Part shown: piece by piece, positions 1-64,000 of the stretch
Numbering within the stretch: the first letter of the stretch is position 1
Layout: the number at the start of each line of letters is the position of its first letter
Source: Shewanella sp. MTB7
GTDB taxonomy: Bacteria > Pseudomonadota > Gammaproteobacteria > Enterobacterales > Shewanellaceae
Reading direction: 5' to 3'
DNA: 64,000 bases
Assembly (NCBI RefSeq): GCF_027571385.1
Contig: NZ_CP085636.1
Coordinates: forward strand, 5,256,501-5,320,500
Translations under genes and position numbers: made by a program
The notes under the pieces: generated by a model
The model's database searches: none
What the model was told of the DNA's origin: nothing
What the model saw: only the letters and a program-made list of their open reading frames with translations

Positions 1-388
1 CAATGTTTCGCAGTTGTTCGGCATTGGCTTGTAGAGCAGCTAATGCGCAAGCTTGAGGCTCAATTGCCACTCTCATCTGAGTAAACTCATGTAAAAGCTG
101 AATCGAGGGTTTACTGCTTAAAATCCAGCTTAAAACATCTGTATCGAATAGATTCCAATTGTGTTCTGGCATCACGCGGATACCTTGCTTAGGGCGTGAA
201 GAGATGAGTCCCTTGGCTGACAGCATTTTCACAGCTTCCCGAGTTGCGCTCCGGCTCACACTGTATATAGAACAGAGTTCAGCTTCTGATGGGAGGCCAC
301 TTCCTACAGAATAACGGCCCTTAACAATCTCCATCCCAAGATCATGGGAGAGTTGATGAGTTAAATTGTGTTTCTCACGTAGATTCAT
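1..388 (-). CDS. GntR-family regulator, FadR/DgoR-like (3' end outside window)
   Basis: Reading the minus strand from ATG at 388 gives an open frame that runs off the window edge, about 129 residues. The N-terminal half is a winged-helix GntR domain, visible as GLPSEAEL followed by SRSATREAVKMLSAKGLI, the FadR-subfamily signature. The part after about residue 75 begins an FCD ligand-binding domain (DVLSWIL, MRVAIEPQACALAA). An in-frame ATG at 406 would add six residues, but AAGAG lies just upstream of 388, so I prefer 388. It is divergent from the galactose/2-keto-3-deoxygalactonate operon, the usual place for a DgoR-type repressor answering to a sugar acid. The ligand is inferred; the effector domain is cut off. 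Confidence 0.85.
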   Translation of the reverse strand, partial: MNLREKHNLTHQLSHDLGMEIVKGRYSVGSGLPSEAELCSIYSVSRSATREAVKMLSAKGLISSRPKQGIRVMPEHNWNLFDTDVLSWILSSKPSIQLLHEFTQMRVAIEPQACALAALQANAEQLRNI

Positions 389-406
389 AATACTCTTATT
401 TATCAT

Positions 407-860
407 GTAAATAGCTGATGCATTTCCCTTTTATGACAATGCTATTAACGTCAGGGGTTAGCTCATACTACCTCAGATGTAAGCCTCTGGAAAACAAGTA
501 AATCAAAAAACGTCATGAATATAAGCGTTACAGGTAGAAGCTGTAGTGAAAAATAGAAAGAAGTTGACTTAATGTTAAATATAGTATTAATATGATAATA
601 GGGCAAGGAGATGATAATACAGACACTGTTAAAATAATTATATTAAATAATTTTAAACTTAGTGATTAATAGTATTTACCTACTGATCATCATCAAAAAC
701 TCACTAACAAGCAATGAGTTAAAGGTATTTCAATTGATTTATTGTCAGTGTGGTGGACGAAAGATGGCCTTTTTAAACCGAGTTTAATTGGTTGAAAAAG
801 TTGCAAAAATGAACAAGCTGATACAGCTTTTCATTAGGGCCATTGATTAGGAGAAGAACT
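407..860. promoter_or_regulatory. Divergent promoter region, GntR gene / galactose operon
   Basis: Gene-free, strongly AT-rich stretch of 454 bases between two divergent starts. It contains the imperfect AT-rich dyad ATAGTATTAATATGAT at 581-596, built on the core TATTAATA that also recurs before other genes of the locus. Promoters for both directions and the operator of the GntR protein are expected here. I cannot fix -35/-10 boxes with confidence, and I see no convincing ORF in it. Confidence 0.5.
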
Positions 861-1628
861 ATGACCATCTCACAGCTTGATTACCGGCTTGGCGGACGCG
901 GTGTATTTGTAACCGGAGGCGCTACCGGGATCGGGGCTGCACTTGTAAAAGCATTTATTGAGCAGGGAGCCAATGTTGTTTTTGTGGATATTAACAACGG
1001 AGCTGGTGAGGCTCTGTTACATGAACTGATGCCTAAAGCTGATCAGCAATTGCGTTTTTTACCACTGGATGTAACCGACACACAGCTACTGCAGCAAACC
1101 ATCGCAGAACAAGCCGCGTTATTAGGACGCTTGGATGTCATGATTAATAACGTTGGCAACGATAATCGACATGATGCAGCAGAATTGGATGAACAGGACT
1201 GGATGCAGTGTATGGCAATTAATCTGCATCCTGCATTTTTTTCATCCCAAGCAGCCTTTAAGGCGATGAAAGAAGCCCAGTCAGGAGTAATACTCAATTT
1301 CAGTTCCAACATGGCCTATATCGGCGAACGTAATATGGCGGGTTACATCACAGCTAAAGCTGGGCTTGCTGGGATGACTAAAGCCTTGGCAAAGGATTAT
1401 GGTGGTGACCACGTCAGAGTTAATGCCATTGTGCCTGGCTGGGTAGCCACAGAGCGTCAACTAGAGCAATGGCTGTCACCTGAACAAGAGCAACAACTAA
1501 TGGAAATGGTTGCCATACAGAAACGTATTACACCAGAGGAGATTGCCCGTTTGGCACTGTTTTTAGCCTCTGATGACAGCACATTTATCACTGGTCAGTG
1601 CATGGTGATTGACGGAGGCAGAATATAA
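861..1628 (+). CDS. SDR-family sugar (galactose-type) 1-dehydrogenase
   Basis: Classical short-chain dehydrogenase of 255 residues. The Rossmann motif TGGATGIG sits near residue 18, the NNVGNDNRH stretch replaces the usual NNAG, and the catalytic Ser and the YITAK Tyr/Lys pair lie in the normal places; it ends in the family-typical GQCMVIDGG. Sugar dehydrogenases acting on galactose, fucose or arabinose carry similar NDxRH segments, so NAD(P)-dependent oxidation of an aldose to its lactone in the cytoplasm is the best guess. ATG 861 was chosen over an upstream TTG at 843 because AGGAG lies seven bases ahead of it. It directly abuts the dgoK gene, and a lactonase follows downstream, which together imply an oxidative galactose route. 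The exact substrate is not proven. Confidence 0.8.
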   Translation: MTISQLDYRLGGRGVFVTGGATGIGAALVKAFIEQGANVVFVDINNGAGEALLHELMPKADQQLRFLPLDVTDTQLLQQTIAEQAALLGRLDVMINNVGNDNRHDAAELDEQDWMQCMAINLHPAFFSSQAAFKAMKEAQSGVILNFSSNMAYIGERNMAGYITAKAGLAGMTKALAKDYGGDHVRVNAIVPGWVATERQLEQWLSPEQEQQLMEMVAIQKRITPEEIARLALFLASDDSTFITGQCMVIDGGRI

Positions 1629-2570
1629 GTGATGGGGCAAGCTGATGTAATCGTGATTGACTGGGGGGCCAGTTGCTTAAGAGCCTATTTGTGTGCTGAA
1701 AGTAACGATGGCCTCAGAGTATTAGAACAGATCACAGGACCTGGTGTGACTAAGATTGGCCGCGAGTTCGAGGCTGAACTCACTAACGCGATAGCGCCTT
1801 GGAGCAAACAACATGGCCTGTTGCCCATTTTCATGTCGGGCCATATAGGTTCTAGTTTGGGCTGGCACGAAGCGCCTTATCTTTTTTGTCCAGTATCACC
1901 AGAAGATGTGGCTAAACACCTTGTACGGTTCAAATCTGCAGGTCACAAAGTCTATCTGGTTCCTGGGGTTAGCTGTATTGAACCTGGAGTTCATCGGGAT
2001 GTAATGCGAGGTGAAGAAACCCATGTTTTGGGCTGGCTTAGATTAGATGAAGCCCATCGCCAAGGTAAACATCTGTTGTGCTTACCTGGCACCCATACTA
2101 AATGGGTATTGGTAGAAAACGGCCTAATAACCGTTTTCAAAACGGCGATCACCGGTGAGTTATTTGATCTACTCAGTCACCAAAGTGTGCTTATACAACA
2201 CCAAACCGTTGAGATGGATATGCTGGCCTTTGAACGAGGTGTAAGACTCACCCTTGATAGCGATTATGGTCAGTTTGTACATAACTTATTTAGTGTTCGT
2301 ACCTTGCAGGTATTAGGCGATTTGAAGCCAGAGCAGGCTCAATCTTACTTATCGGGATTGTTGATAGGAAGTGATGTCAAGGCTGCGTTAATGGCACCTG
2401 AGTGGAAAATTGATGAGTTAGTCTCGATTACCTTAATTGGTAGCCAGTCTTTATGCCGCTTATTTGAAAAAAGTTTAACAATGAAAAACCTTTGCACTGA
2501 AAATATAGATGATAAACAGACGTGTTTGAGCGGATTTTCCGCCATCTACCGTGCAGTTTTGCAGGAGTAA
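1629..2570 (+). CDS. dgoK: 2-dehydro-3-deoxygalactonokinase
   Basis: About 313 residues, the usual size for DgoK. The N-terminal ATPase phosphate motif VIDWGASCLRAYL and the family-typical MRGEETHVLGWL (about residues 132-143) and LCLPGTHTKWV segments are present. The enzyme phosphorylates 2-keto-3-deoxygalactonate to KDPGal, which an aldolase (DgoA, not in this window) would split to pyruvate and glyceraldehyde-3-phosphate. It starts immediately after the stop of the dehydrogenase; GTG 1629 and ATG 1632 are both possible, so it is probably translationally coupled. The same step is also used for anhydrogalactose from agar or carrageenan, so the source of the keto-acid need not be free galactose. 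Confidence 0.9.
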   Translation: MMGQADVIVIDWGASCLRAYLCAESNDGLRVLEQITGPGVTKIGREFEAELTNAIAPWSKQHGLLPIFMSGHIGSSLGWHEAPYLFCPVSPEDVAKHLVRFKSAGHKVYLVPGVSCIEPGVHRDVMRGEETHVLGWLRLDEAHRQGKHLLCLPGTHTKWVLVENGLITVFKTAITGELFDLLSHQSVLIQHQTVEMDMLAFERGVRLTLDSDYGQFVHNLFSVRTLQVLGDLKPEQAQSYLSGLLIGSDVKAALMAPEWKIDELVSITLIGSQSLCRLFEKSLTMKNLCTENIDDKQTCLSGFSAIYRAVLQE

Positions 2571-2647
2571 GTCGTGGCCATTATGTCACCAGAAACATCT
2601 GGTAAATGGTCAAATTGAAATAATAATATGCTCAAGTGGGGAAGTAT

Positions 2648-4213
2648 ATGGAATTAACCATGTTAGATCTGTCTGTTGTTGCCTTTTATGTGGTGGCTCT
2701 GATCACAATTGCGTTCTTCGTATCGCGAGAAAAAGCCGGTCATGTAAAAGATGCCAACGATTACTTTCTTGCGGGCAACAGCCTTCCTTGGTGGGCTATT
2801 GGTGCGTCATTAATTGCAGCCAATATATCAGCAGAACAAATTATTGGCATGTCAGGTTCCGGTTACAAAATCGGATTGGCTATCGCTTCCTATGAGTGGA
2901 TGGCCGCCATTACTTTGATTATCGTTGGGAAATATTTCTTGCCAATCTTTTTGCAGAAAAAGATATACACCATGCCGCAGTTTTTAGAACAGCGCTTTGA
3001 CTTCAGAGTTCGACTAACAATGGCGATTTTTTGGCTTGGGGTGTACATTTTTGTCAACCTGACGTCAGTATTGTGGCTCGGTGCACTTGCCATCAATACG
3101 ATTGCAGGCGTAGACATGCTCTACGGCATGGGCTTTTTATGCTTATTCTCTATTGCCTATTCTCTTTATGGCGGATTGAAAGCCGTAGCCTATACCGACA
3201 TTATTCAGGTCGTATTACTGATATTCGGCGGTTTATTCCTGACTTATACCACGCTTGAGTTATTAGGCGCTGGTGACGGTATTATGGCTGGGATCAATAA
3301 TATCCTCACTCAAGCACCAGAAAAGTTCGACATGATTTTGGCGCCAGATCACCCCCATTATGTTGATTTGCCTGGCTTGTCTGTATTGGTCGGCGGTATG
3401 TGGGTGATGAACCTATCTTACTGGGGATTCAATCAATATATTATTCAACGCACTTTGGCAGCAAAAAACCTACGAGAAGGCCAAAAAGGTATCGCATTCG
3501 CCGCTTTCCTTAAACTGCTGATGCCAATTATTGTTGTGGTACCAGGCATTGCAGCTTACCTCTTGCTGCCAGATCTAGACAGACCTGATAGAGCTTACCC
3601 AGAGTTAATGACCATGATGCCAGAAGGACTTCGTGGGCTGATTTTTGCCGCTGTGATTGCAGCCATTGTATCGTCAGTGGCATCCATGACCAATAGTATT
3701 GCCACTATCTTCACCATGGATATCTACAACCCGTTGAGTAAAAAAGAGCATGCAGCAAAGCATCTAGTTAAAGTCGGCCGTATCGTCAGCTTACTGTCGT
3801 TAGTCATCGCCCTATTTACCGCTAAACCTTTACTGGGCAGCTTCGATCAGGCTTTCCAATATATTCAGGAGTTCACCGGCTTCTTTACACCAGGAATTGT
3901 TATCCTATTCCTGTTTGGCATGTTCTGGAAGAAAACCACCGCGAATGCTGGCTTAGCTGCTGCCCTAGGATCTGCAATATTGTCTTTTGTATTTAAGATA
4001 TTTTGGCCGGAACTTCCCTTTATGGATAGGGTTGGACTCGTCTTCCTACTTTGTGGCCTGTTGGCGATATCCGTTTCTTTGATAGAACACAAAAAAGACC
4101 AGCCTAAGGTGATTGAACTATCTGATGTCGATTTTAATACCTCTCGCGGCTATAACATTGCAGGCATAGCAGTGGCGCTAATTCTAGTTGGCCAATATGC
4201 AACCTGGTGGTAA
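2648..4213 (+). CDS. Sodium/sugar symporter, SSS (SGLT) family
   Basis: Integral inner-membrane protein of 521 residues with about 14 hydrophobic segments. The early motif GNSLPWWAIGASLIAANIS and the mid-protein NQYIIQRTLAAKNL are hallmarks of the vSGLT-like branch of the solute:sodium symporter family, which takes up galactose or glucose with sodium. ATG 2648 is preferred to GTG 2636 because GGGGAAG lies just upstream of it. It sits in the operon between the kinase and the lactonase and overlaps the next reading frame, so the natural cargo is the galactose (or a derivative) released in the periplasm. The cargo is inferred from context. Confidence 0.9.
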   Translation: MELTMLDLSVVAFYVVALITIAFFVSREKAGHVKDANDYFLAGNSLPWWAIGASLIAANISAEQIIGMSGSGYKIGLAIASYEWMAAITLIIVGKYFLPIFLQKKIYTMPQFLEQRFDFRVRLTMAIFWLGVYIFVNLTSVLWLGALAINTIAGVDMLYGMGFLCLFSIAYSLYGGLKAVAYTDIIQVVLLIFGGLFLTYTTLELLGAGDGIMAGINNILTQAPEKFDMILAPDHPHYVDLPGLSVLVGGMWVMNLSYWGFNQYIIQRTLAAKNLREGQKGIAFAAFLKLLMPIIVVVPGIAAYLLLPDLDRPDRAYPELMTMMPEGLRGLIFAAVIAAIVSSVASMTNSIATIFTMDIYNPLSKKEHAAKHLVKVGRIVSLLSLVIALFTAKPLLGSFDQAFQYIQEFTGFFTPGIVILFLFGMFWKKTTANAGLAAALGSAILSFVFKIFWPELPFMDRVGLVFLLCGLLAISVSLIEHKKDQPKVIELSDVDFNTSRGYNIAGIAVALILVGQYATWW

Positions 4214-5105
4214 CAACAATAATGTGAAAGCGACCTTTCTGTATTCAGTTCCGGTCGCTAACACGCTTGGTGAGGGAGTTCTTTGGGATGACCTCTCTCA
4301 AAAAGTCTGGTGGACAGACATAGAAGAATGTGTGCTGTACGCATTTGAACCCCAGCAGCAGACACTCGAACAATGGCAGATGCCAGAGCGTTTGTGTAGC
4401 TTTGCATTAACCGAAAAAGAGGGGCTAATCTTAGGGGCATTTGCCTCTGGATTCGCCCTTTTTTGTTTGCATAATAACCAACTGAAGTGGATTGCCAGAC
4501 CAGAACTCACTTTGTCAGGCAATCGCCTCAATGATGGTCGAGTTGATGCGGCTGGGCGTTTCTGGTGTGGCAGTATGGTCGAAACAGATGAAGCACGCCC
4601 GAACAGTGGCAGTTTGTACTGTATCAGCAAGGGGATTTGTGATTGTCGCGAACAAGGCTTCCAGATTTTTAATGGCCTTAGTTGGAGTCCTGATAATCGT
4701 TGGCTTTACTGCGCTGATTCTGATCGCAATGTAATTTATCGTCACGCTTTTGATCATAATACCGGCCAGATTGGTATTGCAGAGGTGCTTGCCACTACAC
4801 CAAAACAGATCCATCCCGATGGATCTATTATGGATAGCGAGGGGGGGTTATGGAATGCCCAGTGGGGAGGTAGCAGAGTTGTTCGTTATGATACAGCTGG
4901 AGAGATTCAATTTGTACTCAATCTCCCCGTGACTCAGCCCAGTTGCGTGGCATTTGGCGGTGAGGCAATGGATCTTTTGTTTATTACCAGTGCTAACCTT
5001 GGTCTAAACCAGCAACAGTTAGCTCAGCAGCCAACGGCAGGAGCCCTACTGGTTTATCAAATCCACGGTAAGCAAGGCTTGCCAACCCCGCGCTATCGAC
5101 TCTAA
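4197..5105 (+). CDS. SMP-30/gluconolactonase-family sugar lactonase
   Basis: Six-bladed beta-propeller lactonase of about 302 residues. Metal-site signatures are visible: LGEGVLWDD at the N-terminus (Glu ligand), GNRLNDGRVDAAGRFWCGSM (Asn/Asp) in the middle, and NGLSWSPDNRWLYCADS (Asp). It would open the lactone made by the SDR to the aldonic acid, for example galactonolactone to galactonate. The frame begins inside the 3' end of the symporter gene; ATG 4197 gives a 17-base overlap, while GTG 4224 would avoid it and cannot be excluded. The dehydratase that should follow in the pathway (DgoD-like) is not in the window. Confidence 0.85.
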   Translation: MQPGGNNNNVKATFLYSVPVANTLGEGVLWDDLSQKVWWTDIEECVLYAFEPQQQTLEQWQMPERLCSFALTEKEGLILGAFASGFALFCLHNNQLKWIARPELTLSGNRLNDGRVDAAGRFWCGSMVETDEARPNSGSLYCISKGICDCREQGFQIFNGLSWSPDNRWLYCADSDRNVIYRHAFDHNTGQIGIAEVLATTPKQIHPDGSIMDSEGGLWNAQWGGSRVVRYDTAGEIQFVLNLPVTQPSCVAFGGEAMDLLFITSANLGLNQQQLAQQPTAGALLVYQIHGKQGLPTPRYRL

Positions 5106-5323
5106 TCTCATTATCTAAAGTGGATAATCGCCCTATCATTATTGTTCACTTACTAACTTCATATTCCTTGTTAAATCATACTCTTGATTACAACTCCATC
5201 CCTATTCTATTAGCTAAACTTATTCATTTGTAACAAAAAGTTAGTTTGCACTGTTTGAATACTAGTCAACTTATATTAATTGTAGTATAAATACGATAAG
5301 AATAGTAAATATAAGAAAACAAG
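5106..5323 (+). promoter_or_regulatory. Intergenic region with AT-rich promoter/operator before galM
   Basis: The 218-base gap separates the lactonase from galM, so galM probably has its own promoter. The stretch ATTAATTGTAGTATAAAT at 5275-5292 closely resembles one before galE (6313-6331), where ATTAATT is likewise followed after four or five bases by GTATAAAT. The shared arrangement suggests a common promoter or operator for the Leloir genes. No clear terminator was found after the lactonase. Confidence 0.4.
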
Positions 5324-6220
5324 ATGAGTGAGCTTATCCATATTTCCAACGACACTTTACGTCTGGTGGTATCACCAAAGTTAGGGGGGAGCATACTCAG
5401 CTTTGAAGCCTTGATAAGTGGCAATTGGCAACCATTTTTACGCAATTCAGGCAACGTAGAACATGTGTTGAATACAGCGAGTTTTCCTATGGTGCCTTTT
5501 TGTAATCGTATCCGAAATGGCCTATTTCATTGGCAAGACCAAGCTGTGCAGTTAAGTGCCAATCATCCTCCAGAACCCCATGCTATCCATGGCTTTGGTT
5601 GGCAGCAGCCTTGGGTGACAGAACATGTCTCACTCAATCAAATTCTACTTAGCCATAACGAAGAGGGGCAGAGATGGCCTTTTTGCTATTTGGCCCGTCA
5701 GCTCTTTACGCTCAGTCGCCGTAGCGTACGTGTCGAAATGACAGTGACCAATCATAGTCAGCAACTGATGCCAGCAGGACTTGGGTTCCATCCCTACTTT
5801 CCATTAACACCCGACGTACGCTTTATCACTCATTGCAGCGAAAAGTGGCTGGTTGATAATGATGCCATGCCGACCTCACGGGTTCCCGCACCGGACACCA
5901 TGGCGAGTCTAATAGGCTTTCCTCTAGCTAACTCAAATTTGGACAATCTATTTGAAGGCTTTGATGGTCACACAAAAATAATCTGGCCTGGATCTGGAAG
6001 TCAGTTGGATATACGAGCATCCAATAATTGCCGCTTTCTGCAAATTTTTACTCCTGATAATGAAGATTACTTCTGTGTCGAACCACAGAGTATGTGTGTT
6101 GATGGCTTTAATCGACACCAACAAGGCGACACCAGTACTGGCGTCACCTTGTTGGCACCAGGAGAGACGCTGAAGATCTGGATGGAGCTATTTCCTACAA
6201 AGCTGGAGACGCCAACCTAA
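5324..6220 (+). CDS. galM: Aldose 1-epimerase (galactose mutarotase family)
   Basis: Aldose-1-epimerase fold of 298 residues. Candidate catalytic residues are His86/His89 in HAIHGFGW, His156 in GLGFHPYF and Glu253 in CVEPQSMCVD, matching the family's His/Glu catalytic pair. It interconverts the alpha and beta anomers of galactose so that galactokinase receives the alpha form. It lies just upstream of galE-galT-galK, with its own AT-rich promoter region. It is shorter and more YeaD/GalM-like than the E. coli enzyme, so another hexose is conceivable, but the setting argues for galactose. Confidence 0.85.
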   Translation: MSELIHISNDTLRLVVSPKLGGSILSFEALISGNWQPFLRNSGNVEHVLNTASFPMVPFCNRIRNGLFHWQDQAVQLSANHPPEPHAIHGFGWQQPWVTEHVSLNQILLSHNEEGQRWPFCYLARQLFTLSRRSVRVEMTVTNHSQQLMPAGLGFHPYFPLTPDVRFITHCSEKWLVDNDAMPTSRVPAPDTMASLIGFPLANSNLDNLFEGFDGHTKIIWPGSGSQLDIRASNNCRFLQIFTPDNEDYFCVEPQSMCVDGFNRHQQGDTSTGVTLLAPGETLKIWMELFPTKLETPT

Positions 6221-6282
6221 TAGCATTTGTGACACTTATGTAACCTCTATATTAGTGAAACAAATATGTTAGCCTTGCTTTT

Positions 6283-6309
6283 AATCTTATTTATAGTATA
6301 AATAAGATT
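6283..6309. promoter_or_regulatory. Perfect 27-base palindrome upstream of galE
   Basis: Arms of 13 bases (AATCTTATTTATA and TATAAATAAGATT) are exact reverse complements around a single G at 6296. It ends 36 bases before the GTG of galE, within the expected promoter. It lacks a T-tract and is almost entirely AT, so an operator for a dimeric regulator fits better than a terminator. The regulator is unknown; the GntR protein at the window start is one candidate. Confidence 0.6.
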
Positions 6310-6345
6310 GTTATTAATTATAAGTATAAATGGGGTGTATGTAAG

Positions 6346-7353
6346 GTGAAAGTTTTGGTTACCGGAGGAATGGGCTATATCGGCAGCCACACGTGTTTGG
6401 CGCTGGTGAATGCCGGGTTCGAACCGATTATTTATGACAATTTATCTAATTCGAGCACTGGGGTATTGCAACAGCTTTGCCGCATCAGTAATTGTAAGCA
6501 GGCATTTGTTGAAGGTGACATACGAGATACGCATTTATTACAGCAAGTAATGACACAGCACGCTTGTGAAGCTGTGATTCATTTTGCAGCGTTGAAAGCG
6601 GTCGGAGAGTCAACAGAGTATCCACTACGCTATTACGACAATAACGTCGCTGGGAGCCTGTCACTATTAAACGCCATGGAAGAGTGCGGGGTTCGCAATA
6701 TTGTGTTCAGTTCATCGGCGACAGTGTATGGCGATCCTGATCACATTCCAATTAATGAATCTCACCCAATTCGAGCAACGAATCCTTACGGCTGGACCAA
6801 GGTGATGGTAGAGCAAATGCTAAAGGATACCTGCGCAGCTCAACCTCAATGGCAGGCTATCTCATTGCGCTATTTCAATCCAGTTGGTGCCCATGAGTCA
6901 GGCTTACTCGGTGAAAATCCATTGGGTATCCCTAATAATTTAATGCCCTTTATTGCCCAAGTCGCCGTTGGTAAACGCGCTAAGTTACAAGTGTTTGGTA
7001 ACGATTACCCCACTACAGATGGCACTGGCATCAGAGACTACATTCATGTGATGGACTTAGCTGAAGGCCATGTTCGGGCATTACAAGCAAAGATGGGACA
7101 AACCGGTTTTTTTGCTTACAACTTGGGTACTGGCCAAGGCTATTCGGTCTTAGAGATAGTGAACAGTTTTGCCGAAGCAAGCGGTCAGTCTATCCCCTAT
7201 GAAGTGTCTCCTCGCCGCAATGGTGATATTCCCTGCTCTTACGCCGATCCCGCATTAGCACAACAGGCGCTTAAATGGCGAGCAAGTCGTAGCTTGCAAC
7301 AGATGACAGCCGATGTGTGGCGCTGGCAATCCAACTACCCAAGCGGAATATAG
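6346..7353 (+). CDS. galE: UDP-glucose 4-epimerase
   Basis: 335 residues with the NAD-binding glycine motif GGMGYIGSH at residues 7-15, SSSATVYG near 122-129 and the catalytic Tyr148/Lys152 pair in YGWTK. It is full length for bacterial GalE. It interconverts UDP-galactose and UDP-glucose in the cytoplasm and regenerates the UDP-glucose that GalT needs. The start is a GTG with TAAGGT close upstream. galT begins ten bases after its stop, so galE-galT-galK form one transcription unit, with a palindromic candidate operator just before it. Confidence 0.97.
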   Translation: MKVLVTGGMGYIGSHTCLALVNAGFEPIIYDNLSNSSTGVLQQLCRISNCKQAFVEGDIRDTHLLQQVMTQHACEAVIHFAALKAVGESTEYPLRYYDNNVAGSLSLLNAMEECGVRNIVFSSSATVYGDPDHIPINESHPIRATNPYGWTKVMVEQMLKDTCAAQPQWQAISLRYFNPVGAHESGLLGENPLGIPNNLMPFIAQVAVGKRAKLQVFGNDYPTTDGTGIRDYIHVMDLAEGHVRALQAKMGQTGFFAYNLGTGQGYSVLEIVNSFAEASGQSIPYEVSPRRNGDIPCSYADPALAQQALKWRASRSLQQMTADVWRWQSNYPSGI

Positions 7354-7363
7354 GGAGCTGATA

Positions 7364-8410
7364 ATGAATGCCGATGAATTACCCCATAGACGATATAACC
7401 CATTAATAGATGAGTGGGTTCTGGTTTCTCCACACAGAAACAACCGCCCTTGGAAGGGAGCAGTAGAAGCAAGTTCAACGGAGAATATCCCCTCTTTTGA
7501 TGACACTTGCCCTCTTTGTCCCGGCAATGAACGAGCAAATGGTGAAGTAAACATTGATTATCCGAACACCTTGGTATTTTCCAACGATTTTGGTGCCATC
7601 ATGCCCGTCTCAGCAAAGATTGCCGAATTAAACCAGCAGTCTATGTTAACGCGATCAGAAATGGTCACGGGAGAGTGCCGAGTGATCTGTTTTTCGCCAG
7701 ATCACAGTAAAACCTTGGCACAAATGAATGTCACAGAAATCCGCCACGTAGTGGACACCTGGAAGCAAAATTATATTGAATTATCTGCACAGTATAACTG
7801 TGTGCATATTTTTGAAAACAAAGGTGCGGTAATGGGCTGCTCCCAACCTCATCCCCACGGGCAGATCTGGGCTCATCAACATAGGTCATCTGAAATTGAG
7901 AAAGCCAATACAAGCCAAGAAACGTACTTCCACCAGAAAAAGAGCGCGTTGTTGGACGATTATGTGCAGATGGAGATCAAAGACAGAAGCCGAATTGTCG
8001 CCGAAAATGCCAATTGGTTAGTGGTTGTGCCTTATTGGGCTAAATGGCCTTTCGAAACCTTGTTGCTCACCAAGCATTCATTGGTTGATATGGGGCAATT
8101 AAATGACAATCAAAGCGAAACTCTAGCCCAAATATTGTCAGAACTAACCATACGCTATGACAATTTATTCCGTTGCCGTTTTCCCTACTCCATGGGCTGG
8201 CATTGCGCCCCCAAGGATCTACAGAGTAACGCCCACTGGCGCTTACATGCCCATTTTTACCCGCCCTTGTTACGTTCAGCTACGGTGAAAAAATTCATGG
8301 TGGGCTATGAGATGTTGGCAGAAAGTCAACGTGATTTGACCGCAGAAAAAGCGGCACAGTTACTGAGAGATATCAGTACTGTACATTATTCTTTGGAGAC
8401 TCAGCCGTGA
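7364..8410 (+). CDS. galT: Galactose-1-phosphate uridylyltransferase
   Basis: 348 residues. Zinc-site cysteines Cys49 and Cys52 lie in CPLCPGN, and the active-site motif QPHPHGQIW places the uridylylated nucleophile at His165. The enzyme transfers UMP from UDP-glucose to galactose-1-phosphate. ATG 7364 is preceded by AGGGAG at the right spacing, so the longer upstream reading that overlaps galE is not used. The stop overlaps the GTG start of galK by four bases, a sign of translational coupling. Confidence 0.97.
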   Translation: MNADELPHRRYNPLIDEWVLVSPHRNNRPWKGAVEASSTENIPSFDDTCPLCPGNERANGEVNIDYPNTLVFSNDFGAIMPVSAKIAELNQQSMLTRSEMVTGECRVICFSPDHSKTLAQMNVTEIRHVVDTWKQNYIELSAQYNCVHIFENKGAVMGCSQPHPHGQIWAHQHRSSEIEKANTSQETYFHQKKSALLDDYVQMEIKDRSRIVAENANWLVVVPYWAKWPFETLLLTKHSLVDMGQLNDNQSETLAQILSELTIRYDNLFRCRFPYSMGWHCAPKDLQSNAHWRLHAHFYPPLLRSATVKKFMVGYEMLAESQRDLTAEKAAQLLRDISTVHYSLETQP

Positions 8411-9582
8411 ATATTGACAAACTGTTCGATCAATTTGAAACATTATTTTCCAAATCTGCGGAAGGTTTAAGTAGCGCGCCCGGCCGGGTTAATTTGATTG
8501 GTGAGTTTACCGATTACAACGATGGCTATGTATTACCCTGCGCGTTGCAATTTAGGACTTATGTTGCTTATCGACGTCGCGATGACAATTTGGTAATGGC
8601 TTACTCCACCAATTACACAGGAGAGTGTGAAGCTTTTGAACTGGACACCCCTATTACCTATGGCATCAGCCATTGGGGCAACTATATTCGCGCTATCGCA
8701 TACGTGTATCAGCAAAGTAACCATCAATTCGGTGGTTTAGATATTCTTATTAGTTCTAATGTTCCCCAAGGCGCAGGTTTATCCTCCTCTGCAGCGCTAG
8801 AAGTGTCGCTGGGGGGAGCATTAAATCAGGCATTTGATCTGAAATTGAGTTCCGAGCAGATCGCCTTGCTAGGTCAGCGGGCAGAAAATGATTTTATGAA
8901 TTGTCAATGCGGAATAATGGATCAACTGGTCTCAGCTAAGGCAAGTCATAATCAAGCCCTGTTGATAGACTGCATGAGTTTATCAATTCAAAATTACCCT
9001 ATCCCGGCAGATCTCGCACTCGTGGTGATTAATTCGAATTTTCCCCGTAAGTTGGTGGAAAGTGAATATAACCAACGTCGCACTGATTGCATGAATGCCG
9101 CGGCTAAAATGGGAGTTCCCACCCTACGTCAGGCGACGCTTGATAACTTGGAGTCAGCTCGAAATAACATGAGCTGTAACGAATTCAAACGTGCAAGGCA
9201 CGTTATCAGTGAAAATCGGAGAGTATTGCAGGCAGCTAAGGCATTACAGCAAAATGATCTAGAAAAGCTCAGTGAATTGATGAGAGAGTCTCATCGTTCA
9301 TTGCGAGAAGATTTTGAGGTTACTGTTCCAGCGACCGATGGCTTAGTTGAGATTTGCCATAATACTTTAGGTAAAGATTGCGCAACTAGGATGACTGGTG
9401 GAGGCTTTGGTGGCGCTGTAATATGTATATGTCACCATGACAATGTACCCAAAATTGTTGATGCAATTTCCAGTCAATACCTTAAGCAATTTGGTTTGGA
9501 GGAGACCATTTATGTGGCCAGTGCTGCTGAAGGATTAGTGACGGCCTTGTTCGAAGATAGCCAAGTCCTAGTAGAACAGTAA
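8407..9582 (+). CDS. galK: Galactokinase
   Basis: 391-residue GHMP kinase. Motif 1 reads APGRVNLIGEFTDYNDGYVLP (about residues 24-44), motif 2 is the phosphate-binding PQGAGLSSSAALE, and motif 3 is MTGGGFGGAVI. It phosphorylates alpha-D-galactose at C1. Most galactokinases have GEHTDYN where this protein has GEFTDYN (Phe34), a departure from the textbook signature. The rest of the sugar-binding segment is intact, so I expect activity. It starts with GTG, overlapping the galT stop, and is followed after eight bases by a sulfatase gene. Confidence 0.95.
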   Translation: MNIDKLFDQFETLFSKSAEGLSSAPGRVNLIGEFTDYNDGYVLPCALQFRTYVAYRRRDDNLVMAYSTNYTGECEAFELDTPITYGISHWGNYIRAIAYVYQQSNHQFGGLDILISSNVPQGAGLSSSAALEVSLGGALNQAFDLKLSSEQIALLGQRAENDFMNCQCGIMDQLVSAKASHNQALLIDCMSLSIQNYPIPADLALVVINSNFPRKLVESEYNQRRTDCMNAAAKMGVPTLRQATLDNLESARNNMSCNEFKRARHVISENRRVLQAAKALQQNDLEKLSELMRESHRSLREDFEVTVPATDGLVEICHNTLGKDCATRMTGGGFGGAVICICHHDNVPKIVDAISSQYLKQFGLEETIYVASAAEGLVTALFEDSQVLVEQ

Positions 9583-9589
9583 GGTCATA

Positions 9590-11101
9590 ATGATGAAACT
9601 AAGTCGGATTAACTTGAGTATTACTTTGCTGCTTGGATTAGTTACTGTCGGTTGTGTACAGACAAAACAAAAAGAGCAGCATAGTCAGGTAAAAGAGCAA
9701 GGTAGACAGCCCAATGTCATTTACTTTCTGGCAGACGACTTGGGCCTAGGAGATTTAGGTAGCTACGGTCAACAACACATTCATACGCCAAATATTGATC
9801 GTCTTGCCAGTGAAGGGATGCAGTTTACCAGACACTACTCAGGCAGTGCTGTTTGTGCTCCTTCCAGAGCCAGTCTTATGACCGGCAAGGATATGGGACA
9901 CACCAAGGTACGGGGTAATTATCAGCAAAAAAATGTGCCCGATACAGCGGAATATCAGGGACAATATCCCCTGCCCCAAGGTGCGATGACCTTAGCCCAT
10001 CTGTTCCAACAAGCGGGTTATCGCACTGGTGCTTTTGGTAAATGGGGATTAGGTTCATTGCAAAGCAGCGGCGCTCCCGCCGCAATGGGATTTGATCAGT
10101 TTTATGGCTATCTAGATCAACGTCAGGCCCATAACTACTTTCCCCGTTTTCTATGGCAAAACCACCAGCAAGATTGGCTCAATAACCCAATGATTAATGT
10201 TCATCCTAAGGCTGGTAAAGACTCTAATGACCATAAAGAGTATATGGGTAAAAATTACGCTCCCTACAACATCGTCGCTAAAGCCAAGGCATTTATCCGC
10301 CAAAATCAGAGTGAACCATTTTTCCTTTACGTCCCCTTTGTTGTGCCCCACGCCGCGATTCAAATACCTGATGCTGAACTTGAGGCTTATGCATTTAATG
10401 AAACGCCCCATGTGATAAATAATGCCCGAGCTTATACACCACACCCGAAACCTCGAGCTGCAAGAGCCGCGATGATCTCCCGCATGGATCGTGATGTCGG
10501 TGACATGATGGCGCTATTGAAGGAGTTAGGACTGGACGATAACACTCTAGTATTTTTCTCCAGTGATAATGGTGCCACGACTGCCGGTGGCTCAGATATC
10601 GACTTCTTTAGTAGCACCGCAGGTTTACGAGGGGAAAAGGGAACACTTTATGAAGGTGGGATTAGAGCGCCATTAATCGCTCGCTGGCCTAATAAAATTA
10701 AACCTGGCAGTGAAAATAATCAGTTGTCCGCTTTTTGGGATATGTTACCAACATTTGCCGAATTATTGCAGCAACCCTCGCCTAACGATATTCAAGGGAT
10801 ATCTATCTTACCGGGGTTATTGGGTGAGCAAAATGATGAGCAACACGAAAGTCTCTATTGGGAGTTCCACAGTCGTAACCCTTCACAGGCTGTTGTGATG
10901 GGGGATTGGAAAGCGATTCGCCACTTCAACAAGGTGAAAGATGGTAATGGATTGATCCCCGGTAAAACCTTCCTCTATCATCTGGTCAATGATCCACAAG
11001 AGACGGTGAACCTCGCAGATATACACCCTCAATTAACAGCACGAGCAGAAACCATTATGGCTCAGAGACAGAGTGCCCCCCACGCTCCCTGGAATTTTTA
11101 G
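9590..11101 (+). CDS. S1-type sulfatase, lipoprotein (sulfatase 1)
   Basis: Alkaline-phosphatase-fold sulfatase of 503 residues. A lipoprotein signal ends in the lipobox VTVGC (Cys22), so the mature protein is membrane-anchored. The FGly motif is CAPSR with the convertible cysteine at Cys89, followed by ASLMTGK. Metal ligands are visible as FLADDLG near the N-terminus and SSDNGA in the middle. It removes sulfate esters from a sugar; the position specificity cannot be read from sequence. It begins eight bases after galK and a terminator follows, so it is the last gene of the galactose operon, tying desulfation to galactose use. ATG 9593 is an alternative start. Confidence 0.92.
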   Translation: MMKLSRINLSITLLLGLVTVGCVQTKQKEQHSQVKEQGRQPNVIYFLADDLGLGDLGSYGQQHIHTPNIDRLASEGMQFTRHYSGSAVCAPSRASLMTGKDMGHTKVRGNYQQKNVPDTAEYQGQYPLPQGAMTLAHLFQQAGYRTGAFGKWGLGSLQSSGAPAAMGFDQFYGYLDQRQAHNYFPRFLWQNHQQDWLNNPMINVHPKAGKDSNDHKEYMGKNYAPYNIVAKAKAFIRQNQSEPFFLYVPFVVPHAAIQIPDAELEAYAFNETPHVINNARAYTPHPKPRAARAAMISRMDRDVGDMMALLKELGLDDNTLVFFSSDNGATTAGGSDIDFFSSTAGLRGEKGTLYEGGIRAPLIARWPNKIKPGSENNQLSAFWDMLPTFAELLQQPSPNDIQGISILPGLLGEQNDEQHESLYWEFHSRNPSQAVVMGDWKAIRHFNKVKDGNGLIPGKTFLYHLVNDPQETVNLADIHPQLTARAETIMAQRQSAPHAPWNF

Positions 11102-11141
11102 AGATTAGTAAACGCGTTTAGCTTTAGGTGTTCCAACCTTT

Positions 11142-11166
11142 GCCGGCCTTATGGTCGGCTTTTTTT
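11142..11166 (+). terminator. Rho-independent terminator after sulfatase 1
   Basis: Seven-base stem GCCGGCC / GGTCGGC (one G-T pair) with a TTAT loop, followed by seven Ts. It ends the gal-sulfatase operon on the plus strand. Confidence 0.85.
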
Positions 11167-11351
11167 GCCCTGAATTCTGCCTTTAATTAACATCACAAGA
11201 ATTCATCAGCCCCTGTTTTCCGCCATAATCAGAGGCGATGAGTTAGCATACTGACCCCACCATAAGAAAGCTTGATAATCACTTTCAAGGAGAGATATCC
11301 AAGGAAAAAGCAGGCATAATTCATTGATGGTTATAATTTATACCGGTCAAT

Positions 11352-11373
11352 AAAAAGGGACCCCAAGGTCCCT
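11352..11373 (-). terminator. Rho-independent terminator for the minus-strand sulfatase 2
   Basis: Stem AGGGACC / GGTCCCT with a four-base loop. Read on the minus strand it is followed by TTTTT. It lies about 40 bases beyond the stop of the sulfatase that ends at 11414. Confidence 0.8.
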
Positions 11374-11413
11374 AACAGTAATCAATACATCTTATCGATC
11401 GAAACAACTCATG

Positions 11414-13000
11414 TTAGCGATAGCCACTGGCGATGATGTGCTCAAGTTTCAGCTTCATCTGGTTGACCTTATCAAGGTTATCAGCCGCCAAGTTGTTCTG
11501 CTCAGCGGCATCATTGGTGAGATTATACAACTGCTCGGATTTTTGCAGGCCAACTTCAATATCTTTGTTCTTTAACCAAGCAGGCAGATCTTCACCTAAA
11601 AATGGACGGATATACTTCCAACCTCCCTGACGTAAAGACACAGTACCAACAGATTCTTTCACCAAGAACTCTCTACCAGTATCTGTATTACCCAACCAAG
11701 CATCCACTTGTGGCAAACTGTCTATCGCCTCACCTTCTGCCAGCTCTAAACCCAGCAACTCAGCCATTGAAGCGTAGATATCAATTTGGGACGTTAATGC
11801 TGCACTCTCTTTCGGCTGCACATGACCGGGCCAATAGACAATTGCGGGCACTCGGGTACCAGCCTCATACGCACTATATTTACCACCTCTAAATGGACCG
11901 GAAGGCTTGTGTTCGCCTAGCATTTCAACCGCCATATCATGATAACCGTCATCCAACACGGGGCCATTATCACTGGTGAAAATAAGGATGGTATTATCGG
12001 CAATGCCCAATGCTTCTAGCTCCTTCACTATCTGCCCCGTCATCCAATCTAGCTGAATAATGGCGTCACCTCTGGGTCCCATACCGCTTTTACCCTGAAA
12101 CCGTTTATGAGGTAGACGAGGCACATGGATATCATGCATCGAATGGAATAGGAAGAAGGGTTGATCCTTATGCTGACGAATAAAATCGACCGCCTTGGCG
12201 GTGAACACATCGGGAAAATCTTCATCCACCCAGTATGCAGACTCACCACCGTCCATACTCCCGATACGGCTGACACCGTTAACTATAGTATTGCTATGCT
12301 GGGGATCCGCTTTTACCCGTAACATCTCTGGGTGCGACAAGCCTGTCGGCAAGTTGCCGATGTTTTCTTTGTAGCTCACCGATAACGGATCTGCGCTATC
12401 TAGGTTAACAACATGATGATTTTCCAGAAATACCGTTGGCACTCTGTCACCTGTGGCTGGCAGCAAAAAGCTGTAATCAAAACCGATCTCCAAGGGTCCA
12501 GGCTTCACTGCCTGATTCCAATCAACCTCCCCATACCCCAACCCCAGATGCCATTTACCGATAACCGCTGACGCATAGCCGGCCTTTTTCAGTAACTTGG
12601 GCAGTGTCGCTTGATCTGGATTGATCAGTAACGGCGCATCTCCCGGTAAAATCGCAGCGTTAGAGCGAAAACCATGCTCACCTGTTAGCAAAGAGTAACG
12701 TGAGGGTGTGCAAGTAGCTGCTGATGCGTGGGAATCAGTCAACTTAAGCCCCTTGGCTGCAAGCGCATCAATATTAGGAGTATTAACTCCGGTAGCGCCG
12801 TAACTGCTGATATCGCCATAACCTAAATCGTCGGCGTAAATGATCACCAGATTAGGCTTTAGCGGCTTGGATTCCACTACAGTCTGGGCATCCATATCGG
12901 TTGCTGGTGCACTGATCTTGGTAACCTTAGGGGCATCGTTACACCCACCAAGGAGTAATCCAGTTGCCAGAGTTAACAACAAATGTCGTGCGAGGTTCAT
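11414..13000 (-). CDS. S1-type sulfatase, lipoprotein (sulfatase 2)
   Basis: 528 residues. A signal peptide ends in LLLGGC, with lipidated Cys20. The FGly motif CTPSR has Cys97, followed by YSLLTGEHGFR. Metal-binding YADDLGYGD and TSDNGPV segments are present, as is HDIHVPRLP near the active site. It should hydrolyse a sulfate ester on an oligosaccharide in the periplasm or at the membrane. It is monocistronic or first in a minus-strand pair, with its own terminator. An AT-rich 15-mer shared with other promoters of the locus sits 24-38 bases before its ATG. Confidence 0.92.
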   Translation of the reverse strand: MNLARHLLLTLATGLLLGGCNDAPKVTKISAPATDMDAQTVVESKPLKPNLVIIYADDLGYGDISSYGATGVNTPNIDALAAKGLKLTDSHASAATCTPSRYSLLTGEHGFRSNAAILPGDAPLLINPDQATLPKLLKKAGYASAVIGKWHLGLGYGEVDWNQAVKPGPLEIGFDYSFLLPATGDRVPTVFLENHHVVNLDSADPLSVSYKENIGNLPTGLSHPEMLRVKADPQHSNTIVNGVSRIGSMDGGESAYWVDEDFPDVFTAKAVDFIRQHKDQPFFLFHSMHDIHVPRLPHKRFQGKSGMGPRGDAIIQLDWMTGQIVKELEALGIADNTILIFTSDNGPVLDDGYHDMAVEMLGEHKPSGPFRGGKYSAYEAGTRVPAIVYWPGHVQPKESAALTSQIDIYASMAELLGLELAEGEAIDSLPQVDAWLGNTDTGREFLVKESVGTVSLRQGGWKYIRPFLGEDLPAWLKNKDIEVGLQKSEQLYNLTNDAAEQNNLAADNLDKVNQMKLKLEHIIASGYR

Positions 13001-13023
13001 GGCGTTCTGTCCAATTTAATTTT

Positions 13024-13038
13024 ATTTATATTATTAAT
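13024..13038. promoter_or_regulatory. Locus-specific AT-rich 15-mer (copy 1)
   Basis: ATTTATATTATTAAT, 24 bases upstream of sulfatase 2. It differs by one base from copy 2 before the TonB receptor and by two bases from copy 3 before sulfatase 5. It is a candidate binding site of a shared regulator. A second small dyad, ACTATA-TT-TATAGT, follows at about 13039-13052. Confidence 0.45.
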
Positions 13039-13111
13039 ACTATATTTATAGTGGTTATTGCAAATTAGTTACACACCATAGTGTGGTTTCACAGCACAAT
13101 CAGCTGCTGCA

Positions 13112-14602
13112 TTAGTAGATAGACTTGAGCTTAATGGCATCTTTAGCTTGGTACTCTGGGTTAGTTTCAGTCGCCCTAGGCGCATTCACCGAATCTTGCC
13201 ATGTCAGTAATGCCTCGAGCATTTTGGCTGTTAACTCGGGTTGATGATCAGCTAGGTTGTCTTGTTCACTACTATCATTGACGACATCAAACAGGAGTTG
13301 CTTACCGGTTTCATCACTTTGGATCAGCTTATAATCCCCCATGCGGATGGCAGCTCCTGGGGTATGCTTCCAATAGGGATAGTCAGGGTTGCCACGGTAT
13401 GGGCCGAATTGGTCGATATACACCGGAGCATGCCAAAATAGACTACGGTTCAATATCTCTTTACTCTGACCAGCTAAGCTGATGATATCGTTGGTAACAG
13501 AGGCATTTACTGTGTCGTGTTTGGTTAACGTTGAAGCGCTAGACAAGAGTTGAGCAAAACCGGCGAAGAGATCCGACATCTGCACCGGTGTCGCATTTTG
13601 ACTATCAGCAGGCAGAACCGCGGGCCAAGTGAGCACTAAAGGCACACGGATCCCGCCTTCAAATAACGAGCTTTTATATCCACGATAAGGCAGTGAAGAG
13701 GTGGCGGGATCATAGCCACCATTGTCAGAAGCAAAGATAACCAAGGTATTGTCTCTAAGCCCCAGCTGTTCGAGCTGATGAATAATCTTACCCACGTTAT
13801 CATCCAAATTACTCACCATCGCAGCATAAGCTGCACTCTTTATCTCTCCGTCTTGCTCGCGCTTTTTGTGGATCCGTTGCCAAGCATCAGGCGCTTCTAT
13901 CGGCGTATGTACAGCATAAAAAGGTAAGTAAAGAAAAAAAGGCTTTTGCTGCCGAGCGATATATTGAGTGGCTTCACGGGTGATGCGATCACTGAGAAAT
14001 TCATTGTTTCTGCCCTCCCCCTTAAGGCCAATTAACTCACGTTTGCGTTTACTGTAGGGATAGAAATAACTAGGTGGGTGACCAAGGTGAGAAGATGCAT
14101 TGGCGTAATCAAAACCATATTCAGCAGGTGGCACCTTGCCCAGATGCCACTTACCTATCACAGCAGTACTATATCCTTGTTGTTTAAATTGATCGGCCAC
14201 CGTAGTCAAACTCGAGTCCAGTTCGGTGATGTTAGGTACAGGGATAAGTTTACGATATTTGCTCTCACCTCTGGCGGAGCTGCCTACGGTTAAAATACCG
14301 TGCTCAGCGGGTGTTAACCCAGTTATCAAACTGGCACGGCTTGGGGCGCAATTCGCTGCATTGGCATAAGCCTGGGTGAAGCTAACACCTGAGCTGGCTA
14401 ACGCGTTAATATTTGGCGTATCATATTGCCGGGCACCATAAATCCCAGTGTCCATGATACCGAGATCATCAGCATAGATAATAATGACGTTCGGTTGTAC
14501 ATGCTCACTGTTGTGATCCAGGCTTATCCTATCCTCACTACTTGCACAGGCTGTCATCGTTCCTAAACCTGTTATAACGAATGCTAAAATAAATAGTTTC
14601 AA
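13112..14602 (-). CDS. S1-type sulfatase, lipoprotein (sulfatase 3)
   Basis: 496 residues. The lipobox MTAC places the lipidated cysteine at Cys19. The FGly motif is CAPSR with Cys85, followed by ASLITGL. YADDLGIMDTG and ASDNGGYD carry the metal ligands. The frame starts with TTG at 14602, supported by a strong GGGAGAGG ribosome-binding site five bases upstream; no nearer ATG keeps the signal peptide. It is divergent from the TonB receptor across a 305-base gap, so the two probably share regulation. Substrate position is unknown. Confidence 0.9.
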   Translation of the reverse strand: MKLFILAFVITGLGTMTACASSEDRISLDHNSEHVQPNVIIIYADDLGIMDTGIYGARQYDTPNINALASSGVSFTQAYANAANCAPSRASLITGLTPAEHGILTVGSSARGESKYRKLIPVPNITELDSSLTTVADQFKQQGYSTAVIGKWHLGKVPPAEYGFDYANASSHLGHPPSYFYPYSKRKRELIGLKGEGRNNEFLSDRITREATQYIARQQKPFFLYLPFYAVHTPIEAPDAWQRIHKKREQDGEIKSAAYAAMVSNLDDNVGKIIHQLEQLGLRDNTLVIFASDNGGYDPATSSLPYRGYKSSLFEGGIRVPLVLTWPAVLPADSQNATPVQMSDLFAGFAQLLSSASTLTKHDTVNASVTNDIISLAGQSKEILNRSLFWHAPVYIDQFGPYRGNPDYPYWKHTPGAAIRMGDYKLIQSDETGKQLLFDVVNDSSEQDNLADHQPELTAKMLEALLTWQDSVNAPRATETNPEYQAKDAIKLKSIY

Positions 14603-14907
14603 ACTGACCTCTCCCTAATGACTACTTGCAATGCGCGCGAGCTAACACCCCATCAAATATCTAATTTATATGCTTAAGTTAGCACTTTATTGTGCCAATT
14701 AAAGTCTAATTCAGATAAATACACTTTATGACTTATATTTAAAAAATGTATATAAATAGTTAACCGCTGTTGATTTTCTATTCAATTTAGCATATTAATA
14801 ATACAAATCATAAAAACGAGAAACAATATCAAAAGCACAGGGTGTTATTACCTGCCTAGATAGCGTTTTACTGCTATAACAAATAAACAACATAAGGGGA
14901 GGAGATT
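14603..14907. promoter_or_regulatory. Divergent promoter region, sulfatase 3 / TonB receptor
   Basis: A 305-base AT-rich gap. It carries copy 2 of the recurring site at 14794-14808 (ATTAATAATACAAAT on the plus strand). GGGGAGGAG precedes the receptor ATG as its ribosome-binding site. No ORF was seen. Confidence 0.5.
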
Positions 14908-17601
14908 ATGGCTTGGTTTCATAAAAGTGCAGTATCTCTGGCATGTCTTAGCGTATTGACCAGCGCTTCCGGTCTGGCAACCGCTGCCGATGAAGCACAT
15001 AAAAAACAAACTAAAAAAGAAGCAATGGAAATTATTGAGGTCAAGGGCATCAAGTCCAGCCTGAAAAAGGCACTCAACGATAAACGCTTTGCTAATCAGG
15101 TCGCAGATATGATCTCTGCCGAGGATATCGGTAAGCTGCCTGATGAGAACATTGCTGACGCATTGCAGCGTGTTACTGGCGTTACCATTGGTCGAAATTC
15201 AGGTGAAGGCACCACGATTAGTGTTCGTGGCGTTGCTCCAGGTTTAAGCAATGTTACTATTAATGGCCAAAGTCAGGCCAGTGCGTCAGGTGAAGGCCGC
15301 GAGTTCTCTTTCGACTCCATTGCCTCTGAGCATGTATCTGCATTACAGGTGATTAAAAGTCCCACTGCAGATATGGAAGAAGGCGGTATTGGTGCCACAG
15401 TGAATGTCGTGACCCGCCGAGCTCTAGACTTTAAGGATGACCGTACCAAGCTGACTGCATTTGCTGACTACTCTGAATTAACTCAAAAAACAGAACCGCG
15501 TCTTTCTGGGTTGATCAGCCGCCAGAACGAAGATAAAACTTTTGGTTTCTTACTGTCGGCTAACCACTCCGTCCGTACTCTACAAGAGGATGCCTTACGT
15601 GGATGGGGTTGGCGTCAAAATACAGTGAATGAAGACGATGGAGCCGTTGAAGGCGCAGATGTAGGCGATGAGTATTCTTATCTAAATCGACTTCGTTATC
15701 AAACAGGCACAAAAGAGCGCACTCGCACAGGCGGAACACTGTCGCTCCAGTGGCAGCCAACAGATACCTTTGAACTGTACCTAGACACCCTCTATAGCCA
15801 ACTGACACAAGTTCGCGATGAATCCTATCTGGAAACTCGTTTCCCTGTCGCTGGAAATAAAAAAAAGAAAAAACCAGTAATTCTAAAAGGTTCTGACTCA
15901 GCAGTTATTAATGAGAATGGAACCTTAGTTGCGGCCCAAATCGACGCAGCACAGGTATTCAATAGCGCTTGGCATAATGAAGAAACCACTAAAACACTCA
16001 CAACCACTTTGGGTGGTAACTATCTGCTGAGCGATAACTGGGAACTCGCCGGTGAAATCGGTTATTCACATATTGAACGTAACACCGACGACAATATCCG
16101 TTCTTTTGCTGAAGCTGATCATAAATTTGATCTGGATTATCGTCTAGATGGTCGTTTCCCTGTTATCGACTATTACAAAGATGCCAAGAATGACCCAATT
16201 AGCGATACCAGTGAGCTGGTTAACCCAGGTAACTCGGATATCTACACCAGCAAGCCAGCTAATCTGAGGGTGCAACTGTTTAATATTGAAAACACCAAGG
16301 CAACCGTTAAGTTTGATGTCATAGGAGCCCTAGACGGTGAATTCTTTACCGATGTGAAGTTCGGCACCATGTTTAAACATCAAAACAAGACCCGTACTAA
16401 AGACGAAGCCTTTATCAAAAAGTTTGAGGGTCATGGGCTGAATGAATTTAAGGGCGATACGATCACTGGACTGTATGAGGGCTCAGACTCAGAAGTATCT
16501 AGTCTTAGTTTTAACCAGACAGATCTATTCAAACTACGTGATACAGCTCAAGCTGAGGGCGTACCCTTAACCCTTGAGCCTGTTCCTGAGTTTAACTATG
16601 ACGTCACCGAAAAAACCCAGGCTGCCTATGTACGAGTTGACTACAATACTGAAGTTTTCGGAGATATGCCTTTAAGAGGAAATATTGGTGTTCGATATGT
16701 GCACACAGATGTTGAATCTGTTGGTATCAGCCAAGAGCTCGATGGCACAGATATAGAACGAACAATAGAGAATGACTATAGCGATGTGCTGCCAAGCTTC
16801 AATGTTGCTCTTAGCCTCTCGGACGATCTACTACTGCGCGGTGCTATTGCCAAAGTGATGTCACGCCCCGCCTTATCGGATCTCTCAGCCCATAAGTCAA
16901 TTAATGAAAATGGTGATGGCGAAATTACGATACGCCAAGGTAACCCAGATCTCGACCCATACCGAGCAACGTCCTATGACTTGTCACTGGAATGGTATTT
17001 TGATGAAGCATCCATATTGTCCCTTGCTGGATTTTACAAAGACGTAGATTCATTCATCTTCGATCTTCGCCATGACTCGACTCAGGAAGATGGTATCGAC
17101 GTCGCGACTATCGAGCCAACCAACGGGGCAGGTGCTAAGGTTAAAGGTTATGAAATTGCCTTCCAGCATATTTTTGAGTATTTGCCAGGTTTCTTGGATG
17201 GTTTTGGTCTTAATCTTAACTATACCTATCAGGACAGTGATGCAGACTTCAATCGTGAAGGCGTCAGTAACAGTTTCGGTATGCCTGGATTATCCAGAGA
17301 CAGCTATAACGCGGTGGTGTTCTACGAGAAGCATGATTTCAGCACACGTCTAGCCTATAACTATCGTAGCCAATATTTGATTGAGCCTTCAGGCCGTCAG
17401 GAAAATGTAATATTTGGCGATGATTATGGCCAATTAGATTTTTCAGCCAGTTATGACATCACTAAGCAACTGACTGTCAGCTTTAACGCAATTAATCTGA
17501 CCGAAGCTGAGCAGCGTCAGTTTGCTGGATTTGAAGAACGTTTGTATGAAAACTATATTTATGGTCGCCGTTACCACCTTGGTTTCAGCTATAGTTTCTA
17601 A
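14908..17601 (+). CDS. TonB-dependent outer-membrane receptor
   Basis: 897 residues. The cleavable signal peptide ends near ATAADE and is followed by a TonB-box-like stretch IIEVKGIKSS. The plug domain is recognisable from DMISAEDIGKLPDENIADALQRVTGV and VRGVAPG, typical of the TIGR01782-like receptors that serve carbohydrate loci in proteobacteria. The 22-strand barrel ends with aromatic YHLGFSYSF. It would import sulfated oligosaccharides into the periplasm, using energy from TonB-ExbBD (not in window). No SusD partner is present, as is normal for gammaproteobacteria. It heads the run of sulfatases and GH110 and is followed by a terminator hairpin. Confidence 0.93.
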   Translation: MAWFHKSAVSLACLSVLTSASGLATAADEAHKKQTKKEAMEIIEVKGIKSSLKKALNDKRFANQVADMISAEDIGKLPDENIADALQRVTGVTIGRNSGEGTTISVRGVAPGLSNVTINGQSQASASGEGREFSFDSIASEHVSALQVIKSPTADMEEGGIGATVNVVTRRALDFKDDRTKLTAFADYSELTQKTEPRLSGLISRQNEDKTFGFLLSANHSVRTLQEDALRGWGWRQNTVNEDDGAVEGADVGDEYSYLNRLRYQTGTKERTRTGGTLSLQWQPTDTFELYLDTLYSQLTQVRDESYLETRFPVAGNKKKKKPVILKGSDSAVINENGTLVAAQIDAAQVFNSAWHNEETTKTLTTTLGGNYLLSDNWELAGEIGYSHIERNTDDNIRSFAEADHKFDLDYRLDGRFPVIDYYKDAKNDPISDTSELVNPGNSDIYTSKPANLRVQLFNIENTKATVKFDVIGALDGEFFTDVKFGTMFKHQNKTRTKDEAFIKKFEGHGLNEFKGDTITGLYEGSDSEVSSLSFNQTDLFKLRDTAQAEGVPLTLEPVPEFNYDVTEKTQAAYVRVDYNTEVFGDMPLRGNIGVRYVHTDVESVGISQELDGTDIERTIENDYSDVLPSFNVALSLSDDLLLRGAIAKVMSRPALSDLSAHKSINENGDGEITIRQGNPDLDPYRATSYDLSLEWYFDEASILSLAGFYKDVDSFIFDLRHDSTQEDGIDVATIEPTNGAGAKVKGYEIAFQHIFEYLPGFLDGFGLNLNYTYQDSDADFNREGVSNSFGMPGLSRDSYNAVVFYEKHDFSTRLAYNYRSQYLIEPSGRQENVIFGDDYGQLDFSASYDITKQLTVSFNAINLTEAEQRQFAGFEERLYENYIYGRRYHLGFSYSF

Positions 17602-17624
17602 AATTCTGTTTGTTATCACCTAAG

Positions 17625-17653
17625 AAAAAGCCTCTCTTTTGAGGCTTTTTTTT
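17625..17653 (+). terminator. Terminator after the TonB receptor
   Basis: AAAAAGCCTC / GAGGCTTTTT stem with a six-base loop, continuing as Ts. It lies only 39 bases before the ATG of sulfatase 4, so that gene depends on read-through or on a promoter within the hairpin region. Confidence 0.85.
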
Positions 17654-17691
17654 ATCGGTGTCATTTATTGCAACAAAAGGTAAGTTTTAAG

Positions 17692-19152
17692 ATGCGTTTT
17701 CTCCTCTGTCTGTGGTTATTACTATTTCTGGTTGGGTGTCAGTCTCAACCCATTCCCCGCCCCAATGTATTGTGGATTTACGTTGAAGATATGAATAATT
17801 GGATGGGGGCTTTCGGTGATCACACTGTACCTACGCCGAATATTGATAAATTGGCCAAAGAAGGGGTTCGCTTTGATAAAGCGATGATGCCAGCCCCAGT
17901 TTGCTCCGCAGTGCGCTCGGCTATCATTGCTGGGGATATGCAAACCAGCATAGACGCACATCATCACCGCAGCGGAAGAGCTGGATATGAACCCGTGTAT
18001 TTAGCGCATTCAAGTGTACCAGAACAGTTTCGACAACACGGGTACGAGACCTTTAACATCGGCAAAGATGATTACAATTTTATCTACGATAGAAGGGACT
18101 TCTATTCTTTAATGCCAGGACCTGCTCCTGGACATCATGGGGGTTTTGATGGTGCTGAATTTGATTGGGCAACAAAGTTAGGACAGTCAGGCAAACCTTT
18201 TTTTGGGCAAATTCAACTGCGTGGTGGTAAATTAAAAATCAAGAAACCTCCACTTGTCGTTGATCGCAGTTCAGTCACTTTACCCCCCTATTATAACGAC
18301 CAACCCCTAACCCGAGATGCATGGGCTAAGCATTATGAGAATATTCATATCACTGACCTTCAAGTGGGTGACATCCTTAAGCAGCTACAGGACAACGGGT
18401 TACTAGAGAATACCGCCGTGTTCTTCTTCTCTGATCACGGCATGGGCTTTCTTAGGCATAAGCAGTTCTTGTATGACGGTGGGCTGCTGGTACCGTTAAT
18501 CGTCAATTGGCCAGCAGGAAACGACAAAATTAGAGCCTTAGGCCAAGTGCGCGAGGAGATTGTCAGTGGATTAGATATTGCTGGCGCGAGCATGGGTTTG
18601 GCAGGGATCTCAGTGCCAGCACATATGACAACGCGAGATCTGTTTGCTGATGATTACCGCCCTAGAGAATGGGTTATTTCAGCACGGGATAGATGTGATT
18701 GGACTTTTGACCGTATCCGTTCAGTTCGGACTGAAAGGTATAAATATATTCGCAATTATTTCCCTGAACGGCCCTATATGCAGTCTCAATTTCGCGATCG
18801 TTGGAAGATGACTAAAGAGTATCGTCAGGCGTTTAGTCAAGGTAAGTTCAACTCGATTCAGTCTTTGTTTATGGCACAAAAAAAGCCAGCTGAGGAGCTG
18901 TACGATCTACAAAATGACCCCCATGAGATTGATAATTTAGCCGCCTTGCCTGAGCATCAAATACAGCTAAAACAACTTCGTCAAATTTTGAGCCACTGGG
19001 AGCAAGAGACCGATGATAAAGGTCAATATCCGGAGACAGACAAGAGTATTGCCGAAGTAATCCGTTATTTTGGAAATAATTGCCAAAGCCCAGAATGCCA
19101 ACGTTACAGAGATAAGCATCAGTTATCTGGAAACTTAGCCTCGCCTCAGTAA
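17692..19152 (+). CDS. S1-type sulfatase, lipoprotein (sulfatase 4)
   Basis: 486 residues from ATG 17692, which follows AAAGGTAAG; an earlier TTG at 17668 is not needed. Lipobox LVGC gives lipidated Cys16. The FGly motif is CSAVR (Cys71), the C-x-A-x-R form still within the accepted sulfatase consensus, followed by SAIIAGDMQT. IYVEDMNNW and FSDHGMG hold the metal ligands. It is a close paralogue of sulfatase 5 just downstream: long identical stretches such as FFGQIQLRGGK and TLPPYYNDQPLTRDAWA run through both. Gene duplication followed by specialisation on two sulfate positions is likely. Confidence 0.92.
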   Translation: MRFLLCLWLLLFLVGCQSQPIPRPNVLWIYVEDMNNWMGAFGDHTVPTPNIDKLAKEGVRFDKAMMPAPVCSAVRSAIIAGDMQTSIDAHHHRSGRAGYEPVYLAHSSVPEQFRQHGYETFNIGKDDYNFIYDRRDFYSLMPGPAPGHHGGFDGAEFDWATKLGQSGKPFFGQIQLRGGKLKIKKPPLVVDRSSVTLPPYYNDQPLTRDAWAKHYENIHITDLQVGDILKQLQDNGLLENTAVFFFSDHGMGFLRHKQFLYDGGLLVPLIVNWPAGNDKIRALGQVREEIVSGLDIAGASMGLAGISVPAHMTTRDLFADDYRPREWVISARDRCDWTFDRIRSVRTERYKYIRNYFPERPYMQSQFRDRWKMTKEYRQAFSQGKFNSIQSLFMAQKKPAEELYDLQNDPHEIDNLAALPEHQIQLKQLRQILSHWEQETDDKGQYPETDKSIAEVIRYFGNNCQSPECQRYRDKHQLSGNLASPQ

Positions 19153-19520
19153 CTAGCAAAGCGTCGCCACCAATAAAGCTTCATATCTAAGCTTGCGCTC
19201 GTTCCCCCTATCGGATGTGCTAAAATTCGTCTTGCAGACATTTTTTAGCCACCGATTTTTGCGTTAAATGGCTTAACTCTAAGGCCCTCCTCCACCTATT
19301 ACCTTGAACCATCTTGCCAGAAATACCTCTGAAAAAACGCTCTCTTATCCCGATTGGTATTACGACCTCTGTGATCATTGCTGTCAAATAACGTAAAGTT
19401 AATTAAATGTTCCATTTTTGTGTTGATAGTTAATTGTATTATTAATAGTATGATTGTAACTATAACTTACAAATAGAGAACTGCCTCACTATCGTTGAAG
19501 GACAGATCCTGGAGAGAAGC
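19153..19520 (+). promoter_or_regulatory. Gap between the duplicated sulfatases, with recurring site (copy 3)
   Basis: A 368-base gap without an ORF. AATTGTATTATTAAT at 19432-19446 differs by one base from copy 2 before the TonB receptor, read on the opposite strand. The extended match runs on as AGTATGATTG. A separate promoter for the sulfatase 5-GH110-sulfatase 6-sulfatase 7 operon is therefore likely. Confidence 0.5.
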
Positions 19521-20999
19521 ATGCGTATAGGAGCCATATTGGCATTGTTGTTACTGATGGCAGGTTGCCAGACAACAACTGCAGTCACAGAAAAACAAAC
19601 AGATAAACGACCCAATATCTTATGGATATATGTCGAAGACATGAATGATTGGATGGGCGCTTTCGGCGATGACACTGTGCCTACGCCTAATATCGACAAG
19701 CTGGCGGGTGAAGGAGTGAGGTTTGATCAAGTCATCATGCCTGCACCAGTCTGCTCTGCAGTTCGTTCTGCCATCATCACAGGTGATATGCAAACTACAC
19801 TAGGCACCCATAATCACCGCAGCTCCCGCTTCGATTATAACCAAATTAAATTGCCTCAAGGCCATAAGACTCTGCCTGAGCTGTTTCAGGAAAGTGGCTA
19901 TGAAACCTTCAATATTGGTAAGGATGACTACAACTTTTCCTACGATCGTAAGCAGCTTTACTCCTTACATCCTGGGCCAAAAGTGGGGCATCAGGGAACC
20001 CAAGATGGCCCTGATTTTGATTGGGGAAAATCTCTGGCAACGTCCGGCAAACCTTTTTTTGGTCAAATACAGCTCCGTGGTGGCAAATACAAGGTGAAGA
20101 ACCCTCCAGTAAAGGTTGACCGCGCTTCGGTAACATTGCCGCCCTACTACAATGACCAACCTTTGACTCGTGATGCTTGGGCTCGACACTACGAAAATAT
20201 CCATTTAACAGATCTGGATGTTGGCAAGATTATGGCCGAGTTGAAAAACAATGGCCTGCTAGAAAACACTGTAGTGTTTTTCTTCACTGATCACGGTATG
20301 GGACTACTGCGTCATAAGCAGTTTTTATATGACGGTGGCTTGCAAGTACCCTTAGTTGTTAGCTGGCAGGGAGGCAATGACAAATTACGGGCTCTGGGAG
20401 CTGAGCGTAAAGAGCAAATTCGTGGTTTGGATATTGGTGGCAGCAGCTTAGGGCTTGCAGGGATCGACATTCCGTCATACATGACCACTGAGAACTTTTT
20501 TGCCACCGATTACCAACCTAAACCATGGATTGTTTCTGCTCGTGACCGTTGTGACTATACCTTTGATAAAATCCGCTCAGTACGTACAGAAGAGTTTAAA
20601 TATATCCGCAATTATTATCCCGAACGTCCCTATATGCAGCCTCAGTATCGGGATAAGTGGCCATTGGTTAAAGAGTATAAAAAAGCCTATGCCAGCGGTC
20701 AATTTAATGCCGTTGAATCTCAGCTTATGGCAGATTCCAAACCAGCTGAAGAGCTCTATGATCTGAAAAATGATCCCCATGAGATCCACAATCTAGCGAC
20801 TGTGCCTGCCTACGAAAATCAGTTAGTTAGCATGCGCGGTATACTCAATAACTGGGTTACAGATACTGATGATAAAGCACTATACCCAGAGAGTGATGCG
20901 GGCATTCGTGAAGTGCTGGAATTTTATAAAGACAAATGTCAAAGCCCCGAATGTCGAGGCTATCGTGCCCGTCATCCACTTACTAGCAGTAAGCACTAG
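19521..20999 (+). CDS. S1-type sulfatase, lipoprotein (sulfatase 5)
   Basis: 492 residues. Lipobox LMAGC (Cys16), FGly motif CSAVR with Cys78, then SAIITGDMQT. It is nearly collinear with sulfatase 4 over its whole length, including the C-terminal CQSPEC pair. GGAGAG sits at good spacing before ATG 19521. It is the first gene of a tight operon: GH110 starts 12 bases after its stop. By position it acts alongside the alpha-galactosidase, perhaps uncovering the non-reducing galactose that GH110 removes. Confidence 0.92.
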   Translation: MRIGAILALLLLMAGCQTTTAVTEKQTDKRPNILWIYVEDMNDWMGAFGDDTVPTPNIDKLAGEGVRFDQVIMPAPVCSAVRSAIITGDMQTTLGTHNHRSSRFDYNQIKLPQGHKTLPELFQESGYETFNIGKDDYNFSYDRKQLYSLHPGPKVGHQGTQDGPDFDWGKSLATSGKPFFGQIQLRGGKYKVKNPPVKVDRASVTLPPYYNDQPLTRDAWARHYENIHLTDLDVGKIMAELKNNGLLENTVVFFFTDHGMGLLRHKQFLYDGGLQVPLVVSWQGGNDKLRALGAERKEQIRGLDIGGSSLGLAGIDIPSYMTTENFFATDYQPKPWIVSARDRCDYTFDKIRSVRTEEFKYIRNYYPERPYMQPQYRDKWPLVKEYKKAYASGQFNAVESQLMADSKPAEELYDLKNDPHEIHNLATVPAYENQLVSMRGILNNWVTDTDDKALYPESDAGIREVLEFYKDKCQSPECRGYRARHPLTSSKH

Positions 21000-21011
21000 A
21001 GGAGACTGACG

Positions 21012-22853
21012 ATGGAAAGACGGACTTTTATTAAATCAATGTCAGGCATGCTCGCAGTGTCAACGACTGTGGGCTCTGTTTCGGCCTCGCTTGCAGAGGA
21101 AAATCAAATTTCTGTGGCTGAGTTTGGTCTACAACCTAACTCCCGAAATGACGCTATCCCAGCACTGCGCAAAGCACTGGCTTATTGTAAGCAAAACCCA
21201 GGCACGCGGCTGATATTTCCTCGTGGCCGTTATGATTTTTGGTACACCCTAGCCGATCAAGACTTTTACTACCTATCCAATAATGATGATGGCATTAAGC
21301 CCGTTGCTTTTCCGTTGACAGGTTTTAAAAATGTCACCGTTGATGGACAGGGTTCCCGTTTTGTTTTTCATGGCGGCATAGTGCCAGCAATCGTGCGTGG
21401 TTCCAAAGGCATCACATTAAAAAACTTCTCTATTGATTGGGACGTGCCTTTCAACTGTGAAGGCATTATCGAAGCCGTAAATGAAGAGCAAAGCTATGTG
21501 GATATCCGCATTAAAAAGGGCTATCGCTACAAGATTGAGAACAATCGATTTATATTTGTTGGCGAAGGATTTGAAAATCCTGTCATCAAAAACCTATTAG
21601 AATTTGATACTAAGAAAGAGGAGCAGGCGTTCATGGCCCGTGACAATTTCCAACGTGAAATTCAGCCTGTCACCTCAGAAATCAGACCCGGCGTACTGCG
21701 CATGAAAACCAAGTTCCGCACTTGGCCCTCAGTCGGCAACACCTTGCTCATTATGCAGGAAAAACGTGAATGGCCAGCGTTTGCAATTCAAGACACCGAA
21801 AATACCTGGCTAGAGAACGTTACTATTCATCACTCCGGCGCTATGGGCATTATCGCTCAGCGTGCTAACGGCGTTAAGTTAGAGAGATTACAGGTCCGTC
21901 CACGAGAAAATAGTGGCCGAATCGTATCCACCACAGTGGACGCCACTCACTTCGTGAACTGTCGTGGCCATATTATCCTTAAAGATTGCCTGTTTCAGGG
22001 GCAAATTGATGACGGTACCAATATCCACGGTATGTATGGGCGTGTTGCAAAGATCCATGACCGCTACACAGCAACCTTTGAATTGGTGCATTACCAACAA
22101 TTAGGAATTGATATTTTTGAAGCTGATAGCAAGGTGAACTTCAGTGATGAGGCGTTAAAAGTGTTTCATGATAATGAGATTGCTTCTACCGTTCGCAAAG
22201 ATGCCAAATACTGGACGGTGACCTTCAAGCAGCCACTAGATAAAGCACTGAAAGTTGATGATGTGTTGGACAATCTAACTTGGCAGCCAGATTATGTGAT
22301 GATCTCCGGCAGTCGATTTATGCGTAACCGCGCCCGTGGCGCCTTGGTGTCAGTGCCCAGTAAAGTGATCATTGAAGGTAACTATTTCCACACTCCAGGT
22401 ATGGGGATCAAGATAGGGTCAGGTGGCCTTAAGTGGTACGAATCCGGTCCGGTGACCTCAGTTGAGATCCGCAACAATGTATTCGATAACTGCAACTACG
22501 CCAAAGACGCAGCTACTATTGATATCGTGCCAGGTCGCAGTAAAACTGAAACAACACCATTCCACCAAAACATTAATATTCATCAGAATAAATTCCGAGT
22601 ATTTAACGGACGGGTATTGACCGCAAGCCGTACCCATGGAGTTAACTTCGTCAACAATACCATTATCAAGTCTAATGCGTACCCAGCGAAAGAGAGCCGA
22701 TTTGCTCCACTACAAATAGACAGATCAACCCAATTTGTCCACACAGGCAACGATTTCATTGGCTTCCCTAAAAACAGAAAGCGGGTGTCTATCAATGACA
22801 TTAAAATTCAGCGTAAAACTGACAAAAACGGTGTTGAGGTAGAAATCTCATGA
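21012..22853 (+). CDS. GH110-family alpha-1,3-galactosidase, Tat-exported
   Basis: 613-residue right-handed beta-helix protein. The N-terminus MERRTFIKSMSG is a twin-arginine signal, so it is exported folded. Signatures of glycoside hydrolase family 110 are visible: NFSIDWDVPF near residue 140, TVDATHFVNCRG with Asp310, and GQIDDGTNIHGMY with Asp333/Asp334. The 23-residue spacing of these aspartates matches what I recall for characterised GH110 enzymes. GH110 cleaves terminal alpha-1,3-galactose with inversion, in blood-group B type sugars or in lambda-carrageenan-like galactans. Its company of sulfatases and galactose genes favours the algal galactan. GAGGAG precedes the ATG, and its stop overlaps the next start. 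Confidence 0.88.
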   Translation: MERRTFIKSMSGMLAVSTTVGSVSASLAEENQISVAEFGLQPNSRNDAIPALRKALAYCKQNPGTRLIFPRGRYDFWYTLADQDFYYLSNNDDGIKPVAFPLTGFKNVTVDGQGSRFVFHGGIVPAIVRGSKGITLKNFSIDWDVPFNCEGIIEAVNEEQSYVDIRIKKGYRYKIENNRFIFVGEGFENPVIKNLLEFDTKKEEQAFMARDNFQREIQPVTSEIRPGVLRMKTKFRTWPSVGNTLLIMQEKREWPAFAIQDTENTWLENVTIHHSGAMGIIAQRANGVKLERLQVRPRENSGRIVSTTVDATHFVNCRGHIILKDCLFQGQIDDGTNIHGMYGRVAKIHDRYTATFELVHYQQLGIDIFEADSKVNFSDEALKVFHDNEIASTVRKDAKYWTVTFKQPLDKALKVDDVLDNLTWQPDYVMISGSRFMRNRARGALVSVPSKVIIEGNYFHTPGMGIKIGSGGLKWYESGPVTSVEIRNNVFDNCNYAKDAATIDIVPGRSKTETTPFHQNINIHQNKFRVFNGRVLTASRTHGVNFVNNTIIKSNAYPAKESRFAPLQIDRSTQFVHTGNDFIGFPKNRKRVSINDIKIQRKTDKNGVEVEIS

Positions 22854-24469
22854 GACATTTACTCATAACATCTATCTTCGCTTGTCTATTGCCTTTAGGC
22901 GATTTGCAGGCGGCAGACACTGAAATCCGTGACAACCTTCTGTTTATCATGACTGACGAAATGAAGTGGGATGTGATGGGTGTTGCCGGTCACCCTATGG
23001 TGAAAACCCCCAATCTGGATAAGTTAGCTGCCCAAGGCACCTACTACAAAACAGCTTACACCGTCGCGCCAATTTGCTCTCCCTCTAGGCGTTCATTTTT
23101 TACCTCTCGCTATCCCCATGTTCACGGGGTAATCGATAACAGTAAGCAAGCGTTAGCCAATGATGGGGAAGTGGATCTGCAGACCATACTCAAGCATGAA
23201 GGCTACAATACGGCCTTATCTGGCAAACTGCATTTCTATCCTGAGTGGCATGATTGGAACTTTGATCATTTTTGGGCTCGCAGTAGCGAAGGTCCGAATC
23301 ACGAAGAGACCTATAACCAATACATGATTGCTAAGCATGGTAATGATGCATTTAAGCCAGTGAAAGGCAGTGTGCTCTATCCTCAAGATCCATTGGGACA
23401 CGATTTAGGCAAGTACCAGTTCGCGAAAGAGGATTTCGAAACTTACTGGCTAACAGATAAAGCACTTACATATCTAACCCAGCAGCAAAAAAAGAAAGCC
23501 GCAAAGCCATTCTTCTTGTTCCTCAGTTACAACGAGCCCCATAGTCCATATCGTGCTACAGAGCCTTATGCATCAATGTACGACCCAAAGGCGGTGTCTG
23601 TTCCTGTTATTCCAGAACATGCCAAAGCAGAACGTAAGCAGGCATTGGTAGACAACATTAAGGGGAAATCTCGACATCTTATTGATGATGAGCAGATGAT
23701 GCGGGACTTAACAGCCCAGTATCTAGGCCATATTACCAATGTCGATGACAACGTTGGCCGCATACTCGACTATTTAGACCATTCTGGATTGGCAGATAAC
23801 ACCATCGTCGTGTTCAGTGCAGATCATGGCAACATGCTTGGCGAACACGGAAAATGGTTCAAGGGCGTGATGCACGAAGGTTCAAGCCGTATTCCTCTCA
23901 TTATCCGAGCGGGTAAAAACACCCAATACGCCAAGGTTATGAATCGTGGCAAGGTGGTTGAACAAATCGTTGAAAGCATCGATGTGATGCCGACATTACT
24001 CGAGATGCTCAACATCAATAGACCTGCCGGTATGCAGGGACAATCTTTATTGCCGCTAACAGCGGGTAAAGCTGTTAATTGGAAAAATAGTGCATTTTCC
24101 CAGCGTTCCGATCACATGTTGAGGCAGGATAATTTCAAGTTGATTATGCCCGTTAAAAGTGGCAAGCGTGGTCAGTTGGAATTATATGATCTCGCCAATG
24201 ATCCACTCGAGTATAACAACCTTGCGACAGAGCCGGCTCATCAGCAACGAATCGAACAGATGAAAAATGCAATCAGTGACTGGCAAGCAGATAAGCCAGC
24301 ACCAATTTCTGTCGATGGGTTAACGCCACCTGCACACCTATTTAATTCTGCCGAGTTACGTCGTGACCATAAAAAGTCCACTAAGGCGATGCTGACCCAC
24401 CATTCCAAAAAATTTCAGATTGTAAATATTGATCCTCAATCAAAATCAGGAAACAAAAATGACAATTAA
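22850..24469 (+). CDS. S1-type sulfatase, secreted (sulfatase 6)
   Basis: 539 residues. It has an ordinary cleavable signal peptide ending near DLQA-ADT, so unlike the other six it is not a lipoprotein. The FGly motif is CSPSR with Cys76, followed by RSFFTSRYPH. IMTDEMKWD, SADHGNMLGEHG and the KWFKG segment resemble sulfatases of the iduronate/choline-sulfatase side of S1. The ATG overlaps the GH110 stop (ATGA), indicating coupling. A basic C-terminal tail (about 40 residues after DGLTPPAHL) is unusual. Exact substrate unknown. Confidence 0.9.
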   Translation: MRHLLITSIFACLLPLGDLQAADTEIRDNLLFIMTDEMKWDVMGVAGHPMVKTPNLDKLAAQGTYYKTAYTVAPICSPSRRSFFTSRYPHVHGVIDNSKQALANDGEVDLQTILKHEGYNTALSGKLHFYPEWHDWNFDHFWARSSEGPNHEETYNQYMIAKHGNDAFKPVKGSVLYPQDPLGHDLGKYQFAKEDFETYWLTDKALTYLTQQQKKKAAKPFFLFLSYNEPHSPYRATEPYASMYDPKAVSVPVIPEHAKAERKQALVDNIKGKSRHLIDDEQMMRDLTAQYLGHITNVDDNVGRILDYLDHSGLADNTIVVFSADHGNMLGEHGKWFKGVMHEGSSRIPLIIRAGKNTQYAKVMNRGKVVEQIVESIDVMPTLLEMLNINRPAGMQGQSLLPLTAGKAVNWKNSAFSQRSDHMLRQDNFKLIMPVKSGKRGQLELYDLANDPLEYNNLATEPAHQQRIEQMKNAISDWQADKPAPISVDGLTPPAHLFNSAELRRDHKKSTKAMLTHHSKKFQIVNIDPQSKSGNKNDN

Positions 24470-25934
24470 AACCTGTAAATTCCAACCCTATGTACCAGGT
24501 CTATTGGCACTGTCTATGATCGTTTCAGGACTGACCGCTTGTACTCCCGCAGCGGAAGCTCAGAGCTCTAAGGCTGAGGATAAAAGCATTGAGACTAAGG
24601 AAATAGCCAAAGCTGATATGAGTCAACCCAATATTCTGATGTTGTTTGCCGATGATCTCGGCTGGACAGATCTTGGTTACCGCACGGGTCGCTGGGATAC
24701 GCCGAATATCGATAGCTTAAAGTTGCAAAGTCTAGAATTCACTAGGGCCTATGCTGCATCACCTACTTGTAGTCCCAGTCGAGCTTCAGTGATCACAGGT
24801 CAACACCCAGCGAGGCTGAAAATGCCCCGCCATATTCCTGATGGGAAAAAAGATCTAGGATTTGATGAGTTCCACCGACCTACGCAAGAGTTTCATCTTT
24901 TGCCAACCGACCCAGCTCAGGAACCGTCACGAAACTATTTACCCTTGGAGGTCACCTCAATAGCCGAGGCGATTAAGCCTCTGGGATATTACACAGCATT
25001 TTCTGGAAAGTGGCATTTAGGCTCAGAAGATTATTATCCAATAAAGCAGGGCTTTGATGAGCAGTTTGGTGTTTCCACTGCCGGTCATCCTAAGAGTTAC
25101 CGTGCGCCGTTTTGGGAGGAGTACCGCAACCCATATCCCGATGCTCCCAAGGGAAAATATCTTACCGAACGTTTGACTGACGACGTGGTGAGCTTTATCA
25201 AAGATTATGATAAAGAGAAGCCGTTTATGCTGACCAATTTTTATTACACGGTTCATACACCACATCAGGGACCTAAGGCGGCAACCCAAAAATACCTAGA
25301 TAGAGGACTAGATAAGAAATACGCCAATTTTGGTGCAATGATTGAAGCATTAGACACCTCAGTCGGACGCATCTTACAAGCTTTAGATGAGTCTGGAATG
25401 GCAGACAATACCGTGGTGATATTCTATTCAGATCAGGGCGGTTATTTCACGAATGAGCCATTAAGAGGCGGTAAAATGGCGGGTAAAGCCCTCTATGAAG
25501 GGGGAGCTAGAGTGCCTTTGTTGGTGCGGTGGCCAGGGGTAACACCTAAGGCACAAAGCTCAGAACAGCTGGTGATGTCGACTGATATTCTACCGACTTT
25601 TGTAGATATTGCCGGTGGCGATCCAACTAAACTAAAGGATCTCGATGGGCAAAGCATAGTGCCGATGCTCAAAGGGGAGTTGTCTGAGCGGGAACATGTG
25701 ATCCTTTATCGTAACTATGAAGACGCCTATGCCGCTGTTATTGGTCAACGTTGGAAACTGGTGGCCTTTATTTCGGGTAAGACAGAACTCTATGATCTGT
25801 TAGTCGATCCGAGTGAATCGACAGATCTATCTGAACAGCTACCTCAAAAAGTGGCTCAACTGAAGAAAACGTTACTGGAATGGCAATTGACAGTAGGTGT
25901 TAATCCCACACTGAAACGCCCAGATCTACTTTAG
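24459..25934 (+). CDS. S1-type sulfatase, lipoprotein (sulfatase 7)
   Basis: 491 residues from ATG 24459, which has CAGGA eight bases ahead and overlaps the previous gene by 11 bases; a TTG ten codons earlier is discounted. Lipobox LTAC gives Cys28. The FGly motif is CSPSR (Cys104), then ASVITGQHPARL. FADDLGWTDLGY and YSDQGGY carry the metal site; note Gln in SDQGG where SDNGG is usual. It is the last gene of the operon, ended by a hairpin terminator. Confidence 0.9.
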   Translation: MTIKTCKFQPYVPGLLALSMIVSGLTACTPAAEAQSSKAEDKSIETKEIAKADMSQPNILMLFADDLGWTDLGYRTGRWDTPNIDSLKLQSLEFTRAYAASPTCSPSRASVITGQHPARLKMPRHIPDGKKDLGFDEFHRPTQEFHLLPTDPAQEPSRNYLPLEVTSIAEAIKPLGYYTAFSGKWHLGSEDYYPIKQGFDEQFGVSTAGHPKSYRAPFWEEYRNPYPDAPKGKYLTERLTDDVVSFIKDYDKEKPFMLTNFYYTVHTPHQGPKAATQKYLDRGLDKKYANFGAMIEALDTSVGRILQALDESGMADNTVVIFYSDQGGYFTNEPLRGGKMAGKALYEGGARVPLLVRWPGVTPKAQSSEQLVMSTDILPTFVDIAGGDPTKLKDLDGQSIVPMLKGELSEREHVILYRNYEDAYAAVIGQRWKLVAFISGKTELYDLLVDPSESTDLSEQLPQKVAQLKKTLLEWQLTVGVNPTLKRPDLL

Positions 25935-26003
25935 TCTTTAGTACTGCTGCAATGCTTATCTAACGCTCACTACACATGTTTAAGGTCTGAGGTCTTCCTT
26001 GTC

Positions 26004-26037
26004 GAAGTCACATTGTTTTTTTGTGACTTCGCTCTTT
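26004..26037 (+). terminator. Terminator at the end of the sulfatase/GH110 operon
   Basis: Nine-base perfect stem GAAGTCACA / TGTGACTTC around a T-rich loop, followed by GCTCTTTTT. It separates the sulfated-galactan operon from the convergent cytochrome gene. Confidence 0.8.
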
Positions 26038-26154
26038 TTCTATTGTTAACCTCCATAGCTCCATCTCTTGAACTTCCTTTCTCCCTCTAACCCCACCTCA
26101 TTAAAGATATGATCAATCCCCCTTATTTAGGGGAAGCTCTGCTTATATAGATGG

Positions 26155-28344
26155 TTAACGGTATTGCTGTAATTGGTTCAACATCTTGATATTACCTGTT
26201 TTGCGGGCTAAACCAATCCCAATCTCCACTAGTTGTGGAGATGCAGGGTAGATAGTCAGGTACTGCTTAAGATAGTTGAGTGCATCCGTGGTTCTGCCGT
26301 TATGATCAAGCGCCACCAAATAAACGTATTGGTACTGCACATTAGGCGGTGCCAGCTCCGCTGCCTGAGCAAGATATCGCTCTGCGGCAAGATAATCTTT
26401 GCTACGGATCAGCTGTAGCCCAAAACCATAGTTAAGATCCGCTGATTGTGGGTTATGTTCCAGCCCGTTTTCAAATACCGCTTTCGCCTTCACTGCTTGC
26501 CCTGTTGCCCGATAGATATCGGCTAGATTCACATAGCTGGGTTCAAAATAAGGATCGGTAATAATGCTGGCACTAAGATGCTTTTCTGCTTCTTGCCAAC
26601 GCCCGGTGGCCAATAGTTGTAACCCCAAATTTAACCGCCCTTCCCCCCGCCAGGCACTGACCTCGTTGGCACGTGTCAACTCTTGGTTGGCTTTTGCCTT
26701 CGAATCAGTTCTTAAAGTTCTCGCGGCTGCAACACGCACTGCTCGTAGAGGGTCATTTAGCAAGGGAGTTAATTCTCTCACTCGATCGTCTTGAGGCAAT
26801 AAATATCCCAGCTCTGCTGCTGCCAAACGGATCAATGGCTCAGGTGATCCAGCGAGGCTGCTGAACCAATCTGGGCTGACTTGCGTATGGGTGATAGGTA
26901 AGAGTTGCAGTGCACTGGCACGGCTAATAGCTTCAATAGTGGCGTCATCAATGATATTTTTGTGTTGTACTGCAGTGACAGGCTTTCCAGCTCTTAGGTT
27001 CATCAAGGATTTTCGGTTCGGCTCAAGCTGCATATCTCCCCCAAACCATTGTTTAACCTTGCCACTGGCCCAACTGGCTGTTTCATCCTGGTGGCAGCGG
27101 TTACAAGCATTAGGAGTCCCTAAGCTTTGACTGAGTGCAGGTCGAGGGATACTAAAGCTATGATCTCTGCGATCATCGACCCCCATATAGCGGGTTTGCG
27201 GCATGTGACAGTCAACACAATTGCTGCCTAGTGTCCCTGCTTGATGATTCAAATGATTAGACGTATTGAAGTGCTCGGGACTGTGGCATTGCAAACACAA
27301 ACCATTGCCTTGGGCTTTGAGTTTCATAGTGTGACTGTCATGGCAATCCAGACAGTTAACACCTGCACTGTACATCTTGCTCTGCATAAAGGAGCCGTAA
27401 ACATACACCTCCTCCTTGATCTGGCCATCCACATGATAGACAGGAGCATTGATCAACTGCGGGGAAAATTGGTCCAAAAATTTGTCGCTGGGGCTGATTC
27501 CGTCGGTTAATGGGGAACGAAGTGAGTGGCAGGCATAGCAGGTTTCCATAAATTGATTGTCTCTGGGCTCCCCCTGCCAGGAGGCCATTTTTGCGCCAGG
27601 TAATCGTTGCCACATCCCTTTATCCTTGCGGATCATTGGGTTGTCAGTAAGCTCTTGTTTACCTGTTGTTGCAGATACTTTCTTGTTTGATGCGTATGTA
27701 CTGGCATGGTCAGACATATCACCATGACAGGAGAGACAACCGACATTGATATTATCCCATTGAGTGTTGAAGCTTTGCTTGCTGAGAGAGTAGTTACGCT
27801 CAAGTCCATCAGAGTGGCAGTCGGCACACATGCCGTTCCAATTTTGTAAAGGTTGGCGCCAATGCAACCTGTCATTAGGGGGGATCTCTTCATTTTGGTA
27901 ATTGTGATACCAACGCTGCCCTCCCTCACTGTTGGGACGACTATCCCAAGCGAAGGGAAGCACATGTAGTTTCCCTTTGCCGGTATCCACCAAATATTGC
28001 TGCAATGGGTAGTGTCCAAAGCTGTATTTCACCTCGAAGGTTTGAATACTTTTTCCCGGATGTTTATCGCTTTTATCATAACTGACGTCGGCGAAAAACT
28101 GCTTGCCTTTACGGTAAAAGCGAACTTTTTGGCCATGATGTCTGGCATGGGTATCTGAAAAATCCCCGAGTACAGCCTCCGATGTCGCCACAGCCATCGC
28201 CTTAGCATGATCTGATGTTTGCCAGTGTTTTGCCTGTTGTTGGTGACAGGCAATACAGCTCCCATTACTTTTCGACTCAACTTTTCCCATCGCCAATAGC
28301 ACAGGTGAGAACCCAAAGAACATCAAAATACACAGACGCAGCAC
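26155..28344 (-). CDS. Eight-haem cytochrome c with HEAT and TPR repeats
   Basis: About 729 residues, exported by an N-terminal signal. Eight CxxCH haem motifs can be counted: CIACH, CADCH, CLSCH, CYACH, CLDCH, CLQCH, CVDCH and CNRCH. The first part resembles cytochrome c554/NrfB-like multihaem domains. A HEAT-like stretch follows (PLIRLAAAELGYLL, RAVRVAAARTLR), then three or four TPRs (EPSYVNLADIYRATGQ and following). I prefer GTG 28344, which has TGGAG five bases ahead, over GTG 28350. Such proteins act in periplasmic electron transfer with protein-protein docking; the partner is unknown. It converges on the sulfatase operon, so any link with it is only positional. Confidence 0.85.
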   Translation of the reverse strand: MLRLCILMFFGFSPVLLAMGKVESKSNGSCIACHQQQAKHWQTSDHAKAMAVATSEAVLGDFSDTHARHHGQKVRFYRKGKQFFADVSYDKSDKHPGKSIQTFEVKYSFGHYPLQQYLVDTGKGKLHVLPFAWDSRPNSEGGQRWYHNYQNEEIPPNDRLHWRQPLQNWNGMCADCHSDGLERNYSLSKQSFNTQWDNINVGCLSCHGDMSDHASTYASNKKVSATTGKQELTDNPMIRKDKGMWQRLPGAKMASWQGEPRDNQFMETCYACHSLRSPLTDGISPSDKFLDQFSPQLINAPVYHVDGQIKEEVYVYGSFMQSKMYSAGVNCLDCHDSHTMKLKAQGNGLCLQCHSPEHFNTSNHLNHQAGTLGSNCVDCHMPQTRYMGVDDRRDHSFSIPRPALSQSLGTPNACNRCHQDETASWASGKVKQWFGGDMQLEPNRKSLMNLRAGKPVTAVQHKNIIDDATIEAISRASALQLLPITHTQVSPDWFSSLAGSPEPLIRLAAAELGYLLPQDDRVRELTPLLNDPLRAVRVAAARTLRTDSKAKANQELTRANEVSAWRGEGRLNLGLQLLATGRWQEAEKHLSASIITDPYFEPSYVNLADIYRATGQAVKAKAVFENGLEHNPQSADLNYGFGLQLIRSKDYLAAERYLAQAAELAPPNVQYQYVYLVALDHNGRTTDALNYLKQYLTIYPASPQLVEIGIGLARKTGNIKMLNQLQQYR

Positions 28345-28775
28345 TGTCACTCCAAATCTTCGACGAGCCTTGCCGTGACGGACAAATGCTGTGAAGATGT
28401 TATTATTTGTTAATTATCATACATGATTTAACGCTTGGGGCGCTATTACGCAAGTGATGAGTGAAGGAGAATAAACCGAGTAGTGTCAGTAACACTTGTA
28501 CCAATTTTGCAGTTAAAGTACTAAATACTCTATTATGGATTTAATAATTTTTATAAATTACAATATGATAAGAGACAATTAAATATTTTCTCAATACTAG
28601 AACAGTGCAACTATTTAAGTTTGAAATAACATTTAGTTAACCTGTAAAAAAAGGTAAATCCATCATATTAGAAATATTATTTATAACATTAGAAATATTT
28701 GAGCTTCGCACAAATAAAATCGTCATTAAAAAAGGGCAAACTAATCACCCTTTGTAATCTCTTTTATCATAACAA
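28345..28775. other. AT-rich intergenic region with direct repeats and a terminator
   Basis: A 431-base gap without a convincing gene. It holds two copies of ATTAGAAATATT at 28667-28678 and 28688-28699, 21 bases apart (two helical turns). A minus-strand terminator-like hairpin lies at about 28728-28755: AAAGGG paired with CCCTTT, followed by Ts in the minus direction. It serves the gene that ends at 28776. Confidence 0.5.
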
Positions 28776-29861
28776 TTAGTTATTAGTCTGTAGGTTTAAT
28801 CTAGCATCCTGCATACTGTTGCTTTGCAAATAAGTTGGACTAACCTTGTTCATCGCCTTTAATTTTGGCAATTCAGCCATTGCGCCATGTAAACGATCTG
28901 CACCGTGATTAATAGCTCGATGAATATTGGTAGCAACTGTCTCAGTTTGAATATAGATAGGGTTACCCGCATTACCTTTACGTCTCAGGTGATAGGTAAC
29001 ATCATTGCGATCATTTTCATCACCAATATCCGTTAGACCCAGTGAGTTATTACCTAAAATACAACGCCCAGGTGCCTGCTGCAGGCAATAGTCCATCAGA
29101 GAGTTTACAAAAGCAGGCTTCTTCGCGTTACCATTTTCATAATCCTGCCACATGTTGTAAGCCATGCCTATGTGGGTTTTAGGCCATTTTTGGGCCGCGA
29201 CACGTATCTGCCATTTTAAACAATTTTCATCTTTACGTAGAGTCAGACCATTATTACGCATAATCTGAATATTAGTTTTGCCATCTGGACGGTTGTTATC
29301 CCTTGGGTTACGCCACATGGTCTCGGCATTGTGAGTCATACAGCCGGAAACGGCGACCTCTCTGAGTAAAGGATGGTTGTCATATTTTGCACCTAGCTTG
29401 GTCTGAAAGTTACTCCATAATGGTCTGAATTTTCTGGCTTTCCAAAAAAAGGGCATGTTACCTTGCTTGCCGTTTTTATACTGGGCGAAAAATTGCCCGG
29501 TTTCCTGCCCAACCCAAGCAGGTGAATAAATTCCTGCGAAGACCCTTAACTTGATCCCTAATTTATTTGCGGGGTGAGCGTTGTTCCATGTTGTGACAGC
29601 TGCAATGGCATCATCAAGCACATTGCTTGAGCGAATAGCACCATTTTTAGTGGGTTGCAGATGTGCCCACTCTGCCTGTACCACAATACCATCGACATGA
29701 TTAGCCCAAGAGGAGCCATTCGGATTATCGAAGTGATTACGTAGGCCAACAGTACCATTGTGATCACCACGTAGTACAAAACCTTCTAGTCTGTCTTTTG
29801 CATCAACCAGTGCACTGCTCGCTGTTAGGCAAACTAACAGAGTTGCAAGTAAACGTTTCAT
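28776..29861 (-). CDS. Secreted protein of unknown function, possible TIM-barrel hydrolase
   Basis: 361 residues from ATG 29861, which has AAAGGTAA upstream; the longer frame from 29888 is discounted. The signal peptide is MKRLLATLLVCLTASSALVDA. The sequence alternates strand-like stretches ending in polar residues: DGIVVQAEWAHLQP, LGIKLRVFAGIYSPAWV, REVAVSGCMTHNAETMW, HIGMAYNMWQDY and IYIQTETV. These resemble the successive strands of a (beta/alpha)8 glycosidase, with Glu in AEWAHLQP and QTETV as possible acids. I do not recognise a family. Its promoter region contains a sequence like the recurring site of the sulfatase locus, hinting at a role in polysaccharide use. Confidence 0.65.
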   Translation of the reverse strand: MKRLLATLLVCLTASSALVDAKDRLEGFVLRGDHNGTVGLRNHFDNPNGSSWANHVDGIVVQAEWAHLQPTKNGAIRSSNVLDDAIAAVTTWNNAHPANKLGIKLRVFAGIYSPAWVGQETGQFFAQYKNGKQGNMPFFWKARKFRPLWSNFQTKLGAKYDNHPLLREVAVSGCMTHNAETMWRNPRDNNRPDGKTNIQIMRNNGLTLRKDENCLKWQIRVAAQKWPKTHIGMAYNMWQDYENGNAKKPAFVNSLMDYCLQQAPGRCILGNNSLGLTDIGDENDRNDVTYHLRRKGNAGNPIYIQTETVATNIHRAINHGADRLHGAMAELPKLKAMNKVSPTYLQSNSMQDARLNLQTNN

Positions 29862-30336
29862 AATATTACCTTTTATAATAATACTCACTTAACTGCCAGT
29901 GATATTTTAAGCTGCACTGGCAATGACAGGTTTCAATGACCGCTGACTATCGAAACGTAACGAGTCTGTTTCAGTTGTGCATTTTTTGCACAACTGAAAC
30001 AGACACGTATATGTAACACATGTATTATTATATGACAATAACGGTATTTACATTTGATTCAACTGATGGCTTGCTATTTGGCACTCTTGTGGGCGTTAAC
30101 CCACGAGCTAGCATGGAAAAATAGGACAAGAAATTAAGGCCATAGGGAAAAGTACCGCGCACTTATTTAATAATTAATCACAACACGCTGAAATATATCT
30201 TTACTCACATAGGTCTTCTGATTGTCATTATTAAGACAGTACTTCATTCATCCTTTGGTGAAATATCGCTTAATAGACCTAACTGAACAACGACTTCGTT
30301 CGAATACCCAAATATGTATGACTCAGGAACTCGCTC
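29862..30336. promoter_or_regulatory. Divergent intergenic region with two hairpins and a motif-like site
   Basis: A 475-base gap. It contains an eight-base stem TGCCAGTG/CACTGGCA (29894-29901 with 29915-29922), a perfect 18-base hairpin (29964-30004), and TGTATTATTATATG at 30021-30034, which resembles the sulfatase-locus site. No ORF was found. Confidence 0.5.
29964..30004. repeat. Perfect 18-base inverted repeat with TTTTT loop
   Basis: Left arm 29964-29981 (GTCTGTTTCAGTTGTGCA) is the exact reverse complement of the right arm 29987-30004. No T-tract follows on either strand, so it is not an ordinary terminator, and it lies between two divergent genes where a terminator would not be needed. 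Confidence 0.85.
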
Positions 30337-30837
30337 ATGAAATATCAATCAAGCACAGTTAAGAAACTTACTGCTATAGGCCAAAAAATTGAGAAAGCAG
30401 GTTTACCTTTACTCTACCTCTCCTTAGGCGTTATCTATATTTGGTTTGGTGGGATCAAATTCTCAGCCGGACAAGCTGAAGGTATGTTCGGCATGATTAA
30501 TAACAATCCATTAGTGTCATGGCTCTATGTATTCTTATCTAAAGAAGGATTAGTGACTTTTCTTGGCAGCGTAGAGATCATGATTGGGTTACTGATTTTA
30601 GGCCGCTTTATAAACCCTATTTTATCGGCTATTGGTGGTTTACTTTCAATCACACTATTTACTGTCACTCTGAGCATGATGATATTTTTACCGGGTATTA
30701 CAACAGAGGCAGGCTTTCCAACTCTGAGTTTTGTTGGTGAGTTTTTACTAAAAGATATCGGCTTATTTGCCGCATCTGTGTTCATTGCTGGCAATAGCTT
30801 AACAGTGTTAACTTGCAATCATCCTGATAGCAAATAA
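30337..30837 (+). CDS. DUF417-family inner-membrane protein (YkgB/RclC-like)
   Basis: 166 residues with four hydrophobic helices. The opening VIYIWFGGIKFSAGQAEGM and PLVSWLYVFLS segments, and GFPTLSFVGEFLLKDIGL near the end, match the DUF417 family, whose E. coli member RclC takes part in reactive chlorine resistance. The molecular function of the family is not well defined. It stands alone, followed by a hairpin and the convergent porin gene. No redox regulator is adjacent, so the chlorine link is not supported here. Confidence 0.85.
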   Translation: MKYQSSTVKKLTAIGQKIEKAGLPLLYLSLGVIYIWFGGIKFSAGQAEGMFGMINNNPLVSWLYVFLSKEGLVTFLGSVEIMIGLLILGRFINPILSAIGGLLSITLFTVTLSMMIFLPGITTEAGFPTLSFVGEFLLKDIGLFAASVFIAGNSLTVLTCNHPDSK

Positions 30838-30847
30838 CCCGTTCTGC

Positions 30848-30879
30848 GTGAGCTTAGGGCTCGTTAGCCCTAAGCTCAC
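30848..30879. terminator. 14-base perfect hairpin between convergent genes
   Basis: GTGAGCTTAGGGCT (30848-30861) and AGCCCTAAGCTCAC (30866-30879) pair perfectly around CGTT, 11 bases after the DUF417 stop. No T-tract is present, so it may act as a bidirectional, weakly T-dependent terminator or as an mRNA-stabilising end. Confidence 0.6.
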
Positions 30880-30951
30880 TAAACACGACGAAATAGATGT
30901 CATCTTAGTATTGATAAATTGTGACCATTTTACCTGTAATCGATATAGGGT

Positions 30952-32007
30952 TTAAAAGCCGTAATCGAAGTCATAACGCATGCCAACCATTAGCTGGTCA
31001 TTATCTTCACGGTAATCAAATGCTGTCTTCTGATATTCAACAAATAGACGAAAATCTGCTGTTCCCTGCCACTCTAACGTCGTGTTATAGGCAGTGTAAT
31101 TACCTGAAACAAGATCCCCAAAACCATCATCAAAGGCCGAAACCCCGACTTTTAGCTTATAGATCTCGGTGATAGCATAAGCTGCAACAACATCCAATGT
31201 TGAACCACTAGTATTATTCACCTCAACATCTTGATACGCAGCAGCAAAATATAGAGGGCCGAAGTTTTTGGACAATGATACACCATAGGTTTTCTCATCA
31301 TTACCGTCATTAAGCTTCTTACTGTAATAAGCAAAAGCCGCACGAATAAAGTCGGTAGTGTACTCAAGACCAGTGTTAAAGAAGTCACTCGTATTATCAG
31401 GTCTGCTGCCATCAAATTGTGAATCTACAGAGAAACTTAGATCGCCAAAGCTTTTACGGTAAGTAACTAAGTTATTGATACGAAATGGGCTGGCACTGTC
31501 ATAGGCCAATGGCGTCGCAGCGCGGTTAAAGATATCAACCGGATCAGCAATGATACGGTATTGAGTCGATGATTGCTTACCGATAGCCACACGTCCAAAG
31601 TCTCCTTTAATACCAACATAGGCCTTTCGCGCTTCACCAAAATCGCCATTGGCCTGAATGTTTACTTTGAACTCTCCACGGGCAAACGCGACCAATGAAT
31701 CATTCACTTTATGCTCTGTGTAAATCCCCAGACGAGACAAAGCATCACCCACGTCCCAAACATCATCAGAATCAGTGTGAGTTACACCAAATGTTGGGCG
31801 CAATGAACCATAAAAGTTAATACTGGTATTTGATGCTGCACTACTTGTCTCTCCATCAACCTCTAGCGCAGCCAATCTTTGCTGAATGGCATTCAGCTCT
31901 TTTTGTAATGCCTCTTTACTCACGCCAGCATCATTAGCTTGAACCACAGACATTGGGATTGTTAAAGCCAAAGTAAGCAGGGATAGTTTTACTGTTTTAT
32001 TTTGCAT
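30952..32007 (-). CDS. Gram-negative general porin (OmpC/OmpF-type)
   Basis: 351 residues from ATG 32007 (AAGGATG upstream); the longer frame from 32118 is discounted because the signal peptide MQNKTVKLSLLTLALTIPMSVVQA starts here. After cleavage a short coiled stretch (EALQKELNAIQQRLAALEV) precedes the barrel, which begins SINFYGSLRPTFG and ends with the outer-membrane signal MRYDFDYGF. The N-terminal coiled segment is typical of marine porins. It allows passive diffusion of small solutes across the outer membrane. The neighbouring genes give no clear link to a specific solute. Confidence 0.88.
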   Translation of the reverse strand: MQNKTVKLSLLTLALTIPMSVVQANDAGVSKEALQKELNAIQQRLAALEVDGETSSAASNTSINFYGSLRPTFGVTHTDSDDVWDVGDALSRLGIYTEHKVNDSLVAFARGEFKVNIQANGDFGEARKAYVGIKGDFGRVAIGKQSSTQYRIIADPVDIFNRAATPLAYDSASPFRINNLVTYRKSFGDLSFSVDSQFDGSRPDNTSDFFNTGLEYTTDFIRAAFAYYSKKLNDGNDEKTYGVSLSKNFGPLYFAAAYQDVEVNNTSGSTLDVVAAYAITEIYKLKVGVSAFDDGFGDLVSGNYTAYNTTLEWQGTADFRLFVEYQKTAFDYREDNDQLMVGMRYDFDYGF

Positions 32008-32137
32008 TTTTACATCCTTTAACATTATAAAACAATGACATACAACAATAACTGACATTGCAATGGGTAAATCTTCCCTAAGAGCTGCGCAAGCACAGTC
32101 CGTAAAAGGAACAAACACGTAAAATTGGGGTTAGTGA

Positions 32138-35002
32138 TTAATCGCGGTAGCTATCGATATCAGGGCAACTGCAGATAAGGTTTCTGTCACCATACACATT
32201 GTCGATACGATTGGTGCTAGGCCAAAATTTGGCCTGAGTTTGGTTAAGCCCAGGGAAACAAGCGACTTTGCGTGAGTAAGGATGATCCCACAGCGTTTGG
32301 CTCAGATCATTCATCGTATGGGGTGCATTCACCAAGGGGTTATCTGTTAGCGTCCACTCTCCACTTTCCACTTTGGCGATTTCAGCACGTATCGTAACCA
32401 TGGCATGTATAAATTTATCCAATTCAACCAATGACTCGCTCTCAGTTGGCTCTATCATCAAGGTCCCAGCAACAGGAAATGACATGGTCGGTGCATGGAA
32501 ACCAAAATCCATTAAGCGCTTAGCCACATCCTCTTCACTGATCCCCGAGCTCTCTTTAAGGGGGCGCAGATCGATGATGCACTCATGGGCAACACGGCCT
32601 TCTTCACCAAGATAAAGCACGGGATAATGAGGACGTAGTTTTTCCATCAGATAGTTAGCATTCAGTATGGCAAGCTCTGTCGCCTGAGTTAGACCATCGG
32701 ATCCCATCAGAGCGATATAAGCCCAAGAGATAGGCAGTATGGAAGCACTGCCTAACGCCGTAGCAGCAATGGCTCCAGAGGTCTGATGAATACTGTGTCC
32801 CGGTAGAAATGGGGCAAGATGAGATTTCACACCGATAGGGCCCATTCCCGGGCCGCCACCACCGTGTGGAATACAGAAGGTTTTGTGTAAATTAAGATGA
32901 GAAACATCAGAACCGATAAAGCCCGGTGACGTTAATCCCACTTGAGCATTCATATTGGCACCATCGAGGTAAACTTGACCTCCGGCGGTATGTACCCGCT
33001 CACAAATTTCACGAATGCCACCTTCATAAACACCGTGTGTCGATGGATAAGTGATCATGATGCAAGACAGACGATCTGCATGTTCCTCAATCTTGGCAGC
33101 CAAGTCATCGATATCCACATTTCCTTTGGCATCACAACCAACAATCACCACCCGCATCGACACCATAGCAGCACTGGCAGGATTGGTGCCGTGGGCAGAA
33201 CTTGGGATCAAGCAAACGTTACGGTGCAGGTCACCACGGCTAGCATGGTATTTCTGAATCGCGATTAAACCAGCGTATTCCCCCTGTGCACCTGAGTTAG
33301 GTTGCAAGGAGAATGCATCGTAGCCGGTAATACATTTGAGCATCTCACTCAACGAATCACTGATCTCTTGATATCCCACGCTCTGCTGCGCTGGCACAAA
33401 CGGATGTAACTGGTTCAACTCAGGCCAGGTCACGGGGATCATCTGCGCCGTTGCATTTAACTTCATGGTGCAAGAGCCAAGTGGGATCATCCCATGCGTG
33501 AGTGAAAAATCTTTATTTTCCAATGACTTCAAATAACGCAGCATTAACGTTTCGCTATGATATTGATTAAATACCTTATGAGTTAGATAGCGTGACTCGC
33601 GGCGACAATCCGCCGGAATAGCCGCAAACTCATCGCTTGATGCCTGAACCTCAAAGTCGCTAACCCGCAAGGCTTGCCCCGTGATCGCCAACCAAAGCGC
33701 TTCGATATCGTCAGCGCTGGTGGTTTCATCAATACTGATCCCTAAGCGGCTTGGCAGAAGACGTAGGTTAAGCCCTACATCCAAAGCACGCTGGTAGATT
33801 GCTTGAGTCTGTTCATTAGTTGTTATGGTTAAGGTGTCAAAAAAAGCCTCATGGGCCAGCTTGAAACCCGCCTCTTTCAAGCCTAAAGCCAAGATCGCTG
33901 TTAGATGATGTACTCGTCGACCAATTTTCCTCAATCCTTGCGGTCCATGATAGACTGCATAGAAAGCCGCCATATTGGCCAACAGAGCCTGAGCGGTACA
34001 GATGTTTGAGGTCGCTTTTTCACGGCGAATATGTTGTTCACGAGTCTGCATTGCCATACGCAAAGCTTGCTTACCTTTAGTATCGATTGATACACCTATC
34101 ACCCGACCAGGGATCGTGCGTTTGTATTTTTCTCGCGTGGACATGAATGCCGCGTGAGGACCGCCGAATCCCATGGGAACACCGAAACGTTGTGAGCTAC
34201 CAATAACGACGTCCGCGCCCATCTCGCCCGGCGCCTTGAGTAAGGTGAGCGCAAGTAGATCTGTCGCCACGACCACTAATGCTCTCTTTTCTTGAGCCTG
34301 TTTAATCAGCAGTTCAAGGTTTTGCACTTGCCCTGTAGTGCCAGGGTATTGCAGTAAGGCACCAAATACATCCATCTTAGGCAGCTCGCTGGCAGGCGCA
34401 ACCAGGATATCAAAACCAAAACAGTGGGCTCGGGTTTTGATCACATCTAAGGTTTGAGGGTGAACATCACTGGCAACAAAAAACAGGTTACTCTTGCTCT
34501 TTCCAGCTCGTTTACACAGGGCCATCGCCTCGGCAGCCGCTGTAGCTTCATCCAACATGGAGGCATTTGCTAGCTCCATGCCGGTCAGATCAATGATCAT
34601 CTGCTGATAATTGAGTAACGCTTCGAGTCGACCTTGAGCTATCTCAGGTTGGTAAGGCGTATAGGTCGTGTACCAACCTGGATTTTCCATCACGTTGCGT
34701 AAAATTACGTTAGGGACATGCGTATCGTAATAGCCTTGACCAATGTAACTTTTATTGATCATATTCTTAGCAGCGATGGCCTTAAGAGTCGCCAACATCC
34801 CCGCTTCGCTCTGGGCAGATTCGAGCTCTAGGCCTTGATCCAACCGGATATTACTCGGTACGGTTTGAGCGATAAGCACCGCAATAGAGTCACAGCCTAT
34901 CGCTGCTAACATCAGCTGCTTTTCCGCTTCATCGGGCCCGTTATGACGTGCGATAAACGCGTTATCAGTGCCCAGTTGGGCTAATAAATTACTATTACTC
35001 AT
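32138..35002 (-). CDS. gcvP: Glycine dehydrogenase (decarboxylating), P protein
   Basis: 954 residues from ATG 35002 (GGGATGAG upstream), close to the 957 of E. coli GcvP. It is the fused alpha-beta form: the N-terminal half contains RHNGP and FGGPHAAF, and the C-terminal half carries the PLP lysine in [16 protein letters not shown] and [10 protein letters not shown]. It decarboxylates glycine and passes the aminomethyl group to the lipoyl arm of GcvH. It is the last gene of a glyA-gcvH-gcvP minus-strand operon, while gcvT lies on the opposite strand 4.7 kb away. The usual gcvT-gcvH-gcvP order is thus broken up. Confidence 0.97.
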
Positions 35003-35082
35003 CTCATCCCCAAGAATATTGCTGGCCATCAAAATCAACTCGCCCAGCGGTTTAATCTAGTTATTTAACCCAGTTGCTCTAC

Positions 35083-35469
35083 TTAGCTATCTAAGCTCGC
35101 GACATAGGAGTCAAAGTTCATCAGCGTCTCAAGTTCTTGCGGCTTATCGAGTTTAATCTTGGCTATCCAACCCACTTCAAACGGTGAATCATTCACGATC
35201 TCAGGGCTATCATCCAGCGCTTCATTAACCGCAATAATGATGCCCGATACTGGTGCATAGACATCCGATGCTGCTTTAACTGACTCCACCAGTGAGAAGT
35301 TTTCCGTGGCGACGGTCACGTCACCCTCTTCTGGCAACTCAACAAACACCACGTCCCCAAGTAATCCTTGGGCATGTTCGGAGATCCCAACTGTCACGGT
35401 GCCATCACCATTGTCCTTGACCCATTCGTGAGTAGCGGCAAACTTATAATTAGACTCAACTGAGCTCAT
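35083..35469 (-). CDS. gcvH: Glycine cleavage system H protein
   Basis: 128 residues, the normal size. The lipoylated lysine is Lys65 in LVESVKAASDVYAP. It shuttles the aminomethyl and reduced-lipoyl group between P, T and L proteins. It lies between glyA and gcvP with short gaps (34 and 80 bases), so it is co-transcribed with them. The L protein (dihydrolipoyl dehydrogenase) is not in the window and is presumably shared with the 2-oxoacid dehydrogenases. Confidence 0.97.
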   Translation of the reverse strand: MSSVESNYKFAATHEWVKDNGDGTVTVGISEHAQGLLGDVVFVELPEEGDVTVATENFSLVESVKAASDVYAPVSGIIIAVNEALDDSPEIVNDSPFEVGWIAKIKLDKPQELETLMNFDSYVASLDS

Positions 35470-35503
35470 TGGTTAATTCCTATTTTTATTGTTTAATTGA
35501 TGC

Positions 35504-36799
35504 TTAGCGATACAGAGGAAATCTTGCACACAATGCGTGTACTTGCTTAAGCACAGTCGACTCAACTTGACTGTTGTCATCGGGATTTACAGCCAACCCA
35601 TCGAGCACATTGCCAATCCAGTGACCAATTTGAATAAACTCATTCTGCCCGAATCCTCGACTGGTGCCCGCAGGTGTACCTAAACGTATGCCCGAAGTCA
35701 CCATAGGTTTTTCAGTATCGAAAGGAATGCCATTCTTGTTACAGGTGATCCCAGCACGCTCTAAACTCTCTTCCGCTTTATTGCCCTTTAAGCCTTTAGG
35801 CCTAAGGTCTACCAACATCAGATGAGTATCTGTGCCATTGGTTACGATATCGCAGCCGTGCTCTTGCAAGGTCTTAGCAAGTGTCTTGGCATTGTTGATC
35901 ACTTGCTCGATATACTGGATAAATTCAGGTTCCAACGCTTCGCCTAGCGCTACAGCCTTAGCGGCTATCACATGCATCAGCGGCCCGCCTTGTAGACCGG
36001 GGAACACTGCAGAGTTTATTTTCTTGGCAATATCTTCATGATTAGTCAGCACCATCCCGCCACGTGGACCACGCAGAGTTTTGTGCGTCGTCGTCGTGAC
36101 AACGTGGGCATGAGGAAGTGGGTTTTGATGGTAGTTTGTGGCAACCAGACCAGCAATATGTGCCATGTCGACCATGAGATAAGCACCAACTTCGTCGGCA
36201 ATGGCTCTGAAACGAGCAAAATCTATCTCACGCGGGATCGCTGAGCCACCAGCAATGATCATCTTAGGTTTATGCTCGCGAGCCAACATCTCTACCTGAG
36301 CAAAGTCGATTAAACAGCTATCTTTGAGCACCCCATATTGTATGGCATTAAACCACTTCCCCGATTGAGCTGGACGTGCACCGTGAGTCAAATGACCACC
36401 GGCATCCAGTGACATGCCTAGAATAGTATCACCGGGCTGAAGCAGCGCTTGAAAAACTGCACCATTGGCTTGTGCGCCAGAATGCGGCTGCACATTGACA
36501 AACTCTGAACCAAACAAAACCTTAGCTCTATCGATTGCTAACTGCTCCACGATATCGACAAATTCACAGCCACCGTAATAACGACGACCGGGATAGCCCT
36601 CTGCATACTTGTTGGTTAATGAAGTTCCCTGCGCTTCTATCACCGCCTTCGACACAATGTTTTCAGACGCGATTAGCTCTATCTGTTGCTCTTGTCGTTT
36701 GGTTTCAAGATCGATAGCAGCTTGAATTTTATCATCGGTAGCGGCTAATCCTGCGGCAAAAAAATGTTCGAGTTCTTTGGAGCTGTATATGCTTTTCAT
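35504..36799 (-). CDS. glyA: Serine hydroxymethyltransferase
   Basis: 431 residues. The PLP lysine is in [16 protein letters not shown], and the N-terminal [26 protein letters not shown] segment is typical. It converts glycine plus methylene-tetrahydrofolate to serine. As the first gene of a glycine-cleavage operon it lets the cell turn two glycines into one serine, a catabolic arrangement; a second, biosynthetic glyA is likely elsewhere. A perfect palindrome 282-301 bases upstream (37081-37100) probably controls it and the divergent regulator. Confidence 0.95.
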
Positions 36800-37224
36800 T
36801 ATGCTTCCTTAATTGGCAATTGATGGCGTTAAATAACCAAGCCACGTTGCAAAATTTTGTTGTATATCGACATCAGATACCTTATTCAATAAATCATCTG
36901 GCATAAGCAATTCGGTAAATTAGGTTACAGTCCACCATAGGGCCCACAGTATGAGATTTCGACGGGTTGATGCCGATATTAACCAAGTCAAAAATACAAT
37001 GTGCCATTCACATTTCTCCAAGAGCACGACCAGTTCACATCTTATAAACATATCAGGCTTATTTTTCACAAACAACACAAAAGTTTCCAATAGGAAACTT
37101 AATTCATTATTTGATATGTAAATAATTGATTTATAAGATTGTTTATTTTGTGTTAAATCTGTTCATCTGCTGAGCCGAATATGCCACAATAGTAAAAATC
37201 CCAGCAGAGATAGTCATTAAGCAT
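36800..37224. promoter_or_regulatory. Divergent promoter region, glyA operon / XRE-cupin regulator
   Basis: A 425-base gap. It contains the perfect palindrome at 37081-37100. I looked for a glycine riboswitch before glyA and saw none of its conserved elements. No ORF is supported. Confidence 0.55.
37081..37100. promoter_or_regulatory. Palindromic operator AAGTTTCC-AATA-GGAAACTT
   Basis: Two eight-base arms are exact reverse complements around AATA. It sits 125 bases before the regulator gene and 282 bases before glyA. Partial copies occur at 38171-38190 before the AGCS symporter and at 47788-47807 before a BCCT transporter, each 15 of 20 positions identical. It is a strong candidate site for the adjacent XRE-cupin regulator. 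Confidence 0.7.
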
Positions 37225-37854
37225 ATGAAAAACAAAAATGAGACTGACTCAGCTCCTTCGATGAACATAGTCAGAAATAAAGGCAATGAGCCCAAAATAA
37301 AAACTGTTCATATAGGCCAGCAAGTTAAGGCAATAAGAACCCAAAATAAGTTCACTTTAGAAGAAGCTAGCCGTCGAACCGGTCTGGCTAAATCCACCTT
37401 ATCAAAAATTGAAAATGAGCAGATATCGCCAACATTTATGGTATTGCAGAAATTAGCAGCTGGGCTCGAAATAGATCTGCCTCAATTATTCTCCCAGCCA
37501 AGTAAAGCACAAGCCAGCGGACGCAGAGATATAACCAAAGCCAATACAGGTAAAGCTCACCTGACGCCGACCTATGAGCACGAACTGCTCGCAACAGAAC
37601 TCAGCAATAAGAAAATGTTGCCCTATAAGACCTGTATTCGTTCGAGAAGCTTCGATGAATACGACGATTGGATCCGTCATGAAGGTGAGGATTTTTTATT
37701 TGTATTAGACGGTGATATTCAATTATTCACAGAGTTCTATGAACCCGCATTCTTAAGTAAAGGTGATAGCGCCTATTACGATGCGACCATGGGTCATGCC
37801 GTTATATCTGTCAGTGAACAAGATGCTCATATCCTCTGGGTCACCTCCACATAA
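37225..37854 (+). CDS. XRE-family regulator with C-terminal cupin
   Basis: 209 residues. A helix-turn-helix domain spans about residues 28-90 (VKAIRTQNKFTLEEASRRTG, then STLSKIENEQISPTF), and a cupin sensor domain occupies the rest (HEGEDFLFVLDGDIQLF, LSKGDSAYYDATMGHAV). Such regulators, related to SutR/PuuR, bind short palindromes and sense an amino acid or amine. Placed between the glyA-gcvH-gcvP operon and the AGCS-gcvT genes, it most likely controls glycine uptake and breakdown. The start has a weak ribosome-binding site; ATG 37261 is an alternative. Confidence 0.88.
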   Translation: MKNKNETDSAPSMNIVRNKGNEPKIKTVHIGQQVKAIRTQNKFTLEEASRRTGLAKSTLSKIENEQISPTFMVLQKLAAGLEIDLPQLFSQPSKAQASGRRDITKANTGKAHLTPTYEHELLATELSNKKMLPYKTCIRSRSFDEYDDWIRHEGEDFLFVLDGDIQLFTEFYEPAFLSKGDSAYYDATMGHAVISVSEQDAHILWVTST

Positions 37855-38277
37855 TGTGTCGTCATCATTTCAGTTAATTCCCTGCAGCAGAATTGATGTT
37901 CACAGGCATACTCTTCTGTTGTTTGTCACACCACATTCGATAGCACTCCCATACACTTCCCTCATCTTGCTGAATTAAATAATCAGAAAAACTGTGAAAT
38001 TATTCATTATTAGATAATTAATCTCTAACTCTAAACTCAATTCAGAACAAATTTAAAATTAAATATCCACCACATTCTACTATTTAGTCAATAACTTAGG
38101 TTACTAATATAAGTTATTCATGCCGCTGATTAAAAATTAACCCTTGAATAATATTCTCAAAAGCTCTAGTTTTTTCACTATTGGAAACTTTGTAGCTACA
38201 AAAAATAAACATCTGACCATTAAAGAGTCAGAACAGATTGAAGTAACAAAAAATTATAATAAAATTAGAGGTTAACA
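37855..38277 (+). promoter_or_regulatory. Promoter region of the AGCS symporter with operator half-site
   Basis: A 423-base AT-rich gap. TATTGGAAACTT at 38179-38190 is the exact reverse complement of one half plus the spacer of the 37081-37100 palindrome; the other arm is degenerate. AGAGG precedes the symporter ATG. Nothing else was recognised. Confidence 0.5.
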
Positions 38278-39663
38278 ATGGAATTTATTACAAGCGCTAT
38301 CACATACATCAACGGCATTGTCTGGGGACTCCCCATGCTTATCGCCATTTTAGGCGTCGGCCTGTTCCTGACCATAGGTCTGAATTTAATGCCGATCTTA
38401 AAACTGGGTTCAGGATTTAAGCTCCTTTGGCGAGGCCGAATTCCTGAAAAAGATAAAAAAGTAAAAGGTGAGATTAGTCCTTTTAATGCCTTAATGACTT
38501 CACTTTCTGCAACAATTGGAACCGGTAATATTGCCGGTGTCGCCACCGCTATCTTCCTCGGTGGTCCCGGCGCACTCTTCTGGATGTGGTGTACAGCACT
38601 GGTCGGCATGGCAACCAAGTTTGCCGAGGCTGTACTAGCCGTTAAATACCGAGAAATCGATGAAAATGGCAATTACATCGGTGGTCCCATGTATTACATC
38701 AAAAATGGTCTCTCCAAGAAATGGGCTTGGCTTGGCACCGCTTTCGCTCTATTTGGATCCATTGCAGGTTTTGGTATTGGTAATACAGTACAAGCAAACT
38801 CAGTCGCCAACGCGATCGAGTCAAACTTTGGTGTCGCCTCTTGGATAACCGGTCTCGTTATGATGATCTTGGTCGGTCTAGTCTTGATGGGCGGAATTAA
38901 ACGTATCGCTGACGTCGCCGGTAAACTCGTCCCATTAATGGCAACCTTCTATATTGCAGGCGGTATAGCGGTACTGATTGTTAACGCCGCAGAATTACCA
39001 GCAGCGCTCATGCTTATCTACAAGAGTGCCTTTACTGGTACCGCCGCAGAAGGCGGATTTGCGGGTGCCGCGGTTTGGGCCGCGGTTCGTTTCGGTGTCG
39101 CACGTGGTGTGTTCTCTAACGAAGCAGGATTAGGTAGCGCGCCAATTGCTCACGCAGCAGCCCAAACTAATAACCCCGTAGCTCAGGGTTTAGTTGCCAT
39201 GTTAGGTACGTTTATCGATACCTTAGTCGTTTGTACCATTACTGGCCTTGCCATTATCGTCACCGGCGAGTGGACCAGTGGTACTACTGGTGCAGAGCTC
39301 ACCTCGGCAGCATTTGGTTCATCAATCCCATACGGTAACTATATTGTAGCTATTGCTCTGTCTATCTTCGCCTTCACGACTATTTTAGGCTGGAGTGTTT
39401 ACAGCGAAAAATGTGTTCAATATCTGCTTGGCGTAAAAGCTGTTGTTCCTTTTAGGGTACTTTGGATTCTAGTTGTCCCCATCGGCGCAGTAAGTTCATT
39501 AGAATTTATCTGGTTACTGGCAGATACATTAAACGCCATGATGGCCATTCCAAACCTTATCGCTTTAGCCTTATTGAGCCCTATTGTGTTTAAGCTGAGT
39601 AAAGAGTATTTCCGCAAAGAAGCTGAAACAAACAGCGCTGAAGTGAAAGTCGAAGAATCTTAA
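38278..39663 (+). CDS. Sodium:alanine/glycine symporter, AGCS family
   Basis: 461 residues with about 10-11 membrane helices. Family landmarks include GTGNIAGVATAIFLGGPGALFWMW near residue 82, GGPMYYIKNGL, and RFGVARGVFSNEAGLGSAPIAHAAA near residue 277. It imports glycine or alanine (D or L) with sodium. Its neighbours are gcvT, a D-amino-acid dehydrogenase and the glycine regulator, so glycine is the best cargo guess, with D-alanine a second. It is preceded by a degenerate copy of the palindromic operator and followed by an intercistronic hairpin and gcvT. Confidence 0.93.
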   Translation: MEFITSAITYINGIVWGLPMLIAILGVGLFLTIGLNLMPILKLGSGFKLLWRGRIPEKDKKVKGEISPFNALMTSLSATIGTGNIAGVATAIFLGGPGALFWMWCTALVGMATKFAEAVLAVKYREIDENGNYIGGPMYYIKNGLSKKWAWLGTAFALFGSIAGFGIGNTVQANSVANAIESNFGVASWITGLVMMILVGLVLMGGIKRIADVAGKLVPLMATFYIAGGIAVLIVNAAELPAALMLIYKSAFTGTAAEGGFAGAAVWAAVRFGVARGVFSNEAGLGSAPIAHAAAQTNNPVAQGLVAMLGTFIDTLVVCTITGLAIIVTGEWTSGTTGAELTSAAFGSSIPYGNYIVAIALSIFAFTTILGWSVYSEKCVQYLLGVKAVVPFRVLWILVVPIGAVSSLEFIWLLADTLNAMMAIPNLIALALLSPIVFKLSKEYFRKEAETNSAEVKVEES

Positions 39664-39690
39664 TGCCCCCTTTTAATTTGTCATAAATAT

Positions 39691-39716
39691 AACCGCCCTG
39701 ATTGATCAGGGCGGTT
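39691..39716 (+). terminator. Intercistronic hairpin between symporter and gcvT
   Basis: Perfect 11-base stem AACCGCCCTGA / TCAGGGCGGTT with a TTGA loop, immediately before the GGAG ribosome-binding site of gcvT. Only three Ts follow, so it is more likely an attenuating or processing hairpin than a full stop. Confidence 0.6.
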
Positions 39717-39729
39717 TACGGAGTTGAGC

Positions 39730-40848
39730 ATGACACAAGCACTAAAAAAGACCCCTTGTTATCATTTACACCTAGAAGCTGACGCTAAAATGGTGCCTTT
39801 TGCAGGCTATGATATGCCTGTTCAGTACGCTCTAGGCGTCAAAAAAGAACACTTACATACTCGCGCTGCCGCAGGGCTATTTGATGTCTCTCATATGGGT
39901 CAACTTAGGCTGCACGGCACTGGTGCTGCCAAATTTCTAGAGAGCTTGGTTCCGGTGGATATCATTGACCTGCCTCAAGGTAAGCAACGTTACGCACTTT
40001 TCACCAATGAACAAGGTGGATTACAAGACGATCTTATGGTCAGTAATCTAGGCGATCATTTTTTCGTGGTCGTAAATGCGGCCTGTAAAGCCCAAGATAT
40101 CGCCCATCTACGCACTAATTTACCTGAAGATGTTACCCTTGAAGTCTTAGAAGATAGAGCACTATTAGCACTGCAAGGCCCCTTAGCCGTCAATGTCATG
40201 GCAAGGCATATTCCTGAATCTGCAGCCATGGTATTTATGGACTCAAAAGTGCTCAATTTCGCTGGCGTAGAGTGTATTTTTGGCCGAGCGGGTTACACAG
40301 GAGAAGATGGCTTTGAGATATCTATTCCCGCCGAGCACGCCGAACGATTAACGCGACTTCTGCTCGCTGAAGCTGAAGTTGAGTGGGTAGGGTTAGGCGC
40401 TAGGGATTCCCTTAGACTCGAGTCTGGACTCTGCTTATATGGCCATGATATCAACACAACTACCACACCTGTCGAAGCCAGTTTACTCTGGGCCATCAGT
40501 AAAAATCGCCGTTCTGACGGTCTGCGTGCTGGCGGCTTTCCTGGCGCAGAGATCATACTCGACCAACTTGCCACGAAAGATATCAGCCGTAAACGTGTCG
40601 GCTTGAAAGGACTTGGCAGGGCGCCAGTACGTGAAGGAGCTGAGCTGTTCAATGCCGAAGGAGACAAAATTGGTGTCGTCACCAGTGGCACAGCAGGGCC
40701 GAGTTGTGGATTTCCAGTTGCCATGGGCTATGTCGCAACTCACTATGCACGCTTAGATACAGAGATTTTTGCAGAGGTCAGAGGGAAGATGCTACCAATG
40801 CAAATTGCCAAAATGCCTTTCGTCGAGCAGAGATATTTTCGAGGTTAG
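39730..40848 (+). CDS. gcvT: Glycine cleavage system T protein (aminomethyltransferase)
   Basis: 372 residues from ATG 39730, which has GGAG six bases ahead. The folate-binding fold is clear: FDVSHMGQL, GYTGEDGFEI, and LGARDSLRLESGLCLYGHDI with the catalytic Asp/Arg region. It releases ammonia and forms methylene-tetrahydrofolate from the H-bound intermediate. It is close to the usual length. Its placement behind a transporter, on the opposite strand from gcvP and gcvH, suggests a rearranged glycine-catabolic unit. Confidence 0.95.
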   Translation: MTQALKKTPCYHLHLEADAKMVPFAGYDMPVQYALGVKKEHLHTRAAAGLFDVSHMGQLRLHGTGAAKFLESLVPVDIIDLPQGKQRYALFTNEQGGLQDDLMVSNLGDHFFVVVNAACKAQDIAHLRTNLPEDVTLEVLEDRALLALQGPLAVNVMARHIPESAAMVFMDSKVLNFAGVECIFGRAGYTGEDGFEISIPAEHAERLTRLLLAEAEVEWVGLGARDSLRLESGLCLYGHDINTTTTPVEASLLWAISKNRRSDGLRAGGFPGAEIILDQLATKDISRKRVGLKGLGRAPVREGAELFNAEGDKIGVVTSGTAGPSCGFPVAMGYVATHYARLDTEIFAEVRGKMLPMQIAKMPFVEQRYFRG

Positions 40849-40985
40849 TTAGTCCTGTATGAGGGCATTAAGTTGACCCAATTGAGCATAACCAAAATCC
40901 ACCTTCTGCACCCGACTTCTCAATTGAGTGGCATAAGGGGAATGAGTTCAATCTTAAAAGAGTCTCTCTATCAATAAGGAATTAT

Positions 40986-42236
40986 ATGCAGGTTTTAGTA
41001 CTTGGTGGGGGAGTAATAGGCTTAACGTCGGCCTGGTATCTGGCACAAGCAGGTCATGAGGTCACAGTCATAGAGCGTCAGCAACACAGTGCTAAGGAGA
41101 CCAGTTTTGCTAATGCCGGTCAGATATCTTACGGTTACTCCTCCCCTTGGGCTGCACCTGGAATACCCACCAAAGCGTTAAAGTGGTTGATTCAAAAACA
41201 CGCACCGTTAAAAATTAAACCCTGCATTTCACCAGAACTCTTTTCTTGGGCAAGTAAAATGTTGGCTAACTGCAATCAAGCCCGTTATCAAGTGAATAAG
41301 TCACGCATGTTGCGCGTGGCCAATTATAGTCGCGACTGTTTAATTGAGCTGAGACAACATCATGCCATCGATTACGAGGGGCGTCAGCTAGGTACTTTAC
41401 AAGTGTTTAGGCAGCATGCCCAGATAGACGCGGTGGCCAAAGATATCAAGCTGCTTCAAGAGAGTGGCACCCGATACCAAGAGCTCGATGTCGAGGCTTG
41501 TATTCAAGCAGAGCCAGCATTAGCCAATGTACGAGACAAGATTGTAGGAGGCTTGCGCCTACCGGATGATGAAACCGGTGATTGTTATCTGTTTTGTCAG
41601 CAATTAGTCACCTTAGCGAAACAAGCTGGCGTTACTTTTAAATTCGGCACTGAAATCCTAGGCCTCAACCTGATGGATGGTAAAATAAGTTCAGTATCGA
41701 CCAACGAAGGTGAGCTCAGCTCTGAGGCTTATGTGGTCGCAATGGGCAGTTACTCAGCCTCCTTATTACAACCATTAGGCTTATCTATTCCCGTCTATCC
41801 CGTAAAAGGCTATTCATTAACTTTGCCTGTACTTAATAACGAGCGCGCTCCTGTATCTACTGTGATGGATGAAACCTATAAGGTCGCCATCACCCGCTTT
41901 AATCAACGTATTCGTGTCGCTGGCACGGCTGAACTCTCGGGATATAATCTCGATTTAAGCCAGCAGCGAAAAGAGACCATCGCTATGGTCGTCAATGATC
42001 TGTTCCCACAGGGTGGTGACATGGAGCAAGCCGTGTTTTGGACAGGACTCAGGCCTATGACCCCTGATGGCACGCCAATTATTGGTAAAACACCTATATC
42101 AAACTTATTTACCAATACAGGACACGGCACCCTTGGCTGGACTATGGCCTGTGGCTCAGGAAAATTACTCGCGGATCTAATCAGTAACCTAATACCGGAT
42201 ATCGATCCTAAAGGGCTAGATATCTATCGCTATTAA
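40986..42236 (+). CDS. dadA: D-amino-acid dehydrogenase small subunit-like FAD enzyme
   Basis: 416 residues. The FAD dinucleotide motif LGGGVIGLTSAWYLAQAGHEVTVIE opens the protein, followed by the DadA-typical ETSFANAGQISYGYSSPWAAPG near residue 40 and a C-terminal TGLRPMTPDGTPIIGKT and GHGTLGWTMACGSG. It oxidises D-alanine and other D-amino acids, or a related substrate such as glycine or sarcosine, to the 2-oxo acid, feeding electrons to the membrane. No racemase lies next to it, unlike the classic dadAX pair. It could supply glycine or use D-alanine brought in by the nearby symporter. Confidence 0.88.
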   Translation: MQVLVLGGGVIGLTSAWYLAQAGHEVTVIERQQHSAKETSFANAGQISYGYSSPWAAPGIPTKALKWLIQKHAPLKIKPCISPELFSWASKMLANCNQARYQVNKSRMLRVANYSRDCLIELRQHHAIDYEGRQLGTLQVFRQHAQIDAVAKDIKLLQESGTRYQELDVEACIQAEPALANVRDKIVGGLRLPDDETGDCYLFCQQLVTLAKQAGVTFKFGTEILGLNLMDGKISSVSTNEGELSSEAYVVAMGSYSASLLQPLGLSIPVYPVKGYSLTLPVLNNERAPVSTVMDETYKVAITRFNQRIRVAGTAELSGYNLDLSQQRKETIAMVVNDLFPQGGDMEQAVFWTGLRPMTPDGTPIIGKTPISNLFTNTGHGTLGWTMACGSGKLLADLISNLIPDIDPKGLDIYRY

Positions 42237-42276
42237 CCTCCAAATAATCTCATCATCTTATTAACATGGTAAAAGA

Positions 42277-42312
42277 TAGATTAGAAATGATAGATTTAGA
42301 TTAGAAATGATA
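42277..42312. repeat. Two 16-base direct repeats, 20 bases apart
   Basis: TAGATTAGAAATGATA occurs at 42277-42292 and exactly again at 42297-42312, between dadA and the LysR gene. The 20-base period puts both copies on one face of the helix, as for tandem protein sites. Confidence 0.75.
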
Positions 42313-42436
42313 AAAGTAACACACGATGTAGTAGGAGTGTTTAACACGTAAACTCAGACCAAATAACCTCTCCGATTAGCTCACTACCTGTTTTTTCTCC
42401 GTCGGAACACATGTTTTCCATCTAGGAGGTTATCTC

Positions 42437-43315
42437 GTGCTTAATGATATTTCACTGTTCGTCAAAATCTGCCGCTTCAACTCATTCAACGATGCAGCGA
42501 ATCAACTAGGACTCTCGTTGGCCACCATAAGTCGTAAAATCAATCAATTGGAAAAGAGCTTAGGCACAAGTTTATTTTTTCGTGATAAGAATGGATTAAC
42601 ACTCACTCTGGCAGGTAATGAGATCTTAAGTGCTTGTCAGCCCTCAATTGAACATTTAGAGGAACTTCTCAGTTCCTTGGAAGTAAAGAACTACTGTGAT
42701 AAAGGCAGCGTCATGTTTGTTGCCCCAACCAACTTCATATCTCGATTATTTAGCGAAAAATTTTTCGATGAATTCTTTAATGAACATCCGGATATAATGG
42801 TGAATTTTGACCTGAGTAATGAGCGCTGCAACCTCAACCAGAAACAGTTTGATCTTGCCATGCGTTTTGGCGATTTAGAAGATTCAGGCTTTATTTGTAA
42901 AACCATAGGTAAAGCGGAATATATCTTAGTCGCATCGCCTAAGTTAATTGAGGAGTATGGCCAACCGAATACCTTAAGCGAGCTAGATGTATTGCCGAAA
43001 ATTATCTTCTCGCCCATTCGTAACTGGCAATTCACATCAACTAAAACGGGATTAGTCGACTACTATCCTCAGGGTGACTTTCTCTCTAATGATGTTTCAC
43101 TGTGTATTAGTCGAACTTTAGCTGGTCATGGCGTCGGTTATTTAGCCAAACTCTATATCAAAGAGGAGTTATTGAAGGGGGAATTAGTCACACTATTACC
43201 TCAGTATAAGCCGCAACATCGCTTAATAAATTTGCTCTGGCCAAGTAAACCGGTCCCCTATCGAACCCGACTATTAATAGATTATTTGGCCAAAAAGTTA
43301 GCTAAACCAAGCTAA
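42437..43315 (+). CDS. LysR-family transcriptional regulator
   Basis: 292 residues. The N-terminal winged helix spans about residues 1-60 (FVKICRFNSFNDAANQLGLSLATISRKINQLEKSLGTSLF), followed by a periplasmic-binding-like effector domain. It belongs to the compact CrgA/DsdC-like branch by eye. The start is GTG with a full AGGAGG seven bases upstream. It follows dadA in the same direction, so it may control D-amino-acid or glycine use, but many LysR genes of this type act on unlinked targets. The effector is unknown. Confidence 0.88.
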   Translation: MLNDISLFVKICRFNSFNDAANQLGLSLATISRKINQLEKSLGTSLFFRDKNGLTLTLAGNEILSACQPSIEHLEELLSSLEVKNYCDKGSVMFVAPTNFISRLFSEKFFDEFFNEHPDIMVNFDLSNERCNLNQKQFDLAMRFGDLEDSGFICKTIGKAEYILVASPKLIEEYGQPNTLSELDVLPKIIFSPIRNWQFTSTKTGLVDYYPQGDFLSNDVSLCISRTLAGHGVGYLAKLYIKEELLKGELVTLLPQYKPQHRLINLLWPSKPVPYRTRLLIDYLAKKLAKPS

Positions 43316-43325
43316 GTAGAAAAAG

Positions 43326-43348
43326 TGTGGTCAGATAATCTGACCACA
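43326..43348 (-). terminator. Convergent terminator palindrome after LysR / before the partner gene end
   Basis: TGTGGTCAGAT and ATCTGACCACA pair perfectly around a single A at 43337. On the minus strand it runs into CTTTTTC, so it terminates the toxin-partner transcript; on the plus strand no T-tract follows. Confidence 0.7.
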
Positions 43349-43355
43349 GGTGTGA

Positions 43356-44021
43356 CTAAGGATTGGTGGAGGCAGTTGGCTCATTATTACTGGGTTCTAT
43401 TAACTTCGCTTGCTCGGCTTTGAAGAGAGAAACGGCAAGTTTAACATCCTCCACAAATACTTTCTTATCCCCTTTATCGCTAATGGGCAGCACCAGATAA
43501 TGTATCCCGCCATCGGGGTTTTTTACTCCACTCGCGATAAGGGCATCTCCTTCACTCGCAGTGCCAAAGTAGTCGGAGACAATATCCATATGACTCACGC
43601 CAATACTGGCTAAGTACTCAGGCTCCGTATTATCAAAAAGTAAAATATCACCAGACTTTGAAATTCTTGCTAACTCACTTTCAGTTTCACTATCAAATGG
43701 ATAATTAACCGTATTTACATACTTAATACCCTCAGCTTCAATAAACTCATAAAGCTCAGTACTAAATTCATTAATAGGTTCAGATAACCAGCTACTCTCT
43801 TTGACTGGTTCAATATCAACGTCTCGAGACTGAACATTTGAAGTCAACTGTCTAACAACACTGGGGACCGGAGGGCTGTCAAGGTCGAACACCTCTTCAG
43901 TACTTATTAACCTCTGTTCATCCTTAACTTGATGTTCACTCGAACTGGGTAGATACTGATAAGCCACAACTAAAAAACTTCCCAGAAATGCGGTTCCTAG
44001 CAACAATTTAACTGGTTGCAT
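43356..44021 (-). CDS. Membrane-anchored protein of unknown function downstream of the toxin gene
   Basis: 221 residues from ATG 44021, with AGGAGG eight bases upstream; GTG 44024 is also possible. A single N-terminal hydrophobic helix (LLLGTAFLGSFLVVAYQYL) suggests export with a membrane anchor or uncleaved signal. An acidic linker follows to about residue 75, then a small globular domain (YEFIEAEGIKYVNTVNYPFDSE to KVFVEDVKLAVSLFKAEQ). I recognise no family. It is on the same strand, 85 bases after the leukocidin-like gene, so co-transcription is plausible. It could be an immunity, chaperone or secretion helper, but that is a guess. Confidence 0.7.
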   Translation of the reverse strand: MQPVKLLLGTAFLGSFLVVAYQYLPSSSEHQVKDEQRLISTEEVFDLDSPPVPSVVRQLTSNVQSRDVDIEPVKESSWLSEPINEFSTELYEFIEAEGIKYVNTVNYPFDSETESELARISKSGDILLFDNTEPEYLASIGVSHMDIVSDYFGTASEGDALIASGVKNPDGGIHYLVLPISDKGDKKVFVEDVKLAVSLFKAEQAKLIEPSNNEPTASTNP

Positions 44022-44105
44022 CACTTTTCCTCCTCTTGCGATGAAGATATGTTCTCTATCGACAAAGATCTAACCCGTACCGATAGAGAGTCTTATACTA
44101 ATAGA

Positions 44106-45014
44106 CTAGATGTATAAATTATTAGCCCAGCTCACGTTAACCTGACGGTTAATCTGGGTCCAACTGCTGCTATCATTATGGTTTTTCCAAGTAAAATCTG
44201 TGTACCAAGTACACCAATCTCGGCCATAGTAATAATCAGTTTTTCTCCAACCTGCATATAAATTAAATCGAGTACTCGTTTGACCATCTTCCAAGACATT
44301 TTTTCTATAAACCACCGCAGCCTCAGGTTTAAAGTCTGATCTCATCACTACTGGTAGCTGATTTTTGTCAATTAAATTACCTGCATTGCAGCTAGTCCAA
44401 CTCGACAATAACCAGTTTTTAGGCGGGGTGTTGTTACGAATGGTTTTATTCTCAATGTTCCAGCTTATGGTATCGTTGTTTTGACTAAAGTCAGCAACAG
44501 TTTCAAACTCCGCCTGATCATAAGTCACACGATGACTCCAATCGACTCCTCCACCTATAGTTGGCGATTGCCCAGCCGTAAAGCCTAAATTAAAACCTAT
44601 CGCTTCGCTCACACTCGCTGTGGCAATGGAGTTTGCTGGCGCATGATTAATATGCCTTAAGGGGGAGCCACTTACATAAGCCACTTTGAGTTTAAAAGCC
44701 GTTGGTACCGAGTAGCGATAATCTCCTCCATAAGTATATTCGTACATGGTCGCCTTAGAGGGAACATTAGTCATATCGAAACCTGAGCCCCCTTTAAGTA
44801 TCAACTTAACTTCTTTAACCCCTGTCGGCACATGAGATTGATTCCAAACATTTTGCACTGTATAGATTAATCGAATCTTTTTGGCTCTTGCATCAGCATC
44901 ATCTAGCTCAAGTAAACTTGAAGTGTAAGCTTTCAAAGTATCTTCAGCATGTGCAGCACTAGCAGTTCCACAGAGGCCAAGTAGAATTGCAGTATATAGT
45001 TGTCTCTTCTTCAT
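44106..45014 (-). CDS. Leukocidin/alpha-haemolysin-family beta-barrel pore-forming toxin
   Basis: 302 residues. The signal peptide MKKRQLYTAILLGLCGTASAAHA is cleaved before EDTLKAY. The body follows the leukocidin fold in order: a cap strand region with VPTAFKLKVAYV, a stem-like stretch near NSIATASVSEAIGFNLGF and IGGGVDWSH, and the C-terminal rim/cap block RSDFKPEAAVVYRKN ... TRFNLYAGWRKTDYYYG ... NRQVNVSWANNLYI. This aligns by eye with the GFSPDFATVI...YKIDWE end of staphylococcal alpha-haemolysin. It would be secreted as a monomer and assemble a ring pore in host membranes. It belongs with the leukocidin-class toxins found in marine vibrios. ATG 45020 and 45029 are alternative starts. The 360 bases upstream hold its promoter. 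Confidence 0.82.
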   Translation of the reverse strand: MKKRQLYTAILLGLCGTASAAHAEDTLKAYTSSLLELDDADARAKKIRLIYTVQNVWNQSHVPTGVKEVKLILKGGSGFDMTNVPSKATMYEYTYGGDYRYSVPTAFKLKVAYVSGSPLRHINHAPANSIATASVSEAIGFNLGFTAGQSPTIGGGVDWSHRVTYDQAEFETVADFSQNNDTISWNIENKTIRNNTPPKNWLLSSWTSCNAGNLIDKNQLPVVMRSDFKPEAAVVYRKNVLEDGQTSTRFNLYAGWRKTDYYYGRDWCTWYTDFTWKNHNDSSSWTQINRQVNVSWANNLYI

Positions 45015-45101
45015 TCTCATATTTCCCATATAGTGAGTCAGCAACCCAAGAATAGGGCTGCTGGCGATTTTAGACTTTGAGCTGGGGGTATTGGGAATCA
45101 T

Positions 45102-45463
45102 AAAACCTCATGGCTTAATATAAACCAACTGACTCTCCCCTCTATTTTCAGCTGAATATAAATTCAACTTTCAAGATGCTTTACTCAACGGTAAAGACCT
45201 CAAAAACACCATACATGACTATATTGACTTCTAGAATGATCAAAAATAGGAACATAAATCTCAAAATCGAGACGGTAGAAGTCATTTAGTTCGAATAGCG
45301 CGAGCTGAATGGCAAGTTCCGCTAATACGAGTCAAGTCACTTTCTCAGTCGCTGGATATTGGAATTTGGGAAGAGAGGATTAAACTGAGTATTTACTCAT
45401 AATTCAACAGGGGTAAAAAAGAGGCTACCAATATAACAGAAGCAGTGATTCTGTTACGCTATT
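45102..45463. other. Intergenic region upstream of the toxin gene
   Basis: A 362-base gap containing the promoter region of the toxin gene and the 3' flank of the DMT gene. A TTATTCAC-like or other named regulator site was not recognised, and no ORF or strong hairpin was seen. Confidence 0.4.
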
Positions 45464-46363
45464 TTAGGCGGAAGTTCGATTAAGATAAGAGCGTCCCAAT
45501 ACCAGCAGCATGATCCCGCCTAATACCATACATGAGGCGATAACCAAACGCTGTGACACGACTTCATTAGCGAAGAGTACGCCACCAATGGCAGCGATAA
45601 TTGGCACTAGAAGTTGCACTGCTGCCGCTTGTGTTACCGACAAGCCTCTAATGGCAAAATACCAAACTGAATAACCAACCCCAGAGGCTATCGCACCTGA
45701 CATCACCGCCAACATTATACCCGCTTGAGACAGGTTAGCATTTTGAATTGTGACAAGAAGCAAAATAGCGATAAAAGGTAATGTTCTCATAAAATTATAA
45801 GCCGTATCTGAGATTGGATCTGTACATCCCCTGCCTCTTACGGTGTATACGCCCCACGCAACGCCTGAAATAGTCATTAAGATAAAGCCTGTCATTGATG
45901 GCGTGCTTAGACTCGGCATCACTAAATAAACAAATCCGCTAAAAGCGATCACAACTCCAGTCCACTCAAGGTAATGCAACCGATTACCTGAAAATATGCT
46001 TATCAAGATCATCGTGATCTGCACCGCACCAAACAGGATTAACGCACCGATCCCTGTATCGAGAGAAACATAAGCATATGAAAAAGTCACCGCATAGAGG
46101 AAGAGTAAAAAACCAGCTAACCAAGATCCCTTGGCTTGATTACCACCTAGTACAGTAGACGATTGCCTTTGCTGGATAAACTTAGCCAGTAACAAGATAA
46201 TCACTAGCACTAAGATCCCAGACAGCAACCGAATGACGGTAAAACTTGCAGCATCAATGGCTTCATCACCTAACGCCAGACGACAAAAGACTGAGTTACC
46301 AGCGAATGCTAATAATGCAAAACCAGTCGCCAACAGGATTTTTAACTTAGCTGGATTCATCAC
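45464..46363 (-). CDS. EamA/DMT-family inner-membrane exporter
   Basis: 299 residues with ten hydrophobic helices in two EamA repeats. The first repeat begins LLATGFALLAFAGNSVFCRLAL and the second TMISGVAWGVYTVRGRG, ending VPIIAAIGGVLFANEV. Members export amino acids or other metabolites, or serve as unspecific metabolite permeases. It stands between the toxin and the hydrolase-OsmC gene, all on the minus strand but with sizeable gaps, so no functional link is implied. The substrate cannot be read from sequence. Confidence 0.85.
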   Translation of the reverse strand: MMNPAKLKILLATGFALLAFAGNSVFCRLALGDEAIDAASFTVIRLLSGILVLVIILLLAKFIQQRQSSTVLGGNQAKGSWLAGFLLFLYAVTFSYAYVSLDTGIGALILFGAVQITMILISIFSGNRLHYLEWTGVVIAFSGFVYLVMPSLSTPSMTGFILMTISGVAWGVYTVRGRGCTDPISDTAYNFMRTLPFIAILLLVTIQNANLSQAGIMLAVMSGAIASGVGYSVWYFAIRGLSVTQAAAVQLLVPIIAAIGGVLFANEVVSQRLVIASCMVLGGIMLLVLGRSYLNRTSA

Positions 46364-46481
46364 AAGATTGATCCTATAAAAAATGACTAAAATAAATTAC
46401 TGACACATAGTTAAGTATCTGCAGATACAAATATTTGAACGAAAATTCCTGCCAACAATCAACATCATAAACTGAATTTAT

Positions 46482-47690
46482 TCAGTTCTTAAGTTCAGTA
46501 GTCACCACTAATTTACTGTGTAACGTCTTATGAACCGGACACTTTTCCGAAATAGCCAACAAGGCTTGTTTTTGCTCATTACTGAGATCACCGATCAACT
46601 CTATCTCTCGAGTTAACGTGTCTAACTGCCCCTTGCCTGACTCACAATTCTCACAGTCCTGTATATATGTTCTATTATGAGTAAGATCTATCTTAATATC
46701 TTGTAATGGCCACTTTTTTCGCTCCGCATACATACGCATTGTCATGGAGGTACATGCACCAAGTGCAGCTAGTAGATGCTCATAGGGATCTGGCCCCAGA
46801 TTTTTACCTCCAACCTCTAAGGGCTCATCAGCCAGCCATGTATGGCTATCGCTAATGATGGTTTGAGTAAACTTATGATCTCGTTCTTCAACTAGAAGGT
46901 GTCCTGAGGCAACCTTTTGCAACGACCGAGGAGAAATTGAAAAGTCCAGATAACGACTGCTCCAACTGGCAATCACATTGGCGACGTAATCTGCATCAAC
47001 TTTATTGGTTAACAGATGATTGGCTGAATCTAAACTTACGAAGCTTTTAGGGTGTTTTGCCTGAGTGTATATACTTTCCGCCTGATCAATAGAAACCGTA
47101 TCATCAACGGGCGAGTGCATCACTAGTAGGGCTTTTTTATCCAAAGTAAAACCCTGTTTAGCATGTTGTGCCAGATCATCTATAAACTGTTTTTTAATGG
47201 TAAATTGTCGGGGGCCTAAATTGACATGTGCTAGCCCCTGGGACTTAATTTCATCCATTGAAGCAGCAAAGTTATGTTCTACATGCTCAGGACTTGCAGG
47301 AGCCCCGATGGTCACAACCGCCTTGCTTTCAGGGATCTGATTGGCAATGGCTAACACTGCAGCTCCGCCTAAGCTATGACCAATAAGTAACTGCGGCGCG
47401 TCATATTCATCCCTTAAAAAATCAGCTGCTGCTTTAAGATCATCAAGATTGGAGGAGAAGTTAGTATTAGCAAAGTCACCATCACTATTACCCAAGCCGG
47501 TAAAATCAAATCTGAGGACGGCAATTCCTTGCTGAACCAGTGCACGGGAGATCCGTGAGGCTGCGGCAATATCTTTACCACAGGTAAAGCAGTGAGCAAA
47601 AAGCGCATAAGCGCCTATCTCTCCAACGGGCCGCTCTAACAAGCCAGCTAAGATCACACCTTGACTGGGAAACTCGATTTTTTCTCTCAT
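46482..47690 (-). CDS. Alpha/beta-hydrolase fused to OsmC-like domain
   Basis: 402 residues. The first 250 form an alpha/beta hydrolase with nucleophile Ser106 in GHSLGGAA, Asp in HSPVDDTV and His in DSANHLLT. The last 140 form an OsmC/Ohr-like domain with the paired redox cysteines in [12 protein letters not shown] and [18 protein letters not shown] segment adds two more cysteines. This two-domain architecture recurs widely in proteobacteria and is usually annotated as an osmotic or peroxide-stress protein; the hydrolase substrate is not known. It is divergent from a BCCT betaine transporter, consistent with a stress theme. Confidence 0.88.
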
Positions 47691-48072
47691 CTTAATAACC
47701 TCGTAGTAAGGGCAATTTATCGGACATTTAGAGTATGTAAGTGAAGCTTACGACATGACTCAATATGAGACCTGACCAAACAGTAAAAGCTTTCCTATTG
47801 GTACATTACCTCAAAGACTTTAGATTATCAGATACGCATCACACTTCAGGCTTAATCTAGATATAAGTCTGTCGACAAAAATCACAATTCACATTAAATT
47901 ATATAAAATTTACATTACATTACTAAGAACTTAGGTAAACAAACCACACCTAGCACTTCAGAATACGCAACTCTAATAAACTTAAGCATTAACATAAGTC
48001 CAACCCCTGTCTTTCTTCAAGATAAGGGAACTCTTTGTAGTGCATATTCTCTCAATAATGTTTTCAGTTGTT
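47691..48072. promoter_or_regulatory. Divergent promoter region, hydrolase-OsmC / BCCT, with operator-like site
   Basis: TTTCCTATTGG at 47791-47801 matches 11 consecutive bases of the glycine-cluster palindrome at 37081-37100 (complement strand). No ORF was found. The start of the BCCT gene is uncertain within the last 50 bases. Confidence 0.45.
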
Positions 48073-50040
48073 ATGGATAATAAAAAAATGAAAAAACACT
48101 TTGAACTCATCGATAAACAAACATTTTTTGGTGCATTAGCGCTCCTTTTCGCCGTGGTCATCCCCTTAATTATTTTCCCTGAAGAGGGGGCTGAGTGGAT
48201 TGCTGTAGCAAAAACGTTTATGACTGACAAATTAGGTTTCGCCTATTTAGGCTTAGGCTTATCTGCATTTTTCTTTATGATTTACATCGTTTTTTCTGAT
48301 ATTGGTCAGATCAAGTTGGGGGATCCAGATGAGAAACCTGAATTTGCCCTTGCCTCTTGGGCCGCCATGCTTTTTTGTGGTGGCATCGGAGCCAGTATTT
48401 TGTACTGGGGAACCATTGAGTGGGCCTATTATTACCAAAACCCACCTTTCCAACTAGAAGCTGGCAGTGAAGAAGCGATTCGTTGGGCTGCGACCTATGG
48501 TCTTTTCCATTGGGGACCCATTGCCTGGTGTATCTATATGATCCCAGCGATCCCTATCGCCTACTTCTTCTATGTTCGCAAACAACCTGTACTCAAAGTT
48601 TCAGCGGCATTGATGCCTGTGATTGGTGAAGCCAATAGTGTTGGTAAGTTAGGTAAGTTCATCGACATCCTGTTTATTTTTGGTTTATTAGGCGGCGCTG
48701 CAACCACTTTAGGTTTAGCTGCTCCACTGATTAATGAGGGAATAAGTTATCTATTTGGCATTCCGGCAACGACCGGCAGTCAAATTGGTGTACTCATGTT
48801 ATGTACCGCATTATTTGCCTACTCCTCTTATCAAGGTATGGACAAAGGTATTAAGGTACTGAGTAACATTAACTTTTGGGGCGCATTAGCCTTATTAGCT
48901 TTTGTACTTGTTTGTGGGCCTACCATCTTTATGCTAGAAACCGGTCTGGATTCAATCGGCCGTATGCTATCTAACTTCTTCGTTATGGCAACTTGGGCAG
49001 AACCTTTTGGTGGCATGGGTCCATTTGAAGATACTCATTTCCCACAGGATTGGACCATTTTCTACTGGGCGTGGTGGTTGGTCTTTGCGCCAAGTATGGG
49101 TCTGTTTGTTGCTCGAATTTCTCGCGGAAGAACCATCAGAGGCATGGTCGCAGGTGCGGTGTTCTTTGGCTCACTCGGCTGCTCAATGTACTTTATGATC
49201 TTAGGGAACTACGGACTGTCGTTACAGTTGTCTGGACAACTCGATGTGATCAGTATCTTGAATATCGAGGGCCCTACTCGCGCTATTTTTGCTATTTTGG
49301 AACAACTTCCTTTTAGCACGGTAGTCATCGCTGTATTTACCTTGTTATGTATCATCTTCACCGCAACGACTTTCGACTCAATCTCATATATTCTGGCATC
49401 CGTTGTACAGAATAATGTCACAGAAGATCCGATGCGTTGGAACCGATTATTCTGGGCCTTTACCCTCTCCTTAATGCCATCAACATTGATGTTTATGGGC
49501 GGGTTAGCCACATTGCAAACCGCAGCGATTGTGGGGGGACTCCCCTTGCTAGTCATTGCAGTCATGTTGATGATTTCGGGCGTTAAAGCCGCAACTTTTG
49601 ATTTGAGCCATCAAGATGATTATGTGGATCCGGTGATCCACATTTCTGAGCTACCTGACGTGGATCCTTGGAGCAAAGAGGGTCAAGCCCTAGCACGTTT
49701 CGAGCTACTACGTGATAGCGCAATTGAGGCTGCAGACCTTGAACGTGAAGCGTTAGACGCTATCTGGTTACTCAAGAAGCAGCTACGCAGAGAAGCACTT
49801 TCTCGAGGCGAATCTAGCTTAGATCTTGGTGATGCACCTGATGAAATCATCACTGAGCTATACCGACTGGGCGAAGAAGCAATGAAAGCGAAGGAGCGTA
49901 AATTAGAGGCTTCTGAGCAATCACAAGCCGCTCGTACAGCCTTTGATGACCTTATGCGTGACAAAGCTGACGATGAGCAGCTACTCGCTCAAGAGGAAGT
50001 TAAAGCTGCCATTCAGGCCAGACTCAATAACCCAATTTAA
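48073..50040 (+). CDS. BCCT-family betaine/choline/carnitine transporter with long C-terminal tail
   Basis: 655 residues from ATG 48073; GTG 48040 (with AAGGGA ten bases away), ATG 48058 and ATG 48088 are alternatives. Twelve membrane helices end at about residue 525. The BCCT signature WTIFYWAWWLVFAPSMGLFVARISRGRTIR is clear, with the tryptophan box in helix 8. About 130 charged residues follow (from DDYVDPVIHISELPDVDPW), including a probable coiled coil rich in Glu, Arg and Ala. Osmosensing BCCT proteins such as BetP use such tails, so activity may be osmotically regulated. A strong terminator follows. Confidence 0.9.
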   Translation: MDNKKMKKHFELIDKQTFFGALALLFAVVIPLIIFPEEGAEWIAVAKTFMTDKLGFAYLGLGLSAFFFMIYIVFSDIGQIKLGDPDEKPEFALASWAAMLFCGGIGASILYWGTIEWAYYYQNPPFQLEAGSEEAIRWAATYGLFHWGPIAWCIYMIPAIPIAYFFYVRKQPVLKVSAALMPVIGEANSVGKLGKFIDILFIFGLLGGAATTLGLAAPLINEGISYLFGIPATTGSQIGVLMLCTALFAYSSYQGMDKGIKVLSNINFWGALALLAFVLVCGPTIFMLETGLDSIGRMLSNFFVMATWAEPFGGMGPFEDTHFPQDWTIFYWAWWLVFAPSMGLFVARISRGRTIRGMVAGAVFFGSLGCSMYFMILGNYGLSLQLSGQLDVISILNIEGPTRAIFAILEQLPFSTVVIAVFTLLCIIFTATTFDSISYILASVVQNNVTEDPMRWNRLFWAFTLSLMPSTLMFMGGLATLQTAAIVGGLPLLVIAVMLMISGVKAATFDLSHQDDYVDPVIHISELPDVDPWSKEGQALARFELLRDSAIEAADLEREALDAIWLLKKQLRREALSRGESSLDLGDAPDEIITELYRLGEEAMKAKERKLEASEQSQAARTAFDDLMRDKADDEQLLAQEEVKAAIQARLNNPI

Positions 50041-50066
50041 TCGTTGATTAAGCTATAGCACTTAAT

Positions 50067-50105
50067 AAAAAAAGCGGGTTTGCCAATGGCAAACCCGCTT
50101 TTTTA
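50067..50105. terminator. Bidirectional terminator between BCCT and porin
   Basis: Perfect 11-base stem GCGGGTTTGCC / GGCAAACCCGC with an AAT loop, flanked by As on the left and Ts on the right, so it works on both strands for the convergent genes. Confidence 0.92.
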
Positions 50106-50131
50106 TTATTTATCTTAGTTATAAATATATA

Positions 50132-51253
50132 TTAGAAATAGTAAGACATCGCAATCGTAAAGCGACTGTTCCAGCTGTCATCGGCATCATCAGCCAATCC
50201 AAGACCATCATCACCTAGCCAAACCGCATTCTTGCCTAAGTAATGATCGAAATAGATATTAAACTTGCCATAGCTGACATACATACCAGTAGTATTCACA
50301 TAAGACTTATCAAACTTTTCCAAGTCAGGTGAAACCACTGAGTAATCGTTGTAGAAGGTAATAGAGCCCCAAGTCGTTGGGATCTTCTTCGAAAGGTTAG
50401 CTGCAATAGTACTGGCTTTGGCGGCTGCACCGTAAGTGCCATTACCTAGCCCCATTATAACGATATCAGTATCAATCAGACCATCATCGTATTGATCGAA
50501 GTCTACTGCGGCATATTGCAGTTGTAACTGGTAGCCTTCATAAGTAGCGTCGAAAAATGCAGTGTAGTTTAAAGTATCACCATTTTCACCAGCTTTATTA
50601 TCATAGAGTTGACCAATCTCAACCGACGCGCCCACTAATAGCGCGAAGTTATCTTGATCATAACGATAAGATTGGCGAGCGGCGATAGTATTAGAGCGTG
50701 TAGAATTGTAAGCCATAACATCACCGTCGGCATTTGTATATTCTACGTTCGAAACCGTACCAGCGAAATCACGACCGTCGCCATAAGCTGAACCCGTTAA
50801 ATAAGCAATTTCAGTTTGGAAACCATCGGCGTAACGGTAGTCCATCGACGCACCTAGACCGTAATCATCTTCGATACCGTAGTAATAGTTTACAGAGTAC
50901 CACCAGTTATGGGATGTCAGGTTGTTACTGCCCGAAGGCTTGCGGATTAAACCCGCATTAAAGGTAAGATCGTCACTCGCTTTATACCAGAAATAACCAT
51001 GCTTTAAATAGTCATAGCCACTCTTCAAACGGTAATTGACGGACACCCCGTACTCATCATTTTCCCCGAAAGAGTCATCAAAAGTTAGCATCACTTGTGA
51101 AAAAGAGATGTCACCTTTACGATCTTCTAGCTCTTGAGAGAAATCGCTGTAATCATAAGTAAATTCGACTCCACCACCCAAACCAGCAACTGCTGCTGTC
51201 GATGTAGAAGCTAAGAGAAGAGCAAGTGACGCAGTTATTTTATTAATTTTCAT
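50132..51253 (-). CDS. Outer-membrane porin-like beta-barrel protein
   Basis: 373 residues. The signal peptide MKINKITASLALLLASTSTAAVA ends before GLGGGVEF. The mature chain is a series of alternating strands with aromatic girdles (WWYSVNYYYGIEDDYGLGASMDYRYADG) and finishes with FTIAMSYYF, the terminal phenylalanine needed for outer-membrane insertion. It looks like a 16-strand porin of the phosphate-selective/general type, but I cannot name the specificity. It converges with the BCCT gene, sharing its terminator. A long upstream region contains phased AGTTACAAC-type repeats. Confidence 0.85.
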   Translation of the reverse strand: MKINKITASLALLLASTSTAAVAGLGGGVEFTYDYSDFSQELEDRKGDISFSQVMLTFDDSFGENDEYGVSVNYRLKSGYDYLKHGYFWYKASDDLTFNAGLIRKPSGSNNLTSHNWWYSVNYYYGIEDDYGLGASMDYRYADGFQTEIAYLTGSAYGDGRDFAGTVSNVEYTNADGDVMAYNSTRSNTIAARQSYRYDQDNFALLVGASVEIGQLYDNKAGENGDTLNYTAFFDATYEGYQLQLQYAAVDFDQYDDGLIDTDIVIMGLGNGTYGAAAKASTIAANLSKKIPTTWGSITFYNDYSVVSPDLEKFDKSYVNTTGMYVSYGKFNIYFDHYLGKNAVWLGDDGLGLADDADDSWNSRFTIAMSYYF

Positions 51254-51856
51254 TTTATGTTCTTAAGGTTAATACTTAAACCAGCACTTAAGCCTATGCC
51301 AATTCACTGCCGGCTTCATTTTCCAGCTTAGGTATTATTATTGTTTTTATGCCGTATTATGTTTACACTTAATACAGGCCGCATTGTTCAACAGCATATG
51401 TTAGGCATTGCTTATCTAGTGATTATTTTATCGTATTCTATGGTGCAAAATAAACATTCGAATCCATCATCCGAATCACTATTTATATCAACCAATAATA
51501 AAACATAAAAGTTATCAACTACCACTTGCAAAAGAACCACAACCCCGCTGGAATCCAGTTACAACGCAGCTACAATTTCAGCCCAACCAAGTTACAACTT
51601 TAGCTTTAATAGATAAACTTTCACTTTTAATCAAACAGAGATACATTTCATAGTTAATATTAAAAGATAATAAAAACATTAATAGTCCACATATTTACTG
51701 CTTGATTAATTACGTTACCACTTATCGTTATTTATACTCAACCACTGTCATTTCAACTTTAGACTTTGCTCACTAATAATAGTGACATATCGTTATCAGC
51801 ATAAAATAACCCTGGTATAAACTGAATTTACATCACTGCAAGCAGATACAAACCCA
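51254..51856. promoter_or_regulatory. Gene-free 600-base region upstream of the porin, with phased repeats
   Basis: AT-rich gap holding the porin promoter. The nonamer AGTTACAAC occurs at 51557-51565 and 51590-51598, with a close variant AGCTACAAT at 51568-51576, spaced 11 and 22 bases. No ORF is supported here. Confidence 0.55.
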
Positions 51857-52942
51857 TCAGAGTTTAAAATTTAAACTCTCAGGTATAGTGACGCCGTGCC
51901 CAGCTAAGCCATTAAGTGACAAATAGCCATTATTTTTTGTATATCCTCCCCATTCATCCACAAGAATTAGGGGAGTAGCCAAGTCAATACAGGTCATCAA
52001 CAATTTCTCTGGAACTGACTTGGCTAAGTGCATCACGGCGGCGGCGGCAACAGGCGAGCACCAGACTCCATCCATTCTTAAGGGAACTGAATGAGCGACC
52101 AAGATATCTCGTGCAGCTTGAGCGATGGCTAAAGAGCCGAGATGAGAAGGTTTTACCACCGCTGCCGACACTACACCATCACTGCAAGCTCGAGTGATCG
52201 CAGCTAGGGATTTTAAGCATTGATCAAAGCAGGTCTTCTTACCCGATTGCTCCGCAAAGTCCCTGTTCTCCTCATAGGTGTAACACGGCTCCTCCCAAAT
52301 AAAGCGATCGTCATCATAGTGAGAGGCAAACACCTTAGCGGTATCGAGATCCAGCGCGCCATTAAAATCGAGCAACAATGATTGTTCCTTACTGAGATAA
52401 GGCAATATGGCGTCGATACGCGCGAGGTTAAGATCGACGCTTTTACCGTCCAGCTTAATCTGTACCACGCGCCGCCCTTCAGCCCTAACGCTCATATCGC
52501 TGGCCATTTTTTCTGGGGCCTCACATGAAAGTGATAAATAGTCAGCCAATGGCGCATCTGAACTGCCGCCAAAAACCGAGTACATTGGGACATTCGCAGA
52601 CTTACACAGCAGATCGTAATAGGCCGTTTCCAGTGCAAATGAAAGCGCATTATAGCGGCAGTCTCTGGCGCGGAGTTTAGCTGCAAGATGTAAGACTTCA
52701 TGGAAGCTAAGATCCTTCAACTCCTGAAGTAGCGCATCTTCCATGTTGAATATTGTCGCTAAGTCATAGCCAGGATCAGTGATCAGCTCACCATGTCCGG
52801 TCAATCCATCTTTTCTGCTTATCTTCAGAATTCGAGAATAGATGACTTTTTGTGTGACATAAGACATCACATAACCATCACCCTCAAGTTCAGGTCTGAA
52901 TTGTGCTACTGATAATGTTATATCGCCCACGGTATTCTCCAT
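51857..52942 (-). CDS. Enolase-superfamily (muconate-lactonising/dipeptide-epimerase subgroup-like) enzyme
   Basis: 361 residues with the N-terminal capping domain and C-terminal barrel of the superfamily. Likely metal ligands are Asp192 (LLDFNG), Glu217 (IWEEP) and Asp240 (CFDQCL); acid/base lysines are Lys163 (VQIKLDG) and Lys264 (AVVKPSHLG). The usual K-x-K pair is Q-x-K here. Enzymes with this two-lysine layout catalyse epimerisation, racemisation or syn-elimination: dipeptide epimerase, N-acyl amino acid racemase, hydroxyproline-betaine epimerase. Clustered with BCCT, RidA, PhzF-like and dipeptidase-like genes, a betaine or amino-acid derivative is a reasonable substrate guess. Confidence 0.8.
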   Translation of the reverse strand: MENTVGDITLSVAQFRPELEGDGYVMSYVTQKVIYSRILKISRKDGLTGHGELITDPGYDLATIFNMEDALLQELKDLSFHEVLHLAAKLRARDCRYNALSFALETAYYDLLCKSANVPMYSVFGGSSDAPLADYLSLSCEAPEKMASDMSVRAEGRRVVQIKLDGKSVDLNLARIDAILPYLSKEQSLLLDFNGALDLDTAKVFASHYDDDRFIWEEPCYTYEENRDFAEQSGKKTCFDQCLKSLAAITRACSDGVVSAAVVKPSHLGSLAIAQAARDILVAHSVPLRMDGVWCSPVAAAAVMHLAKSVPEKLLMTCIDLATPLILVDEWGGYTKNNGYLSLNGLAGHGVTIPESLNFKL

Positions 52943-52947
52943 TAAAT

Positions 52948-53853
52948 TTATGATTCAACTATTACTTTTAACTTAGGACTAGCACTTACTTGTTGACGTT
53001 GACTCAAATATCCTTGAGTCATCCCTGAAAGGATGATGAATATGCAGCCAGAAATTTGCAGCGCATTCAAAGACTCAGAAAATAGTACCCAACCTAAGCC
53101 AACCACAACGATGGCTTCGACATACGCCAAAGTGCCATAGGTCACTGAAGGTAGATTTCGCAATGCTTGCACGGCACACATGGTGGCAAAAAAACCTGAG
53201 ATCAGTCCAATGGCGATTAGCCAGAATGTCTGATCTAAACTGGGTATCTGTGGTGTACTCAATACAAAAGGCAGAATGCATAAGGCGCCGACAGACAGTT
53301 GCACCAAAGTACTTTGATAGGGTGAATCTGAAGAGGGCTTGCGGTTCAGCAGCATAAAGGCGCTATAGGCAACGAGTGAAAGTAAGGAGTAGAAAATGCC
53401 GTATATTTCATCCTCCCTATCACTAAAATCTAAGGTAAACTCCATCATCATGCAAAAACCAAACAAAGCAGTGGCAATGACTACAATATTTTCTATACGG
53501 AGTTTTTCATTAAAAAAGAAGTGGGCGTATACAGCACAAACAAGTGGTGCCAAATAAATAATCATGATGACATTTGCCATGTCGGTATAATTCATGGCTT
53601 GTATATAGAAAAACATAAACCCGGCCAGAGTTAAACCATTCACAACTGTCCTTGCTTTAGGTTTGTGAATAATCTTCTCTCCTTTACGCATAGTCATCAT
53701 ATAAATAAGCATAAAGAATGCACCTAAGAATAGGCGATAAAATGTAATGTGTTCGGCAGGCATTTGCGCGTAACGAGCAAATGCAGCCACGCTGCCAAAA
53801 CTTGCAGCGGCTATTACAGCTAGAAATATAAATTTATAATTTGAATGTTGCAC
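52948..53853 (-). CDS. EamA/DMT-family exporter
   Basis: About 301 residues from GTG 53853; the frame extends upstream to another GTG at 53916, five bases from the RidA stop, but the first helix (FIFLAVIAAASFGSVAAF) then has an unusually long charged lead. Ten membrane helices in two EamA repeats are visible. Members move amino acids and other small metabolites. It lies between ridA and the enolase-superfamily gene in one minus-strand unit, so it may export a pathway intermediate or excess product. The substrate is unknown. Confidence 0.82.
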   Translation of the reverse strand: MQHSNYKFIFLAVIAAASFGSVAAFARYAQMPAEHITFYRLFLGAFFMLIYMMTMRKGEKIIHKPKARTVVNGLTLAGFMFFYIQAMNYTDMANVIMIIYLAPLVCAVYAHFFFNEKLRIENIVVIATALFGFCMMMEFTLDFSDREDEIYGIFYSLLSLVAYSAFMLLNRKPSSDSPYQSTLVQLSVGALCILPFVLSTPQIPSLDQTFWLIAIGLISGFFATMCAVQALRNLPSVTYGTLAYVEAIVVVGLGWVLFSESLNALQISGCIFIILSGMTQGYLSQRQQVSASPKLKVIVES

Positions 53854-53921
53854 AATAGATACTCTAGTCACCACCTCGAAAGAATTCACACTCGCTCTTA
53901 ACCGAGGCGGTTCCACTTTTA

Positions 53922-54302
53922 TTAAATGAAAGCGATAACTTCTATTTCAACTAGTGCATCTTTAGGGAGTCTAGCAACCTCAACACAAGAGCGTGCTGGT
54001 GAATGCTCAACACCAAAAACTTCACTGTAAACTTCATTAAATGAAGCGAAATCTTCCATGTCTGATAAGAAACACGTGGTTTTAATCACATTACATAATG
54101 AAGAACCACCTTGCTCGAGTATAAATTTAACATTCACTAAGCACTGTCTAGTTTGCTCCTTAATTCCACCAGGAATAAATGCCATTGTGCTAGATTCTAA
54201 AGGTAATTGTCCTGAAGTGTAGATAAGGTTATTGATAGAAATCGCCTGGGAGTATGGACCGATAGCTGCGGGTGCTAATTCAGTGTGTATTATTTTTTTC
54301 AT
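53922..54302 (-). CDS. ridA: RidA-family reactive imine/enamine deaminase
   Basis: 126 residues from ATG 54302, with TTGGA upstream. The family core is present: [10 protein letters not shown] near residue 13, TSGQLPL, and the substrate-carboxylate arginine in [25 protein letters not shown]. RidA hydrolyses 2-aminoacrylate and other imines released by PLP or flavin enzymes. A dedicated copy in a catabolic cluster implies that an imine or enamine forms during the pathway, for example by deamination or oxidation of an amino acid. Confidence 0.9.
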
Positions 54303-54328
54303 TATTTTTCCAAATTGCAATTAGTTAA

Positions 54329-55003
54329 TTAAATGTGATCCGTTGAGCGGAATTCACGAAGATACTTATAAACAGCATGACGAGTAATACCTAAACTTTC
54401 AGATGCTATGTTGACGGCACCTTTCAATTCAAATATTCCGTTATTCATTAATTGCCAAACTATGGCTCTATTTTTTCCCTTTATACCAATGGAGGGATCA
54501 TTTTCTACATCCGTAATGGCCATATTTAGTGTTCTATATATGGTATCTTCGCTATTGGTACTGAACACTTCATTGGATAAACTGGCATTAGGTATAAGTG
54601 TTTTTATGATGTCAGGAAATGGCAAAGAGAGATTTATATTCACACAAAACAATCCAATTGCATTTCCTTCCGAATTTGTAATTACACTCGTGGTTGACTT
54701 TAAATGCCCCCCCTCATTATTTTCGGTGAAATAACTCTTAGGGGCCATTTCGCCTGTAGCTTCAATAACTCGAAGCATTTTTAAACCTAGGTTAGTTATT
54801 GGAGAACCTATTTCTCTCTGTGTGTTATGCCCATTTACAATTTTTACTACCGATTCATCAATATTGTGCAGAGAGTGAATCACAACCTCACAATGTGGGC
54901 CAATAAGATCGGCGACAGACTCGGCTAACGGAAAATAACATTGGAGACTTCTATGGTCTTCCTCTGTAAACCCTAGGTTTCTACGTAAAAAAACTTCCTT
55001 CAT
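54329..55003 (-). CDS. YheO/DauR-type PAS-HTH transcriptional regulator
   Basis: 224 residues from ATG 55003 (AGGTGG about ten bases upstream; GTG 55018 possible). A YheO-like PAS domain fills about residues 10-120 (FPLAESVADLIGPHCEVVIHSLHNIDESVVKIVNG), and a DauR-type HTH lies at the C-terminus (GAVNIASESLGITRHAVYKYLREFRS). The family includes DauR, repressor of D-arginine catabolism. It is divergent from the BCCT-PhzF-dipeptidase operon and first in the minus-strand unit, so it probably controls both halves of the cluster. Confidence 0.87.
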   Translation of the reverse strand: MKEVFLRRNLGFTEEDHRSLQCYFPLAESVADLIGPHCEVVIHSLHNIDESVVKIVNGHNTQREIGSPITNLGLKMLRVIEATGEMAPKSYFTENNEGGHLKSTTSVITNSEGNAIGLFCVNINLSLPFPDIIKTLIPNASLSNEVFSTNSEDTIYRTLNMAITDVENDPSIGIKGKNRAIVWQLMNNGIFELKGAVNIASESLGITRHAVYKYLREFRSTDHI

Positions 55004-55375
55004 ATTTAACTGCACCACCTAATTAAGATAAACATAATCAACAACAGTGCTAAATAAATGTTAATAAGCACAAGTTAATAAACATTTAAACAATTAACTT
55101 TTAAATTAATTAATTAACGCAAGCGATGGATGCTTACCCATCAATAAATGTAACTATATATACGAGACTCTCAAAAGACAAGTTTGACTTTGAGCGATAA
55201 GTCACAAAAAGTTGATTAAACATAATGAATAATAGCCGCCATCGCGAATCAGATTGCCACAAAGTAAACAAAATGTAACTTTGATCGCGTAAACAAAAGT
55301 TAACTTCCAATGAACAATAATTACATATGGAAGTATTCAAAACCCACAAACTTTAAATGTTTGGAGTGATGCTTA
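55004..55375. promoter_or_regulatory. Divergent control region of the BCCT/enolase cluster
   Basis: A 372-base AT-rich gap between the regulator and BCCT starts, expected to hold the DauR-like operator and both promoters. I could not identify a convincing operator by eye. GGAGTGATG precedes the BCCT ATG. No ORF is supported. Confidence 0.45.
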
Positions 55376-56986
55376 ATGACAGCTAAATATATTAACGAAA
55401 CGACACCTCAATTGAATACAAAAAAGAAACAATCCTCAATTGATTATGTTGTGACTATTCCAGTAATTGGGATTTTAATTGCGTTATGTTTATTTTTGTT
55501 ACTTGATGTTGAAAGAAGTGAAAAGGTAATTAAATCTGTTCTTATCTGGATTGAATTTGAACTTGGTTGGCTTTATATCATTACGATGATTGGCACATCG
55601 ATATTGGCAATCTGGTTAGCTTTTGGTCGATTTGCACATGTCAAACTCTGTGCGCCAGGAGAGCAAGCTCAGTTTTCTGTAGCAAGCTGGTTCTGTATGA
55701 TCTTTATGACAACCATGGCCGCGAGCATCATGGTTTGGGGCTTTGTTGAACCTTCCTACTATTATACCTCTCCCCCTCATGGGCTAGAGCCATTCTCTGA
55801 TGAAGCATATGTATGGTCGCTAACACAAACCATGTTTCACTGGAGCCCTGTAGCCTACTCAATTTATGTCCCATTTTCTGTCACACTCGCCTACTTTATC
55901 CATGTAAGAAAGAAAGATGTATTCAGAGTGAGTCAAGCTTGTAGCGTCGCGATTGGTGAAAAAAATGCCAATGGTTGGGTCGGTAAAGTTATCGATATTC
56001 TCATCCTTTTCGGTGTAATAGGCGGCATGTCAACGTCCTTTGGACTGGCAGTCCCTGTTGTGCTTGAAGGTGTAGGCCGTGTAACGGGTATAGATGCTGA
56101 CTCTACCGGCTTACTGATCGGACTTATGGCTGCTTGGTTACTGGTTTTCGGTATCAGTCTTTATCGCGGACTCGATGGTGGTATGAAGCTTATCAGCTCT
56201 TTCACCGCAGTTGTCGGCGTTACTTTTGTCGGTTTGCTGTTTCTCTTAGGTGATTCAGTTTTCGCATTGAAGATGGGGATCAACAGCTTAGGTCAGATGC
56301 TTCAAAACCTCATCTCCATGACTACCTTTATGGATCCTATCTCTAAAACAGGCTTTGTGGAGTCTTGGACCGTATTTTACTGGGCATGGTACACAGGCTT
56401 CGCCGCGGCTGTAGGTCTGTTCATCGCCAAGATTTCTCGTGGTCGTACAATTCGTGAAGTTGTTTTTGGCTCAACGGTCGCCATCTCAGCTGGCGTCTAC
56501 ATTATTCAGATAACATTCGGCTCATACACCATAGATCAACAGATCTCAGGCGTGCTCGATGTCGCAGCTTCAATTACCTCTATCGGCACCAGTGCAACGG
56601 TTCTTGAAATTGTTGAAACACTACCATTTGGCGGTTTCATGGTGGCAATGCATGCGATTCTGTTATTTGCATTCGTGGTGACCTCTCTGGATGCGACTGC
56701 GTTTACCTGCGCAAACCTTTCATCAATTCGCCTTAAAAGCGATGACGAGCCAGCGGTAAATAGCAAGTTAACCTGGGCGGTGATCTTAATGTTGCTCACA
56801 GGTACATTAACAATAATTGGTGGACTCTCTGCGGTACAAGTGTCATCACTTATCGTCTCTGTTCCCTTAGTATTCATTGCCGGAATATTGGTGGTATCCC
56901 TTATAAAAATGCTCAACGAAGACTTCCCTGTGACTGATGATAAGTTCATCTACGTTGACTACAAAACTAAATCTGAGGAAAAATAA
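55376..56986 (+). CDS. BCCT-family transporter
   Basis: 536 residues with twelve membrane helices. The BCCT hallmark WTVFYWAWYTGFAAAVGLFIAKISRGRTIREVVFG is present, as is MVWGFVEPSYYY in helix 4. It lacks the long C-terminal tail of the other BCCT protein at 48073. BCCT carriers import betaines, choline, carnitine or similar zwitterions with sodium or by exchange. As the first gene of an operon with two putative enzymes it probably imports the pathway substrate rather than an osmolyte. The exact substrate is open. Confidence 0.9.
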   Translation: MTAKYINETTPQLNTKKKQSSIDYVVTIPVIGILIALCLFLLLDVERSEKVIKSVLIWIEFELGWLYIITMIGTSILAIWLAFGRFAHVKLCAPGEQAQFSVASWFCMIFMTTMAASIMVWGFVEPSYYYTSPPHGLEPFSDEAYVWSLTQTMFHWSPVAYSIYVPFSVTLAYFIHVRKKDVFRVSQACSVAIGEKNANGWVGKVIDILILFGVIGGMSTSFGLAVPVVLEGVGRVTGIDADSTGLLIGLMAAWLLVFGISLYRGLDGGMKLISSFTAVVGVTFVGLLFLLGDSVFALKMGINSLGQMLQNLISMTTFMDPISKTGFVESWTVFYWAWYTGFAAAVGLFIAKISRGRTIREVVFGSTVAISAGVYIIQITFGSYTIDQQISGVLDVAASITSIGTSATVLEIVETLPFGGFMVAMHAILLFAFVVTSLDATAFTCANLSSIRLKSDDEPAVNSKLTWAVILMLLTGTLTIIGGLSAVQVSSLIVSVPLVFIAGILVVSLIKMLNEDFPVTDDKFIYVDYKTKSEEK

Positions 56987-56987
56987 C

Positions 56988-57926
56988 ATGGCTAATACAA
57001 TCGAATTCTCACTATATGATGCTTTTACTAGCCTACCTTTCGGTGGTGGACAAGCTGGTGTTGTCGTTAGCAAAGGCGAGCTTAATGCCGAATTAAGACA
57101 GAATATTGCCTTCGAAGTGGGTAAAGCCGCGACTGCCTTTATCAGTGATTATGATGCGAATTCAATCACGGTTCGTTTCCATTCCCCGACAACTGAATAC
57201 CCTATGTGTGGCCATGGCACTTTATGTGTTGTGACTGAGATGCTGACTCGTGACATTTACAACTGGGCAGAGAAGAGTGAACTCGGTCTAGATCTTAAAC
57301 TGCCGCAGACCACATCACGCATTGAAGTGGTACGCAACGAGGAAGGCGATGCTGTCATAATGTTAGATATCGTGCCTCACCAGTTCCCAGAAAGTAGCTT
57401 TGATGCTGAAGAGATCACTAAGTTACTGTCTGTCAATGTCGAGGATATCAATACTGATATGCCGATCGAGCTTGCCTGTGGCGACTTTAATCACCTGGTG
57501 GTTCCTTTTAAAACCCTTGAAGCGGTAGCGAGAATTCAACCAAATTACACTGAACTAAATAAGTACTGCATCGACAACAATGTTCAAACGGTTATCTGCT
57601 ATTGCGACGAGACTCAAGATCCGCGCAATGTTGCTCACTTACGTGACTTCTGCCCAGCCGTTGGCGTCGATGAGTCTGCTGCAGGTGGTACCACCAACGC
57701 TGGTCTTGCCGCCTATCTGTTTAGAAATGGTCTGAATAAAGTGACCCCAAGCGGAATAATTAAACTTCGCACCGAACAGGGCATCGAAATGAAGCGTCCG
57801 AGTACCATTGAGACTGTCATTAACAGTCAAGACGGTGAACTAGTGCGCTTACAAGTGGGTGGCGTTGCCATTAAAACCGTTAGTGGCCACCTGCCATTTA
57901 TTACCGAATCAGACCTAGGAAAGTAA
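56988..57926 (+). CDS. PhzF-fold isomerase/epimerase-like protein, atypical active site
   Basis: 312 residues from ATG 56988, with GAGGAA upstream, one base after the BCCT stop. PhzF landmarks are recognisable: FSLYDAFTSLPFGGGQAGVV at the start, PTTEYPMCGHGTLCV near residue 80, and VGVDESAAGGTTNAGLAAYL near 223. In the segment where PhzF enzymes have S-E-T-x-F this protein reads A-A-T-A-F (residues 47-51), so the catalytic glutamate seems replaced by Ala48. The usual GNP turn is GGQ. It may catalyse a different proton transfer or bind without catalysis. The alignment is by eye. Confidence 0.8.
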   Translation: MANTIEFSLYDAFTSLPFGGGQAGVVVSKGELNAELRQNIAFEVGKAATAFISDYDANSITVRFHSPTTEYPMCGHGTLCVVTEMLTRDIYNWAEKSELGLDLKLPQTTSRIEVVRNEEGDAVIMLDIVPHQFPESSFDAEEITKLLSVNVEDINTDMPIELACGDFNHLVVPFKTLEAVARIQPNYTELNKYCIDNNVQTVICYCDETQDPRNVAHLRDFCPAVGVDESAAGGTTNAGLAAYLFRNGLNKVTPSGIIKLRTEQGIEMKRPSTIETVINSQDGELVRLQVGGVAIKTVSGHLPFITESDLGK

Positions 57927-57928
57927 TT

Positions 57929-58936
57929 ATGTCTACTCCATTTTCATTAGAAAATAGCCAGAAATTTTATCAAGATATGCTGGTTTGGGATGGGCACGCC
58001 GGTATTTTCCCAAGCCCGAATGTGGATCTCAATAAGTTAATTGAGTGGCATGAGTCTGGTGCGAATTACATCAGCATCAATGTGGGCTTTGATGTGATGA
58101 ACTTTGAGCAAACAATGGCAACGCTTGCAGCGTACCGCCGCTGGTTTGCCACTACACCCCACAAAGATATTATTCTAGCTTCAACCGTTGCCGATGTTAT
58201 CCAAGCCAAGAAAGATAACAAGCTGGCGGTAACGTTCGATATTGAGGGGGTCAATGCCCTCAATGGTAATGCCGACATGGTGCGGGTGTATCACGCCCTG
58301 GGTGTTCGTCAGATGCTGCTATCTTACAACCTTAATAACAAGGCTGCTGGCGGTTGTCATGGTGAAGATATGGGGCTAACCGAATTTGGTCAGCAGGTCA
58401 TAGGTGAAATGAATGACGTGGGCATGATTGTTGACTGCTCTCATACTGCCTATAAGACCACCATGGATATGATGGCGTTATCTTCTAAGCCTGTGGTTTT
58501 CTCCCACTCAAATCCCAAGAATATCTGTGACCATCAACGCAATATCTTAGATGAGCAGATCAAGGCCTGTGCTAATACTGGCGGCCTTGTCGGTGTCGTG
58601 GGAATGGGAATTTTCCTCGGTAACAATGAGTCAACCACAGAGAATTACTTAAAACATATCTGCTACTTGACTGACTTGGTCGGGGCTGAACATGTTGGAT
58701 TGGGCTTAGATTACTCACCAAAAATGGATCTGGATGTGGGTGAGATCTTAAGATCTAGACCCGATTTCTGGCCACCAGGTAATGCTTATGATACCAAAGA
58801 CATTGGTCATTACTCACCGGCTCAGTTCCATGAACTACTTGAAGCTATGATGAAAAAAGGCTTCAGCCAACATGAAATTGAGGGCATTTTTGGCGGCAAC
58901 TTTATGCGCGTAGCCAAAGCGGTTTGGGCAGCATAA
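57929..58936 (+). CDS. Membrane-dipeptidase (M19) family protein, atypical metal site
   Basis: 335-residue amidohydrolase-fold barrel without a signal peptide, hence cytoplasmic. Metal-site landmarks of renal dipeptidase-like M19 proteins are seen: WDGHAG at 20-25, Glu106 in FDIEGVNAL, His193 in FSHSNPK, and HQRN at 202-205, then GLGLDYSP. The standard N-terminal motif is DGHND with His and Asp as ligands; here Gly25 stands where Asp is expected. It starts two bases after the PhzF-like stop. It may hydrolyse an amide or lactam of the pathway substrate with an altered metal centre. A hairpin terminator follows. Confidence 0.83.
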   Translation: MSTPFSLENSQKFYQDMLVWDGHAGIFPSPNVDLNKLIEWHESGANYISINVGFDVMNFEQTMATLAAYRRWFATTPHKDIILASTVADVIQAKKDNKLAVTFDIEGVNALNGNADMVRVYHALGVRQMLLSYNLNNKAAGGCHGEDMGLTEFGQQVIGEMNDVGMIVDCSHTAYKTTMDMMALSSKPVVFSHSNPKNICDHQRNILDEQIKACANTGGLVGVVGMGIFLGNNESTTENYLKHICYLTDLVGAEHVGLGLDYSPKMDLDVGEILRSRPDFWPPGNAYDTKDIGHYSPAQFHELLEAMMKKGFSQHEIEGIFGGNFMRVAKAVWAA

Positions 58937-58984
58937 GTTAGACCGTAACAGCTTTAAGTCTTTGTCTTAGCAGATAAAAAGATT

Positions 58985-59021
58985 ATAGATGCCTTTGATA
59001 TCATTAAAGGCATCTATTTAT
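58985..59021. terminator. Terminator after the BCCT-PhzF-M19 operon
   Basis: Perfect 12-base stem ATAGATGCCTTT / AAAGGCATCTAT with a nine-base loop, followed by TTATTTG. It separates two convergent genes and probably serves both. Confidence 0.75.
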
Positions 59022-59045
59022 TTGATTGAAGTTACCTCATACAGC

Positions 59046-60320
59046 TCACAACTTGCTACAATCCAGCTTTTCCTGCCCAGAATCTATGCTGTAAACATAG
59101 GTTTGTTGATAATCAACGCCATTGTATTGCTGAGCAAAATGCACTGCTTGATAGCTGCATAAACCATCCTGTCTCTGCATCACAATCACACCGGCAATGT
59201 AACGCCCAGTCTGGATCCCAGTCAGCTTATTTCGCAGTATTATCCAATCATTATCCCGGATATATGCATCGAGAATAGACTCATTCCACGACTCTTTATT
59301 GGCACGCTGTTTTGCTGCATTTAGTGCTTGCTGCTGCAGTTTGTCATCCTTCAAGCCTCGATTGGGAAGTCGATTGCTCGCCGTACGCTCAGCATCTTGT
59401 TGACGATAACGCGCATCCACGGCATTTTTAGCCAACAGCGCATAATTAGCTAAGGTGTTATCAATATCCTGCTGCATCTTCTTATCCGCAGTAAGCGTAC
59501 GAACATAGATTGGATCTTGGGCAAACAGATTATAATGGCTGTTTTTATCCCAAAGCGCTTTGCCTAATTTGGCCTTCGCGTAGAAGAATACTCCCTTTGA
59601 CTCCTCAATCATAAACCGTCCCATATTGCCCATCTCATAAACAGGCTTACCTATTGCCTGACTGAGTTCTGCAACATAGACAAAACGATCTTGAGTACAA
59701 GATCTACACTTATCTCCCTCAAGGGACACTGATTTTTCAGGATCAAGCGTCAGCTCGAACTGATCATAACTCTTTCCATTTATCTGATACCTAGCCGCAC
59801 TGTAATAGTGACCACTACCACCTTCTATCACAACTTTCTCGACTCCTTCCCCAGTAATTAGCCGCTTTGACTCAGTAATTACAAACACTTTTGCAGTACT
59901 AAGATCTATCCCTGGTGTTCCTCGCTTTCGATACACGTTTATGTAAGCGATATTCTTCCAAATTGCTTTACCTAACAAACCATCGGCCATCACAGATACA
60001 AAAGTATTGTCGTCATAATGAATCAGATAAATCCCCATGCTATTAAAGAAGACGGCACGTTGAAGCTCAGTAGATTCCTGTTTCATAAAAGAGTAGATCG
60101 CCGGAGGACAACGCTGACAACCCGCTGTCGCAATGACGGTTTTCCCCTGATGCTCCCCAAGTTGTATCAGCAACTCTTGGGTCTGCCCAGCACCGCTACG
60201 TTCAGCTTGAGCCAGATCATAAACCCCATTAACCAGCTCCGGTGATAAACTGCCTGCACACACATTAAGATGGTAGACAAGCATCCAGATTGAGATCACC
60301 GTAGCAACTATTACTCTCAT
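59046..60320 (-). CDS. Exported protein of unknown function with a duplicated CxxC module
   Basis: 424 residues, with an N-terminal signal-like helix (VIVATVISIWMLVYHLNVCAG). Two homologous modules are visible. The first has CQRC (Cys68, Cys71) and, 48 residues on, LGKAIWKNIAYINVY. The second has CRSC (Cys205, Cys208) and, 47 residues on, LGKALWDKNSHYNLF. An Arg/Gln/Ala-rich helical stretch follows (about 285-345), then a small domain with two more cysteines. The CxxC pairs could form disulfides or bind a metal in the periplasm. I do not recognise the family. No operon partner is evident. Confidence 0.75.
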   Translation of the reverse strand: MRVIVATVISIWMLVYHLNVCAGSLSPELVNGVYDLAQAERSGAGQTQELLIQLGEHQGKTVIATAGCQRCPPAIYSFMKQESTELQRAVFFNSMGIYLIHYDDNTFVSVMADGLLGKAIWKNIAYINVYRKRGTPGIDLSTAKVFVITESKRLITGEGVEKVVIEGGSGHYYSAARYQINGKSYDQFELTLDPEKSVSLEGDKCRSCTQDRFVYVAELSQAIGKPVYEMGNMGRFMIEESKGVFFYAKAKLGKALWDKNSHYNLFAQDPIYVRTLTADKKMQQDIDNTLANYALLAKNAVDARYRQQDAERTASNRLPNRGLKDDKLQQQALNAAKQRANKESWNESILDAYIRDNDWIILRNKLTGIQTGRYIAGVIVMQRQDGLCSYQAVHFAQQYNGVDYQQTYVYSIDSGQEKLDCSKL

Positions 60321-60571
60321 ATATTTTTCCTTGATACCCTAGTGAGATTTAATCTCTGCATTCGATATCACGCACCAAATGCAGGCTAATAACTCAACAT
60401 AGACCTTACAGGTCAAGTTCACAAATATCAGGAAAAGATGAATCTCATCAATTAAGGGGAATGTTCTAGAATATGACTATTTTCAACTACGCCTTTTCCT
60501 AGAGCACCTATAATGATTAAGTGCTGTATTTTTAAGGCGGTACCTAAGAAAAATGAGCGATGTAGGATACA

Positions 60572-61741
60572 ATGCAAAGGAATCTGTTTTTATTATTTTC
60601 TTCACCTGATAATGAATTTGAAACTCGTCTCTATACGACAAGAATCGCTCGTTATTTTAGCCAAAGCATTAAAAACTCGCCCCTACTACTCATTGCCTCA
60701 CTTATACTATGTGGCTATCAATTTTATTTAAAATCGACTTTGATTTCATTGATTATTTGGCAAGGCGCACTTTCAGTTATCGTCCTTACTATCTATGTAG
60801 TTGACAGAAAAGGCAACGCCCAAGTGGCGTTAAACATGGATTATTTCACGCTCAAAAAACAGCTAATCCAACGCTTTTTTCTTGGCTTATTCATTGCCGT
60901 ATTATTTGGTATTAGTCCCTTCATTTTATTGGCCGATGTGCCACTTGATCATGTACAGCTTTATTATATTTTTTTGGTGTGTTTCTTTGCCATTATTCTT
61001 GTGAGCAATATTAGTTTTCCGGAATATTACATTGCCTACGGCATCATTATTCTCCCCATGATTTTTCTTCATGCACTAACCCGATTCGACGATCACAGTA
61101 AAGGAGTCATCGCTTTTTCATCTTTCTTTTTACTAATAGGGCTCATGCTAATGATCCGTAAATCAATAGAGATGTCCGAAGGTGCGTTAAATGAGGTAAC
61201 TTATAGTATTACTTTAAAAGATCAAATGCTTGAAATGATAAAGATGCAAAAATTAATAGAGCATCAAGCACATCATGATGAACTAACGGGATTGGCAAAC
61301 CGTCGTAAATTTGAAGAAGAAGCAGCAGAAATAGAACATAGGGCAAGGGATTTCGGTAATATTTTTGGACTTATTTATGTTGATTTGGACAAGTTCAAAC
61401 CGATAAACGACACCTATGGTCATCAATATGGAGATTGGGTACTACAGGAGATTGCTAAGCGAATAACTAGCTGTACTCGTGAAACAGATCTTGTCTGTCG
61501 TATGGGGGGAGATGAGTTTTGTGTATTGATAAAAAACATAACCAACAAAGAGGAATTGGAAAATCTATCTACCTTATTAAGAGAACGGATAACAATGCCA
61601 TTTGCTATCAATGGGATAGATTTTAATTTAGGTGCCAGTATGGGCTCAGCTATTTATCCAGCCGACGGTGAAAACGTAGACTCCCTTGTTTCGACTGCCG
61701 ATCACAAAATGTATAAAGAGAAAAAAACGGCACAAGGTTAG
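60572..61741 (+). CDS. Membrane-bound diguanylate cyclase
   Basis: 389 residues. Six or so hydrophobic helices fill about residues 35-200, with no recognisable periplasmic sensor domain. A C-terminal GGDEF domain follows (LTGLANRRKFEEEA, then VDLDKFKPINDTYGHQYGD). The active loop is GGDEF and the inhibitory site RETD lies five residues before it, so the enzyme should make cyclic di-GMP and be product-inhibited. It is monocistronic with no visible link to its neighbours. The signal it senses is unknown. Confidence 0.93.
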   Translation: MQRNLFLLFSSPDNEFETRLYTTRIARYFSQSIKNSPLLLIASLILCGYQFYLKSTLISLIIWQGALSVIVLTIYVVDRKGNAQVALNMDYFTLKKQLIQRFFLGLFIAVLFGISPFILLADVPLDHVQLYYIFLVCFFAIILVSNISFPEYYIAYGIIILPMIFLHALTRFDDHSKGVIAFSSFFLLIGLMLMIRKSIEMSEGALNEVTYSITLKDQMLEMIKMQKLIEHQAHHDELTGLANRRKFEEEAAEIEHRARDFGNIFGLIYVDLDKFKPINDTYGHQYGDWVLQEIAKRITSCTRETDLVCRMGGDEFCVLIKNITNKEELENLSTLLRERITMPFAINGIDFNLGASMGSAIYPADGENVDSLVSTADHKMYKEKKTAQG

Positions 61742-61909
61742 CGACCTTCAATTAACGTTTATTACCTAAATAACATGCAAATGTTTTAATTACCTCTGTT
61801 GTCATCCCATTCGCAGCACGCTCTACTCCCCAGCGATACATCTGTTAAAATCCATTCTTATTAATACGAATTTATCTATAAATGACCAAGAAAATTGCTG
61901 GAGACAGAT

Positions 61910-62899
61910 GTGTTAACAACACCAAGCAAAGATGATTGGATCCGTGGTGGCTTGTACGCCATAGCGATGGGCACACCGCTACTTTTAGCTCCGTGGCTAC
62001 CCAGCACAATATCGGTATTTGTCACGCTTGGAGCCATGTTTACCCTAAGACTCGATCCCCGCAGTCATTCCAAGCATCAGGTAATGGCGATGATGGGGGG
62101 AATGCTATTGGTAATATCCGCTGGCATGTTTGGTAAGTTACTTGTCGGTCACCGAGATTTGACCATTATGGCACTTGTTCTTATCAGCTTTCTTGCAGGT
62201 CAACCCCAACCGGAACAAAAATACTTTGCTTTACTGGGTAAATTTGTGGCTGCCGCCTTTGTACTCGAAGAAGTGGGCGGTCCAGCAACACTGACAACAG
62301 CAATGGCTTATCTTAGCGGAGCGGCATTCGCGCTGCTTCTGACCTTAATTCAAGGGCGCTTTTTTCCTACGCAGGCAACAGGCTGGTCGCTTTCCACTGA
62401 ATGGCACGATCTGCGAACGGGTCACATCAATGGCCCATTGTACGGTTTGGCTCTACCATTGACGGTCTTAGCTTCAATTTTAACTGCCCACTGGCTCAAT
62501 GCGCAGCATGAGTCCTGGGTTGGTCTAACGGTTCTTTTCGTTATGAATGTTGATGCAGCAAACGCTTGGAAAAAAATAGGCATGCGCATTATTGGCACTT
62601 TAATGGGAGTCATCTGTGCTTATCTGGTCGTTATATTTTTCCCCAACTGGACTTTCCCTTTTATTATTATGTTAACAGCGCTTTTTATGCCAACATTATT
62701 ACGACAAAATTACATACTTCATAATTGGTTAACGACTATATTCGCCTTGCTTGTCGTCGATCTAGCTATGCAGCAAAATGGGGGCGATGAATCTCTGATC
62801 CAATGGCGTTTTATTGATACTCTGATCGGTTGTGCTTGGGTTGCAGTGAGCTTGATCTTGCTACGTCTTGGAAGAAGATGGTGGCCTAATAAACCTTAA
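61910..62899 (+). CDS. FUSC-like integral membrane protein
   Basis: 329 residues from GTG 61910, with GGAG six bases ahead; a TTG at 61895 is discounted. Two blocks of about five to six membrane helices are separated by a short soluble linker (TGWSLSTEWHDLRTGHINGP). The second block begins with LPLTVLASILTAHWLNAQHESWVGLTVLFVMN and KKIGMRIIGTLMGVICAYL, resembling the FUSC/aromatic-acid exporter fold. It lacks the large cytoplasmic domain of AaeB. A transport role is likely, but the substrate is unknown. Confidence 0.78.
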   Translation: MLTTPSKDDWIRGGLYAIAMGTPLLLAPWLPSTISVFVTLGAMFTLRLDPRSHSKHQVMAMMGGMLLVISAGMFGKLLVGHRDLTIMALVLISFLAGQPQPEQKYFALLGKFVAAAFVLEEVGGPATLTTAMAYLSGAAFALLLTLIQGRFFPTQATGWSLSTEWHDLRTGHINGPLYGLALPLTVLASILTAHWLNAQHESWVGLTVLFVMNVDAANAWKKIGMRIIGTLMGVICAYLVVIFFPNWTFPFIIMLTALFMPTLLRQNYILHNWLTTIFALLVVDLAMQQNGGDESLIQWRFIDTLIGCAWVAVSLILLRLGRRWWPNKP

Positions 62900-63024
62900 G
62901 CTCGCTAGGGCGATAATGCCTTAATATTTTTTACGTGAAACAATTCAATCAGTGTTGATTTTATGTTAAAACGTGCATACTTTGATAATAGATAATAACG
63001 CCAACTCACTTTAGAGAAAATGAC

Positions 63025-63744
63025 ATGAGACACACAAAATTTTCTGACCATTTAGCAAATAAAACAATCCCTTACAACACCGTCACTTTACCTTACGAAC
63101 AGCCTAAACTGAATGTGAACTATTGGATTGTGGATAATTTTTTTTCACATCAAGAAGCTGTGACAATTGCTAATCGTTGTTTTAATAAAGACACAAAAAA
63201 ATGGAAATTAGGGAGTCCTTATACCAAAGAGTTATGGCCAGGTATGCGCGCAGGTAAAGCACTAAAAAAAGATGAATTACTCAAAGTGGAGAACTGGGTC
63301 AAAGGAGAAATAGGTAAAGATAAAATATGGGTAGAAGAAGACGAGCAAGTTGTTGTCGATTCAAATACGGTTATTTTAGTGGGGGCTGATGAAGGTAAAG
63401 CAAGACCTCATGTAGATAACCGAAAGTTATGCCGTTATGGTGCAGTGTTATATTTAAGCCTAAATCCAGCTGCAGATTCTGGCACTTCATTCTATCGACT
63501 AAAATATGCCAATGGTGCCGCAGGTGGGAACTTGGTAGAAGATCCTTATTATAATTTGGTTGATGCATTAAAAACCAATAGTTTACCTGCTGATGCATGG
63601 TATGAAGATTATTGTATCGAAAACAAATTTAACCGATTAATTTTGTTTAAGAGTAATATTGTACACAGTGCTAGTGGCTATTTTGGTAAAAAAAAGCGGG
63701 ATAAACGTTTGGCAGTGACATTTTTCTGGATGACCGAAAAATAA
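63025..63744 (+). CDS. 2-oxoglutarate/Fe(II) oxygenase-like protein (DUF6445-like)
   Basis: 239 residues. A double-stranded beta-helix metal triad can be proposed: His129 and Asp131 in RPHVDNRK and His214 in NIVHSASGYFG, with Arg228 in KRLAVTFFW as the 2-oxoglutarate binder. RYGAVLYLSLNP and GTSFYRLKY are typical strands of the fold. Members of this group hydroxylate amino acids, peptides or sugars, but this one has no assigned substrate. It is not in an operon; neighbours give no clue. Confidence 0.8.
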   Translation: MRHTKFSDHLANKTIPYNTVTLPYEQPKLNVNYWIVDNFFSHQEAVTIANRCFNKDTKKWKLGSPYTKELWPGMRAGKALKKDELLKVENWVKGEIGKDKIWVEEDEQVVVDSNTVILVGADEGKARPHVDNRKLCRYGAVLYLSLNPAADSGTSFYRLKYANGAAGGNLVEDPYYNLVDALKTNSLPADAWYEDYCIENKFNRLILFKSNIVHSASGYFGKKKRDKRLAVTFFWMTEK

Positions 63745-64000
63745 TGGCTAATTTTTAATTTAAGCATAGAGTGTTGTATACCAGCATAAGAACAAACATA
63801 TCAGAACCAGCCTTGCACCATCAAAAGTGGGTAGATCTAGCCACCAGTAAATAGCACACACCCCTTTAAAATACTTATAAATAAGATTTAAAAACCACAA
63901 GATGTAAAATTAAAAACATTTTATGTTACAATCTGGCAACCTGAATCCTTTCGTAAAAGATGATGCCGATGACCAGAACTGCCTATATTACAATTTTAAT
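63745..64000 (+). other. AT-rich 3' end of the window, possible start of a further gene
   Basis: About 215 bases without an ORF, then ATG codons at 63960, 63963 and 63969 open a frame MMPMTRTAYITIL that runs off the window. AAAAG lies just before the first ATG. Too short to judge; it may be the signal peptide of a new gene or chance. Confidence 0.3.

Follow-up and report, generated by a model that had tools for sequence, protein, structure and literature searches.

Seven protein-coding genes lie side by side in two divergent units in the window, that is, in the whole stretch of 64,000 nucleotides that was analysed. The host bacterium is probably marine. The features of the locus are listed below.

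51857..52942, minus strand: enolase-superfamily (MLE subgroup) enzyme (Pfam MR_MLE N- and C-domains, alignment, tree, model)
52948..53916, minus strand: EamA-family transporter, presumed exporter (Pfam, NCBIfam)
53922..54320, minus strand: RidA-type enamine/imine deaminase (TIGR00004, 166.9 bits over a cut-off of 106.25)
54329..55018, minus strand: DauR/YheO-type regulator (Pfam YheO-like PAS_6 and HTH_22)
55019..55375, no strand: divergent control region, contains AAAGTTAACTT
55376..56986, plus strand: BCCT transporter (Pfam BCCT)
56988..57926, plus strand (ORF listed from 56937): PhzF-fold protein (Pfam PhzC-PhzF, model)
57929..58936, plus strand: M19-dipeptidase-like protein (Pfam Peptidase_M19, 267.6 bits over 26)
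58985..59017, plus strand: terminator-like hairpin 3' of the M19 gene, 15 pairs with a T-rich tail
59046..60320, minus strand: ORF of 424 amino acids, family not recognised, inside the block absent from genome G014
51833..60463, no strand: block absent from G014 (empty-site comparison)

The minus-strand operon encodes the regulator, RidA, EamA and the enolase-superfamily enzyme, and the plus-strand operon encodes BCCT, the PhzF-fold protein and the M19-like protein. The initial annotation had described this set as seven genes in two divergent units, and all seven reading frames are indeed open. The spacing within both operons is below 10 bases when the listed starts are used. For EamA, the true start is possibly downstream of the GTG given in the list. 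RidA likely starts at 54302, and its TIGR00004 match begins at residue 8. For the PhzF gene a start at 56988 is more likely, because relatives align from residue 18 and the window's own listed protein has 312 residues.

By plain word match, AAAGTTAACTT is also present in the DauR-RidA control region of G014, a genome of the same genus. Promoter-like sites are not enriched (15 versus a shuffled mean of 23.8). Since terminator-like sites are at chance level overall (7 versus 7.6 expected), the hairpin behind the M19 gene is only suggestive of a terminator.

In G014, the flanks of the locus are 134 bases apart and 8.6 kb are missing (window 51,833–60,463). The whole block is absent at this empty site and the seven genes behave as one block, which supports treating them as one unit. 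The empty site comes from one genome; thus, gain and loss are not distinguishable. The base composition gives the block no foreign mark. The arrangement goes beyond chance because the whole block is missing in G014 and because the enolase, PhzF and M19 relatives share contigs far more often than expected (see below). In our judgement there is an even chance that these genes form a transferable cassette for the catabolism of a zwitterion that the cell imports.

The assignment of the first enzyme to the enolase superfamily is supported by the presence of all five KDEDK catalytic positions (Lys163, Asp192, Glu217, Asp240 and Lys264). The KDEDK motif is named for 4H2H in PMC11961199. The predicted structure has a pLDDT of 92.8 and 4mgg is its best PDB match. 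In a midpoint-rooted tree, which took loci L010 and L011 only via listed proteins, if at all, and left out L040, 47 rows, among them the window enzyme, form a group apart from all 10 rows of known or outgroup proteins, with 100/100 support. Judged from the sequences, placement in a clade outside cis-3-hydroxyproline dehydratase and HpbD is strongly supported. The NF043002 profile score is 112.4 bits of 500. The clade has the pattern R289-x-D291-G292-x-W294, and these searches returned no characterised member of it. It occurs in MAGs of Gamma- and Alphaproteobacteria and in a few named strains; Leisingera sp. ANG-M1 and Tropicibacter sp. R16_0 are records with clade members but without a MAG label. 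The window enzyme has Asp at position 320 in both alignments. Opposite this residue, HMMER places the tryptophan of HpbD and MAFFT a leucine of HpbD, so that this column depends on the alignment.

The PhzF-fold protein (predicted structure with pLDDT 89.3, best PDB matches YddE/PhzF) has the fold and family of the PhzF/YddE isomerases. The family glutamate of YddE/3edn is replaced by Ala65, which is invariant in 28 aligned rows, and the aspartate of EDPxTG by Ser247. We take this glutamate to be equivalent to the catalytic E45 of PhzF; E45Q appears in the title of a PDB entry among the PhzF structure matches. The M19-like protein belongs to the family of renal dipeptidase and of the P. aeruginosa amidohydrolase 2i5g, and its Pfam match starts only at profile position 63. 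The H-x-D motif of this family, presumably the metal motif of M19 dipeptidases, is replaced by H23-A24-G25, which is invariant in 23 rows. Glu106, His172, His193 and Asp261, which we take to be functional positions of M19 enzymes, are invariant. Since the usual catalytic or metal residues are absent from both proteins, the ring or amide opening ascribed to them in the initial annotation is something we infer rather than observe. As with the enolase-type enzyme, the searches returned no tested function for the branches to which these two proteins belong.

The nearest solved relative of the BCCT transporter is the DMSP importer DddT, with 174 of 496 aligned positions identical (35%). The DddT residues used for comparison, including W140, W320, W321 and Y324, were taken from PMC13270143. 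The onium box of DddT is largely kept: two of its four residues are identical in the window protein (W156/W140 and W338/W320) and two are aromatic exchanges (Y339/W321 and F342/Y324). The entry path is kept at five of five positions, as are Ala99 and Ser204. Gly101 of DddT is Ser117, Ser422 of the Na1 site is Ala440 and Thr419 of the Na2 site is Ser437. The DddT paper states that G101D causes a significant loss of activity and that neither of two metagenome homologues tested transported DMSP (PMC13270143). The aromatic box favours an onium-type importer, in line with the betaine-type uptake proposed earlier. The compound imported would have a carboxylate together with a cationic group of onium or comparable type.

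No enolase relative was found in any of the 117 other sampled relatives (E 1e-30), and no relative of the PhzF-fold protein (1e-40) or of the M19-like protein (1e-90) in any of 397 other sampled phylum members. Among 369 genomes of the class, one further genome (G410) has a distant clade member, with no other core gene on its contig. Elsewhere, the three enzymes are repeatedly found together, both in MAGs and on metagenome contigs. One MAG contains all three across two contigs sharing 141 bases. Judged by length and source, all three are also encoded on metagenome contigs of 13,282 and 18,646 bases. PhzF and M19 relatives share 10 contigs (65 and 70 compared, ~0.3 by chance), enolase and PhzF relatives share 5, or 7 by length alone (12 and 65 compared, ~0.035 by chance), and enolase and M19 relatives share 2, or 3 by length. 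These counts cover contigs of at least 3.5 kb, corresponding to 65 of 119 PhzF, 70 of 120 M19 and 12 of 20 enolase rows, where the PhzF and M19 rows are the best 120 of 701 and the best 120 of 2542; the rows for the window proteins themselves (two) and one further pair on contigs below the size limit (2,163 bases) were left out. Contigs of the same length and source were taken as the same contig, and the sequence was read only for the 16,713-base contig. At the set thresholds, an M19 relative is present in 7 of 30 genomes, a PhzF relative in 15 and both in 5. The two genes are adjacent in the host, in G484 (at a contig joint) and in G487, whereas G854 and G856 have them on separate contigs.

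The expected co-occurrence in other genomes was thus found for the enolase, PhzF and M19 genes, whereas a scan of 41 loci detected no window-type BCCT, DauR or EamA together with the core. Among these loci there is a single weak match to RidA, next to a distant PhzF gene. Transporters and regulators vary among core-bearing loci, and at the clearest core (L010) the window types are replaced by LysR, MFS and another kind of EamA. A literature search for the seven-gene combination found no related paper.

Viral contigs contained no enolase relative. Plasmid records gave only 4 distant enolase matches, of which 3 carry the annotation cis-3-hydroxyproline dehydratase. The PhzF matches there, 3 in number, are distant too and have an uninformative context. 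M19 relatives are present in 228 plasmid records, and the neighbours in the 4 examined are ABC transporters and FAD oxidoreductases. Once, a RidA gene is adjacent (Variovorax), and once a PhzF gene and an agmatinase gene are nearby (R. leguminosarum); both observations are suggestive only.

Of 30 other loci, 18 have genes of N-demethylase type at a distance of no more than 7 kb from the clade gene (12 have none), compared with 1 of 38 control stretches. Several of these loci are close relatives and not independent, and L040 (a partial match) was left out. The demethylase references were drawn from loci of the enolase clade or of the core; when the four clade loci among these sources (L010, L011, L018 and L022) are set aside, the count is 14 of 26 versus 1 of 38. 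Of 40 control stretches 38 existed, many of them short, with 405,518 bases in total versus 355,743. FMN oxidoreductases were counted as demethylase-type, and all 18 loci also have an MttB, DMGDH or Rieske match. The demethylation genes found near the relatives are missing in the host, since no match to MttB or Ring_hydroxyl_A and no dimethylglycine dehydrogenase/GcvT fusion is present there; GCV_T matches two GcvT-sized proteins and, weakly, one more. Thus, standard betaine demethylation looks unlikely in the host.

Beyond the established gene content, block behaviour, core co-occurrence and catalytic-residue pattern, the cassette may represent an undescribed catabolic route for an onium or cyclic amino-acid zwitterion via an enamine or imine. 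About half of our confidence rests with this reading; the exact order of the steps is doubtful. BCCT would take up an onium-type (or comparable cationic) carboxylate compound, as its binding box suggests. The enolase-superfamily enzyme would abstract the alpha-proton and then epimerise the substrate or eliminate a beta group, yielding an enamine or imine. This step is proposed because the catalytic residues are conserved and because of the nearest known relatives. Further isomerisation and C–N cleavage might be carried out by the rebuilt active sites of the PhzF-fold and M19-like proteins, which is the least certain step. RidA would convert the enamine or imine to an oxo acid and ammonia. EamA may export excess product and DauR may control both operons from the shared region 55019–55375.

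Alternatively, the substrate may be unmethylated and of the ectoine or diaminopropionate kind, either a cyclic amidine or a diamino acid with an N-acyl group. The cassette would then be a variant of a second DauR-RidA locus of the host, with the enolase and M19 proteins as racemase and amidohydrolase and with RidA removing the enamine end product. The second pair lies beside other genes than those of the cassette, encoding a diaminopropionate ammonia-lyase (TIGR03528, 559.9 over 532.25), an EutA-like protein (160 of 318), an M24 protein (best model Xaa-Pro dipeptidase PepQ with 135 of 630; ectoine hydrolase with 75 of 613), an EamA-type protein and an M20 amidohydrolase (DoeB2, 318 of 550). 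In L011, an M20 gene (DoeB2, 355 of 550) follows the enolase gene. The missing demethylases of the host also fit, and Asp320 of the clade, likewise Asp in 4mgg, could pair with a protonated amine. However, none of the seven cassette proteins is an ectoine-type enzyme of the DoeA/DoeB kind, no ectoine-family score reaches its curated cut-off, at other loci the clade lies beside N-demethylase types and the BCCT transporter has an onium box. An unmethylated substrate is possible, though rather unlikely.

A 3-onio-propionate (beta-alanine betaine or a DMSP relative), converted to malonate semialdehyde or acrylate-like products, is improbable. DddT being the nearest solved transporter fits such a substrate, as do M24 genes, which adjoin the enolase gene in L014, L015, L019, L020 and L023; in L010, the distance is three genes. 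Among the NCBIfam models, DddP scores best with each of the five M24 proteins tested (L010 431, L014 289, L015 291, L020 280 and L023 300 bits of 600), although all scores are below the cut-off. In L094, the PhzF-M19 pair is followed by the omega-aminotransferase AptA (585.7 over 500), presumably a beta-alanine-using enzyme, and MMSDH (711.2 over 448.5). The cassette itself has no M24, AptA or MMSDH gene and the BCCT box cannot discriminate between onium compounds. Even less probable is a proline- or hydroxyproline-betaine epimerase in an HpbD-type pathway. HpbD (4-hydroxyproline betaine 2-epimerase; 4h2h, 2pmq) has the fold, MLE subgroup and KDEDK residues of the window enzyme, the model matches it with a TM score of 0.88, the highest among the best 50 rows, and relatives adjoin Rieske and DMGDH-type genes. 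In contrast, the two belong to separate clades (100/100), the HpbD tryptophan, which we take to bind the cation, is Asp320 in the HMMER alignment, and the host lacks demethylases of the three families. A loose neighbourhood with no joint function is hardly credible: transporters and regulators do differ among core loci, but the operons are tight, the block is absent as a whole from G014 and the core recurs. Homarine was dropped as a substrate, as no gene set appeared among the papers listed for it. Among those listed for betaine lipids and beta-alanine betaine, there was no catabolic cluster.

Much of the small nitrogen and sulfur compounds that marine algae release consists of betaines, ectoines and similar zwitterions, and for many of them we know of no degradation genes. 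A bolder reading of the cassette is a long shot. An algal onium zwitterion would be degraded without methyl removal: the enolase-type enzyme would take the alpha proton and expel the beta substituent, which could be an amine, a sulfide or an ether oxygen (examples of such substrates are beta-alanine betaine, relatives of DMSP and the headgroup of a betaine lipid), and the PhzF- and M19-fold proteins with their rebuilt active sites, together with RidA, would finish the carbon skeleton. If true, betaine-type carbon would enter the metabolism of marine bacteria by a new route, and each of the three folds would have a new activity. The cassette also points to an enolase-superfamily clade often found near demethylation genes and to PhzF- and M19-fold proteins in which the usual catalytic or metal residues are replaced.

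Among known systems, 4mgg is the top solved match of the enolase protein by sequence score and fold E-value and shares the KDEDK residues and Asp at position 320. The identity on the fold alignment is 24–26% and 4mgg falls in a separate clade (100/100). Two annotated homologues adjoin genes of the proline racemase family and DapA-like genes. The PhzF-fold protein has no phenazine genes beside it among the seven. The regulator shares PAS_6 and HTH_22 with DauR, the D-arginine regulator. DauR is normally adjoined by the dauBA genes, which are absent among the seven cassette genes. None of the enzymes of the ectoine loci (Eut/Doe) or of the diaminopropionate ammonia-lyase locus of the host is present in the cassette. 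What the latter locus has in common with the cassette is the DauR-RidA pair, an EamA-type protein and the logic of a racemase plus an amidohydrolase.

The seven genes between window positions 51857 and 58936 probably constitute an undescribed catabolic cassette with a recurring core of three enzymes. It is called undescribed because a search for this gene combination in an open-licence library, with related topics screened there, did not turn it up. All seven genes listed in the initial annotation are intact and belong to the families it named (ORF check; Pfam and NCBIfam). They form two divergent operons:

Minus strand operon: DauR-type regulator, RidA (enamine/imine deaminase), EamA transporter and enolase-superfamily enzyme
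Between the operons: divergent control region, 357 bp
Plus strand operon: BCCT transporter, PhzF-fold protein and M19-like protein
3' of the M19 gene: hairpin with a T-rich tail

The likely start of the PhzF gene is 56988, one base past the BCCT stop, since PhzF relatives align from residue 18. GTTAAC-type words, a candidate operator, were seen by eye in all three DauR control regions (window 55296-55306, L126 6072-6401 and L127 6064-6391). A second BCCT transporter (window 48040-50040) adjoins the cassette. The host genome has ten BCCT matches, two of which are neighbouring pieces covering the two parts of the model (C1:5624910-5626369).

The window lies on a chromosome of 6.37 Mb. Window 46482-63744 was searched against 60 relatives, the host among them. 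In one of these, a genome of the same genus, the stretches matching window 45104-51832 and 60464-61741 are neighbours, 134 bases apart. Besides the seven genes, the 8.6 kb absent there contain a 424-aa ORF (window 59046-60320), which has no Pfam or NCBIfam match. This shows that the gene set was gained or lost together; one genome cannot say which of the two. Relatives of the enolase protein were found in 0 of 117 other relatives (E 1e-30), and 397 other genomes sampled over the phylum contained none of M19 (E 1e-90) or PhzF (E 1e-40). The G+C content of the block (0.424 vs 0.435 for the window) does not mark a foreign origin.

The enolase protein has 20 matches besides the window's own among 5.8 billion proteins, in a search that finds only relatives with exact words in common. 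Co-location was approximated by contigs of equal size and source. Among the matches listed, PhzF and M19 coincide on 10 such contigs (about 0.3 by chance), enolase and PhzF on 5, or 7 by size alone (chance about 0.035), and enolase and M19 on 2, or 3 by size. On a contig of 16,713 bases, a length identical to one of the matching sizes, PhzF and M19 are adjacent. In genome G484 the genes are split over two contigs: one ends in the enolase gene with the beginning of PhzF, and the other in the remainder of PhzF with M19. The order there is most likely enolase-PhzF-M19, since the two contigs have 141 bases in common and their orientations agree. In locus L011, M19 comes before the enolase gene. 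PhzF and M19 relatives are both present in 5 of 30 genomes searched; in G854 and G856 they are on separate contigs. The co-occurrence expected from the initial annotation holds for enolase, PhzF and M19, but homologues of the window-type BCCT, DauR and EamA were not detected in the 41 loci scanned. A RidA homologue (66 bits) in these loci lies beside a distant PhzF gene (L101).

The cassette substrate is probably an onium or cyclic amino-acid zwitterion. A collection of 84,980 species genomes yielded 31 loci of the enolase clade. Demethylase types (MttB methyltransferases, DMGDH/GcvT fusions, Rieske oxygenases, FMN oxidoreductases) occur no more than 7 kb from the clade gene in 18/30 loci and are absent in 12/30, compared with 1/38 control stretches, largely from the same genomes. 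The best NCBIfam model of the two Rieske proteins tested is GbcA, far under cut-off (126 and 153 of 670). At five loci a DddP-like M24 gene is the direct neighbour of the clade gene; in L010 it is three genes away. In L094 (3375-8430) AptA and MMSDH, each over its NCBIfam cut-off, come after PhzF-M19, with MttB and DAO genes near. The M19 gene of G484 has next to it the end of a carnitine 3-dehydrogenase gene (747 over 592). L033, L035 and L037, a recurring MAG cluster, carry GMC oxidoreductase-PhzF-enolase-SDR-gamma-glutamyltranspeptidase in place of demethylase types. Rieske, DMGDH, M24 and clade enolase genes occur together in three roseobacter loci (L015, L019, L023; the latter two records without MAG label). 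A Rhodospirillales MAG (G487) has 23 MttB-family matches, some of them fragments.

In the host genome neither MttB nor Ring_hydroxyl_A has a match, and GCV_T matches only two GcvT-sized proteins and, weakly, one other. A methylated substrate would therefore not lose its methyls via those families. A second DauR-RidA pair of the host (L127 3724-10675) also lends some support to a less likely, ectoine-like substrate, a cyclic amidine or N-acyl diamino acid. This pair adjoins a diaminopropionate ammonia-lyase (over cut-off), with divergent M24, EutA-like, EamA-type and M20 genes (M20: DoeB2, 318 of 550). Literature on 2-aminoacrylate and RidA names an enzyme of this lyase type. The position beside the lyase is evidence that the cassette pathway, too, passes through an enamine or imine; an onium or cyclic zwitterion is still its probable substrate. 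The second locus is itself a possible undescribed pathway.

Elsewhere, window 32138-42236 holds a glycine/D-amino-acid cluster: GcvP, GcvH, GlyA, an XRE-cupin regulator, an AGCS-type symporter, GcvT (one of two in the genome) and D-amino acid dehydrogenase (682 over 383); all but the last two were named by reading. By reading, window 13112-29888 carries a run of sulfatase-like proteins along with one resembling a TonB receptor and perhaps a glycoside hydrolase, which suggests use of a sulfated algal polysaccharide.

We infer the order and chemistry of the pathway steps and, for the enolase protein, LhpJ-type epimerase/dehydratase chemistry with an imine product. LhpJ (cis-3-hydroxyproline dehydratase) is a bifunctional 2-epimerase and dehydratase yielding a pyrroline, an imine, according to PMC5144071. 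Of the 57 rows in the tree, 47 are clade members, the window's included, and these split at 100/100 from LhpJ, HpbD (hydroxyproline-betaine epimerase) and other relatives. The predicted structure is confident (pLDDT 92.8). By E-value it matches 4mgg best; the highest TM-score among the 50 matches listed is that of HpbD. NCBIfam, solved-structure and 5.8-billion-protein searches returned no clade member of tested function. Lys163, Asp192, Glu217, Asp240 and Lys264 are conserved in the clade rows (Arg for Lys264 in L038), and the alignment gives the clade pattern R289-x-D291-G292-x-W294 together with Asp320 (Asn in L033 and L035).

In the PhzF-fold protein, Ala65 faces the glutamate of YddE and 3edn, and Ser247 the Asp of their EDPxTG stretch; we take these residues to be E45 and D208 of PhzF. 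E45Q stands in the title of a PDB entry among the structure matches. The usual M19 motif is HxD. The M19-like protein has H23-A24-G25 at this site, invariant in 23 rows; Glu106, His172, His193 and Asp261 are also invariant in the alignment, presumably in the roles usual for the M19 family.

The BCCT transporter is identical to DddT, a DMSP importer, at 174 of 496 aligned positions. PMC13270143 provides the functional residues of DddT and reports two metagenome homologues that failed to move DMSP. Gly101 of DddT is replaced by Ser117, where the aligned solved DddT chain has Asp. Ala99 and Ser204 are retained, the entry path is kept (5/5) and the onium box consists of W156, W338, Y339 and F342.
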